Source: Paramecium tetraurelia
Lineage: Eukaryota > Ciliophora > Oligohymenophorea > Peniculida > Parameciidae
Length of the DNA stretch: 64,000 bases
Direction: 5' to 3'
NCBI RefSeq assembly: GCF_000165425.1
Contig: NW_001798961.1
Span: 1-64,000, forward strand
Positions 1 to 64,000 of this stretch are shown one piece after another; position 1 is the first letter of the stretch; each line of letters begins with the position of its first letter. The translations under genes and the position numbers were made by a program. The notes under the pieces were generated by a model. That model did no database searches and had not been told where the DNA came from. It saw only the letters and a program-made list of their open reading frames with translations.

Positions 1-47
1 CAAACCCATACCCAATCCCAACCCTATCCCCAAACCCAAACCCTAAT
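1..47. repeat. Telomeric repeat tract (C-rich strand at chromosome end)
   Basis: Short C3-C4 runs alternate with A/T spacers, including clean CCCCAA and CCCAAA units mixed with variants such as CCCATA, CCCAAT and CCCTAT. Paramecium telomeres are known mixtures of CCCCAA and CCCAAA units. The C-rich strand reading inward from base 1 is the expected orientation for a left chromosome end. The variants could be real telomerase misincorporation or sequencing error. Confidence 0.8.
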
Positions 48-1312
48 CAGAGGAAAGGGTGAGATTAAATCAATTTGTTTCTCACCCAATAATAATACAT
101 TAGCTATTAGCAGTGGACAATTTGTAAATTTATGGAATCTCAAAACTGGAAAGTAATTATGTAAATTAATTGGTCATTCAAGAATCTGTTTCTTCAGTGG
201 GGCTATCTCCTGTATAGTACGACATTAGCATCTGGTAGTTGGGATAACTCTATCCGTTTATGGGATGTTAAGACAGGATAATTAAAAAGCCGAATTATAT
301 GGTCATTCGCGTTATGTAATGTCAGTCAATTTCTCTCCTGATGGTACTACATTAGCATCTGGTAGTTGGGATAACTCTATCCGTTTATGGGATGTTAAGA
401 CAGGATAATAAAAAGCCAAATTAGATGGTCATGAAGATTTAGTTTTTTCAGTCAATTTCTCTCCTGATGGTACTACATTAGCATCTGGTAGCAGAGATAT
501 CTCTATCCGTTTATGGGATGTTAAGACAGGATAATAAAAAGCCAAATTAGATGGTCATTCATCAACAGTTTTATCAGTCAATTTCTCTCCTGATGGTACT
601 ACATTAGCATCTGGTAGTGGAGATAACTCTATCCGTTTATGGGATGTTAAGACAGGATAATAAAAAGCCAAATTAGATGGTCATTCGCATTATGTAAGAT
701 CAGTCAATTTCTCTCCTGATGGTACTACATTAGCATCTGGTAGTTGGGATAAGTCTATCCGTTTATGGGATGTTAAGACAGGATAATAAAAAGCCGAATT
801 ATATGGTCATTCGCGTTATGTAATGTCAGTCAATTTCTCTCCTGATGGTACTACATTAGCATCTGGTATTGCAGATAACTCTATCCGTTTATGGGATGTT
901 AAGACAGGATAATAAAAAGCCAAATTAGAGGGTCATTCAGATTCAGTTTGTTCTGTCAATTTCTCTCCTGATAGTACTACATTAGCATCTGGTAGTAATG
1001 ATAACTCTATCTGTTTATGGGATGTAAAGACATCTAAGGAAATGCTCCAATCTGATGAAGGCTACTAAGATCTGCTTGCCAAGTTTAGAATACCACTTCA
1101 GAATAGTTCCTTATTGCCTAATGGTATTTATTATACATTTATATATAGCCAATCCTTATTGTACAATTTTAAGAATATGTTAGAATCCTTTATTTTAAGC
1201 ATCAGGAACTTAAATCTTATAAGGACAATTCATAAGTCATTAAGGAATAGATTTAAAATCTTTGTATAAATCAAAAGGAAGTTGCTTTTTAGAAGATTTA
1301 ATGCAAAAGTGA
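48..1312 (+). CDS. WD40-repeat protein, 5' truncated by the telomere
   Basis: Reading TAA/TAG as Gln gives eight WD40 blades with cores such as [11 protein letters not shown] and [10 protein letters not shown], each followed by a G-H pair. The N-terminus is missing because the telomere starts immediately upstream. A 25-base intron (1124-1148, GTA...TAG) joins the repeats to a conserved-looking tail ending in [11 protein letters not shown] before the TGA at 1310-1312. Blades 1-2 (about 190-290) contain three single-base shifts that together restore frame, so the telomere-proximal part is damaged or misread while blades 3-8 are clean. WD40 propellers are scaffolds; no specific partner is suggested. 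It could be a broken gene left by alternative telomere addition. Confidence 0.8.
224..1030 (+). repeat. Tandem array of seven near-identical 126-base WD40 units
   Basis: The block attagcatctgg recurs at about 224, 350, 476, 602, 728, 854 and 980, a strict 126-base period (42 codons, one WD40 blade). The units are almost identical at the nucleotide level including silent positions. The only variable part is the short loop around the G-H pair. A diverged eighth unit lies at about 98. Such homogeneity points to recent expansion or gene conversion. Confidence 0.85.
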
Positions 1313-2064
1313 ATTTGAAATATTCAATTAAAATATTAATTATAATTTTAATAATTTGTTTTTTTTGTTTCAATCATAACCTTCATATTTTTCAAAAGTA
1401 TACATTTCAAGCAAATAATTGCATCTTTTTATATTCCTTTGAGCTAAGTTTCTAAATTGTCTGATTTACTTTTTACAGGTAAGTTTGATGCAAATCTTTT
1501 CAGAATCAGAATACCAAATTCAATCATCTAATTTTATGAAATTAATTATTTAGAAGTTTTAATAGTAATTAAATGACAATCTTGTAAATTTAAATTTTTT
1601 TCACACCTTATTGACTGAGCCCCACCCACAATAGTACGTACCAGGTTACTCTTCCTCTGGGCCGACCATATTACTAGTGCTGGTTAGGATGGCTGTTTAC
1701 GAAGGGACAGTAAAAACCAAACCCATATTAATTACGAGTGTTTTGCACAAGCCAATGGCTGATTTTAATTATCATAAATATTCGAGTTAAAGTTAGAAGT
1801 TACTCAAACTTGCATTTATATCAGTATGTCAGCAAGGTTGTCATTCGGTTAATGAAACTTCAGCGAAACAAGATTGAGAAATAATGAATGAGCACTACAA
1901 CAAGATTGTAATTATTGAAATAAGCATAACAACTTCAAAAATATGTGCTTTATTTATAAACTTAATTTTTAATTAGAACTGTTTTCAAAGGAATGATACA
2001 CATACTTCATTGAAAACTGACTCTGCATCTAAAACAAGTTAAGAAATTAGATAGGAATTATTTC
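1313..2064. other. Downstream of WD40 gene; unassigned
   Basis: The stretch from 1313 to about 1560 is AT-rich and holds nothing I recognise. From about 1560 to 1885 the GC content rises and two plus-strand frames lack TGA for about 90-100 codons each, so this may be an upstream exon of the unresolved region that follows. I found no RNA gene here. Confidence 0.4.
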
Positions 2065-4988
2065 ATGAAATAAACAAAAATTAACTGCAGTTAAGCAATC
2101 GATGATGATGCTAAATTTAAATAGAACCAACCATAGCAATAAATACATTAGTCTGAAAGTGGTTGTTGTAAATTTTTTTGCTACAGGAGAAATCTATGAA
2201 CATAGTCACCAATCCATAAAGTATTTTTCGCAACATTCTAAATACTTCTTAAAATAAAATTTTACTACTTTAGGGTAAAAGGAATGTAAACAGCTGAAAA
2301 GTTTATATGATTACAATATCGAACGATTCGTATTCAATATATCTCCCATAACATATTGGCAGTAATAAATGAAGTTCATCAAGTGTCACGTATCTCTTCA
2401 GGAGAGCTTATACAAATCAGAGTTATAAATGATAAATTAATTGCTAGCGGAAACAAATGTTATCATTAAACCCAGATAAATATCTGAGAGTTGGTAAAAT
2501 GCTGAATTGTAGTAATGACTTTTAAAATATCCATTATATATTTAATGACAGTTAGACATCAACGTGACTCATTTAATCTGAGCAAATTAAGTATCTCTTT
2601 TACATGCTGTGATACAAATTAGGAGGAAGAAACCCATTCATATATAAAATTGGACTAACATTTTTGCTATCAGCTAACTTACTCCGAGCTAGTATCAGAT
2701 GCTAATAATGTAATGCAACTGGAATGAATTTAAAATAGCATTTGTTATCTTAGCAATATATTTGAGGCATTTTTACGAATACTAAGGTTGTGTCTCCATC
2801 ATTCTAAATCCCTACATTAGAACAAACATTACAATGGTTGGAGAAAACAGTGGATGGCTAGCTGCAAAATAAAAAGTATACATAGAGTCTAAAAGTTGGG
2901 ATATGTATATCGATTTGAATAAAATTGTTTATAATAAGTAGAGCAATTATATTGCACAAGGGTTTGAACAAATGATAAAAATGAATACCATTTCTGAGCA
3001 ACCAACATAATCATCCAGTAATTCGCTATTAGATTATATTTGTCTGTTATAGGAAATTTAGTGTCGCATATAGCAAAATAAAAGGTTACATCAGGAGAGA
3101 AATGAAGTAAGCAACGAAAAATAGTCTACAAGTTCTAATTGATCTTACAAAGTGAAAAATCCCTTAAGCGTTGGGTACATCTAAAAGTATTTCAAACAAG
3201 TAACTTCAATATATATATATAGTGCAACTTGAATTAGAATCTATGAATGTGATGCAATAACTCGTTAACTCTACACCAAACATCAATATTAGAAATGTGA
3301 GAGCTCTTCTTTTATTCAGTCAATAATAAGCAGCTTTCGAGACCCATAACCTTATTAATTATATTTAAAAGGCATGCAAAATAGTTCAGGAAAAAGGACT
3401 TTAAGATAATTATGGATCAATTTTAATATAAATTTCAATCATAACTTTTTAGTAATTGTTCAAGCACATTGCATGTTTATTTGTTAATCGATAAATGTAT
3501 TCATTAATATTACATGCAGAACATCTAGTTATAAGAAAATTTTGCTTTACTTTTGAAACTTCAGATAATATTTGTTTCATATTTACTATAAGAATTTTTG
3601 TCTGTGTGCATAGAATGGGTGTATGAATCACAATAGTGTCATAATAACTCTTTAAAGAACTGATTTGCATATCATAATATAGAAATGAATAATCTATCAC
3701 TATCTAAAACCTGATTAACAAATTGTTAGTAAAATTTAAACAAGGATTTGTTTCTATGTGAATTAACAGAACACCTATTTGTGTAGTAAGATGAAGCCTT
3801 TTATAATTATTGCAGCAGTGCTATCAACAATAATTAGCAAAATAACCACATGATTTAAACAGTTCAATGTTTGGAATTGTGCTGAAAAAAAAGCGAAGCA
3901 ATAACCAAGTAGAAAATTACATCATATTTCGTTAACAAGAAATAGATGCTAATAATTTTTAATCAAAACAGTGAATCAAAGTTTACTACACAACATTCAA
4001 AAAACTTTGCATATTTCTCCCATGCATTAGTGTTTGGTTGTGTGTAATTCATGCACCAAATGCAATATGCAAACTTGAATGAAAATAAGCTTCTAAAAAT
4101 TGGAAAAATAAATAATGCGTCAATTTATTTCCGAAGGTCGGATTATTACGATTAATTAATAGCAATAGCACTAAATAGGCCCAACTATCAGCTTCAAGAA
4201 AATTCTATTATTAATAGAATAATAGCTAGTGTTACAAAGTATATATGAATTATAATAATATAAACATTATTCAATTTACATTTGAAATTTAGAACATTTG
4301 ATTAAGCATATTGGTGAATCATAAAAAATTCTAGTTAGCTTAGAAGTTAAACAGATTTTGCATTTCTATTCTATAGCATAAAAATAAATTAGTACGAAGG
4401 CTATGTGGTAGATATACTACACGATGGATCAGATATTGACGATCAGTGTGCTCTAACAAAGTCAGCAGCACATAATGAAAAAGTGGCAGTATTTCTGTAT
4501 GTTTCTTACAAGAATTTTATTTCTTTAGAGAAGCTTACATCTGAAAAGGTTCACATCCAGTTGAATCAGTAAATACTCCCATCTATGTCCTCTTTTATAA
4601 ATTTAGTTTGTAAGTTTGGAATCTTGAGATTTACAACTGACATTAGAAATGAGAGGTTAACCAAAGCACATTAATATTAGACTCTCTCAAAGTAGAAGGA
4701 AAATAGATATAGATTTAATAATAGGTTGTCACGGTAACTTTAAGATTTATGATTATATAACCAGTTATAAATGAAGTACAACAAGAGTCATATGTCTCTC
4801 TAGAACTTCTGATACTAATAAGTGAAAATTGCTAAATCAGGATTAATAAACTCATCTGGATATTAAAGTTTTGGGCTTACAAAAGTCTTGAACGAGTACA
4901 ATTTAATCTCAGCGAGGCAATCTATTGTTAAAGCTTCCTCATATTTGTAATTTTTAACATTCTTAAAATGCATATTTCAAATTTTTGA
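2065..4988 (+). CDS. Probable coding region, exon structure unresolved (possible pseudogene)
   Basis: I do not recognise the product. Plus-strand stretches without TGA tile the region in different frames: 2069-2515, 2582-3139, 3156-3623, 3886-4245 and 4731-4988, mostly 80-190 codons long. One junction is convincing: an intron at 2162-2186 (25 bases, ends CAG) joins two frames smoothly. Others need frame changes without a canonical GTA...TAG intron, and one in-frame TGA (3624) has no clear intron over it. GC content is higher than in the window's intergenic DNA. Either this is a multi-exon gene I cannot parse or a decaying subtelomeric gene. Because TAA/TAG read as Gln, AT-rich DNA easily looks coding, so confidence is low. 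Confidence 0.3.
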
Positions 4989-5689
4989 TGGAATAGCCTT
5001 AGTTCAAGTCCATTGTTAATTGCATCTCTGAACTTCAAAGTTCATTTTTTTTTTATGAATGGCCCAATTATACTATTAGGGTCTTATATAGAACTTTAAC
5101 ATGCTAAATTCTAACAAAAATTAATAATATTAATTTACTTTCAATTCATTAATAAATTTCGCGTAAGTCTTTTATCAAGTATAAGTATTTTGGCTAAAAA
5201 TGTTGATTTTTCAGATTACATAAACTAAAGTTCTGGAATTATTAACTTAAGTAATCATAAATTATGATTAATAAAAATGATATTCTCAAGTTTAATTTAT
5301 GTTCATTGAGACTAATTTCATTAATCTTAAGATAGAAAAAAAATTGCGAATTAAAAAGGTTGATTATTTTATATATATAAATTTCATTCTTCTTGTTTCT
5401 CTAAAACTTCTCTTAAAATCTAAAAATATTAAGACGACTGCTCCAAGGAACTTTTATATCGCCAAGGAAATCCAGAATAATGTAACTGAGCAACATTAAA
5501 AATTTAATCCTCTGATTTTCCTTCATGGATACAACACAAAACAAATTCATGGAATCCCTGGGATATTTAGCTTACCAATTGTTTAAATATTTTCTAAACA
5601 CCTTTTAAAACATTGGTTACAAATAAAATGGGCATTGTTTTGATATGCAACAATTTTGTTGCCAAACCTATTCTTTTGCATTCCTAAAT
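4989..5689. other. No confident gene
   Basis: AT-rich. A plus-strand ATG at 5299 opens about 115 codons before TGA, with a hydrophobic early part, but it shows no motif or intron support. The stretch lies where the 3' part of the decayed MRC1-like copy (minus strand) would be expected. Beyond 5690 I could not follow similarity with confidence. Confidence 0.3.
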
Positions 5690-5985
5690 TAATACGTCCA
5701 TTGTTAATGGAATAACAAGAATTTTTATTCTAAGTTTGTGATTTTTGTTACAATTTTAATTATAACTTTTCTGAATTCTTTATATTTATCACTTCTTAGG
5801 TATAACTCTGATCACTAATTTAAATAAATCAGGTAATTCTGCCTACAACACACCCTTTTATTATTCTTCCATTTCTTCTTCAGAATTTTTGGCCCATATT
5901 AGTTTTCCTTGTATTGGATAATTGGAGCAGATACTTAAAGAACTGAATTAGATTGTTTTCAATTGATAGAAACATCTTTATTTAA
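5690..5985 (-). pseudogene. Decayed 5' end of an MRC1/claspin-like gene
   Basis: Read on the minus strand, this segment matches the start of the intact gene at 61755 base for base over long runs. Shared runs include gtatctgctccaatta, a GGGCCAAAA block, gaataataaaagg and aaattagtgatca. The leader upstream of the start codon is also shared (aataattaaataaagat). The start codon is lost, with small indels and in-frame TGAs after the first 40 or so codons. The match fades below about 5690. It sits directly downstream of the GRD-Y gene, the same order as in the other copy. Confidence 0.8.
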
Positions 5986-6010
5986 TTATTTCTCTAAATT
6001 GTATAAATAG

Positions 6011-6500
6011 TCATTTTTTATAGTGTAAGCTAGTTAATTTTCTAATCTACAAATATGGATCCTCTACTTATTTTGAGTAATAAAGCCTTTTTGTAATTGA
6101 TTATGTTTTTGAAAATGATTATAACATAGTAGAACTATCACGGGTATTACATCTTATTTTAGTATCATAACCTCTTAAATTCGAAATGAAATTCTTTTTC
6201 ATTCCTATTGAAACTGAAAATCCTCCCTCATCATAGCTTCAAATAGTTGACCTTATACCTAATATATCCATCTCTTCCACTTCCATTATTTCTATATCTG
6301 TTAATCTTTGAATCTATGCAAGGAGCAGGTGATGCTTGATATCTCCGATTAGGGTATGAACCACTCTCTGGACGGACAGCTTACATTTAATTTGATTTCC
6401 AAAATCCACCATTGAAATTACTCACATAAGTGTCCCTGCCTGTTCCATCAACCAGATAGTTACTCAACTTTGTATTGTTCATAACAGATTTTAAATACAT
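6011..6500 (-). CDS. Small protein with two GRD-Y motifs (155 aa), unknown function
   Basis: Two exons on the minus strand, with a 22-base intron at 6237-6258 (GTA...AAG), give 155 residues ending at TGA 6011-6013. The protein carries two related motifs, DGTGRDTYVSNFNGGF (about residues 17-32) and NGSGRDGYISYDEGGF (about 84-99). The second motif is only completed after splicing, which supports the AAG-ending intron. The first ATG at 6500 is used; the in-frame ATG at 6482 would shorten it by six residues. The repeated G-R-D-x-Y...G-G-F pattern reminds me of short ciliary or cytoskeletal proteins, but I cannot name the family. A decayed copy lies at 61575-61704. Confidence 0.75.
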
Positions 6501-7272
6501 TAATATTTTATTAACTTTATTTTATATTTATTACTTATAATTGGTTCTTTAAATACTCATTTTTTGGATGTTAAAGAAGTAGTAAGTATTTTGAATAACT
6601 TAACCAAAGATAAATCTACTTTGAATCATTTTGGTAAATAAATAACCTTTTGATTATAATTAAATTATTTGAGTACTTCATTTGTTGAAATAATTCAAGT
6701 AATTTATTTATTATCAATTTAATAAGGTTGAAAATTATTTCAAATGTCCTATATTTTCCTTACGCACTCTCCCAATTCTTAAATAATTTGATTGTTATGC
6801 TTTTGCCTAGCCATCATAAATTAACATAAAGAAAGAACAATCTTAAGAAACCTACAAAAATAAACTATAATTTATGAGGATGTAAAAATTTGTTTTATAA
6901 TGGGTATGTAACAAGTGAACCAATATTCGACAGTTTAGAATACAATGCTCGAAGCCACTTTACAATGAATACTACAGATCAAGCATGATAATTTTCCTCA
7001 TATTTATAATCATTATTTTGAGGGGAGTTAGATTTTTAACTATAAATTGAGAAGGAAAATGCAGTTTTAATTACCATCTAGAAAAACTTGTCATTTGAAG
7101 TGTTTATATAATAATATAATTTTGAAATGCCTATAAAAAGTTTAATGATGGTAAATTCAAAATAAATTATAGATTATTCAAATAAACCTAAGAAAGAAAG
7201 GGCGATAATAATATTTAAATAATACAACCTCTTTAACGATATTTGGATTAATACCTTATAATAATAAATAAC
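6501..7272. other. Intergenic, nothing recognised
   Basis: AT-rich spacer between the 3' end of the large membrane-protein gene and the GRD-Y gene, both on the minus strand. It should contain the GRD-Y promoter and the terminator of the upstream gene. No open frame of interest, RNA gene or repeat was seen. Confidence 0.5.
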
Positions 7273-10200
7273 TCAATTTTTTGATAAGGTGATTATTTTG
7301 CTACTTTCTTTTGGAGTGGATCTGAATATATCAGGCGAACCTTGTATTTATGAGATTAATTAAAAGAAAGAGTTTTTTTAATCATCTAATTAATCTAATA
7401 AATAAGATTATTAATTTTAAGTATTTTTCGCTGGACTTAATTTTTAAGTTGTTGAATATAAATTTTAGATATGAGATGAGTCAATCCTAGTTCGAATTGG
7501 TAATTCAAATCTATTGGTTCTAATAGGAATTTATAATAATAAATACCTTCTACATTGAATTATAAGCCTTGCCTATGGAATTAAATAATCTTTAATTTTT
7601 GCAAATCTTTCTTTGATTCTAGCCTTTTGCTATTTTTTACTTTTAAATAAATTTTAGTTGAAATTTGATTAAACCAAATTAGGAAATTTTTTTATAATAA
7701 GTTCTATGAGTTTGTCAATTTAATCGTTCAGCCTATTAAAATAAGCAAATAATATTTAAACAAAAATTTTAAAGATAAAAAATGTATTTATCATACCAAT
7801 AATGAAATAACATGGCCAAATTATTTCAACTAAATTTGATTCTTGAGCTAAAAATATTTAACTAGCTAAAATAATAGAGACAGCACAGATAATAATTGCT
7901 TCTCTATCTAATTAATTCATTTTTCCTGTATAATAGGGTTAAAGAGAGTGAGCCAAAAAAATGTAGCCTGACAAACTTAAAAAAACTAATGATGCTTTAA
8001 TAGGTATATGATCTTCATAGTATGCTAATACTACTATTATTAATTCTTTTTACAAAATTTTAACAATTTCCCAAAAATATGCCTTTTATTTGTACTCATT
8101 ATAAAGATATCCCCAAATTTATCTGATATGAGATTTATCTAAACAAGTTTTATTAATTTTGAGTTTGTAAAAAAAATAAACTGGAAAAAATAAAGCAAAT
8201 ATAATTATCAAAGGTAAGCAAAATATAAGAACCCAGAAAAGATGATTTTTTGTATCATATCTATAAGCAACATTTCCTTATATCCAAAGATCATTACAAA
8301 TTCTTCTATAAGAGAGCAAAGAAATTAAACCTCCAACTAAATTTGGTTGCATGTATAAGAAAATATACAAAAGTGGAGTTGAAATAAATGAAAATCTATA
8401 TCTTACAATTTTGATCAATATAGCTAAGCATCCAAAAAAGAAAAAAACTCCTAAAAATGATGCTGCAGTAACTAAACTCCAGATAATTCTAAAATATATT
8501 ATTAAAATATCAGATAGATTAATTAAAAAACAATCAAATGAATAAGCCATAGAATCAACAGGATTGCCAATGTTTTAAACCACTGATGTCAGAGCAGTAG
8601 GAACTTAAAGCTAAAAAGTTGCAATAGTAGATATTATTTAAAAATAGTTTGTAAAAACTTTTATTTAAATTGCTGATGAAACTTTAGTATTCAAATAATT
8701 ATTTTTAAAAGATTTCAGTCTTATCCCTAAGATCAATTCTTCAATGCTTCTGATATTACCCAATACAGATATTAGAATAGAAATAAGAGTCCAAATGCTA
8801 ATTAGACTAATAGTTAACACATTATCAACTATTTGATCGCAATTTCCACATTGATAAGCAGAGCTTACTGAATAGGATCCATCACCTCTTATATTATATA
8901 AATCACATTACTCACATAAGGCCCCAATATGACCTTAAGAACAAGATTAATCTCCAGATTACCATCCACCTCTGCAATTTTTCCCTTCATGATAACACTG
9001 CTCAATTTGATCACTGTAGTAATATGCTCTCCAATATTCTTATTTCAGCTCAATCATAGAGCTTTTAATAGATTCCATCTTTTAATCATCTATATAATTG
9101 CATTTTTAAGCATTGATTTATACAGAATATTATGAAAGCTATGGATCACAATAAGAACAACTACCAGAAGTTGTATTCAAGTATTCTCCTAATTGACATT
9201 TAAATGTTTTTATGTCTACAACCAAGTCATAATCTGTTATGAAACTGTTTATTTAATATGGTGGTTTGGCATCGAATTAAGGAATTTTAATCATATTACA
9301 ATTGATTTTTAATCTTAAAACAACATTTTCATTGATTAAAGGATGAAAATTTATAATTAGATTATCTAAATTAAAATCTTAAGATGTTTAGTTGAATTCT
9401 ACTTTTTATTAGGATAATGTAGCTGGAAATGTTGTTATAATAGTGTTGTTGGTGAGATCTAGAACATCATGTGAGATAGTACAGAAAGAATCTGTTAACT
9501 TTTTCATTTGTTGTTGGTAGATATTCAATGGAATGATACGAAAGGTCAAATTATATGGAATAAATACAGAATTCTCTAAATCAAAGTATTAATAGGATGA
9601 AACAGAAATTCCTGATGGATATGTTAGAAAATTTGCCTTTTATGCATATCCTAAAATTTTATAAGGCTGAATTTCGATTTTTTCTATGACTTTTGTTGAA
9701 TTAGCCAGTATTTACTTCTTTTTTAAGAGAGTTTTCCCAGCATCAGTTGAAATAGTTAATGAGCGGGGACTTTCAAAAACATCCTCACCAAATTTTGTTG
9801 AAGTATTGTTGAATATAATCACATCCAACTACTTTGTCTATTGGATAGATTATTAATTAAGAAATAATCCTCCAACTATCTGAGCTTTATTTTCAATAAT
9901 AAAACTATCAAATATACACAAAGTAGCACTTTTAGAATAATAGTAAATAGCACCTCCAACAATAGCAGAATTGTTTTAAAATCTACAATTCTGAATCATA
10001 ACTTAAGTATCAATTACGAAAAGAGATCCACCAAATATAGCACTATTATTTAAAAATAAACTATCAATAATTTTTACTTGATGATTCTATTATAATGCTA
10101 ACTTTGTATAATCATGCTATTATAATTATCTGCCATTTGAATTAATAGGTAAAACTTCAGGCTTCAAAATACTTTCATTCCAATAACTCATTATTGATAA

Positions 10201-13200
10201 ACAACCTGTATATCCACAAAAACTATTTATAATCTTAATATTTTAAAAAAGAATATTATGTTATTTAATCTAATTAATATTTAGAATACTTATTAATCCA
10301 TTTAAACACCTAGTGCAATTGATAGAATGAAAGTCGAAAAATTACGCTTTTATTTTATGATTCTCATTTATATCTTCAATCTGAATTAAGCTAAAATTAT
10401 TATTTTCTCTATCATAAATCTTCTTCAAATTGCATAGATATTATAATTTATGCTAAGAAGTATCTGATTCATTTAAATTTATCGAAAAAGTCAACTTTTC
10501 TTTAGGTTTGCAAATTAATGATTCAGGAAAGTCATAATTTTATGTAGAGCAAGAATTTTCAGAATAATTTTGATAGTTTTCAAATTCGCTTATGTTTAAT
10601 AAAGTTAAATTCCTAAGTGAGATTTCTCCGCTAAGAGCTAGTTATTAGAAATGCATAATTACAATTTTTCAAGCTAATTTTTATCATAGATGCATCAAAA
10701 AAAGAAGAATTTATTACACGAATATTCTCTAAAACAGCGTTGTTAGCATCCTCAATTTGAATTAGGCTTTATATGTGTATTGAATAGAAGTTGCAATCCA
10801 CAATATTAATGTTCCCATATTTTATCATTATTATAGGATTGTTGCTTCGAAGTGAATCAATCTCCAATTCTGTTGGGAATTCTAACTATTTTAAGTATTC
10901 AATAAATCCTATTTAAGTTGAAGTAAAGTATATTTCAGTTAAATTAATATCTAATTTAAAATTTTCCAAATTTAATATGGTATAGGATAGGAATGTATTT
11001 TATATTGAAAAGCAATTAGAAACCTATAAACTCTTCATTGAAATAAAATTATACTAAGATGATGGTATAATATAAAGCCCTCCCCCTTCTCTTCTACTAT
11101 AACACTTTTCAAATATAGTATTAGCTACTATTAATCTTAATGTTGCTAAGTATGCATCAATATATATGCAACCGCCTACTGAATAGGAAGAACTTGATAA
11201 GGATGCTTAAGAATTTGAAAATTATGAATCTTCTATATTTATAGTGCTTGTACCATACGTAATAAAACTAAATCCTCCACCTTAATAAGATTTGGAGTTT
11301 TAGACTATTACTTTATTAATATTAATGTTAGATGCAATTAAAATTCCATTCCCACTTTTTGAATTAATAGGAAAAGCAACTTTTATAGCTTATTCTTTTA
11401 CTTAATTGAATATTAACAGATTTTTACTCAATTAAGAAAAAGTTATAATATTACTATTATAAAAAGATGAGTTCGTTATCATAATAGAGACAGCTTTAAT
11501 TTACATAATCGAATCAGTAGAGTTAGTAACAAGATTATAAATAAAGACTGAATTGGCTATTTAAATTTCTCCTTATTATAAGTAAATAAACAATGTTGAT
11601 GCTGATAATTTAGATGTATCTTAGAAATAAGAATTTAAGTGGTTCTTTTAAAAGGAAACATTGTAAAAAAGTAAAGAGGAATTTTATTCTGATTTAATAG
11701 ATATAAGCGATGTTGCTCCGTTTGCTCTTTTAATTATCAGCATATTTGAATCAAAGATTGAATCCTTAATAATTACATATTAATTTTATGTTTTTTCCAT
11801 CAAATCAAATCCTCTAAATATAATAAATGGATAATCATAGGTTATACTGGAATTCAGGTGTAAATTGTGAATTGTTATATTTTCAAAAAATCCAAAATAC
11901 AAGTAATAAGACAATTAATATTTTGCATAATTATTTGCACAATCTAAAGAAGGATGCAAAGTTTTGAAATAATACTAATCCATTTAAATCAAATAGAATG
12001 TATTAATTTACAAAACTTTAGAATTCATAACTGACATTTCAGGTAATCCATATCCTCTCAAAATCTCAAAATCATTAAAAGTGCAGTACTAGCATTCGAT
12101 ATAAATGCTTGATTGATTATAAAATAATTGAATCGGCATGATGTCATTTGTATATGTGCAATTCTTTAAGTAAAAGAACTCTATTTTTGCATTTAACATG
12201 AATTTTTCTCTTAACCTAATAATTTAGAAAAATGATTATGCTCGGTTATATTATACGTTTTCTCTTTTACACTAAATAACAAATACATTCTCTTATTCAG
12301 ATTTGGATAAATCAGAGATTTAATTTTGGATATTATTACTAAATAATGTACTATCTATTAATTAGAGATCTAATATTTTAATATTTTAGATCTAAATGAT
12401 ATTAGACTAATAGAAGTAAGATTATTAGATAAATTAACTATCAATAATATTTATATTCTAGGTTTAAAAGATAGTTGCTCCAATTATTTAGAAGATAGAT
12501 GATTAATTAGCAACACTAACAAAATTAAGGTAAATATTATCGACAAAAATACTACCACATTCTTCATTTGATTCTCCAATTGTCTTAAATAGAAAAGAAT
12601 TATAAAATTGAGATTTATAAACAGAAACTTCATTTATTATTAAAGAGCTGTTGGTGTTATTTAATTTTGGGTACAAATAAAATAAACTGGAATTTTGAAA
12701 ATTAACATATGTAATTAAAATTCTATTTAAGTAAATTTAACAGTTTTTGGTAACTTAATCAAAAATTGTTGAATTAATTATATTTAGATTTCTAATTTCC
12801 AGATTAGTTAAATTAAGATTTTACATATATGGATTGGTTGCAAATTATTTGATAGAATTTATGACACAATTTCTCAATACAACTTAATTCGCATTAATGA
12901 AATCAAACATAATTGATGTATCAAATTAAATAATTTCAAATGTAATTGATGTAAATCCGATTATATTAAGTGATGTCATTTGCAGTGTGGTTTAATTAGT
13001 GCTTCCAATAATTTTTAGACTAATTGCAACAATTTACTTATAAACATCAAATATTCTAGATTATAAGGTTTAATAATCTTTAATTAAGCATTTCGGCTCA
13101 CTGCCTTAAATCAAAGTAAACTCAAATTCAACTTCCCTTATTTAGCTATCATCTAAATATCGAATGATATCTATTGAAAATAACTCCAAATATTGGAGAG

Positions 13201-16200
13201 AAAATAGATCTTCTATGTAAATGTTGCTTTTCTTAAATTCTACCTATTCAGTTTGATTCTTATTTCTTATTTGAGTTTCAAAGTCCTATTTAGAACAATA
13301 GATATTCTAAGCCAATACTGCTTAATAATAGCAATTTTAATATTCTTTACATTCATATAGATATTTGCTTATTTTAATTTCTTCTTGATTGTTATTGCAT
13401 TGCATACACGTTGCTACGCCATCTATAATTTGGCAATCTGTGCAATCATAATCGCAATCATAAATACATTGATGTTCATACAAAATATAATCGTATGGAC
13501 AAGATGTGCATATTAATTCAAAATCCTCTTCAGATTATAATATTGCATATTCCTCAAAAGGATGCTAATTGTCAGAGTTAAATACATATTTATAATAAGC
13601 TTTGATGTTCCACTTCCAATCATCTTTAAATAATTTATTTCGTTAAATGCAAGTTTTGCAGGAATAATCACACATTTCACATTCTCCTCTTAAAATTGAT
13701 GAATAGTACCCATCTTCGCAGATTATACAAAATGAAGTTTCTTATGAATAATTTTATATGCATTCAACACAATTATACAGATTAGAGCAATCTTTGTTCT
13801 AAATAGATCTCAAATTATTCGAACTGATTAAACAATAATTAGTTTGTTGATTATCAGTGATTAAACCAAAAAGACACAATTCATTTTCATTAAACTCTTC
13901 ATTAGTAAAGTTTATAATTTCACATGTTGAGGTAATTTAATTAAAATAATAATTCCTTTTGCAAAGCGCACAACCTATTTTCAATGTAGAATAATATTTC
14001 TAATCATATTCAAAGTTGACATCTAAAGTAGAATAAATCAAATTTTCTTTAATGTAATAGTGATAGCAATAGATGCAATTTGTAATTTAGCAATGTAAGC
14101 AATTTTAACCATCTATAGCTAAAAAATACACTTCTGGATTATCGCAATAATAGCATTTTCGGTTATTATCACAATTTCCACAATGCTCTCCACAAGGTGA
14201 ACAAATACCATTAGAATTCAAATATGCTCCTATATGACATGAATGACAAATCACAGAATTTTATTACAGTTAGCATTCATTGCAGCCTTGACATACTGTG
14301 CATTGAAATTCTTAATTCAGAAAATAACCAATTTTACAATCAATACAATACTCGTAATTTTTGCAATAGAAGCATCCAACTTAGCAAGGAAGGCACTAAT
14401 TTTCGATATTTTTAAAATAGCCATACTAACAATCTTCTAAATTGGCATTCAATTTCAGCTCCATTTTATTTTAGCTGTTGATTATAACTATATAATTTTC
14501 TATTTCATTGAACAATCTTTATTTTGTAGAGCATGTCCATTCTTATTAAATTCTATCTTCAGTACATTATAAGGAAGATGAAAAATAAGTAGGATTAGAA
14601 ATGCAATTAGAACATTTAATATAATTTCTTGAACTAACCATAGAGTAGCCAGGGCTATGATAATTTATTTTAATACCATTCTAGACAAGTTTAGTTATTA
14701 TACAAAAAATATCCCTAAGCGCATACTTTAGAATTGAGATCACAAAATAGATAACCATTCTGATGACAATATCGTTTTTTTTCTAAAAGTTTTAAAGTTG
14801 GAAAAATGGAAACTACTTATTTACAGATTGATTGATCCTTGGTATCGACAAAATGAATATTGCATGGACATGTATTTTTTTCAGATAATAAAATACGGTT
14901 GCTCTAAGGTGGACAAGTTAAACAATTATTAAAATTAGGGCCATTGCAAGTTTGACAAGAATAATGACATTTTGGTGTAATATTAATGACAGGAGGTGTA
15001 CAATATGTTTTTAATATCAGATCACTAAAATAACCATTCATATAATCCTAAGTATATTTATCACCTCCAAGATAACAACGTAATGTTATTCCACTAAAAT
15101 GAATTATTGGCTATTCCCATACAAATTTTCGAACCTATTATTAGGAAGAAGGGAAGTATATTTAAAATTATGCTGATCTTTCATTATTAATAGTTCCAAT
15201 TTCATATTATATATAATGCCAATTTATTAATAACTATTGATATTCTACTCCAAGAACTTTTTTTATATCTTTAGGTGAGCTTTAATAAACACTTTTTGTT
15301 GGGAATGCATACGAATAGGTAGTAATTTCAAATCCATTTAGAATAGGCTATTAGTCTTATTAATATTTTAAATATAATTCCTTGTCTCCAATTATAAAAT
15401 CATCATTATATTCTTTATTAATAGTAATCCTAAAAATAACCATTTCACGATGTTCCATTTACAATTATTTTATTTTGACCCATCCTTAAATAGTATATAT
15501 TGGAAACTCTAAAATATTTGTTATTTCTGTTGTAAAACTAAATCCTCTATATTCTTAATCATATTAAGTTAATTGGTATGAGTATTCTTTGCATTAAGTT
15601 TCGAATTTACAATGTTGCAGAAATCGATTTAAACTACTTCTATCTTCGAACACATTCAATTCTCTTTCGCTAAATAATTGTGATAGCTTGCCTTAAAACT
15701 ATGACAAAACCAAGGATCCCTAATCTTAATCTAAAATTAAATTTCCTCCAATAGTGTGCTTGACAGTATTAGGCAAAGTGGGTACATCGTTAACTATCAA
15801 AACTTTAGGATCTATATTCTATTCTAATAGGAGAAAAGTTATTGTTGTTGATTTTGACTAATAATTAAAATAAAAGTAAAATAATATCCATTTTCCTTCA
15901 TAATTTACAAAATTAAAGTTGACAGAAATTTTTGATTTTAATGTTTAGAATGAATAATCAATCTCGTGCTTTATTGTTTAAGTTGAAGTCGATATCTCAA
16001 TATAAAAAATTAGAATTGAACTTTTCGATTCAGAGTCTTATAGTGAATAAATAAATAAATATTTCTATTTGTCATTTTTTTATGATGAATAATCCGTTGC
16101 TTTGTAAAATTATTAATACTAATACCTAATGCGGCTCTAAAAGGTTGATACTTCATCCACATACCATACCCTATATTTTAATTTCCTTAAACTATTTGTT

Positions 16201-16360
16201 CATCTAATTCAATTTCAATGTCTTACATGGATTCCACCAGACTGTTTGTGTTTTGCGCAGAAATTAAATAGTTGCATTCACAATAAGCAAACCTAAGATA
16301 AATTAGTAAGTACTGAGGCAAGATCATCCAAGCGAAAATTACAATGATGTCACTTTTCAT
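7273..16360 (-). CDS. Giant cysteine-rich, probable beta-helix, multi-pass membrane protein (3,020 aa)
   Basis: One 25-base intron (10638-10662, GTA...TAG) interrupts an otherwise open minus-strand frame; the spliced length is exactly 3,021 codons. The N-terminus (MKSDIIVIFAWMILPQYLL) looks like a signal peptide. Residues about 450-1000 hold many CxxC pairs typical of growth-factor-receptor/furin-like repeats. About 1000-2250 is rich in short N/S/I turns such as FLNNSAIFGGSLF, as in pectin-lyase-type beta-helices. About 2390-2500 is a second Cys cluster. About 2500-2870 contains several hydrophobic segments (e.g. TISLISIWTLISILIS), followed by a polar tail of about 150 residues. Large ciliate surface proteins with this order are known. 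The role is probably cell-surface adhesion or sensing, which is inference. Confidence 0.85.
10638..10662 (-). other. 25-base intron in the giant membrane-protein gene
   Basis: On the minus strand the sequence runs from GTAATT to AACTAG. Removing it joins AAT T to CT CTT AGC and keeps the beta-helix frame open on both sides. The codon register differs by one base upstream and downstream, and this intron exactly accounts for it. Confidence 0.85.
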
Positions 16361-17752
16361 TTTATTTAATGTTATGAATTTGAATATTTAATAAATAAAT
16401 TTTAAATACAATCTATTTAATAAATCATTGGATATTATACCAAAATTCATCTTTGCTACATGTTTCTTACTAATGTAAATTAAAAACCGATTAGCTTTGA
16501 ATAGATCATATCATTAATTCATTAAATATTTTTATCTTGGGATAAACTTTTCCACATTTAATGATTAAATGCCAAAAATTTAATATAATGATATTAATAA
16601 TAGTAAATTAAATTAACTTGTGGACCTGAAGTTGATATTTTTTTCATTAAAGGAGAAGATAATTTCATATTAAATAAACTTTTGCAAAAATAGCAATTCA
16701 TAATAGATTGACTTTTTCAAAAATAATAATTCTAAATAGGATAATCATCAGAATCTCTAACATTTTCAATATATCTCTTTAACAATTGAGTAAGTTAAAA
16801 GGTATTCAAAAAAAATGGTTTGAGAAACAATTCTATACATTTATTGCAATTTAAAAGAATTCCAAATTCTATTGGATCGGATTATAGCTTTTTATGTAAT
16901 CTATATTATCTTCTTATAATTAAGTTTTAGTCTGGATAGTCCATATTTTAAATTTTTATATCATTATAATTATTCCTTGCTAAATGACTATTAGTAGAAT
17001 AATACATTAGATTTCATTTGCTAAGTAATCTAAATCAATGTATGTCAAGCTATGCAATATTAATAATCTAATTATTTTAGCAAAACTTTATTAAAAATTA
17101 TTCTACAATTGATAAGAGGAAGTGCAATACTAACAAATACGAATAGATTCTTAGATCGTTTACTGGTAATTAAAAAAAATGTTTGAGATTTTGCACATCA
17201 GTTAATTTGATTTCATTTAATTAACAAGATAATCTTAAACTTTCCTTCATATCTTTTGAAACTTCTTTATTATTTAACTATCTTTCCTATGATGATTTTA
17301 TTTATTAGTTTATTAATTGGTTCTTGTTGCTTTTCCAATAAAGTTTTAAAGAAAATGATTTTTCTGGCTGAGAGTTGTATTCTAGAGGGATAATGGATGG
17401 TTTGGCAGCACTAAATTATTATCTTTGAATAATTGTCAGTCTCTTTCCACTTTAGAGTACTTATATGTTAAAAAAATATTGAAATGATTCCCTAAAATTT
17501 AAATAAGCTCATGTATTTAGTGATTTAAAAGTAATCAAATTTTTAGATACACATTCAAATAAATTTATGAAACTGGGTGAGGTATGAGAAACCATTTTTC
17601 ATGGTCATTCTATATACTATTCTTCTTCAGTCTCTTAAATTTTTTCTAAATAATAAAATATCATTGATAAATATGCATCGCTAATAATATGAGTTGTAGA
17701 TTATCTGAATTGATACCTTAATTTTATATATATATAAATAATTTCCAATCTA
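16361..17752. other. Long spacer with a possible decayed minus-strand gene
   Basis: The spacer separates two divergent starts (16360 minus, 17753 plus). Within about 16500-17200 the minus strand has TGA-free stretches that look protein-like but switch frame. They include NCNKCIELFLKPFF near 16850-16800 and NCYFCKSLF near 16700, each with a C-x2-C pair. In-frame TGAs at 16806 and 16717 break any single reading. I read this as a possible remnant of a Cys-containing gene, with low confidence. The rest is AT-rich with no recognised feature. Confidence 0.3.
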
Positions 17753-18127
17753 ATGATCGATACTGATCAACAAAATCAACCAACTAGAAGTGATCATTCT
17801 TAAGGAGCCTATTAAATAATAAAATCAAACTAAGTAGAACTATCTATTCAAAATAAAGTGATTGAACTGGATGTCGATTATCCGAAGGTGCCATAATCGA
17901 GAAATAAAGAGAAATTACTGTGTACAAAATGTAATGAAGTTGTTGAAACCTATATCTAATTTGAGATGGGTAGGTGTAGTTATCTAATGATGCTAATTTT
18001 AATAGTAGGCATAATAACAGCTGTCTTGGCCTTCTTGCCTTGTGTTCTAGATGGATGTAAGGATGCAAAGCACAGGTGTCCGAAATGCACCAAACTAATA
18101 GGAACAAAGCAGTTTATGTGCGGATGA
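17753..18127 (+). CDS. LITAF-domain membrane protein (124 aa)
   Basis: An intronless frame of 124 residues. The C-terminal half has the LITAF layout: a first CTKC knuckle (about residue 57), then a hydrophobic stretch (LMMLILIVGIITAVLAFLP), then HRCPKC (about 106-111) and a final L-G-T. In the known family the two half-sites form one zinc site flanking a membrane-dipping helix, placing the protein on endosomal or lysosomal membranes. The N-terminal half is polar and Q-rich. The start is the first ATG after AT-rich DNA. The next gene is convergent. The family call is secure; localisation is inferred from the family. Confidence 0.9.
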
Positions 18128-18490
18128 ATTAAATAATATACTATATTTAACTCAATAATTAGCAAAGATAATGCCCTGTTGTCTGATTCTTAATGTTGGA
18201 TTGAATTAAGTTTAAAAAAATAGAATCTTCTACATCTTCATTCGATACTAATTATAATTAATTTTATTTTGGAAATTAATCATATCAGTTTGATAGCAAT
18301 TAGGTGTAAAAATAATATTACAAATGCCTATCATCTTTTAAATTTCCTATTTCGTTTACTTGAATTCAAGGTGAATTTATAATTAAAATAAAGTCAACTG
18401 TTAAGTTTTTAAATCTAAAACCAAAATAGTAGTACTTATTACTACTATTATAATTTTTATTATATTAATTAATACTAATAATAATATATG
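18128..18490. other. Convergent intergenic spacer
   Basis: AT-rich DNA between the 3' ends of the LITAF gene and the MORN gene, with runs of tact/taat. Nothing else is recognised; presumably it holds both polyadenylation regions. Confidence 0.5.
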
Positions 18491-19633
18491 TCAAATATTA
18501 ATATCTGATTGCTCATGCCCTTGACTCTCTAATATTATTGCTACTAACCTCATAAACGTTTCTAACTCTATTTCAAATTCATTGTACTTGTCCTCTTGCA
18601 AATGCTTTAAATAGCTTTGAAGTATTTTTTCTAAATAACTCCATATAATTACCTTCGATATCAAAACCCATGCTCTAAAAGATGGCTTTGCTATTAATTA
18701 AAGTAATTTTATGTTCCTGATTGGAGGCAGACTCAAATTATAAAGCCAAGTCTTCCATCTCCTATTTAGAATACATTTCATCTAATGGGATGTGAATGGC
18801 TCTATAAATGATTCTCTCCTTTCTAGCCAACTCCATAGACTCCTTAAGAACATTGGTAGGGTCTTACAATTCAACTTTAGGAATATCAGGCAACACGTAA
18901 GGATCCATGAAATGCTTCTCTCTTTCCTCTTTCACTGTATAAGGATCCTCTACTTCAGAATACACTCCAGTTTTTGGCATGTCATCCACCCATTCTCCAA
19001 CAAACACTTGATTTTTTGTGGCAAAGAAGTAAGATCCTTAGCCTTCCTGAATAATGATAATGTATTTTTATTACTCTCTTATCGTTTACCCAATAGCCCT
19101 CAAAATGATCACCATTTCTTTTAGTTAAGACTCCATAACCACTTCTTAAGCCTTTAAACCATGACCCCTCGTAAACATCGCCATTGGCATAAATCATACG
19201 TCCTTCTCCATGCGATTTATCATCCTACCATACACCATCATATCTATTTCCATTCTAATAAAACATAGTTCCTTTGCCTGTTTTCTTGTCATTCACCCAA
19301 TCTCCTGTATATTCTCTTCTCATTCTAGAATCATAAATTTGAATGTCTATACTTATTCTTTCCTTCGCTCACCCAATATGTACCTTATCCATTTCTTTGA
19401 TTATCATACCATCCACCTTCATATTTATCACCATTTCCATAATATTATACACCAAAGCCACACTTTTTGTTTTGATTCCAATCACCAACATATTTTTAGT
19501 CAGCCACCCATCTCTCTTATTTTTAAGTTCCATCTTCATTCTTTGTTTAACTTTTTACCCAATAAATTGCTTTGTGTAATCCATTTTTCTCTGCCTTTTA
19601 ATCATTAATCTACCATTATCGAGCAACTTTCAT
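18491..19633 (-). CDS. MORN-repeat protein, MORN3-like (354 aa)
   Basis: Three introns (19325-19352 and 19047-19074, 28 bases each; 18631-18652, 22 bases) are removed to give exactly 355 codons. About six MORN repeats run from residue 20 to 200, for example YVGDWNQNKKCGFGVQYYG, YEGGWYDNQRNGQGTY and YEGSWFKGLRSGYGVL. The last is followed by FVGEWVDDMPKTGVYSEVED, which closely resembles the end of the MORN array in MORN3 proteins. The C-terminal 140 residues are helical and acidic and end QSDINI. MORN3-type proteins are associated with sperm and cilia in animals; here a cytoskeletal or cortical role is inferred. One intron ends CAG rather than TAG. The start ATG at 19633 faces the divergent CCT gene. 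Confidence 0.88.
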
Positions 19634-20076
19634 TGAATTATTCTTTACTGATTATTTCTACTACGATTATGAATAGTAACTGGCGTCTTAATACATAATT
19701 TAAAATTAATAATAAAATTAAGCCAATCCTCAATCATAATACCAATAATATGTCCATCCTTTAAGGAGTAATCAATAAATATGAAACTTATATTGTTATA
19801 CATAATTATTAATCAATTCTTAATATTTGATATATATATTTTAGAAAGTTCATTAATCACTTATTGGTTAGTATTCAAAGTCACCCATTATTCTTGCATT
19901 CTTATGATATCTTAATTTATACTGTTGCTAATCATTTTTAAGGGTTTCTAGTGAATAAAGGGGAATTCTCCAGTTTTAGCATCCTTCAATGAACGGAGGG
20001 CCCATACTTAAGGTTTTATGATAATTTGGATATAAATAAAAAGATTTTTAAACCAAAATAAAATCTTGTGCGTAGT
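19634..20076. other. Divergent promoter region
   Basis: This 443-base AT-rich spacer lies between the minus-strand MORN gene start and the plus-strand CCT gene start, so it should contain both promoters. It has one slightly GC-richer patch near 19960-20010 without an obvious motif. No gene seen. Confidence 0.5.
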
Positions 20077-20986
20077 ATGAGCACTCTTAAAGTGTTAAGT
20101 GATGCAGTATTTGATAAGAATGAGAAGCTAGAGATAGAAAAGGAAAACTCCTTTACTTAATGTGAACCTCATTATATGGCAGAGAATGAATAAGTAAGAC
20201 ATGATGCATATTTTTGAATTAGGAGGAAGAATTATAGGAGGGGATTCAATTGCCTGTTTATTCACCTTAGTAGTTTTCACATTTCAAAAGACCAAAGATT
20301 AGTTTTGATGAATTCAATCTCGATGAAGATCCCAAAAAAAAAGTATGCTCTTAATAGGAATCTATAACAGCTGAGCAAACAGACGTATAACCAATGGGAG
20401 ATTTGGAAAGATTGGCTGACATGCTCTAACGTGAAAATCAAAAGAAATATTCATACCCCAAGAATTTGCCTGCTCCCTCTAACGTCGATAATCATTTCGG
20501 CGAATTGGCTTTGCGATTCGCACCTTCCCAAAGATAGGATGAGTTTGTATCAAACTATGTGAAGGGAGATGATTTGTTGAGAATCAAGGTAGGATTGTGT
20601 GATGATATCCTTAATGATGAAGAAACATTAAAGTTCGAAGATTGGGTTGAACAATTATGCACTTCAACCAATCATGAGTCACTCAAGGAAATGGCAAGAA
20701 AATAAAAGGTCAAGCGATATTTGGATAAGAAGCATAATCGAACTTACGAAAAGAAAGTTCATTATCATATCAGATAAAAGGTTGCTGAAGAGAGATTAAG
20801 AGTCAAGGGTAGATTTGTAACATGGGGACAAGTAATACAAGTTTGTTGATATTTCTATAGGCATTAAAGATGTTGGATGAGAAGGACACCAAGAAATCAT
20901 GGAGTTACAATGACTATACTAAAATCAAGGGTTTACTGAACGAAAAGTTTGGAGCTGTGAAAAGTGAAAAGTCATTGAGATTCTGA
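20077..20986 (+). CDS. CCT-motif protein (283 aa), putative nuclear regulator
   Basis: Two 29-base introns (20194-20222 and 20832-20860, both GTA...TAG) give exactly 284 codons. Residues about 200-240 form a CCT motif (as in CONSTANS and TOC1): basic RYLDKKHNRTYEKKVHYH, then IRQKVAEERLRVKGRFV, with the conserved R-x-R-x-K-G-R-F core. The rest is acidic and low-complexity with no B-box or receiver domain visible. In plants CCT motifs bind DNA with NF-Y-type partners and carry a nuclear localisation signal. A nuclear, DNA-associated role is therefore likely, but the target is unknown. The start is the first in-frame ATG, and the stop is TGA 20984-20986. Confidence 0.88.
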
Positions 20987-21580
20987 TTGTTTACAACACT
21001 TGCGTATATTAATATATTATATCGTTAAATTCATTTATAATAAAATAGTGATATTGTATTCGAAATTCATACTTGAAAAGTGATGTAAATAGAATATTAT
21101 TCATACTCATGCTCCTCCCAAATATATTTTGAAATAAATAAATTGCCTATTCTATCTCTAAATCTCATAGTTATATTGGTTTATGAATTAAAAGGGTTTA
21201 CTTCAAAATTCATCTTCATTGGATAATAGAACTAGAATTTATTAGAATTCTAAAAGCATTATTGTATTTAAATTAACATTTTTGAGGAGAAGTAGATATA
21301 ATTTTGAGAAAGATAAAAATGATGAATGAAATCAATTCGAGAATAAATGAGATTTTGAAAATGAAGATTAAATATATTCTATTAGAATATGCGTCACTTG
21401 AATTATAATGGTTTTGATGGGTAGGTATAAAATAATAAAAAATAATTATAAAAATAATAATGATAAATTATTAAATATAAAAATTAGAAGATGTAAGGGG
21501 GTAGGTGAAAATATTTTAGTGTATTTGGACTTATGGGTGTAAGTGCAGATGAGAATATAATAATTATTTTAATACCTTGA
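20987..21580. other. Intergenic, nothing recognised
   Basis: This 594-base AT-rich spacer between two plus-strand genes holds a few G-rich runs near 21500 (ggggtaggtg). No frame, repeat or RNA gene that I can support. It presumably contains the Myb gene promoter. Confidence 0.45.
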
Positions 21581-22324
21581 ATGAAGGACAGCTCTGTCTT
21601 AAACTTACCCTCTTATTCATCTCATCCTTAGGAAAATCAAAATGGCTAATAAAATGAAATTAGTGAGACCAATAGCAGTCAAAGAACAAACAACCGAAGT
21701 GAAATGGGTTTTAGTTAATAAGTAAGGATTGGTGTAATGACTTCTAGGAAGGAAGCAAGAATACAGAAGGCACAAAAAAGAAAATCAACAAAGAATAAGG
21801 TTAAAATGGGATAAAAAATTAAGGCCATTGGACTAATCAGGAACATCAAATATACGTGGAGTTCTTGGAGTAGCATCATTGCACATCGATGCAGAGTCAA
21901 TAAAATAGAAAGAATAACAAAATCTTCAAACTTATGTCACAAACAATAGGAACTAGATCTCCATCCTAGTGCAGGTAAAATAACATAATAAGTAGATCGC
22001 ACCACCAGAAATTCAACCCTTATACAGCAGCAGGGTAAAAAAGGAACAAGAGAAATCGCAGGAGATTAAGCAATTAAAATGTAGAAGGGGAGAACTTCCA
22101 TAATATGACAACAAAACCCATGATATAATTTAATACTCCAACGGTGAAACCCATTTTAGGTATGATTGATGAATAATACTCGAATAGATCAATGTTATGA
22201 TGAGTGCGATGGTTACATCTCAAACTATGAGGATTCACGTCCTTAGTTACAAAATTATTGTGGCAACTCCAACTTCGATTACAAATACGGGAATAGATGG
22301 GATTGTGATTCAGATCTTTATTGA
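21581..22324 (+). CDS. SHAQKY-type Myb/SANT DNA-binding protein (222 aa)
   Basis: Introns at 21722-21747 (26), 21975-21995 (21) and 22160-22187 (28), all GTA...TAG, give exactly 223 codons. Residues about 70-128 form one Myb-like repeat: GHWTNQEHQIYVEFLEQH, then a spaced IFKLMSQTIGTRSP, then QCRSHHQKF. This is the SHAQKY(F)-class signature with the TR-x3-Q-x-RSHxQK core. The second intron splits the RSHHQK motif, and the motif is intact only after splicing. A basic KRNKRNRRR stretch follows and may be a nuclear signal. The start is fixed by an in-frame TGA immediately upstream. This Myb class is abundant in plants and protists; a sequence-specific transcription factor role is likely. Confidence 0.88.
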
Positions 22325-22378
22325 CTGGAGTTATCATATTCGATTTGTTTATAAAATTATAATAAAAAAACAATGTAA

Positions 22379-23605
22379 TCATTCATCTGTAGTATCAGTT
22401 TAATCATTGCAACAGCAATACTCTGAAATCACATCTCCGCATGCAGATTCTGCTTCTTAGAGTTCCATTTCATCAAGACCTTCTTGCAAGAACAAGTGCA
22501 AAAATGCTCGCTTTTAGAAAAGTGTCCTGTATTGTTGTTACAATAAATTAAGTTTATTTCCCATAGCAGTATGATGATTGATTGAAAAAGCCATTGGATT
22601 GCATTATTTTTGTTTAGCTGGACAAATGCTGTAGGTGATAGGATCAGCAATCCACTTAACGAATTGTATTTCATCTGAACTTAGAGTCTACTTGAATTCT
22701 TACTGGACTGAAAATATGTCAGTATCCCCATAGATCATGATTTGTTGGGCTAAAAACAAACCCTAAGACATGGACATCGAGAATGTTTGGTTTCGTTTAG
22801 AATAGATCTCTTTACTCATTTGCAATAGAGTTGGCGAATTGATATACGAAAATAGAGGAGCTAGTGACACAGTATAGCAATGCAATTTGGGAAAAGGAGT
22901 GATGTTGGTTTAGATCTTATAAAAGTTTGTATTGGAGTAACAATTGTGACGAAACGATTTGTAGATCCCATCCATTGCAAAAGCTAATAATTGATTGTAC
23001 GTTTCATAATTTTGATCGTAGATGAACATATTCTCTGTCATTTATTGTAAGGCATCATTATCAAAGTAGAATCCCATATTGTAATTGTAATTTAGATGCA
23101 TCAAACCAAGTAGACAATTATAGGGATAAATCACACTATTTTCATATTTTGATGGGTAAATAGAAATGTTGATTTAGGAGCAATCAAAAAAGTTATCGCT
23201 TGTATAATATACTAATTTGGCTCCAATTCCAGATCCAGTTCCACCAGTAATTGAATGAACTAATTACACTGCTTAAATTCCATCGCATTACTCTTACTCT
23301 TTCCTTACCTTTTCCACAATTTCATCAAATAAATCATTCGAACCATAATAACCACTAGCAAATGTCAAACATTTACTACTCTTTCCACTTACAAAATTAT
23401 TTGGATCATAATATGAGAAATTCTTATCTCCTCTAATCTTATCCAGCGTATTCTCCTCACTATCTACAAGTATTGCTCTTGGTATCCCTTTCCGAAAAAA
23501 CTTTTAATCCAAATTCTCACCACAATCGTCTATCATTTGATTCCATATTGCATTCCCTATTTGATTTCCACTTTAACCCACTTAAATTGTAATTATTTAT
23601 TTCAT
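22379..23605 (-). CDS. Divergent tubulin-superfamily protein (408 aa)
   Basis: One intronless frame. The N-terminus MKQIITIQVGQSGNQIGNAIW matches the first strand and the GQxGNQ phosphate-binding loop of tubulins. The glycine loop reads ITGGTGSGIGAKL at about residues 117-129, slightly upstream of its usual position near 140, so about 20 residues are missing from the early loops. Total length is 408 against about 440-450 for alpha, beta and gamma tubulins. The middle is highly diverged and the C-terminus ends CCCNDQTDTTDE, with an unusual Cys triplet. Ciliates carry rare tubulins (eta, theta, iota, kappa) tied to basal bodies and cortex. This could be one of those or a new divergent type; sequence alone does not let me choose. 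Confidence 0.85.
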
Positions 23606-23818
23606 TAATTCATATAATAATTAAACTCATGCACGCATTATCTATATTCAAGCAAAAATAAGAATAGGAGATCTAGAGGGCTCGTTTATATGAGCAATCC
23701 CTAAAAATGAAGGAATTACAAAAAAGTTAAATCCTCTTGAAATCTTGTGAAAGGATGCAAATGTTATCCGATAGATAAATGCAAAAATTGAGATAAAGTC
23801 AGCTTTCTGTTGTCAAAC

Positions 23819-24197
23819 ATGAATAGAACCATCTACGATTCAAATCATTAGAAAGAGATGCCATTCATATTCACACTCGGTACATAACTCTTCTAAGAAT
23901 TAAGTCCAAAAATTGAACTAGAAAAGGATGCTTACGATGAATGGGTTAAGACACAAAGGAAAATGCAATCATAAGAGGAGAGCCAAAAATTGGATAAATT
24001 TTAAGCCAAAATATCAAAGGCCAATGAAATAAAACTGATGTAAGAGGAGGAACTATCAAGCAAATAGAAGCTGAGAATTCAAACCTAACTGATTAAGGAA
24101 TCAATCCATAATGAGCAATAACTTAAATTACAAGTATATAAAAATTATCATGTAGAAAATTTAAAAATAAGAATATGCTAAATTACAACACTTATGA
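23819..24197 (+). CDS. Small coiled-coil protein (118 aa)
   Basis: One 22-base intron (24134-24155, GTA...TAG) gives exactly 119 codons ending KLQHL. The sequence is strongly helical and charged (KTQRKMQSQEESQKLDKF and similar), consistent with a coiled coil; no family is recognised. An in-frame TGA upstream supports the start. A second open frame from an ATG at about 23707 overlaps the start and could be an extra 5' exon if an unseen intron joins it. The gene is followed after only 41 bases by another coiled-coil gene on the same strand. Confidence 0.65.
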
Positions 24198-24238
24198 ATA
24201 TTTATATAATTAATTATTTATTTAATTAATTGTAAATA

Positions 24239-25095
24239 ATGTCAAAAATCGATCCACTGCTGAAGCTTAGATAAAAACAACAACGAGAGATGCAGCATCT
24301 CATAGAATATGAAAAATAATTAAGAGATAAGGAAATTAGAAATTCACAACTGCTATTGAAAAAAAAAGAAAAGTTCTAAGACATATCTATGAAGCAATTG
24401 AAATTCAAAGAAGATTTAAAATAAAAGGCTGAGCAAAAGAGAATTGAATTTGAAAGGAATTTAAGTCAAGCAAGATTGATTGAATAAGAATAATTGAAAG
24501 TAAAGAAATATTTCATAATTGCAGCAATCACAATTTCATGTTAATAAAACAATTGAAATGGTAACTAAATTTGAAAATGAATACCAAAAAGAACAATTAG
24601 ATTTTTTAAATCAAAAAAAATCGGAGCACAACCATTAAATTGAGTACGTTTTGGAAAATAAGAAAAAAATAGAAAACAGAAAATTGAAAGAGTTAAGTCA
24701 ATCTTTAGATGCAAAATTCAAATCCTCTTAAGAAGTATATGCCTCATTGATATTCAATAGTTATAAGACAATTTGAATAAGCAATTAAGTGACAGATAGA
24801 AATAGGAATAATAAAAATTACAAACTTATTTTAAGTAGGTTGAAGAATAACAATAAAATCTATAAAAAGAAAGAATGAAAAAAGGAGAAATGTTTGAAGA
24901 AAAACTAGATAAAGTAGAAAAATTAAAATAAGAGAAAGAAAAAGAATTGAAAGAAAGACAAAGACTTCGATTAGAGGCTGAAAAATAAAAAGAAATGTTA
25001 TCTAAGGAATTTTAAGAAGAAATTGTGGTAAATAATTAAAAAATAAATTTAAGAAAATGTAAAAGTCTAATTTTCGCAAACAGTTGCTAAGTTGA
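24239..25095 (+). CDS. Coiled-coil protein (259 aa)
   Basis: Introns at 24500-24524 (ends CAG), 24735-24760 (ends TAG) and 25028-25053 (ends AAG) give exactly 260 codons. The protein starts MSKIDPLLKLRQKQQREMQH and stays almost wholly charged helix, ending EIVKMQKSNFRKQLLS. The last intron removes an AT-rich run and is needed to reach the nearby TGA at 25093-25095. No domain is recognised beyond the coiled coil. Neighbours on both sides are also helical proteins, suggesting cytoskeletal roles, which is inference. Confidence 0.7.
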
Positions 25096-25147
25096 ACGTG
25101 AATTTCATAAATATATATATACTCAAAAAAATAATATTATAAATTAT

Positions 25148-26563
25148 ATGTCAATTAGAAGATCAATAATTCAAAAAAAAGACTTAAGAAATGACTTCAA
25201 AAAGCAGGAATAAAATCTACCAGATTTATCAGATAAGTTTAGAAAGGTATTTGAAATTTGTGGGGATGAAATTATTTCATGTCTTACTAAAAAAGAATAA
25301 ATTTAATTGCGATCAGGTTGATTAGAATTATATATATTCAAGTTTGTAGAATTTCATTTTATATGGTATAAAGTTATTAAGTATGGAATATGATGATTTT
25401 TGATAGTGATTAAATTAGCCAAGCCACAACAAATGATTCAAATATGAAGGAAAGCTTTTTAAAAAACTCTTTTTATTCAAAAGTTGGAAAATCAAGACCA
25501 TCTACTTAAGAAACAGTTTAAAAAGAATAATGGTTGATTAAACCCGCGAATTATAATCCACCTTAAAAAAAGTTAATATTTTTAAAAAATAAAAACAAGA
25601 TTGAAGACAATATCCTTGTATTATTTTAAATTTAAAATAGTCGGATGAAGATCTCAAATAAACTATCACAGTTTGGACTCTTAATTTAAATAGTCTTGAA
25701 AAATAGATAAATCTTGCAAAAAATCAAACTGACAGTTTTATTTAGGAAATTACATTGTGGACAGATCATATTAATTTATTATAAGAATTTTAAAAAGAGT
25801 ATCAACTTGAGCATGTTGGAAAGATACTATAAATATTAAAATAGAAATCCATTTTAGATGTAGGTTTGGAAAGGAAAAGAAGAATATTATAAGATATCCT
25901 TAATTCATTATTAAATGATTTTGCATTAAAGAAGCAATATTCAATTGATATTCAGTCGTTAAAACCTGTTTGCTAAAGTTTGTTGCAGGTTAAGTTGGCA
26001 GACTTCTATTAAGAGATTCCAAATCAATTATGGTCTAAAATAGATTAAATTTAAAATCGCTTTGATAAAATTTTTAATATAAGAAAGGAGTTCTTCTTTA
26101 TGAAATTATTTTAGATAACCTAAAAAATATTCTCGATCAATTTAAGTTGGATAGTTGGTTTTTCAAACTATGAATTGACTCTTAATTTGTTAGAGTAATT
26201 TTAATAGTTTTTAGTCTCATTGGTAATTGTTTTGTTTTCTATCATAAGATATAAAGACACTCTTTTGGGGAGAAGAAGTTTAATTAAAATTAACCTCAAC
26301 ATTCTTAAAATGAACTTTATTTTTAGAACTATAAAAAGTCTATCGATGACATCATGAAAATGCTCAAACTTAATAAAAAGCTTTATGACAACTAAAAGGA
26401 AAATCTCTAAGTCTAAGCCCTGTTACAAGGTTATAAATAATAAACTTTTGATTAGTTTCAAGAAAAGCAATAATGGGCATAGATTTATGTATTATCATAC
26501 CTAATATTATTAGAAAACATGGAAAGAGAAGTATTAAAACATTAAGAAATAACCTTAAGGTGA
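25148..26563 (+). CDS. Helical protein of unknown function (435 aa)
   Basis: My model uses four introns: 25317-25349 (33 bases, starts GTT), 25381-25406 (GTA...TAG), 25618-25640 (GTA...TAG) and 26223-26248 (ends AAG). It gives exactly 436 codons. Without the first two introns the locus would split into two overlapping small genes, which is unlikely. The N-terminal 90 residues are polar. The rest is predicted helix with phrases such as TVWTLNLNSLEKQINLA and NYKKSIDDIMKMLKLNKKLY, probably coiled coil. No family recognised. The 3' end around 26560 could differ if a further intron exists. Confidence 0.6.
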
Positions 26564-26783
26564 ACCAGAATCATAAGAAGGGATTAGTTTCGGATTTTTT
26601 TAGACTAAAATGAGTTGGAGTATATAATGACTATATTTCTACATTAAAATTATTCAAAATCACTATTTCCTTTACACTGAACTGAGGGGCCTAACCTTTG
26701 ACAATATTCTATTTTGAGATTCTATAACGACTCTGGTTTAATTGTATTTTCTACTTTCCATATTATATTTTTATTGAGCATCA

Positions 26784-28953
26784 TCACGTTCTTAATGAAA
26801 TCTAAAAAGTTGAAAATATACCTCTTTAAACCTGAGCTATTTGTTATTTGAATTTATCTGAATTTACAGTTATTTAATCTTGAAGTTCTTTGATCATTTC
26901 TCTTAATTTATTTGCATATGCCCTTACAGTACTAAAATCCATGGACATAAAGTTTATAGAATCCAATTAATTGTAATCAATTTCTAAGATAATCTAACTT
27001 TATGATTATCTTAATTATTTGGTAGCTGTTTTAATTGTTTTTTCTATAGTTGATGCCTTTTTAGTCAAGGTAGCTGTAACACTATTAGTTTCTAGAAAAT
27101 GAAATAAGCTGTATATACTAAAGATTATACTTTTTATGTTTGACTTTATTTGGCAGATTAGGTTTGTCTTATTTAGGGATACTAAACGACTTTAATCCTC
27201 CACTATATCCTCCTGTTTCAATTTTATCAATTACTTTTCCTTGTTTGGTAATAATATCGTATAAATCTAATAATTCTTCAACAATTTCATTAATTTAGGA
27301 TCTATAAAATATACAAGAGGATACTTCTTTTTCTCTCTGTATTTCTTGAATTAAATAAGAAAGTTTTCAATTTCTTAGACTTTAGCGCTTAGCTTTTACT
27401 CATACTAAAATTTATAATGATCCAATGATTTATAATATTCAGCTTTAATAATCTCTAGACCTTTATTAAATTCCTTTTCAATTTCTGTTTTGATTTACTT
27501 TTTCAATTCTTGAAGCTTTTGATTTTCAACATTTTTTGTCTAAGCTGTTTAAGGAAGATTGAGAATAGAAGCAACTTTGTCTTCTAGTAGGTTTTTAGAT
27601 TCATCTTGTAATTTTTTAATAAATTAATCTCTATCTTAAGATAACAATCGAATTGCATCATCTCCACTCATTTTAGACAATTATAATTAGTCTTTCAATT
27701 TTTTATTAATTTCTTTTTGTTCCAAGACTTGTTATTAATATCTTTCCAATTTAGTATGGGTATCCTTTTTCAAATCTTCAATATCCTTCTTTAATTGCGC
27801 ATTTTCATAATAATATTCTTCGATTTATTATGACAAACTGACATTTTTTAATAAAGCTTCTTATTGGTTTTTGAAGATGGTGACATCCTTTGCATTTTTA
27901 GCAGAGAGCCTTTCTAAGTCAATATCCAACCCTAAAAGTCTTTGTAACTCTAGAAATCTCTTCTTTCTATCAGCATTTAATTATTCAACTTTAATTTTAT
28001 ATTCTTCAATTTCATCTTTCAATTTCTTGATTTCTTTCTCTTATTATATGTTAACCTAAGAATCAAAGCCTAACATAGATTATTATTTTTTAATCGTAGC
28101 CTATATATTTTTCGTTCGATCTAAATATTGAAGTGTCAATAAACATTCCTCATAATTTGATTAACTAGGATTAATTGTTCCAATTAACACAACCTGTGTG
28201 TTATTTTCAATTATTAATGCTGAGGTTAATTTGGATTCTTTTTTTGGTAATATTTTATTTGGATTTTGATTGAAAGAATTTAAGCAGCGATTAAGTACTT
28301 AATGACTAGCAGTAATCAAGATAGCTTCCTAAAATTTTTCGCCTTCAGTTATATTTTTTGCGACCCTTTCAGATCCTGCTAAATCTACAAACTATAACTT
28401 AGTATTGGAATTGATCTCCAATGTGAGTATAATATGAGTTCTCATTTATCTTTTGATATCAGTGCTTCTTAGAATTTTGATCATATCCCAAAAATCATTG
28501 ATTAACAATATTTATCGCTTTGTGAATTCCTCTGTGATCAAATTTGTATTTAAATCTCTTATTTAATTCACATAGATCTCTTGAAATGACACCTAAACAT
28601 TCAATCCTTTTTGGAGTATCTATTAAATCAATAGAGGAACGATTCCTGGATGTTGAACATTTCCAAATAAGGAGTAACTTTTACCACCACCGGATTGTCC
28701 ATAAGATATTATACATCCATTCTTATTCTCATAATCAAAATTAAAGACACTTTCGAACAATTCCTATTATGTTGAGGAGGATGGGAAAATCTTGTCATAA
28801 CGATATTATTGCCATTCAGCCTATTTATATGTTGGATCCTGCCATTATTTTCATTACAAATACCTTAATAGAGATAACATTCTAATCTATACTTAGCATA
28901 GATTGATCATATTCAATTGGTCTCACTCTCAAATAAACTTTATAATTATTCAT
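26784..28953 (-). CDS. Divergent kinesin-like motor with N-terminal motor domain (699 aa)
   Basis: Introns at 28839-28863 (ends CAG), 27302-27324 (ends TAG) and 27109-27130 (ends CAG) give exactly 700 codons. The motor domain starts at once: YKVYLRVRP (strand 1), then a P-loop reading GQSGGGKS (about 74-81; canonical GQTGSGKT), switch II DLAGSER (about 183) and a late LQYLDRTKNI. Switch I (canonical SSRSH) is degenerate, reading RQMRTH. A long coiled coil follows, then a segment with GGYSGGLKSF. Kinesins move on microtubules using ATP; the altered switch I makes full activity uncertain. The start codon lies only 5 bases after the stop of the upstream PGPG-repeat gene, so the two may be one gene. 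Confidence 0.85.
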
Positions 28954-28958
28954 ATAAA

Positions 28959-29695
28959 TCAGTATATACCAAACTCTCCTGGTATTTAATATTTCCCCGG
29001 TCCTGGTGTACTGCTCTATTTACTGCTAAATCTCTCCTCCTTCGAGAACTTGGGTACATAGCAATTTGACCAATTTGAATTCACATAACTTGCAGACAAC
29101 TCTGTTTTCGGTCTATATTATTATGGACCTGGAATGCAATCAGGCGTTCGGCTAGTTCTTCCTGATACTGGATGGTAAATTACTGATTAAGAGTGCTCCT
29201 TATACTAAATATCATATTTTCCTGGACCTGGAGAACATGTTTCATCCTCTACTATTTGTTATTTCATATACTCATTGCAATTTTTTGACCAAAATGTGGT
29301 ATTCTTTCTTTTTTAATTATGCTAGATGCAATATTATATTTCCCAACAGATGGCATATCATTCTTTTGTTTAAAATACGTTCTCCCAATACCCATTGTGT
29401 GTTTTTGTAAATTTGATGATGTTTTCTCTTTCTCTAATTTATATGAACCAGGACCTGGAGTTTTATCACTCAATTTTGAGAAATCTACTTTTGTTCCCAG
29501 TCCAAAAGAAACTCCTTTATTGGGAGAACCAATTGTGCCTTTTATCTCATAAAATGAAGTTGAATTTTATTCATGCTTAACTTTATAATTGAACCGAGGA
29601 GATTTCGAAAATGAATAAAGCTATTTGCTAGTTGAATTATTAAGTGGATTCATTTTCACTTATTTGAAATTCTCATCTGTTTTGCTATTAAGCAT
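28959..29695 (-). CDS. SHIPPO/PGPG-repeat protein (237 aa)
   Basis: A 23-base intron (29249-29271; a 20-base variant also keeps frame) gives 238 codons. Four proline-glycine motifs recur with spacing of about 30-70 residues: TPGPGSYKL (about 77), SPGPGKYDI (about 147), IPGPQQYRP (about 179) and TPGPGKYQI (about 224). This is the STPGR/SHIPPO pattern of ODF3 and STPG proteins, which bind microtubules of cilia and flagella. The N-terminal 70 residues are polar. The stop TGA (28959-28961) is 5 bases before the kinesin ATG. An alternative 32-base intron ending AAG would remove the stop and fuse the two in frame. Confidence 0.82.
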
Positions 29696-30318
29696 TTTTA
29701 TATTCAAATAAAATTATTTAATAAATTATATAATACAGAATATTATATTTGATGACAAAGAAGTCAAATCAATCATATTTATTTAATTTCCTATTTACAA
29801 TTTTTCATTTTGTTTCATAATATTCTGTATTTCCTTTTATTTGCAATAGAAATAGATTAAATATTGGTTTCCAAAAGTTTATTGAAAACTGAATACAAAG
29901 TTTGTATTATTTTTATTTCAGATAAATTTTGATAAATGTATTGTTAGTACTAAATTATCAGGTTAATCACACATAATTTAAAGATATCTAATTTTTTAAG
30001 AATTTTTTATCCTGATTTAATATGCATTCATAAAAAGCTTATTAGAAAAGACTGAATAAGGTAAAGACCTAAATAATATGGCAGTGATTATTCTTTAATG
30101 CATATTACAAATTTCAATATATTGAATAGGTTAGATTTCAAACGGATTTTACACAAGATACATGAATAAACTAGATAATGTCATCGAATGTCGTTAGTCT
30201 AGAATTTCACCGATTGGGGAGGTTGAATGATTATATATATAAATTGGATAATTTGCTAATTCATTTTATAAAGTATTCGTTTTTAAGGAGAATCGAAAAG
30301 CATTAATATTTATATATT
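29696..30318. other. Divergent promoter region, nothing else recognised
   Basis: AT-rich 623-base spacer between the PGPG gene start (minus) and the secreted-protein gene start (plus). No supported frame. A GC-richer patch near 30180-30225 has no identifiable motif. Confidence 0.45.
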
Positions 30319-32395
30319 ATGAAGACAATTCTGCTTATTTTATTGAGTGTGCAGATCTTGCTGGCTCAGGATCCATGGGTAACCCATTACACAGCATTTA
30401 CATCAGCAGAAATAAATGATTTGGATGGTAAAGAGTGATAATTATGCTTAGGTTGGGTTGTAAAGAAGGCATTTAAGGGAAACACCTTTAGCAAATGTGA
30501 CAAAGTGAGTTTGGTTGGTGGTTATGGCGCATTTGGAAAAGGGGCAACAGCATTAAAATAATTGAATCTTCCTCCCCATTATAAATTAAAGATTAATGTG
30601 CAGTTATGGAAGTAAATTTAATTTATATAATTAAACCTCTAGAATTGACAGTTGGGATAATGAAATTATGTTTGTTTTGGTTGATGGTTTCATATGGCAA
30701 GCTAAATGGCATTATTCAGAAGGAGCAAATTTATGTGGTGCAGCAAATGACTGGAAAGAAGCCTTTTACAACATCGAATTTGAAGTTCCACACAATTCAC
30801 CAACAGTAAGTATAGTTTTTGACCTCAAATTTGGATGAAGATGCTTTGAATGTAAAATTCACTTTATAAAATAGGAATCTTGGGCATTCAGAGATTTCAA
30901 ATTGTCATTCCAAAGATGTCATTCAGAATGTGCAGTTTGTGGAGATAATAAGCCAGACAATTGTTTCTTTTGGACAAATGTAGCTACTAATTGGAATAAA
31001 TAAATTTCATTAGAAGGATGGACATTGGATGGAGAAGGAAAAGCTGAATCAAATGAATGTGCAGGAGTACAACTCTTTGGTGGTTTTGGGAAATTAGGAA
31101 GAAAGGCAAATTTGTGGAAGAGATTCACAAATTTACCACCTCACTATTAAGTCAAGGTGAAAGTTTAAATGTGGAAGATTGATTCTTGGGATAACGAGTT
31201 GTTCTTAATGGAAATTGATGACTAAGAGAAATTCAGACAAGCATTTGCTTATAATGAAGGAGTAGATCTCTGTGGTGTTGATACAGGTGCTAAATAAGGA
31301 GAAGGATGGGCTGAAAAGATAGTTAATATTGAAATTAATGTCCCTCACAAATTCCCTGAAGTCAAAGTTTTAATGAAATCTACATTGGATGAACCACCTG
31401 AGAATGAATCATGGGGAGTCAGAGACTTCTAATTATTTGCTGCCCAATGTTTCAAAGGATGTACCGGTTGTACTGGACCAGCTAAATCTGATTGTACTTC
31501 ATGTGGATAAGGTTTCGATCTTGTCAATGGTGAATGCAAAGAAGGAAGTAATTAAATAGATATATAAATTGATTAGTTAAATGGATGACATTGAACAGAT
31601 TCTTCTTTAATGATGAATAAGATTTCTAAGGATTGTATGATTGGGTTCCATCAAATGTATTCTAAAATTAAAATCCATTTTCAACATGTGGATAAAAGAA
31701 ATTGTTCGGTGGTTATCAAAGATTTGGTGCCAAGGGTAAGGCTGAGAGAAACTTCAATCTTCCCAAACATTCAAGACTCAGAATACAATTCTAATTCTGG
31801 AAGATAGATTCATGGGATGATGAGAAATTCTAACTCTTCGTTGATGGCAAGGTTGTCTTTGAAAGATCATTCGGATTCAGTACTCCAGGACAAGCCAAAA
31901 TTTGCGGAGCTCCTTAAAGCACTTGGATGACTTATTTCTTCAATGTTGATGTCATTCTTGAACACACTAATCCTACTGCAAATGTTGTCTTGAGTTCTAC
32001 ATTAGATTAAGCTGCTGATGATGAATCATGGGGTTTCAGAGAATTCTAAATCCTTTATGAATTAAAAGAAGATTGTGTTGAATTGTATACTGAATGTGGA
32101 TTCAAGGGAACCAAATTTGATGTCTGCAGAGACACTCCATCCCTTGCTAGAGTAATCATCCATTTCAATATCTTTTTAGGAAAAGATCAGTCAAGTTAAA
32201 TCAATCAAGATTCCTCCCGGAGTTGTCGTCTAAGGTTTTGATGAAGAGGTTTACAAAGGAAAGACTGTGAAGTTTTCATAAAGTTAAGATTGCTTAGAAG
32301 AAATCTAATTTTCTTTCATCCAAAAAAAGTTTGAAATCATCTAAGCTGATGATTCTGTCCTTGCTGCAAATTTAAGACGCATCAGATTTGATTGA
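30319..32395 (+). CDS. Secreted three-repeat protein with beta/gamma-crystallin-like C-terminus (about 646 aa, one base out of frame)
   Basis: Introns at 30428-30451, 30612-30642, 30852-30874, 31548-31576 and 32152-32179 are all GTA...TAG. The N-terminus MKTILLILLSVQILLAQ is a clear signal peptide. Three repeats share WKIDSWDNE (about residues 90, 258, 459), an L/ICGA-type Cys, and a closing ESWGFRDF-like motif. Repeat 2 is followed by a Cys-rich linker (CFKGCTGCTGP). The last 95 residues (ECGFKGTKFDVC..., SIKIPPGVVVQGF) have the paired Greek-key pattern of beta/gamma-crystallins. In Tetrahymena, crystallin-tailed proteins are dense-core granule cargo, so trichocyst or other granule cargo is a reasonable guess. 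Splicing leaves one extra base near 30820: a frameshift or read error. Confidence 0.82.
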
Positions 32396-32576
32396 TTTTA
32401 TAATCATAAGACATAATTATTTCTTGCAAAAGTCGTTCGCTTTATATTTATTATTATTTTATTTATATGTAAATTGATTAAAGTGTAATAGTTGATGGAT
32501 AAAATATTTAACAGCTCTCTGATATCTCCAAATGTCTGCTAGCTATTCCTGATGTAATTAATATCAATGTAAACTA

Positions 32577-34240
32577 TTTTTGCATCTTATTTAGCTTACT
32601 TTCCTAAACATCTCCTAATTTACTTATTCTGCCAAATTAAATAACTAAATAAATTCCGACATCAAATTGTAACTAAATATAACCATATTTCAAGTAATAA
32701 CTCATTAACTTTGACTGAATCACAAAAAAATTATTATTCCGTTTTCAAACAACAACTAAATGCAGAAAGTCAATTATACAATAATTTACAGTTCACTTGG
32801 TTGTAATCAAATAAAAAATCTTAATGTAATTTTAGCTTCTTAATTTAAGCTCAGCACCCAAATCAATCTAAACTGATAAGTAAAAAGAAATGGTAAATTG
32901 TAGCCGAAATTCTTAAATTGGAATAAAATTTGTATTAAATTGATTTCCTATATAGAAAAAATCTGATGGACTCTTGTCTAATCAAATATTCAATAGCAAA
33001 ATATAATCAGCTCCTTTGACAGCTCCATTCTCTGCTCGCAACTCCATTATAATGTGTTAAAGTGAAATCTAATCATCAAATGATTAAAAAATGAATGATC
33101 AATCTGATCAATACGACAAATATAGGTGGATCCATTAAGTACCATAAAATATCATTAATAAAAATTATAAAACACCTTCTACTCAAAAAGGATAGAAACA
33201 AAGATATTTTGTATAAGACTACTCTTAATTACACCCTAATCCATATTACGATCCAATATACATTTAAAACCAGTTTCAAACTAATAGCTAAATAAATACA
33301 GATATCAAATATTAAAAAAATAAAAGCAGGAACTTAAATCAGAATGTTTATTAAAGCTAAAATGCTAATCAAAACTCTGGTTTTAAATTATTAACCAAAT
33401 AGCAAAAAGCATCAACAATTAGTAATAAGCCAAAAGATGGTCACGTTATCATTACTTTACCTTAAACTAAAAAGAAGTTCGATAGTGTCTCTTAAAAATA
33501 GAGGTAGCAAACTAAAAGTTTAGATTAAATTAAAATAAATGATCATTTCAAAAGATTACTACAAACTTAAGAGTCAAGAGAGTTATATTCAAAACCATTC
33601 TTTTATTCTTAATATTCAAAAATATTGAAGATTCCAGCATAATCCTCTTCAGAGAAATATATATAAACTTTATACAAGCCTGTTACCAAATAGAGGATTA
33701 AATAGAGAGGAGATTTATCTCTAGAATAGAATCAAAATTACTCTTATGATCACCCTCAATAATAATATTATTCAGATGATAGTTTTGAGGGTAAGGCCTA
33801 AAACGTCAAGAAGGTAGACCTATATGAATTGGCTTAAGAGAGGTAATCAAATCGAGATTAGTCGTAAAATAACTCAAATTTGAATTCACAGGAAAATTGT
33901 AAGAATTAATACTAGGAGAGTCCTCCATAGAACTCTCAGTATTATTAAATGGCTCTTTAATCCAGTTAATATTATTAAAATTCTCATGATATAGAAGAAT
34001 AAAATCGAGATTCGAATATTTAAGAGTACTCAAACTTTCATTATTTCTAAGATAATAATCAATTTTCATAAAATCCTTTTGCTCAAACATCAAAGAAACC
34101 AATTTAAATTAAATTAAATATAAAGGAATTTATTGCCTCCGAATAGCAATAGAAATCCTCTCCTATGTCTTGTATTTAATTTATTTATACTAGCTAATTT
34201 GACTTAACAAAAAATAAACAACTAAAAAACTCATAGATGA
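32577..34240 (+). CDS. Q/N/S-rich low-complexity protein, N-terminus unresolved
   Basis: From about 32855 to 34170 one frame is open, with introns at about 32812-32844, 32953-32976 and 34172-34193. It encodes a glutamine-, asparagine- and serine-rich chain (e.g. NQNYSYDHPQQQYYSDDSF) with scattered basic stretches and no domain. With the last intron the frame ends KINNQKTHR at TGA 34238-34240. Unspliced, it would stay open to TGA 34471-34473. The first exon(s), 32577-32855, switch frame and I could not settle the start. Possibly a prion-like or scaffold protein; no function is proposed. Confidence 0.55.
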
Positions 34241-34676
34241 CGTATATGCTTAATGAGATAATAAAGTAGATATTATAAATTATTGTTTATATACTATATC
34301 CAAGATTTTACTATTAATATAAATATTATTTTTACAATTCTAAATAGATATCACACCATATCAACAAGCAAATTGCTTAAAATAAGAATAGAGGCTATTA
34401 GGTATATATGAATTCACAGAATTAGTTAAATAGATTAGAATAGATGTAAACTTAGAGTCTTAGGTTGTCCTGATGATGATACAAGGGGAAATGAAGTAAA
34501 TAATATATATATGTGTGTTGCTTACAACCTTTGAAGTGGAGGTCCTTATATTTATGTTAATTATAAGTTCATTAGTTTAATATTAAATTACGATAATTTT
34601 ATTGAATTAAAATTATAATTCAATCAGTAAAATATATAAAGTTCATGTATGAAAATAAGTATTCTGGCAAAAATAA
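34241..34676. other. Intergenic or alternative 3' exon
   Basis: Very AT-rich at first. A Q-rich open stretch at 34350-34470 continues the frame of the preceding gene if its last intron is not used. Otherwise it is convergent spacer before the phosphatase gene. Nothing else seen. Confidence 0.35.
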
Positions 34677-35404
34677 TCATGAATTTAGTATCTATTGGAC
34701 ATTAAATTACCCTGAATGTTCATCTTGTTGATTCAATTTCACTTTTTTCATCACGGAAGAGCTATCTTCTTATTTTTGTTCTTTTTGTATCTGTGGCTGT
34801 CTGTAGAGTTCTTTATGGTAAGCATCAAGTTATTTCATAAAGCCCATATTGGGTTGGGCAATTCTTCGCTTCGATTGAAGGAGTTTTAGAGCTTGGAGAG
34901 GGGTCATTTATAGATATTTTATTAAATAAGCAATAACAAAGGAAGCAGACCTAGATTTACCAGCAAAACTTTAAATACATATGTAAAATACCAATGAATT
35001 AGTATATTTTACTTGTTTTTGATAGCAGAATGAATGAATTCATTAGCCATCTCAAACTTGGACTTGATTTCTTAATCTACACTGTCGTTGATATTAATGA
35101 GAAGAGATTTAAAATCTTCTGCCTAATATGGGAATATTGGCATTTCACACACACTTAAAATATGGGTTATTTAAGCTGTAATTTAAACATTTTATATACT
35201 TTCATAGAGTTTATTTTTATTCAAAACTGTTCCCAAACATCCTATATATAGATTTGGTATGACCAAATTTGGCGAACTATCTTCTTTCAGTTGTTTTACA
35301 ACTAAAAATACCTTAACTTTCTCTAGAATTGCTTTGACATTCAACTCTTCTGGAAAATCCGCCATTTCATCGCGAGCATCGAAATGTTCCATTGAACTTT
35401 TCAT
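34677..35404 (-). CDS. Dual-specificity protein phosphatase (234 aa)
   Basis: A 23-base intron (34969-34991, ends AAG) gives exactly 235 codons. It falls inside the catalytic Cys codon, so the active-site loop HCFAGKSRSAS (about residues 136-146, HC-x5-R-S) exists only after splicing, which strongly supports the non-TAG splice site. The preceding NLVIPNLYIGCLGTVLNK is the usual start of the DSP fold, and the general-acid Asp is probably in LININDSVD. The tail after residue 180 is Q/K-rich. DSPs remove phosphate from Tyr and Ser/Thr, often on MAP kinases; the substrate here is unknown. Confidence 0.93.
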
Positions 35405-36160
35405 TGAATAATGTTTAAGATTTTTCTTAATTTATGAAATTTAATTAATTAGTTAGAAGAAAATATATATTTCATTTTTGAATCATTTTATTCTATCTTT
35501 CAATGATTCATTTATTTTCTCAAAATATTGTTATATAGAATATTGATTATCTGAGTTTTAATTGATAAAATTATGTCTTAATAAGATAGAGAGTTTTATC
35601 CTGCTTGCTATTAATCGATATCAAAATGCAAACTATCAAAAACTGAGATATATTACATCATCATTAAGATCAGAATGAATTAAGGATTCCTCATTTATAT
35701 TGATTCATATAAATCATTTTCCAAAATTCCGATAAAATGATTAATCAGGAATCAACTATTTTACAATACACTATAAAATTGGAGTTCTGAATTATTACTT
35801 ATAAAATCCCTTTTATATGGTAAATATTGTGTTCTTTATTAGATATTTAATTGGTCAATAAAATGGCATGGTTGTTATTCTTGGGAGTGGGATGGAAAAA
35901 GCAAAAATTTGATATATTGAGGCTGATTATGTTCATCTACATTTTTTCATTAGAATAAAGTTATATTTGAAGAAAATAATGTTTAAATTTTATTTTGATT
36001 GAATCAAATTATCAAATATAAAAAATAAAATTAATTGCAAACCTTAATAAATATAAATAGGGTGAATTAATTGTTTGAACCTTTTGATGGATTCAATAAT
36101 CATACTTATGAAAATATAATATAAAAGTAATCCAAAAATATAATAATAATTAAATAAAAT
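35405..36160. other. Long AT-rich spacer, no confident gene
   Basis: This 756-base spacer between two minus-strand genes contains a possible scrap at 35770-35915 on the plus strand. If a GTA...TAG intron at about 35820-35842 is removed, the reading includes several Trp codons and ends at TGA. It is too short to call. The remainder shows nothing. Confidence 0.35.
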
Positions 36161-36925
36161 TCATCTTTTAGTATAAGTGCTAGTAAAGATAAGATATGAT
36201 TAGTTTACTTGTGTCTAAGAGTGCCAAGTCCTGCTTATTGAATGACTTTATTAGTTCTATCGAGCTTCTCCGATTTCTACTTGTTAAAGAGGGGTTTTTG
36301 CTGCATTGTTGCTGAATCAATGGTGTATTGTTTCTTCAAATGAGGAGTTTAATGATGTTGTGTATATTGAGTAGTCACTTCTGGTGAGAACTAGGGAAAT
36401 CTAAAAACTCAATGAATGATACTCAAACAATTATTTTTTGTCTGGAACAAAACTGTGAGTGAGAGCATATCTATCAACACTCATTTATTGACGTAGTTAT
36501 CCCAACATGGTTTTAGGAATGGCAACAATTTCATATTCATCCATATCAATCTAATTGAAATCTGGTTGTATTCTTAATTGCAGTTGTTTGAGTGAGTTGT
36601 TGGGATCATCAAATTGAGGTTATTACTTAGATGCAATTTAAGTAGATTTGATCACTTAATTCCCAGCATTAGAAAATTTTTAGGAATATTTGGTTGAGTT
36701 TTTTTATTTGGGAGATACCTGAATGTTGGTAAAGACATGAGATTTGGATTCTCTGATTCCTTCAGTGTAGAGACTTGTTTATTTTTTTGTAGGGGAGGAA
36801 TCTTCATTTTCCTAATAATACTGATTGCTTTTGACAATCGGTAAGGAGGGTTTATTCACCATGGCTATGACTCCGTCTTTATTCATCACTGTCATCTTTC
36901 CCTTAAATCGAGATTTAAAATCCAT
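36161..36925 (-). CDS. Polar protein of unknown function (237 aa)
   Basis: Introns at 36401-36422 and 36180-36208 (both GTA...TAG) give exactly 238 codons. The start MDFKSRFKGKMTVMNKDG is basic and compact. The rest is low-complexity, S/Q/K-rich and probably disordered, with one folded-looking segment MDEYEIVAIPKTMLGQL. The 3' exon is only a few codons (NTYTKR), and the two introns are required to avoid early TGAs. The gene is divergent from the plus-strand gene at 36965 with only 39 bases between the two ATGs. I do not recognise the family. Confidence 0.72.
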
Positions 36926-36964
36926 TAATCAATATATTTTAATAAATAATTATAATCGTCTAAA

Positions 36965-38249
36965 ATGAATCAATTTTATGGAAATTCTTTTAACCTGGAT
37001 GACCCTTCCACTGTACAATAATTTCTCTATCTAGGGAGTTAATCATTCTCTTCACTTCAACCCAAAAGCAACAAAACATTTCTCTAATACAATAACTGTT
37101 AAACAAGAAGTGAATGAGTAAAATTTACAATGTAATATATATCTCTTCTTATCCATTGTTCATGGCATCAAACGATTGAATAAACTATTTGTTTAGACCT
37201 GCTTCAACAGAGATCAGTTCCTCCATTTATTTGACACTTAACAATACTCCCTCTTACTTTACAAAGTTCTCTAAATTGTAAATCAATATTTCAACGATGA
37301 CAACACAAAGATTCAATATGAAAAACACGCAATAAATAAGTCATGGCACTCCTCTGACCAAAAACCATATCAACCCCAACCATAGCCTCTACAAACACAA
37401 AACAATAGCGATAAGTTTTAATAGATGATCAAGAAAATTATTTCAACTGATTTAGATCCGTTAAAATCATTGATTCATAAAGTTCAGGATTAAAATCGAA
37501 CTTATTAATATTCATAAACCAAAGTTAATAATACCCCCCAAGTGTCATTCCACCAAAATGAGAAAATTATGAAATCGAGTTCTTTGAAAGATTAATTGAA
37601 AGATAAAATAGCCAAATTGACTATGTAGAATACATACCTTTGCAAGGAGAAAGTAATAAAAACCAATTCAGATTCTATTCAATATACATAAAACAATATC
37701 GCCATTAATGAATCTATGAATGAGAAGCAATTCGAAAGAGAAATAGTTTAAAAACAAAATAAAACCAACTTTGGACAACAAATTTTATTTAATAATCTAG
37801 TCCAACAAGAAGATTAACTAATGTCTTTCTAAAATAACGGTAAATAGCAAAAGACTATTCAGGAATCAATGCCGATCTTTGTTCAAAACCAAAAAACAGA
37901 TTTTGCAGTCCAAACATCAGATTAATAAATAGATGGATAATAATAAATTCAACCGAGAGGCGAAGAGTTAAAATACTACTAGAATCAAGAAGACAACACT
38001 TAAAACAATCTTCACACAAGTTGCAATGATCAGAGTGTCAAGAGACAGGAACTTACAGTGAATAGGGTAAGGTATTGTCAGGAATGCAAAAATAAAAATA
38101 AGTACAGTAATGTTGCTTCCAGTGCTTCTCCTTAAAAAAGTGATAGACGCGAAATCTATTCAATTGATTATGTGCAGCATAAAAGAAAGATTGGGAGCAC
38201 TTGTACAAATAGAAATTTCAATATTTTAACTAATGCTCAATTAGGATGA
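36965..38249 (+). CDS. Unknown protein (420 aa) with Q/N-rich body
   Basis: One 22-base intron (37013-37034, GTA...TAG) near the 5' end gives exactly 421 codons. Residues about 45-95 form a hydrophobic, helical region (IYLFLSIVHGIKRLNKLF, then FDTQQYSLLLYKVLQ) that may be a small folded domain. The remainder is charged and Q/N-rich, with YCQEC near residue 370 as a lone C-x2-C. No family recognised. The next gene starts 36 bases after the stop, in the same frame and on the same strand. No canonical intron removes the TGA, so I keep them separate. Confidence 0.7.
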
Positions 38250-38285
38250 GTGAAAACAAAATAAAATTTAATTACATATTTTTTT

Positions 38286-39242
38286 ATGTCCATTTTAACC
38301 TTGTATAAGTCTAATTCTAGATCTGCTCTATCCAGAGATAAAAATGAAGGCCAATCAAAAAATACTCCTATGAAATTGATCAAATCCCAATAATAGGACA
38401 GAGAAAAACTGTACAATAGTCAAATCATGCAAAATGCCTTGATTGAATCATGCAAGAAATCTAAGGAAAACAGAATGAATTCTCCAACTTTCAAAGTGAC
38501 AGACACCATTATATAAGTATTTCTTTCATTGGATAATAGGCAAATCAAGATGCAATGGCATAAAAATCCGGGAAAAAGAAAGGTATATTTAGTGGAATAG
38601 ATTCCTAAATAGACCCTTTTAGAAATGTCCATACATCTACTAATAAGACGAATGTTAAGTTGATGATGTTTAATGATGGACATTATATGAAAAAATATCA
38701 ACAAAAATAAACAGATATGCAACAAGAAAAGAATTACAGATATTCAATAAAAGTGTTTTAACAAGAGTAGAAATAGGATGTGGCTCAAAAAAAGGTTAGG
38801 AAGAGTGTTCCAGGATAACCGGTGGCAAAGGATCCCATCTTGTCTCCAGATTCAAAGGTGGATAAAAAAGTATGAGATTGAAAATATTGAAAGCTCAGGA
38901 TTTCTTGTTCACATTAGATTGAACACAAGGAGTAGATAGAAAGTATAAAAACATATAAGCATGCAAACTCATCTTCTGGATTTCGAGGGAGTGTTCAAGA
39001 AGGTCAAAAGAATGATGTTAGTCCAATCAAGATGAGACAAAGTAATACCTACAAAAGTGAAATGAAAAATATATTAACTCAAGATGAGAACTTCTTAAAA
39101 CTTGTAATTCTTTCATTTAGATGTTTGATAGTTTTCAAGAACTGATTATAAAGGGAGTGACAATATCAAAAAGTCAAAGAAGCCTTGCTTAAAAATGGAT
39201 GTCCCAAGACCGATATCTGCATTTGCTTTTTATGAGAAGTGA
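38286..39242 (+). CDS. Basic, probably disordered protein (293 aa)
   Basis: Introns at 38517-38539 (TAG), 38870-38893 (ends AAG) and 39104-39131 (TAG) give exactly 294 codons. The protein is rich in K, S, Q and N (e.g. SALSRDKNEGQSKNTP, KKVRKSVPGQP) and ends ISAFAFYEK. There are no motifs beyond short basic clusters. It could be a microtubule- or nucleic-acid-associated disordered protein, but nothing in the sequence proves this. Alternatively it is the 3' half of the preceding gene. Confidence 0.62.
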
Positions 39243-39308
39243 TATAAATTTTAAATTAATTTACGTTATTGATTACTGTATACAGGTGTTGTAATACAAA
39301 AATTGAAA

Positions 39309-39699
39309 TGACAACAGTATAAATTAGATGTTTGAGAGTGTTTTCACAATCCCAAAAAGAATTTTCCCATTTTCACATAATTATTAGATCTATCATTTTA
39401 TGTTGCTTTGAGCTCTTCCTCCCAAGAATATCATATAATAATCCTGTAAATGAGGGACCTCTTCTTTTAGAGATAATCAAATCCTCAGGGAGAGTGGAAA
39501 GGCATTCTCACCTTGAAGTGACCAATATTAATGGGTTTGGTACTTAGTAGTTGATTGCAAGAGGGCTCAAAGCTAGGAACACGATGAACTTGGCGCAACT
39601 CCATTAATGCTATCTTGTGTTAGAGGTTAAGAGATAAGGAAATGAAATGAGTCACAATGATGGTTTGGAAAATTAAAAAGATAAATAAATGCATATATG
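39309..39699 (+). CDS. Possible small gene (130 codons), unsupported by motifs
   Basis: An ATG opens 130 codons without TGA, including a central stretch EGPLLLEIIKSSGRVERHSH. A hydrophobic early segment could be an unrecognised intron. No family, signal or repeat is visible, and the minus strand shows nothing better. It lies between two confident plus-strand genes, so it may be a real short gene or unspliced 5' sequence of the next one. Confidence 0.3.
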
Positions 39700-39889
39700 A
39701 ATTAAAGTATTGGAATTGGGTCAGGAAATGAACGGAGATTGAAGAAGATTTGGTTAGTTAGCTTGTCTTTACACTGGTGAATATAAGGGCTTAGTATTAT
39801 TTATGAAACAAATTAATTATTTTCAATAAGCATTTTCTTCATCGAATAGATAGGTTCTGGATTTGATTATATCTAGTTAGTAGCTAGCA

Positions 39890-41053
39890 ATGAAGAATCA
39901 ATCTGATGAACAGTAGGAAAATTAAAATAATAGCACATAATTCGAAGACAATAATGGAATTGATTTGGGCATACGCAAAGTAATAAAATTGGGAGAGAAT
40001 GGAGATAAGACTTGTACAAGCCTTAGCATTATTTTAGCCACCAATTTGCAATACAAATCTTTAAGAGACACAGAATAACAAAAATAAGTGATATAGCAAA
40101 TTAAGCATCTTGCACGATAAGGCTCACATATGTACGTAACTATCTTTTTATATTATTTTGATCATTGCAAATACAGTTTCCCATATTCCTTATATTACAT
40201 TATTGCCTATTTATTATTATTTTAGCACCGGATATTTAGAGCTCCCCACAGAGGTAATAAACTAATACAAAAAGAAAAGCAACTCAGACGCCTTGATAGA
40301 TGAAGTGCTATTAGAGTAAGTACCTTTTCATCGCTCCCCAAAACTATATTTCCTTATATTCATCATTTATTTTTTCATTATATTTTTACATAGTAAGTTT
40401 TTACCGCCAAACTCGATCACTCCGCTTATATTCACTAAGAAATTACCTCAAGGTGGACAGTATAGACAAAAAGGAACTTAGCCATTGTGGGTAAATGCAT
40501 TTGAGAGCCTCCTGAGTGTTGTGGTCTAATTGTATTACAAGAGTGATTAGAAATTAGCGGAATTTATGAAAGAAAAGGTCTTGATAGATAGCAAAAAAGA
40601 CATTAAGCAAGTAATTCTTACAATGTATAAAAGGAAAAGAAACCAGGAAGAAAAAAGAAAATTCTTGATAACGATTCTCCTAATCAAGAACAAATCGAAT
40701 AATAGCAGCCAAACAGCTAAAATGTTTACTCTCTTTTATAGCAGGATGTGTTGGACATACTCATCTCTCCCTTGAGGAACGATTTTTCATTCGGTATTCA
40801 ATCCGTTTAAATCTCATAGAAACTTGGACAACCAAAGAAATTGCCATATTTGAATGCGGATTGTGTAGGTATGGTAAACAATACGAATTCTTGTCACATC
40901 TAGTAATTATATTCTTAAAAGAGATAGATTAAAACGAAAAATGCATAAGATATTATTCAATTTTATTACAATTGGAAATTCACAAGCCATTATAAGTTAT
41001 GGAAAATAAATAAAGCATATTATCATCGCAGCAACCTTAACAACTATGTCTGA
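39890..41053 (+). CDS. SANT-like nuclear protein (322 aa) with two long introns
   Basis: Introns at 40132-40225 (94 bases), 40316-40393 (78 bases) and 40611-40633 (23 bases, ends AAG) give exactly 323 codons. Near residue 288-305 the sequence AQDIIQFYYNWKFTSHYKLWK matches the third helix of SANT domains in ELM2/SANT corepressors (FYYxWKxTxxYxxWK). A basic EKKPGRKKK cluster precedes it and may be a nuclear signal. An earlier conserved-looking block is ESLLSVVVQLYYKSDQKLAE. A chromatin-associated role is likely by family. An in-frame ATG at 39803 could extend the start by 29 residues. Confidence 0.7.
40132..40225 (+). other. 94-base intron, unusually long for this genome
   Basis: The intron begins GTACGT and ends ATTTTAG. 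Its removal joins AT to C ACC GGA TAT and keeps the frame. All other introns I model in the window are 20-33 bases, apart from the 78-base intron in the same gene. It contains TACAGT internally, which resembles one end of the Paramecium IES consensus, but I found no matching opposite end. Confidence 0.65.
40316..40393 (+). other. 78-base intron, unusually long for this genome
   Basis: The intron begins GTAAGT and ends TACATAG. Removal joins GA to T AAG TTT TTA and restores a continuous frame with clear coding character on both sides. It contains a pyrimidine-rich middle like a spliceosomal intron of ordinary eukaryotes. Confidence 0.65.
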
Positions 41054-41241
41054 AATGATTTTATTGGCAATCCCCCTATTTTATTTTATTAATAATACAC
41101 TATCAAATATTCAAATTCTATTCCTCCTTTTCATTTCCCCACAACTTACCACGTTTCATAATAATAAAATAACAAAAATAATATATACGAAACCACTATT
41201 ATTTTAGCTAATTACATCTAATAAGTATATATTAAACATCA

Positions 41242-43812
41242 TCATTATTGGATATTTATAATTTCTTCTATGATAAACTTCTCCCACCCATTCCTAGATA
41301 CCTTTAAGCTCACAGCCTTCTCATATGCATCCTAAAGTAATAAGTTTTTGCCTGGATGGTTATGAGGTAGATTTAATTTTATCTGAACTGCTAACTAATA
41401 AAATGCTTTTTTTTAATCCTAAAATAATATTTAAATATTAAACTTCATTCAAAATGATTGTGGGACTGCTTCCCTCCTTACGAATTGCCAACCCATCGAA
41501 ATCTCGTTAGTATTAGATATCTGATACAATACTATTTGTCACTCTATTGGTTTTAGTTTCTGGGTTCCTTACATCCCATTCCGAGTTGATTTAGGACAGA
41601 ACCTCGTTGTCTACATTCTATTCCAAATATTGTGCTCTCAAATACTTCATATTTTCTAAGTCCTCCTTTTAAATTTTCTTAAATAACTCTTATTCAAACT
41701 TGGCTTGCTCTAAATTACTAAATAATATTGTTTATATTACGCTTTCTCAATCTCAACCTATTTATTTAATCTGCTGAGTTCATTTTATAAAAAGCTCTCG
41801 TCTTCCAATTAATTGTTTTAGCTTTCTTCTACAAACTATAATTTGAGTTGCTTCTCTTATGAAACTGCCAAAACCCTTTACAAGGTCAGTATCATAATGA
41901 ATCGTTTTTGATCAAAATTTGATTAGTACTTCTGATACTGTTACGCCAATAACTCATTGTACTGCTTGAGTTTCTTATAGTTTTAGGAGCATTGGATTAT
42001 TTTTGTAATGCAATTAATTATTTCCTCATTATTCATCAACTCATCTTCTAATTGCTTAGATTGAATAATAATGTTCTATTTTAATTACTCTAATTTCTGA
42101 TTTAGATTTAGAATAAGAGTATGAGCATTCTGTGTTTTTGCTTATTGTTTAGATTTAGCCAAACAACTAATGGAATGAGAATCTACATCCTCAAAAGGAA
42201 TGAGATCTTCGCATATAACACACAATACTTATAGATCGTCTTACTTATTGCCATTATTTTTAGAAAATGCCTAGTTGTTTTTCTGCAATTATTTAGGTTC
42301 CTTTTTATTTGAGTAATTTTACCACTCAGGTAGGATGGCTTTAGGTTATGTTCTCTAAAATTTTATTGCTTTTTCTGCTTATAAAAATAGTTCTTTTTGA
42401 TCCAACCTTTCTTATTGCATTGTAAGTAAAGTAGGTGATTAAGGATATTTGATTGGAGATTAAATGGCTTATGATTATTTTTGAGGTTAAGGAATAACAA
42501 TCTATTGTTAAGAAGTGCGATTACTTTATAGCCTAGATTATTAATCTAGGATTGGGTTAGTTTTATTGGGTGATTGAATTTTTCTGGAATATTATTATAA
42601 TTGAGCATCCAATTAATAATCGTTATCCTAAACTCTATTGACAATGGTTCTTTGTAATACTTTTTGATTGGCCATAGGCTAAACCATTTATGAGAAGTAA
42701 ACTTCTGTATTTTTTTTATTGATTTAGGCTTCAGGTTTATTATTTATGAAACTAGAATGTCTTAATGGTAATATTGGTGCAGAAGGTGAGGGGGAAGTGA
42801 GTGAGTAATTTTATGAGTTATCAACATTGACTATCTCGGTAATTTTGATTGTTTCAAATTAATCTGGACTGTTAACCCTGAATTTTTCTGGCTTATTATG
42901 AGAACTTTAATAATTACTTTAATAATTTTCAGAATATTATTATTACTCTATTTATTTCTACATTGTTGGAGATATAAACCTACTTTTTGGAGGGGTATTT
43001 TGAATTACAGGATTAGTTTCAATAGGTTTAGAATAAGTGTTGTTGTATGTAGTGGGAGTGTATTTAATTGGGTCTTTATTGTTTTGTAAAGATTACATAT
43101 TGGGTTATTATGACATTATTGATTATGATTTGTAATTTTGATCGAGTGGTTAGTATAAATTGGTAGTTGTGCTTCTGTTCTCATATGCTGGATAATTATT
43201 ATTAGGATTTGCTAACATATTAGAGCCATCTTGGATTGGTTTATTAAATTGCTAAAACTGAAAGGGTGTAATAAATTTATTATTGGTATGAAGATCTTAG
43301 ACTTGATCTTACAATTCAGCTCTCAACTCCTCGTCGCAAAGTGTTTAGGCATTTTTTGTGTTCTGATTGAATTAACTTGGTTCTTCAAATTTCCTGTAAA
43401 TAGAATCCATCTATTATAATGGTCTTGAGAAATTCTCCTAATTAAGAACGCCAAAAAATGATGAATTTATTAAACTATCTTCCTCTGAATATTTGATGAT
43501 TTCTTAATTATATTTTTTCTAGTCAACTACCTACGTAATGGATAGAGTGTTATTATGGAATTGACTCTCGGTTGTTCCCCTATAAGCAGGCGATTAATCA
43601 ATGTAAAAATTGCGATTGTCGAATGGTTGTATCATGCTATCATTCAGCCTGGATGAAATGTCTGTTTCTGATGAAAATATTTTATCAAATTCGCAAGGCA
43701 AATCCGATCCTATTGTAGGTTGAGGTATCTTAGGTACGTATTCAGATCTACGATAACTCATTGACATAGAGTGATCTACAGGCTGAAAAACTGGGTTAAC
43801 AAATTATTTCAT
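41242..43812 (-). CDS. C2HC zinc-finger coiled-coil protein (840 aa)
   Basis: Introns at 41718-41740 (GTA...TAG) and 41419-41443 (starts GTT, ends TAG) give exactly 841 codons. Residues 1-510 are low-complexity and Q/N/S/P-rich. Around 526-547 lies CVICEDLIPFEDVDSHSISC, a C-x2-C...H-x4-C knuckle of the C2HC type found in ZC2HC1-like proteins. It is followed by about 150 residues of coiled coil (NLNQKLEQLKQNIIIQSKQL). The last 60 residues look folded (HNHPGKNLLLQDAYEKAV, WEKFIIEEII). The finger may bind protein or RNA; no specific role is evident. The gene converges on the SANT-like gene. Confidence 0.82.
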
Positions 43813-44101
43813 TTATATTAATTTTTAATACTCTCCATTAAATTCAAAAAAAAATCCCTTTACTTATTTGAGACATCTTACAATTTGCAATATAATTTTA
43901 TGGTTCCTTCCCCCAAAAGTAAATATAAACACAGGTGACATCAATTTTGAATTGGGGGAGACCCAATCACGATAGATTCGAATTTTCTAACTTACAATTA
44001 GAGTTGAGGAGGTATGTAAAAAGTAAATTCTATAAGGAATGAATTAATCAATGGATTGAGAAAATGTAATTTTTTTTTTTGATTAAATTTTTAAATGATT
44101 T
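43813..44101. other. Spacer with unresolved first exon of next gene
   Basis: AT-rich, with a G-rich patch (gggggaga) at about 43965. The first exon of the downstream gene probably lies at 43990-44060. No ATG there joins in frame through the obvious GTA...TAG intron (about 44066-44103). Confidence 0.35.
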
Positions 44102-45211
44102 AGAATCAATCAGCTAGTGTTCCTAGTGAGGAGAGTAGTATAGTTCATGAGCCTTTTGAAGGAGGTGATCCATCTCCTCTAACTAATCAATCAATTAATA
44201 TGGGAAGTAATATTAAAATTTTAATGGTATTTAGATCCACCTATAACTGTTGTACCAACTTAAGTGAGTGAATTGACTTAAATGAATTAAGAGAATGTTG
44301 AAGGAGATTCAAATGCTCCAGGTGATCAGGATCAGAAAATTATAATTCACAATTTAGAATAGAAATTAGCGCCAGCTTAAGAAAGTTCATTAATTGAAAC
44401 GAAAGTTTGTTATTTTTAACATATAATTATTTAGTGCAAGAAAAAATAAAATTTCCCAGCTCTAAAGTTACGATAAGAATTAATCAAATACCTCTTAAAT
44501 TTTTGGTAAAGATTTAGTAGAATTTTTTAAGTTTTTTTGTCGCAAAAACAATAAAGGAGAGAACCAAAGCCAGGTAAAAATTTATATATAGGACAAAGAA
44601 GTAAAAACAACAGATGCGGATCAAATGGATTCCCTAAACTAAAGCGGCATTCAAAAAATAGAAAAATTATTTAATAATGTAATTGAAGTAATTTTTCAAA
44701 GTAATTGTTTTTAAAATTAGTTAATACTGGAACAAAATAAACTGAAACTGTACAATTAACAAAAATATTTTAATTTTTAGATAAAAATAAATATAAGGTT
44801 TTTGATTTATTGGGAAATTTGGGTTAAAAAATCAAAATCCTAATTAGAAAATGAAAAGAAATAAGGTGAAGTTAGTAAAACGCAAAACAATCAAGATAAA
44901 GAAATGGCAGAAAACCAGAAGAGAGACACTCCGAAAGTATAATGTTTGAATAGATACATTCCAGAGATAGAAAATTAACTACTGAATCTAGATGATTATT
45001 CATCCTCTTAATAAGAAACTTGTGAACCACGAGTTGATTGTTATGAGGACCCTCCTCGTCAGTTGATGTAGGAACGTAAGAATTCATCAGAATTTGAAAA
45101 CAATGATCAAAATTGTAAAATAATTAATATAATTTTATAGAAGCAGGCCAAGAATAATATTTTTTATTCAATTGTTTCAATTGTTAGATCTTTGATTTAG
45201 GAAAACAATGA
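44102..45211 (+). CDS. Acidic/polar multi-exon protein, start unresolved
   Basis: The clearest exon reads SVPSEESSIVHEPFEGGDPS. It is joined through a 28-base intron (about 44208-44235) to PPITVVPTQVSELTQ and a polar, acidic continuation. Several further small introns are likely between 44400 and 44780. A good exon at 44840-45110 contains KRDTPKV and ETCEPRVDCYEDPPRQ. A final 26-base intron (about 45117-45142) leads to TGA 45209-45211. No family recognised. The exon pattern is my best reading, and alternative joins exist in the middle. The gene converges on the giant minus-strand gene. Confidence 0.45.
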
Positions 45212-45347
45212 GAATTTAAATAATTATTAAAGTACAGAAATATACAAATTTATACAAATTTATAAAAAACTCCTAAGTTGTTAATTCATTAGCTCACTAT
45301 AAAAAATTACAAATTTATAATGTCTGTAAGGTAAAAATTTATATTAT

Positions 45348-48300
45348 TCATTCATTCTATCTCAATCTGATGACACTCACATTGCAGCTTACATTACTAA
45401 CACTCTTATTTATATCTTATACTGGATGTACTTGGCAATAGCTTGGTTCTTTGAGCAATTTTTTATATTTGCAATACAAGTTGATGGAGCAAGCTGAGAC
45501 GCTTATGAATGCAGCTGCCAAGATAATAATCACAATAGTCATGATTGTAAATTGTTCCGTAGTTAAAGTATCTGAAATACAAGAAGAATCAGATAGTGAA
45601 TATCCGATCTTACAAGTGGTGCAAATATCTGGAGCTGTGCAGTCCTCGCAATCATCAGGACACTTTGGCTCACAAAGTTTAGTAGATATATTTCTAAAGT
45701 AGCCTTCGGAACATTCAGTTTCAATACAAGCTTCATTGTTATTTAATTGATAGCCATTCTTGCAGATCTAACATGTCCAAGGGATTTCACAAGAATCACA
45801 GAATGCGCCACAATCCATAATGCACTAGTTGTTTTTGTTCAAATAGAAGCCGTATTAGCATTTCAAACAAACCAGAGGTGATTGACAACTTTGACATTAA
45901 TAACTACAAAGATCAGATGAGGAAGATGAATCTGTAATCAAGGTTCCATACTTATTGTATTTTTACATAAAAATGCCATCCCCTAGAATAGTTCCATCAG
46001 AATCAATATTTTTGGCTGTCCAAGTCACAGCAAATTGATTCTCATTGATAATTTGTATTCTTGGGGTTTGAGGATAAATGCCTTCGATTTACACTTCAAT
46101 GATTTGGCTACTGGACACACCCATAGAATCGAAGATCTAAAATTCAATTCCAATTGATTTATAATTGGAGTCAGTGATCTTCCAGGCAACTATAAATCCA
46201 TCATTAAATGATTAGATATCTGGAGTCAAGGAAGCAATCTAGATGTCACCAACACTCTTAACCTCACTTCTTGTCTTTAGATCCTTAGATATTAATTAGT
46301 AATTCAAGATGAATTGAGGTTAGGATAACTATAGGTTTTTGTTTTCCCATAAAAACACCATGATTCCATTAGCTAAGTTAGTAACTCTTAAGTTGATGGA
46401 ATTAGAGTCGGCAATTGCTTTTGGAGAATCAATCAGGTCTCCATCTTCAGTGATTTATTGAACAAAGACATAGCCATCACTTTAGTAGGTTAAGGAGATT
46501 ATTCCATTTTCATCGGCTACAATAGATGGAGCAGCTAATTAGTTAACCTTTTTAATTTCTTGAACTGATGTCTTACTATTCATGAGTGAGTCATATGATG
46601 AAATGAACATGGAGAAATCATTAGATACTTTATCGCTTTTGGCCATATAAGCAATCAATAAAGAATTGTTTGGAGTCTTTTTAATTTGACAAGGTATTTT
46701 AATGTCTTGTAAATCTGTTTTTTGATGAGTTCCCAATAGAATATCTTGGCTTTAAGCAGTCCCATCAGAGGAAAACTTCTTCAATTTAACGTCGGTTGAG
46801 GCTGAAGAAGCATCCATCCAAGTAACAAAGAATTCATAATCAATCGAAATTATGTCTGCATAAAAGTTTTGGATGATGGATTGCTGACTTAACAATCTTC
46901 TGGCATTTCCAGTAACTTTCATTGGGTCTCCAACTTTGACATTATCAACAGAATACAATTAGAAATAGACACCAGCATTATCTCCATTTTAGTACCACAT
47001 AAGAATGTAGCTGCCATCAGGGAAGGTAGCCATAAGGGGTGTTCCCACAGTTGTATTTTTGATTTAATCTAGAATGGATGAATTTTCTTATTGGCACTTT
47101 TTGTCGGATGTAACTACATAGCCGAAAGCACAAGTTTAGCATTCAAGAGGAACACTGCATTGACTGCAATTAGCAGGACAATGAGGAAGACATTTTTAAT
47201 TATCAGTGCTGAGATAGTAATTATCATCACACACTTTACAATAGGTTGTTGTCGTAGTGGTGGTGTCTTCTAAACATTGTGCACAATTACTAACACAAAT
47301 AATTTTAACGCATTGTCCATTTACTAATTTGTATCCGATGTTACAAGCGTCACAAACTGCAAAACTAGTACATTGATTACAATTGTCTTGACATGTCAAT
47401 TTACATTTGCTGTTAGTATCCAGTTAGTAATTTTGACTGCATTATTCACAGTAATAGGAGTTGATACACTTATCGCAATTAGCTATGCAGTTCTTATTTG
47501 TGCTCCAAAATGGAATATTACCGAATTAATCATATTGTTTGTAATAAATGGTCACTTTTTATGACTCTGGTGGAAGACTTTATTAGTATATTCTTTACTC
47601 CTGGTAAATTATGTATCCGTTTGAAGTTTGCTTATAGAATCGCTTCTGCCATCCTTTATTGAATAAAACAAATTGTGGCTCCCCAATTTTCATACCTGCA
47701 TTGTCGAATCTCTAAGAATATATTTCAATATTTTCATAGTTATGGTAGTTAGGCTTTTCAATTATTATTGTGAATGAATCTTAGAAGGCAAATAGCTGAG
47801 CAAATTGCTGATTGGAGAATTTGTTCTCCAACACCAAAGCCTCAGTTGTTAAGGGTATATCTTAGCTATCAAGTATTCTGTAATACACCTAATAGTTGGA
47901 TTCAATTTCATTGCTACTATAATACTTAAGATTTTGGGTTCCTGAAATAATTTAAATCTTATTGCCATTAGATAGTTAGTAAATGTCACAAGAATTGTAG
48001 TGGAATATTTCTGAATACAGACAAACTTATTTGGTTTGTTAAATGGTTAGGGAATTAGAAAATGTATATCTTTCATCTTTTTTAGATAACATGATCGAAT
48101 CCTTGATTCTGTTAAAATCATACCAGCCTTAACTGCAATCAAATATTTATTCTTTTTGAATCACATTAAATGATTCATCATACAACACTCTAAACACTCC
48201 AAAGAATATCTTGTAATAGATCAGAGAATATTGATTAATGCCAATTGGATTCAAAATGATATTCCAAATGTTGATGTTTGTATCAATGGTTTCAATTCTC

Positions 48301-51300
48301 AAAAGAGTGTTTAAGACTTCCTCTTGTTGGGCATTATACTTTATGATCTTAATACCATCATTCATATGGAACAGCAAGTAATAATTCTCTTCAATGTAAA
48401 ATGGATATATGGAGTAATAATTGGTTGTTAATGTGTTAGTTTAAACCGAAATCTGCTTAATCAAATCATTGTTTTAGTAAATGTATAGAGTGAATATCTC
48501 TTTTTATTGATCAAATAAGGTTTGCTAGGTGTAAAGGATTGTTTATCCATTAGGCAATACATTCAAATCAATGAGATTATTTAAGAACGGATAACTCAGC
48601 AGAACTTGGGGTTCTTGATAATTGACTGGAATTGGTGAGCATTTTCCTTGTACTCTCTAATAGTATCCATCATAACAAATTTCACAAATCTTTGGAATCA
48701 AACATACGAGGCAGTTACTTTCACATTATGGCATACATTATTGATCCTACAGTAAATATTAGTTCAAACATTGTGAACAAGTGTTTTAAGTAGCACATGA
48801 TCTACAATCTCTAGAACAAACGATCTAATCTATTGGAACTATTTTTGGTTCCTTAGATAATCTTTAAATATAGATGTTCTAGTTAACAGAATTGATCGTA
48901 TATTAATTATCATTTTATGAAGGAGCATTACAATAAATGAAATACTGATCAGCATTGATATTTGATAACACATACAATTTTGTTTGATAGGCAACGAATT
49001 ATTATTAGAAGTTGAATCCGAATGGCAGCAATTCAGTCACTTACCAGTTGATATCAATATAAAATTAACGATATAAAGCTAAATCCATGCTTTCAGATAG
49101 AATCAATAATGCCCCATCATTTAAACTGAAGAAATCTATCATTTAGAAGTAAGCATATTTCTAGTATTGGTTAAAAGAGTTGTATGCCACAAAGATTGGA
49201 TTACCAACTGGAGAGAACTGATTGTTGTAAAATTGTACTTTGACTTTCTATGATTCAGATACTTAGATGATACTAGCCAAAGCAAAGTAATGAGAAATGC
49301 TAATCAATTTAAATTGATTAATTTGATCATTATCCCAACCTTACAATTCTTAATCAGACAACAGGACTCCCTCTTGTGAGTAAATGCATACACTATATCT
49401 AAATCCAGTATTTTAATATAGAATAGCTAATTCAGTTGTTGTCACAGCCACTTCCAAACTCTAATACTATTTCTAATTCAATATTTATGTTTAGATAATT
49501 AGATTACTGGCAGAATCATAGAATTGTAAGTTGATTTGATTAATAGACAACCATATAATAACAAATCCACCGTTTTTCAGACTTACTATCTTATTGATGA
49601 AATAACTGTTCAATTAGAAATTCTCTAGATGGAAAATAGTAAACAATTGTTCATTTCCTATAACATCTAGATGATTATTAAATCTTATTCCTTTAATCAT
49701 GGCTTCCTTTTCTGGATTACCTTCAATAAATGTGATGATTGCTGTGTCATCCTCTAACACTGCCACTTATGGACTATGTTATGCACCAAAGACACTTTGA
49801 CTCACTCTAAAATTGTTGCCAACCTTCTGACCCTGATTATTTAACAATTAAGCAAACACTCCCCAACTATCCTCATCTTCATTGTTACTTGACCATGACA
49901 TCAAAATTGAACCATCTTTAAACTTAGCTGCACTTGGCGTAACTTAACTAAATTATGTAAACTCATTGATCTAAATGGCCTTATTTTCGAATTCATTCCA
50001 TATGCAAACTCCATCTATGCCAACATAATACTATGATTTGCATCTCATGCATCTTCCAAAATCACAAATCTCACAGAAAGGGTCACATTTTTTTTAACAT
50101 ATGCTATAAAACGATGTTTCATCCTTATAATAGGTCATTAGATTATATCCATCTTGACATTACGAACAATCTGATGAATCATTGCATTGCAAACAATTCT
50201 AAGGACAAACAACATGTTTGAATGGAGTGAATTCTCCAGTTTTATCTAATAGAGAATATGATAAGGTCCATTGTTATTGATTACTCCAAACACTCCAAAC
50301 CAAACAAACAATTTGATTGTCTAATTCAGTCAACAATGGTAGTGAACTATATTGTCCGTTAATATAATTAGATTTGATCTTGGTTCCCTATCTATCTAAC
50401 ACCACAAACTCGACTATTGATTATTTGTTCTTCTGACTCCAAGCTATAACAATATTTGAATTTGTTGTCACCATGCTGACACTTAAATCTCCTCTGAGAT
50501 AATTATCCAAATTAAATAGGGTCTAAAATTGAGTATTCATGATCCTTAGGTTCCAAGCTTATGTTCCAATTTATTTGAAAAGAATTACAATCTCAGAATC
50601 TAAAGTAAATTCAATCTATTCTATATTTGGTATGTCCAATGGAACCTCACCATAATTTTAACCTAAATAATTCAGTGCAATCATTCTTAATTGTGTCTAA
50701 CTGATAATTATTGTATAGAGGATGTCACCAAAAATGTAAAGGTTATTTATTTTATTGATATTGCAATCTCCATATGTTAGAGGTGTTGGATTATTGAAAT
50801 TGACTTTAGAATCTATTAGTAAATTGGATTAATCATAAAAGTAGAGGGATTGAGTTAAGCATTGCATGTATGCGAAATCAAAATAATAATTATCGTATGA
50901 AGTAACTAGAATAACGTAGCTTGATGAAAAGGCTTTGATAGTGGCAGAGGTAATTTGATATGGAAGTTAATTGGTAAAAAGTAATTTAAATGATTTGAGT
51001 GTCTCAAAGTAGTAATAAACCTAATAACTTTAAGGCTCTAAAACGGTGACTATTATAATATAAATTTGATCTTTGACAATAGCAGCATCCAGAGATAGGA
51101 TCTAGGCGTTTACATTGAAATCAGAAACCAGTAATTCCTTTCCTTAGGCGTTGAATCTTTAAAATCTCACAAAATCATAAGCCTAATATATCAAAGCAAA
51201 TTCATTATTTGAGAATTTTAGCACCTTCTTTCTTATTTCCTAATAAAATTGCTTATCAATAGTATATCTCACTTTTTCATCAATAGTTGGATCTTAAACG

Positions 51301-54300
51301 AGTGCTACACAACGCCCATCAAAACTAAAGAACATTCCATCCTTGCAAACATCACAATTAGAATTCTCACATGATTGGCAACCCTCAATAGTACAGATTT
51401 TCTAGCATAATAAAGTTTGTTCATTCCTATTGTATCCAGGTTTACAGATGTTGCATGTAGATTCCTAGTAGCATAACTCGCAATTTTAAGGACAAACGAT
51501 TTAAATTGCACTTTAAGACTCTCCGAATTAATCAAATCTTGCTAGTCTTATATAGGGTTTGTTAGTATATGTAGTAGGTTCGAATTACTATCCAGAAAAG
51601 AGAATAATTATGTCTGTATTCTAAAGCTAGAATAGCCCATAGATTCCATATTCTAAGGCTTTGATATTAACTTAGATTTCTCTTTTTACTTGTCCATCAA
51701 TACTAAAAGTTGTCAACTATAAACTGCGGATATTTTGTTCATCATAAGAAAAGATCACTAATTCGCTGTTTTGATTGAGAAAAATTTAAAGAGGTAGTGA
51801 CATTTATTAAATTATAGGGCTAGATTTAATTAATTATGCCTTGTCTATGATATTTATTTAAGATTTTGTCAGCACTATGAATTATTTTTAATCATTAATA
51901 GTCATTTTTATGTATTGTGCATCATTTATTTGAATATCCTTGATAAACCTTAGTTATTTATCATAAACTTTTATCACAGTGCATGATTAATAATTAACGT
52001 TGCACTACCATTCTACATAGCCATAGAGAATATACTCTCCGTTGGATATAAATTCAAATTAGTCATTGGTTGGGATTGCAACATTTCCTATCAATTAACT
52101 AAGATCAGATGTATAAACACTAAATAGTACAGTGCGCTCTACTTTTACAGCAACTCCAATTAAAGTATTTTATAGATTTTTCAGAATAAATGTTGAAGAA
52201 GAATACGAATTACCATTCAAATATGTTATTCTTCTATCCCCAATTCTGTTGAATTGGTCGTCAAATTATTCAACTACGTAATACAAATAGTAATTCTAGT
52301 ATTAACTACCTACAATATAAGCATAGGTCAAAACATCTTTATCATCAATCATCACTTAAAAATGAAGAATGGTTTGATCAAAAGGAACCTGAGGGTCTTG
52401 AGTTATTTCAGTAATCATCTAATTATCCTTAAGTAATGTGCCGTCTGAACTGACGACTCTAATTCCAATAGATTTGTCTGTATTTTTTTGAGTCACAATT
52501 ACAGTACCATTTTTATAACTTGCCACCTTATAACTGTCATATGAATATAAATTGATCAATAGAAAATCTATTTCCACATTTTATTTTATTTCATTGCATT
52601 AATTGTATCTGTTCCTATAAAATCCATCCAAACAATTTTAACAATCAGTTTTATAGTTTTTGCACTACGCTTACTTAATAATGCAATTTCCCAATTAATT
52701 TAGTATATATTTATCTTCATCGTAGCACTTTATGCATTTACCTAGGTTTGTGCACTCTTAGCATCCATTTGAGCATCTGTATTAACTAAAATCTAAGATC
52801 TCACCTATTTAATTTAACTTAATAGCAGAAATGGCATTTGATTTAGCTTAGAAATTATAAGAAATCCATCCAATCACAATATCTTAATTTGACAATTAAA
52901 TTATTTGCAAATAGTTATCTACTCCTTGTTTAACAAAACTATCTGAATTCAGCTATTATGGATTAGTAATTTTCTTATAGTCTTCTTTGGATATTAAAAC
53001 AGTTTTGTAAATTGTATTAGCTGTCATGTCTCCTTTGTAAGAACCTTCTCTCCAAATAACTGCAATTGAATCACTCAACATATGGGTCTTTAGATCAAGC
53101 TTATAAAATTCTGAACTAGTCGACAATTTCTTGGGTTCAAATAAATTGTTGTTATTGGCCTTTACCACATAAAACACTTCATATTTAGAATAACTAATCT
53201 CAGTCCACACTTCAAGGAATGACCCATCTTCCAATTCCATTAACTTGAATTCTACCTAAGTGTTGTCATTCTTCTTAGTAATAGTTTTTACTAGATTGCC
53301 AAAGAAATCATAGATCTTGTAAATGTATCTTATTTCTGATTTTTGAACATTTTCAATGCATATTTTAATGTAATTGCCTACAATTTAAACATCAATTGAT
53401 TGTGAAGATGATTATTATTCCATTTAAAGAACTAATATTGATTATTATTGAAATGAGATATCAATGCCTCCATTTTGGCCAGTAATCTTGATAAACTTCA
53501 TATATAACTATGTGGAGGTTTTTTAATCTTATTATACTTAATAGATCATTGCTATTTTATTATTTCCCAGGTGTTTCAAAATTAAAAACTAAACAGTTGA
53601 AGTTGATAATTAGTTTATCTATTACATTCTTTGAATAAGTAGTGTTTCTTTTTCATCATAAACCTTAAGTTGTATTTCTTATTCCCTGAAATTCTAATAA
53701 ACAATTATAAAGTAATTATTTTCGATCTCACATGCATCAAATACTACCATTTAAAGTCTCCCTACATCTTAATTTTATTTTGCTACATAATATTATTTGC
53801 CATATTGATCAAACTTTTAGAACATCAATTTATCCTACTCCTACCAGATGAATAACATGTCACTATTTGTAAATTTGACAATAGCAAACTTGGAAGTGAT
53901 ATCTTTTACGAATTCAACATTGAGTTATTTTAATTTACTTACTTAGAAACAGATGTTTTGAGTCAACTAATATTCTGCTTCACAAGTTTGGCAAACCAAT
54001 TCCACACTATTTGCTAAATATGCTGTACAATGAGGAATTGATGAAACACAGGCTTTATTGTTAAGAACATAATCCTTCTGACAGACTTAACAAACATCAC
54101 TTTCATTGCATTATAAGCAATTCTAGGGGCAAACAACAGTATCCATAGGTAATTAAAGTCCTTCACTGTTATATCTCTTCATGTATAAATCATCCTAAAA
54201 GCTGGCTTCTTATAACAAACTCAGAGTCCATGAAACCAGGAATTCACCTTATGGCAACTATGTTAATTAAGGATGATGGGGATATAGATTCCATTCATTG

Positions 54301-57300
54301 TAAACATCTATGATCTGGGTAATTTAAAATCCATCTAGATTAAATAGTTACATTTTAAGATTTCTTAAATCACTCATCATTGCATGTCTATTTTCAAAGA
54401 TGATGGCAAATCCTTTGAGTGTAGCCAGAACATCAGGATTATTCAAGTTATGGTCTGGAATTATGATCTAATTACTAAATTCCCAGGTGTTCAAGTCGTT
54501 AGTGTATTTTCTATACATAATGCTTTGACTCATGAAATCATTGCTATTAATAAAGGTTTCTCTCCATGCAATAATGAATTTATTATCACTTAGAACACCT
54601 ATTGTAGGAGCTTGACCATTTTCTGATAGGATCTATTAACTAATATAAACATAATTAAGACTAAATTTGCTTGCTATGATTCCAAAATCTGATTGCCATA
54701 CAATTACAATTATTTGATCATTTGATGCAACAACAGGTTCAGAATTTATGATAGATTCTTATTTGTTCAAGACAAAGAAACCTTATTATTTATCTTGTAA
54801 ATCATAAAAGACTACATGAAGTTTCTCTACAATTCTATTTGATTCCACATAATTTTGGGTCCACACAATTACGTATCCATTCACTATAGATTATATCATA
54901 ATTGGTGTATCAAATCGTTATGCATGCTTTAATTAAACATTTTCCTTGACTATGATTTCATCGCCAACTCTAACAAAGTCTTTTGTAAATCTTTGAAGTT
55001 TGATCTTAGCTTACACTTATAAATCTCCTTCAATCCAAACTGCACAAAACTAGTCATTGTCTAAAGCCTAAACATCAGGATAGATTTGAATTCCCGCAAA
55101 TGATAAGCTAATTCTCTTCTCTTCCAATATTTTCTTACCATGTGCATTGAACATAGACATAAACACACCTGTTCCTTGATTTTCATAGTATTGTCTATAC
55201 CAAACAGTTACATAGTCACCATTCTTAAATGTGGTAATCCTTTATTTACTCTACAAGACATAAGCATTCATTTTCATTTCTTTGTATCTCTAATCGTCTA
55301 ATTAGCATACATGATCACTAGTCAATTTGTATCCTAAATCGCATACTTCACAGATTCCGTCGGTGCCATCAATACAATGCTAAGGCAAATCTAATTCACA
55401 TTCATTTTCAAACAAATAATATCCCTATCTACACAATACACATTCCTATTTAATATTCCTTTAGAAGCAATTACTTACAGGTGATGATGATTGTTAGGCT
55501 TCTAAATAGAATAATTACTATGATGAACCAACAAAACCTGAAAAGATTACAATTAATGAGTTTGGCTATTTATAAATCCTGTAGCCATAATCAAATGTAT
55601 ATTATGATAAAGCATTTCCAATCGCAAAATCCTCAAGTTGTAGATTTTAGTAAGAATAGTCAATGTTTAAGAATTTATATCTAATTCTATACTAACCACT
55701 AAATTCTTAATAGACAAACGATAAGAAATATCCATAGTAATTTTATGAATTAGAAGCAGCCAATTGAGTAATTTGCTAAACACTTTTTAACAGATTGGTA
55801 TAAGAACCTCTAGCGTTTAAATTTTGATCAAACCATTAATAATATAAGTAGTTATACGATATATAAAGACTGATTTCTTCCTGTTCAACCCAATTAATGA
55901 CACTACCATAATAATATGAATTTGCAACAGCCAACGATGTGATTGGTCTTTTAGATGTATAAAGTACTTTATAAGTGTTCGTAGAACCATCCACTGTCAG
56001 TGAATTTATTATCAAATTATTTTTAACGTATATTATCTAATAATAACCACTCTAAATTATTAAAGTAGCAAATGAGGAAGCATCATTTTCATTTTAGTTT
56101 ATGTTAGACTTAAGTGAAAAACCATTAGTCATACTGTATTCCCCTACCATTGTTTAGCTCATATCATTTAAATCTAATTCTGTCCATAATAATAGCATAT
56201 TGTTGTTATACTTTTGTATTTGCAAATTAAATTTACTAACTTTCACCTTCATTATTCTCAATTCATATGGGTTGGAAAGAACTTACAAATCTTTTTAGAA
56301 TAATTGTAACATGAGTCTGCATTAGATTTAACAATTTCCACTCAACCAAATTAAGGCAATTTGATTCTCTTCATATAAATACAAATAATGATAAGCAATT
56401 TCCTGATCTTGACTTAAGAGATTTTAATCTTATAATAAACTAGTCTGAGTTTGATACTTTATGTTGATATTTATCTTGTATTGTGAATTTTCATATTTTT
56501 GATATGAATAAATTGTGGTTTCGTCTGAAAAGGTTATTATTGATGGTAAACCATAACAGGAGTCCTTACATATTGGGGTTTCCAATTGAAGGTCTGAAAG
56601 ACTTCTGCATTTCTGATCAATGAATTTTGAGTTACCATTACAATAATCACAGGTATAGGGTTGTTTACAAGAAAAACAATTTTCAGCACATATTGGCTCA
56701 CATTTCTTAGTTTATTCATTCTATTGATAATCAGAAGCACACTGAGTACAAATTAAATTACTATCGCAAATCTCACAATTAGTATTGCATGTCTATTCAA
56801 CAAAAGGAATAGTGTTCAATTCGGAGTTAAGTCGAACTTTGAATATTCTATTATTAGTGAAGGATGACCAAGTTAAATAAAGCAAATCGTCATATGATGA
56901 AGTTGATAATCCTTAAATAATCAGTTCGTTGTGATATAATGATCTTGATGTTAATTGTTCTCCATTTAATGAGTATTTTATGACCTATATATTCATATTA
57001 CTAGTAGTTGTTGATTGCTCCGTGTAAATGAAATAAATGAACTTAGGCTATAATACTATTTAAAAGTTATTTAATTATTTTTAGGACTCAATTGTGTGTT
57101 CTTATTATAATTCTTGATTTTAATTGTAAAATTTCACTTTGACTAAATTTGAATTCACTTTCTCATAGGACACAATCCAAATAAAAAAGTCATTAAAGTA
57201 ATATTCAAATTTCTCTTATGTATCCAACCAAAAATAGTCCAACACCTCATTTACATACATTACCTTGAAAGTTTCTATGTTATCTTCGGTGTAAAGATAT

Positions 57301-60300
57301 GATGCAGTTAGTTTTTACAATTCTAAGTTTTTCATAATTTATATGTTTCTAACTTTTTATTATTTATCTATTCTAGTTAAATAACGGCCTTAGGTTTTGG
57401 AAAGTTGGGGATTTCCAGATTGACTCATAGAATATTAGTCATATTTTAAAACAATATATTCTCCTTCCCAATAACTATAATGATAATAACTGTACAAAAT
57501 ATGGATTTTGTTATCATCAGTTGAAATGAAATCTAAAATATCCTCATTACCATATAATTCCCCTTATGTTGAAAAGCTATTAATGGAAATATATTCGTTG
57601 TTTAAGATAACAAATTATCCAACATTTTGTTAATTTTGGTTTCTCATTATGTATTAGATTACAATCTAATCATTAACCTTAAGAACTTTAGGACGATTGA
57701 ATAAGACAATATCTTAATCACTTGAAATCCTAATTTCTCCAGATTTTGATTATCCTTATCTATTTTAAGCTTCAAAAACAATATCGTACCTTGAACTATT
57801 TTTCTTTAATGAAACCTATAGAATTTAATCATCATATGAAGCAATATAAGTTAGAATTAAATTATCCTAATAATAGATATCTTATTCCTATGTTTGATCG
57901 CATAGTAAGTTTTCATTCAAATAGAACCCATTAGAACATTACAAGCATTAGTTTTCAGTTTCGCATAGTTCACAGTTGTTTTCACAAGTCAAAACACATT
58001 TTCCATTTTACAATTGATATTTTGTATTTTTGCACTCTAAACATATTCCCTGATCTGTGCAAGAATTACAACTTTATGTACATACCAATTCCTTAAAATT
58101 AGTCAATTGTGCTGTCTATAAATTCACAATTTAAGTAAAAACTTGACTTACAGGATTTTGGAGTTCTACATTAGAAAAACCTATCCAAGCTAGAACAGCA
58201 TATGATTATCCAAATCTTGAGGATGAAACCTTTTTGATGTTTCTGCTGGATTAAGTGGCCTACAATACTTGAAGTGGATTAGTTGAAGTGAAATTTATGT
58301 AGATTTATTTATTGAGATATTCATCATAATCAAATTTGATGATTGCTGAATCATAGCTATTCAACAATTTATTATCAAATGTTAAACCTGTTGTAGTTAT
58401 AAAAGTTAATTAAACTTACTCTATTTTATATTAATAAAGATAATTTTGATTGGTAAAGTTGAAATATAGACTATTCTAGCTGACTTAAATATCGAAACTT
58501 CTGATGATATAGATATCTTAATAAACAGTCTAACTGCTATATACTCCTTAATCATCTATTTTTAGAAAAGAAAGTGAATAGTATTATTGATTATTGTCAT
58601 TTACTTTTTAAACCACATAAAAATAGTAGACATCTGAGTTTTTAAGTTGAGCAATCCTTATCGAAATCAATTTTTATTATTGGATATCAATAGTTTTTTA
58701 CTATAGAACCTACATTGTTTCAAAATCATATTGATAATCTATTATTTGAACGATGGAATCTACAGTAAGCCAGTTGATTATGACGCGGAATTATTACATG
58801 TCATCTACAGAGAAGATATCAAAATCAATTATTTCATTTGGTTGTTGTTCAATTTGAATTTATTTGATTAGGGCTCCTTAGCTATTAAGCCTTTTCAAAA
58901 CAAGTTTTGTTTGTTTGTTATTTTCAATTAAGCTATACAATATTAGAATTTCATTATCCTTTACTGAGACTTTAATTTGTCCTTTTTGCTGTTATTCATC
59001 GCTTATCCTTAATTCATTAATTATATTTTAAGGAGTGACGCAAAGGTTTTCAGGTGTGTATTAAAATCCAGTTTTACATTTTATGCAATAAGAAGGTTCG
59101 CTGCAGGTATCGCAATTGTCAGGACATTTTGGAACACACTCGTTTTTCACACTTACAAAGGTGTATCCATCTTAACAGGTTAAGCATTTAAATTGTGGAT
59201 CACATAATTTGCAATTTGGTTTACATTCATTTTGTTTAACATTCATGTCTATCTTTATAGTACTCAACTCATATATATAGTTATTATAACTCAACCATTT
59301 AATTGAGAATCTATTAAAACCTAGTTAATCTATTCTTTGATGGTATGTTTAGGTCCAAAAATATGGTTTTATTATTTTTCTATTCTATTTTATATTAAAG
59401 CTGTTGTTTGATAAATCATACTAAGTGTAACATAGAGAATCATATCCCTATGAAAATAAAAATAAATCATATTCTTATTGAAACAGTGATTTTCTTAATT
59501 AATAATTCTCGCAAGAATTAGGTCCTGAATTGGTTATTTTATTAAGTTTCCAATTAAAATCTCGGTCAAAAAGAGTAAATGCAAAGTCCATATCGTATTA
59601 GCAAATGATAAATTCACCATTAGGTAAAGCAACAATATTAATAGTTCCATAATCTTCATTAAAATAATAGTTTGTGGGGAGTGATATTACATTAGAAATC
59701 TAATCATCTTCAATTTTTGTTATACTAATAACTTATTTAAAGAGTTGTACTATTCCAATAGTTCCTAAGAGATTTTGGGCTATAGCTATATCATAACTAT
59801 CTGGAAAAGTCAGAGCTTGAGATGGTTTATCTGATTTAGCATCATATTTAATGTAGTTCCATTAATATTGATTCACTGTTTAACCAATAGATTTCCAAAT
59901 TATAGAGAAAGCAGTATTGTTTAATGGAGTAAGATCAATATATTTCTTTTTTGTATCAAATTTAGCAGCCTCTAAGGAATCTCCGAATGAGTACTCAACC
60001 TATTGTTCTACTAAGTTTAGGTCGTATTTCTTCAAGCCTAATTTAACAATACTTAAATTTTGACTGACATAGACAACATAAATGAAGTTATTAATAAGAA
60101 TTATTTAAGGTTGATAATTTTCCAAATTAGAGTTCCCAACTTGTACTTTTTTGATTAATTCATTTTTATAAATGTCTAAGAGGCCTAATTCAATTTAATA
60201 TTTAGATTCATAAGTTCTAAAATGTTTAGTAAATATAAGTGTTTGTTCGTCTAAAGAAATAGTCTTTGTGCTCCAGTCGAGTGAAACATCTTAAATTTTT

Positions 60301-60377
60301 ATTTAATATAGCTCCACTTCGTTTGTATCAGCACCTAGAGCGTAAAATAAAAGGGTAGTTAACAGAGTAAAAATCAT
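45348..60377 (-). CDS. Giant modular type I membrane protein, intronless (5,009 aa)
   Basis: A single minus-strand frame of 15,030 bases runs from ATG 60375-60377 to TGA 45348-45350. All regions I translated (both ends and several internal points) keep the same frame. The N-terminus MIFTLLTTLLFYALG is a signal peptide. Near residues 4939-4965 the segment FTIMTIVIIILAAAFISV is a transmembrane helix, followed by a tail of about 45 residues. Eleven Cys-rich clusters with CxxC pairs (growth-factor-receptor type, e.g. CPDNCDTC) lie near residues 416, 796, 1232, 1662, 2106, 2566, 2982, 3416, 3879, 4359 and 4876. Between them are beta-rich stretches containing motifs like DGSYILMWYQNGD and VKVGDPMKV, similar to W/DG beta repeats of large adhesins. 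A surface coat or adhesion role is inferred. Confidence 0.88.
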
Positions 60378-61087
60378 GTCTAAAAAATCTTTTAAAAAAA
60401 ATAGTTAAAGAAATTAATAAATCCCCAGAAATTATTATCCCTTTTTAAATGTAGACTGAGAGTATCTACTAATTATAGAATAAATTTAATTCTAATATGT
60501 TGTGGCTTTTTTTAACACAAACACAAACGATGCAAAAGTATAAATTTATATTAACAATAATCATTCATAATCTCACATGAGGGACAAGAAGATGACATTA
60601 AAATAATATATAATATAAGTCTCTTATTGTAGTATTGTTGTGGCCAAAAGTTGGCACTGCTTTTTAATCAATAAATATTAATGTAGAATTGTTTTTTAAT
60701 ATCAAATTCAAATAAAATTATGTGAAAAATAAAGGCAAAGTATAAAAGTCACCACTACCTTGAAGTATTCTAACCATACGTAGCTGTGAAGAGATTTTCA
60801 GAAAGATTGAAAATTATTTAAAAAGGAATAAAATTATGTAACAGAAATAATTAAATCATTTTTGGGGAGGAGAGGAGTAGGTAATCTAATTAACGATTAC
60901 TCTATCTGTTTGAATAATTAGAAAAAAGTGTTCGGTTAGATTATTAATAGATCGTAGACATATTAATAATAATGACTTTTATTAATTCTTACAGTTGGTT
61001 TAATATAATTTAAATAATAAAACAAAAAGGATGAACATTTTTAATATTGAATGAAGCAGAGTTTGGGGAAGTGAATTTGAAAAATAA
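60378..61087. other. Intergenic, nothing recognised
   Basis: AT-rich 710-base spacer upstream of the giant gene start. It should contain that gene's promoter and the 3' end of the IQ-motif gene. A G-rich run at 60860-60880 (ggggaggagagga) is the only compositional oddity. No frame or RNA gene is supported. Confidence 0.45.
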
Positions 61088-61525
61088 TCAACGATAAAAA
61101 AGATTCACATAGGATTTTGAATGTTTTTTAGTTTTTCTTGCCTTTTCTTGCTTCTTTCTCCACCATCTTTGAATTCTAATAGCACATTATCTCTCCTGAA
61201 GGGTAAAAACGGAATTATCGATTTTTAATAAGAGATTTCGATTTTATAAATTATAAGTAAACATAGGCCTGTTGTTTCCACAAACTTGATATTATTATTT
61301 ATTAATCCAATAATTGGATGCACTATTCATCAATCCACCAAACTCTGAAATAGGCTTAAATAGATGTTAACAAATTGATACCATCATACAAGCTGTTCTT
61401 CGATAAGAACCTTGGCTTCTAGTTTCTTCTAGGTGTTGATAAAAGGCAAACTCTGCTAAATCTGCCTCACTTTTTGTAGTTTTGTCTCTCTCCCGAGAAC
61501 AAAGAGCCCCGCATGCAAGACCCAT
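61088..61525 (-). CDS. Small IQ-motif protein with MGxxC N-terminus (145 aa)
   Basis: The frame is open for 145 codons with no intron required. It begins MGLACGALCS, which fits an N-myristoylation glycine followed by Cys residues that could be palmitoylated, so membrane anchoring is plausible. Near the C-terminus AIRIQRWWRKKQEKARK matches an IQ motif (IQ-x3-R-x4-R-like), a calmodulin-binding site. The middle (NSASNYWINKQ) is unremarkable. One or two 21-37-base stretches could be introns that preserve frame. A membrane-tethered calmodulin or centrin partner is a reasonable inference, not shown. Confidence 0.6.
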
Positions 61526-61574
61526 TATTAAATTAAAATATATATATTTATTAAATATGCTTGGTTTGATTTAT

Positions 61575-61704
61575 TCGGAGTGATAGTCATAATGTTATTT
61601 ACTCGAATTTTAAAACACAAAGAGTTAAATATAATTGTATTTAAAATCTGTTTTATATATATTAGTCGATTAGAAAATTAACTAGTTTGCACTAGAACTA
61701 ATGA
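61575..61704 (+). pseudogene. Decayed 3' end of a GRD-Y gene copy
   Basis: Immediately upstream of the MRC1-like gene, this segment aligns with the last about 130 bases of the intact GRD-Y gene (minus strand, 6011-6140). Shared runs include gtgatagt, atgttat and cgattagaaaattaactag-type sequence, ending at an equivalent TGA (61702-61704) after I-R-K-L-T-S-L-H. The upstream part of the gene is not recognisable. Gene order and orientation relative to the MRC1-like gene match the other copy. Confidence 0.7.
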
Positions 61705-61754
61705 TTATTTATAATACAATTTAGAGTAATAATTAAATAAAGATATTTACACCA

Positions 61755-64000
61755 ATGTCAGAGAATGATTCAAATTCAGTTCATGAAGTATCTGCTCCAA
61801 TTAGAGGAAGACTATAGAGGGCCAAAAGTTCGGAGGAGGAAATAGAGGAATAATAAAAGGATGTGTTTTAGGCTGAATAACCCGATTCCATTGAAATTAG
61901 TGATCAAAGTGATATCTAGGAGGTGGCAAATAGAAAGAAATAGAAAAAATAAAATTAAAATTCATAGAAACCTCGCAAACCCAGATAAAAAAAATAGAAT
62001 GAAAATGCCGCCAATTAAAATGAGGAAAATTAAGAAAAATAAATTAAGGAAAAACCATAAAAATAAGTTAAGACTAAAAAGAAAGGAGTTGAAAACAATG
62101 AGAAGACTATTGAAAATTTGCTAAGCAAAAAGTTTATCTAAGCTGAGGAAGAAGATGAGCCACCAAGAAGAGAAATGGAAATAGAATATGAAAGTAATAG
62201 AAATGAAAGAGATACTTTTGGAGTTGATAATAAACAGAACAAACGAAAGGCTTAAAATGCCAAAAATATCAATTAACTAATTAAAAATAGACATAAATTC
62301 TTTACTGAATTTGAGGATGCTCCAATTGAATTTTAAAATGAAAACCCAAATTATTAAGAAATTGACACCGATTAATTTGAACTAAAATTTGAGAAACAAT
62401 AAGTCGAAGAAAGTGCAATTAAATAAAAAGCAAAACGAGACATGTTAAACAAAGTTTAATAATATAAATAAAATGTGCTTGTTTTTGGCGATCAACAGAA
62501 ATCACAAAAGTCATTAATCTCAAGTACCATCCTTCCTTCATAGGACTTAGAATCAAATGGAAATAATGGAACTACTTAAAATAATTTACCCAAATTTCCA
62601 TAAATAATTAAAGCAGCTTCGTTTATTTAGGAAGAGTAAAATTAGAAACTAGATGGAGAGTCCAGAAATTCTTTGTTAAGAAAAACCTATTCTATGGGCT
62701 TAAAAAAAGGATTATCCTAAGAAGATATTGAGGATCCAGAGTTGTAATTGTTCATTCCCAAAATTAATGGTGCAAAAGATAAGATCTTCGAAAATACACT
62801 ATTTCTGAATAAAATAAAGTAAAAGGGATTTGATAGGGTTGTTCAAACATCTTCAAGTTTAAATAATAGCAATAAAGCTTATTCAAGAAGTGAGTTTTAA
62901 TAATTATTGCAATAAAAACAAGTAGAACACAAAGCAAACAAAATAAATTTATCATTGAATGAATTAATGAATAGATTTTAAAGTACCACTTTCGAATAAA
63001 TAGAACAGAAGAGGCAACAAAATTAAAAGGCAAATAATGGTTAAGATGATGATGATTCATCACCTGATGAAGATTTTGTGCCTTAATAAAATGAACTTAA
63101 TTAAGAAAGTGAGGATATTGATGATGGAAGTAGTTAAAGTTGTGATGACAATAATAAATTGATAGATGATAAAGTTAAGGAATGTAAGTTAACTGAAAAA
63201 GAAATTGAAAAATAAGAAAAGAATGAAGCTGAGAAGGAGAAAAATTATGGTACCATAATAGAAGAGAAATCTGATGCAATGAGTTAAATTGATGATGAAG
63301 AAAGGTAATAACTTCAATAAATTAAATCTGGAAAGTTTAATTAAGAAAAAGATTACAATCTCTCAGATGCTGATGAAGAAGATGAGGATTAGAATGAAGA
63401 TGATTAAGAGGAATAGGAATAGGAAGAAAATAAGCAAGATGATGATTTAAAGAAAGAAGATCATAAAGTCTAAGAAAACAACAAAACCAATAAACTTGCT
63501 CTAATTGATTCTAGCGATGATGATTAATAAGCAGAAGATATAAATGAGGAAGATTTGAATATGTTTAGACGATTGAAGAAGGTTTCGACAATGTTTAAGG
63601 ATAGAAAGAGAAAGGAAAAGGAATTAGAGGAGAAGAAGAAATTAAGATTAGAGAGATAAAAAGAAAGAGAGAAAATGAAGAAATTTATAGAATCAAATTT
63701 AGTGGAGGATTAAGCAGAACAAGGATCTGATAATGAATCTCATGATGATGTTGTTAAAGAGATCAAGGATGATGATGAAGAGGAAGATAATGAAGTCATA
63801 GAAAAAGAGTTATTGGAAATGATTGATGATAAGATAGAAGACTTAGATGAAGAAAATGAAATAAGAGCATTTCAAATATTTATGGATAGAATACACAAAT
63901 AAGAAAAAGATGATATTAAGAAGATCCTAAAAGGAGAATTCAAAAGAAGAGATGGAAAAGTATCAAATATTGATTTACTCAATATGGAATAGACTGAGGA
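61755..64000 (+). CDS. MRC1/claspin-like replication-checkpoint protein, 3' end beyond window
   Basis: One open frame of 748 codons continues past the window end with no intron seen. The protein is very acidic and K/E/D/Q-rich. Residues about 645-740 carry the pattern of the MRC1-like domain: NLVEDQAEQGSDNESHDD, an acidic run, then LLEMIDDKIEDLDEENEIR and FQIFMDRIHKQEKDDIKKIL. Yeast Mrc1 and animal claspin have EDQAE-S-D-D followed by IDD-x-DE-x in the same order. These proteins travel with the replisome and mediate the S-phase checkpoint. An alternative is a generic acidic nuclear protein. A decayed copy of its 5' end lies at 5690-5985. Confidence 0.6.

Follow-up and report, generated by a model that had tools for sequence, protein, structure and literature searches.

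Complementary gene loss in two inverted copies of a small block on one Paramecium tetraurelia chromosome

Background

Two short stretches near one end of a Paramecium tetraurelia chromosome, 55 kb apart and in opposite orientations, resemble each other across the end of one gene (GRD-Y) and the start of the next (MRC1-like), and each stretch keeps a different member of this gene pair. The question raised by this locus is how the two copies came to lie on a single chromosome, and whether they descend from a whole-genome duplication (WGD), as implied by the original prediction of fractionation after duplication, or from a smaller event.

The window analyzed here is the whole stretch of 64,000 nucleotides, bases 1-64000 of contig C8 (304 kb); the genome searched, presumably macronuclear, comprises 69 Mb in 231 contigs. 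The genes in the window stay open only when TAA and TAG are both read as glutamine. The left copy of the block is located 5.7 kb from base 1 of C8, which carries telomere-like repeats. The features discussed below are collected in Table 1.

Table 1. Features of the two copies and their surroundings (positions on C8; those up to 64,000 are also window positions)
Feature	Position	Strand	Evidence
Telomere-like repeats of the C3A3/C4A2 type	1..45		Sequence and tandem-repeat detection
Relic, 3' end of another gene, abutting the MRC1-like stub	5393..5734	-	Intact relative at C121:195376-192461
Broken 5' stub of MRC1-like, left copy, about 79 codons	5722..5962	-	Alignment to 61755-61991; TGA in all three frames
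Spacer from GRD-Y stop to MRC1-like start, left copy	5963..6010	-	6 of 47 aligned sites differ from right spacer 61705-61754
GRD-Y, intact, 149 aa	6011..6482, intron 6258-6237	-	Open after removal of the 22-nt intron; paralogs in genome
Outer limit of the left copy of the block, at the upstream edge of GRD-Y	6483..6508	-	24 of 26 bases match 61627-61652
Segment flipped relative to partner C38:42160-19396	17725..43899	-	Reverse order in blastn; C32 and C46 share the C38 order
MGLACG gene, intact, 145 aa, beside the right copy	61091..61525	-	Open frame, ATG to TGA
Upstream edge of lost GRD-Y, right copy	61627..61652	+	Match to left 6508-6483
Last 14 codons and stop of lost GRD-Y, right copy	61659..61704	+	YQSIRKLTSLHQNQ and stop, against YLQIRKLTSLHYKK and stop in the left copy
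MRC1-like, intact, 918 aa, no intron	61755..64511 (past the window end at 64000)	+	ATG to TGA

Results

The duplicated block and its limits

Comparison of the window with itself by blastn yields a single strong inverted match outside tandem repeats, between 5752-6056 and 61962-61659 (79% identity over 314 columns, E 2e-50). Local alignment lengthens this match to 6056-5722 on the minus strand and 61659-61991 on the plus strand, with a score of 293; 500 dinucleotide shuffles scored no higher than 41, and 2000 random places in the first 100 kb of C8 no higher than 38.5. The core of the inverted alignment that had been predicted from 6140-5690 and 61575-62000 is thus significant, but its outer part, 6140-6057 against 61575-61658, is unconvincing, being equaled in score by 46 of 1000 shuffles. 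The true upstream match connects 6508-6483 on the left with 61627-61652 on the right; no shuffle in 1000 scored as high, and 1 in 2000 did so with a longer query. The right copy, therefore, lacks the counterpart of left positions 6482-6057, that is, the body of GRD-Y. The duplicated block spans 6508-5722 (minus strand) in the left copy and 61627-61991 (plus strand) in the right copy, and the homology covers some 0.8 kb. A whole-genome DNA search with 5690-6140 as the query returned two matches, the query itself and the right copy, and no third one.

The flanking genes of the two copies are not paralogous in order. The observed alignment scores are reached by 46 of 300 shuffles for the flanks upstream of the block, by 198 of 200 for the left sequence compared with the rest of MRC1-like beyond codon 79, and by 21 of 100 for the downstream gene; extension of the left homology past codon 79 of MRC1-like or into the downstream gene was accordingly rejected. 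The neighbors of the left copy are a long open frame (7273-10668) and a relic of a C121-type gene, and next to the right copy are MGLACG and an armadillo-repeat gene (Pfam E 3e-5).

Each copy retains one gene

Each copy of the block consists of one intact gene and a remnant of the other, namely, GRD-Y with a 79-codon stub of MRC1-like on the left and MRC1-like with a 14-codon piece of GRD-Y on the right. This pattern, with both intact genes and the right-hand remnant as originally predicted, supports complementary loss after duplication on one chromosome, in inverted copies 55 kb apart.

The left GRD-Y protein contains the GRD-x-Y motif twice, and we infer that the gene is expressed. A protein search of the genome found members of the family at 10 other places at E<0.01, including a fragment on contig C170, and 3 of these 10 places contain an internal TGA. 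No match to GRD-Y was detected in Pfam or in the PDB (the Pfam search and the search for paralogs in the genome used a 146-aa form with a provisional intron, and the PDB search used the 149-aa form). The right GRD-Y retains, in addition to its last 14 codons in frame with the stop, the 26 bp that precede the start; because both of its ends remain there, this gene must once have been whole.

The right MRC1-like gene has no other full copy in the genome according to a protein search, which gave a 62-aa match on C229 (E 1e-4). That search missed the left stub, and a protein search with MGLACG likewise missed a fragment on C170, so that short relics elsewhere can escape protein searches. The name MRC1, carried over from the original prediction, is unsupported: the sequence matches no Pfam family at E<=1 and has one match in the PDB, to thioredoxin reductase (E 0.49), and among Pfam families and PDB solved chains it shows no match to the Mrc1/claspin family.

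The left MRC1-like sequence had been described as a broken gene, with a lost start codon, indels and TGAs; this holds, but the sequence is not a full-length decayed gene. It aligns with the first 79 codons of the right gene, only the 5' end being found on the left; none of its 9 gaps is a multiple of three, and TGA occurs in every frame. Differences from the right gene amount to 22 of 156 at codon positions 1 and 2 and 21 of 75 at position 3, which would fit either early neutral decay or a spell of selection. The left MRC1-like gene was apparently cut short by a deletion.

The relic that abuts the stub was delineated by comparison with its relative on C121 (blastn, 70% identity over 268 columns, 5393-5657; tblastn, 5734-5396) and by a genome protein search. 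The gene of this relic matches VWA only weakly, at an E of 0.004 that falls short of the Pfam cut-off. The stub thus adjoins the 3' relic of an unrelated gene, an arrangement expected from a deletion that began in one gene and ended in the other.

Whole-genome duplication as a source

The complementary loss stands, but a WGD source for it, implied by the original prediction, is not borne out: no trace of the block was found in the partner chromosome region, on contig C38, and the flanks are unrelated. The block had no counterpart on C38, either in blastn against the first 100 kb of that contig or in genome-wide DNA searches, an absence that rests on searches that skip very common words. Plain in-place fractionation of WGD copies was set aside because nothing of the block was found on C38 and the two copies have no flanks in common. 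Both copies lie on C8 and none on C38, where a WGD partner would be placed, although later relocation could hide the matching places; in its available text, a study of WGD paralogs leaves out pairs outside paralogous blocks on the grounds that relocation of genes could conceal WGD copies (PMC10195154).

The divergence of the pair is compatible with the age of the WGD but does not prove it. Third codon positions differ at a frequency of 0.28 (95% interval 0.18-0.40), compared to a median of 0.30 for C8/C38 ohnologs, which was obtained from 28 of 40 segments after 12 without a clear third-position excess, several of which look like wrong frames, had been dropped; the spacer is less diverged than the third positions. 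Dating by divergence is weak because gene conversion between WGD copies is widespread, as stated in the available part of PMC11334263.

A WGD origin is a doubtful but serious possibility, with a relocated copy as the main rival to a small duplication. Under this tentative scenario, the tip of the partner chromosome, with GRD-Y and MRC1-like, would have moved onto the end of C8 by subtelomeric exchange, followed by different losses in the two copies. The ohnolog-like divergence of the pair is in its favor. Furthermore, neither C38:10-19.5 kb, which matches C8 only at its edge (43.8-43.9 kb), nor C8:43.8-61.75 kb has a long, close partner, suggesting that the ends were exchanged or lost, and the left relic is closer to the C121 gene than to its paralogs on C108 and C211 (44-46% shared). 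Against relocation are the unrelated flanks of the two copies, the lack of any trace of the block on C38, and a third and a fourth fragment, on C170 and C138, which require small-scale copying anyway.

Two candidate source regions were examined and dropped. C121:195.3-204 kb, considered as the source of the left block, yielded nothing below E 0.7 with GRD-Y, MRC1-like or MGLACG. C178, considered as an older region paralogous to the right locus, carries a paralog of GRD-Y at a distance of about 3 kb from sequence matching C8:66.55-66.69 kb, but this sequence is only a short repeat (49% identity over 47 aa) that is also present on C72 and at C38:85 kb; we take this repeat to consist of MORN repeats.

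Further fragments of the neighborhood

In the genome protein search, MGLACG matches only itself, and the C170 fragment of this gene was found by DNA comparison. Back-to-back fragments of MGLACG and GRD-Y are found at C170:257229-257546, inside a stretch of about 850 bp for which the partner contig C31 has about 200 bp, a difference that could be a gain on C170 or a loss on C31. An 82-bp piece of the same C170 stretch is present at C138:9766-9848 (95% identity). More than two copies of the neighborhood thus once existed, which favors small-scale copying, and the fragments on C170 and C138 suggest repeated copying of small genomic pieces.

The end of C8 also carries, just inside the telomere-like repeats, a tandem array at window positions 206-1032 (period of 126 bp, 6.5 copies), the repeats of which we presume to be WD40-like. 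Among the 39 candidates scored out of 96, similar DNA is located within 1.4 kb of base 1 of at least nine other contigs (C191, C205, C222, C216, C220, C187, C169, C108 and C223); the far end of C138 carries it as well. By sequence similarity, these repeats look like members of a chromosome-end gene family.

An inversion on C8

Comparison of the first 100 kb of C8 and C38 by blastn yields 18 rows, with identities of 66-95%, of which 16 fall into two collinear series and the remaining 2 correspond to a short internal repeat. One series of eight rows connects C8:17.7-43.9 kb with C38:42.2-19.4 kb in reverse, and the other, also of eight rows, connects C8:68.2-87.3 kb with C38:42.8-60.9 kb in the same direction; on C38, the two meet within 0.7 kb. 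On C32 and C46, of which 10 kb each was read and which appear, from their lower identity, to be older paralogous regions, the 17.7-kb gene adjoins the 66.9-kb gene at distances of about 0.35 and 1.7 kb, respectively; C38 lacks the 66.9-kb gene, and the 68.2-kb gene serves as its stand-in. Three of the four paralogous regions (C38, C32 and C46) agree, so that the derived order is that of C8, the odd one out of the four, in which at least 26 kb is flipped.

The most economical inversion would span about 49 kb, from just left of 17.7 kb to just left of 66.89 kb. When it is undone, the two copies become direct repeats about 16.1 kb apart, under the assumption that C8:44-66.8 kb, most of which (43.8-61.75 kb) had only short or weak partners in a DNA search, was inside the flipped segment. 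The inverted orientation of the copies and much of the 55-kb distance between them are best explained by this inversion.

The flipped 17.7-43.9 kb interval is flanked by the inverted copies, as would be the case if the block were a scar of the inversion itself, duplicated by staggered breaks that were filled in at both ends, or if pre-existing inverted copies had recombined and so caused the inversion; papers on Drosophila reportedly treat this kind of mechanism. The inversion would then end at the copies, which is improbable. The most economical ends lie about 11 kb and 5 kb from the copies; C38, C32 and C46 join the 17.7-kb gene to the 66.9-kb or 68.2-kb gene within 0.3-1.7 kb, whereas ends at the copies would require about 16 kb of extra sequence between these neighbors. 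Moreover, with a break at the right copy, MGLACG would be expected by the left copy, unless the gene was outside the break, and MGLACG adjoins the right copy.

Three other observations concern the same part of C8. The interval 30839-31585 of the window differs from C38 at 2% of third positions (median 30%), a pattern expected from recent gene conversion between ohnologs. A direct repeat of 54 bp occurs at 31379 and 31996 (window 31379-32049; 81% identity), and the corresponding part of C38 contains it as well. The interval 45348-60560 is one open frame of 5070 aa in which CxxC motifs are numerous, and a DNA search with it found only short matches, on C184, C132 and C103.

Discussion

A proposed history of the locus

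The best reading of these observations, to which we assign a probability of about 0.58, is a small local duplication, followed by complementary loss and then by an inversion. The small local duplication is favored because the homology is confined to the block, C38 bears no trace of it, and more than two copies of the neighborhood existed; the divergence counts against it, in that it does not make the pair younger than the WGD (21/75 vs 0.30). We infer the small-scale origin and the following order of events. A block of at least 0.8 kb, including GRD-Y with its upstream edge and the start, at least, of MRC1-like, would have been copied by a small-scale event within one then telomere-proximal region. 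In the right copy, a deletion would have taken the body of GRD-Y but spared the upstream edge and last codons of that gene and all of MRC1-like; in the left copy, a deletion would have joined the 5' end of MRC1-like to the relic of the other gene, GRD-Y staying whole. Up to that point, the copies would have been direct repeats separated by about 16 kb; an inversion of at least 26 kb (most economically about 49 kb, from a point just left of 17.7 kb to one near 66.8 kb) would then have given them opposite orientations and a distance of 55 kb. As a result, GRD-Y would have been retained solely in the vicinity of the chromosome end, and MRC1-like solely at the inner site.

For the right copy, it is very unlikely that the GRD-Y body is kept in the germline and removed as an IES-like segment during formation of the somatic nucleus. 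The junction at 61653-61660 lies within a TA-rich run, and such runs are common in AT-rich DNA; a junction in a run of TA dinucleotides allows IES-like removal but does not demonstrate it. If such removal did occur, the complementary loss would be partly a somatic, programmed trait, and GRD-Y dosage would be open to epigenetic switching. The least probable account is a wrong join in the assembly, which would make the same-chromosome position and the inversion false: the flipped order is seen on C8 only, but the flipped segment is collinear over eight blastn rows and the right-hand segment over eight more, the copies differ at about 1/5 of sites and so are not one locus assembled twice, and the complementary loss would stand even if the join were wrong.

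Comparison with known systems

A small local duplication with later inversion has a counterpart in Paramecium surface-antigen genes, for which the available text of PMC9788069 describes duplicates that share a chromosome, are judged non-ohnologous and are subtelomeric, together with an inversion on a compared chromosome and shifted positions of the duplicates. Those duplicates belong to one antigen family, whereas here the block spans two unrelated genes and a different one survives in each copy. Reciprocal loss after WGD in the P. aurelia complex is similar in that one duplicate is lost (PMC11334263, PMC10195154); as used in the accessible part of PMC11334263, however, 'reciprocal' refers to different copies lost in different species, whereas the losses described here affect two neighbors in one genome. 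In the case of DPY19L2, as far as the available part of PMC1475853 describes it, a functional gene was relocated by duplication and silencing of the old copy; the present locus resembles it in that a functional gene is found at a new place through decay of the other copy. The DPY19L2 case differs, involving low-copy repeats in another lineage, and here the neighbor in the block shows a complementary loss as well.

A search of the literature by topic rather than by gene name, on intrachromosomal duplication, inversion and gene relocation, gave no paper on this locus among the titles listed. The locus is a new example of known processes, ordinary in kind and instructive in detail.

Conclusions

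The complementary outcomes of a single duplication are visible here within one stretch of sequence, and an inversion can disguise a local duplication as a distant, inverted one. In Paramecium, complementary losses on the same chromosome should be checked against the partner chromosome before they are counted as fractionation after genome duplication. If relatives of P. tetraurelia kept other copies, some hybrid offspring could lack GRD-Y or MRC1-like, a kind of hybrid incompatibility that the available text of PMC11334263 proposes for the P. aurelia complex.
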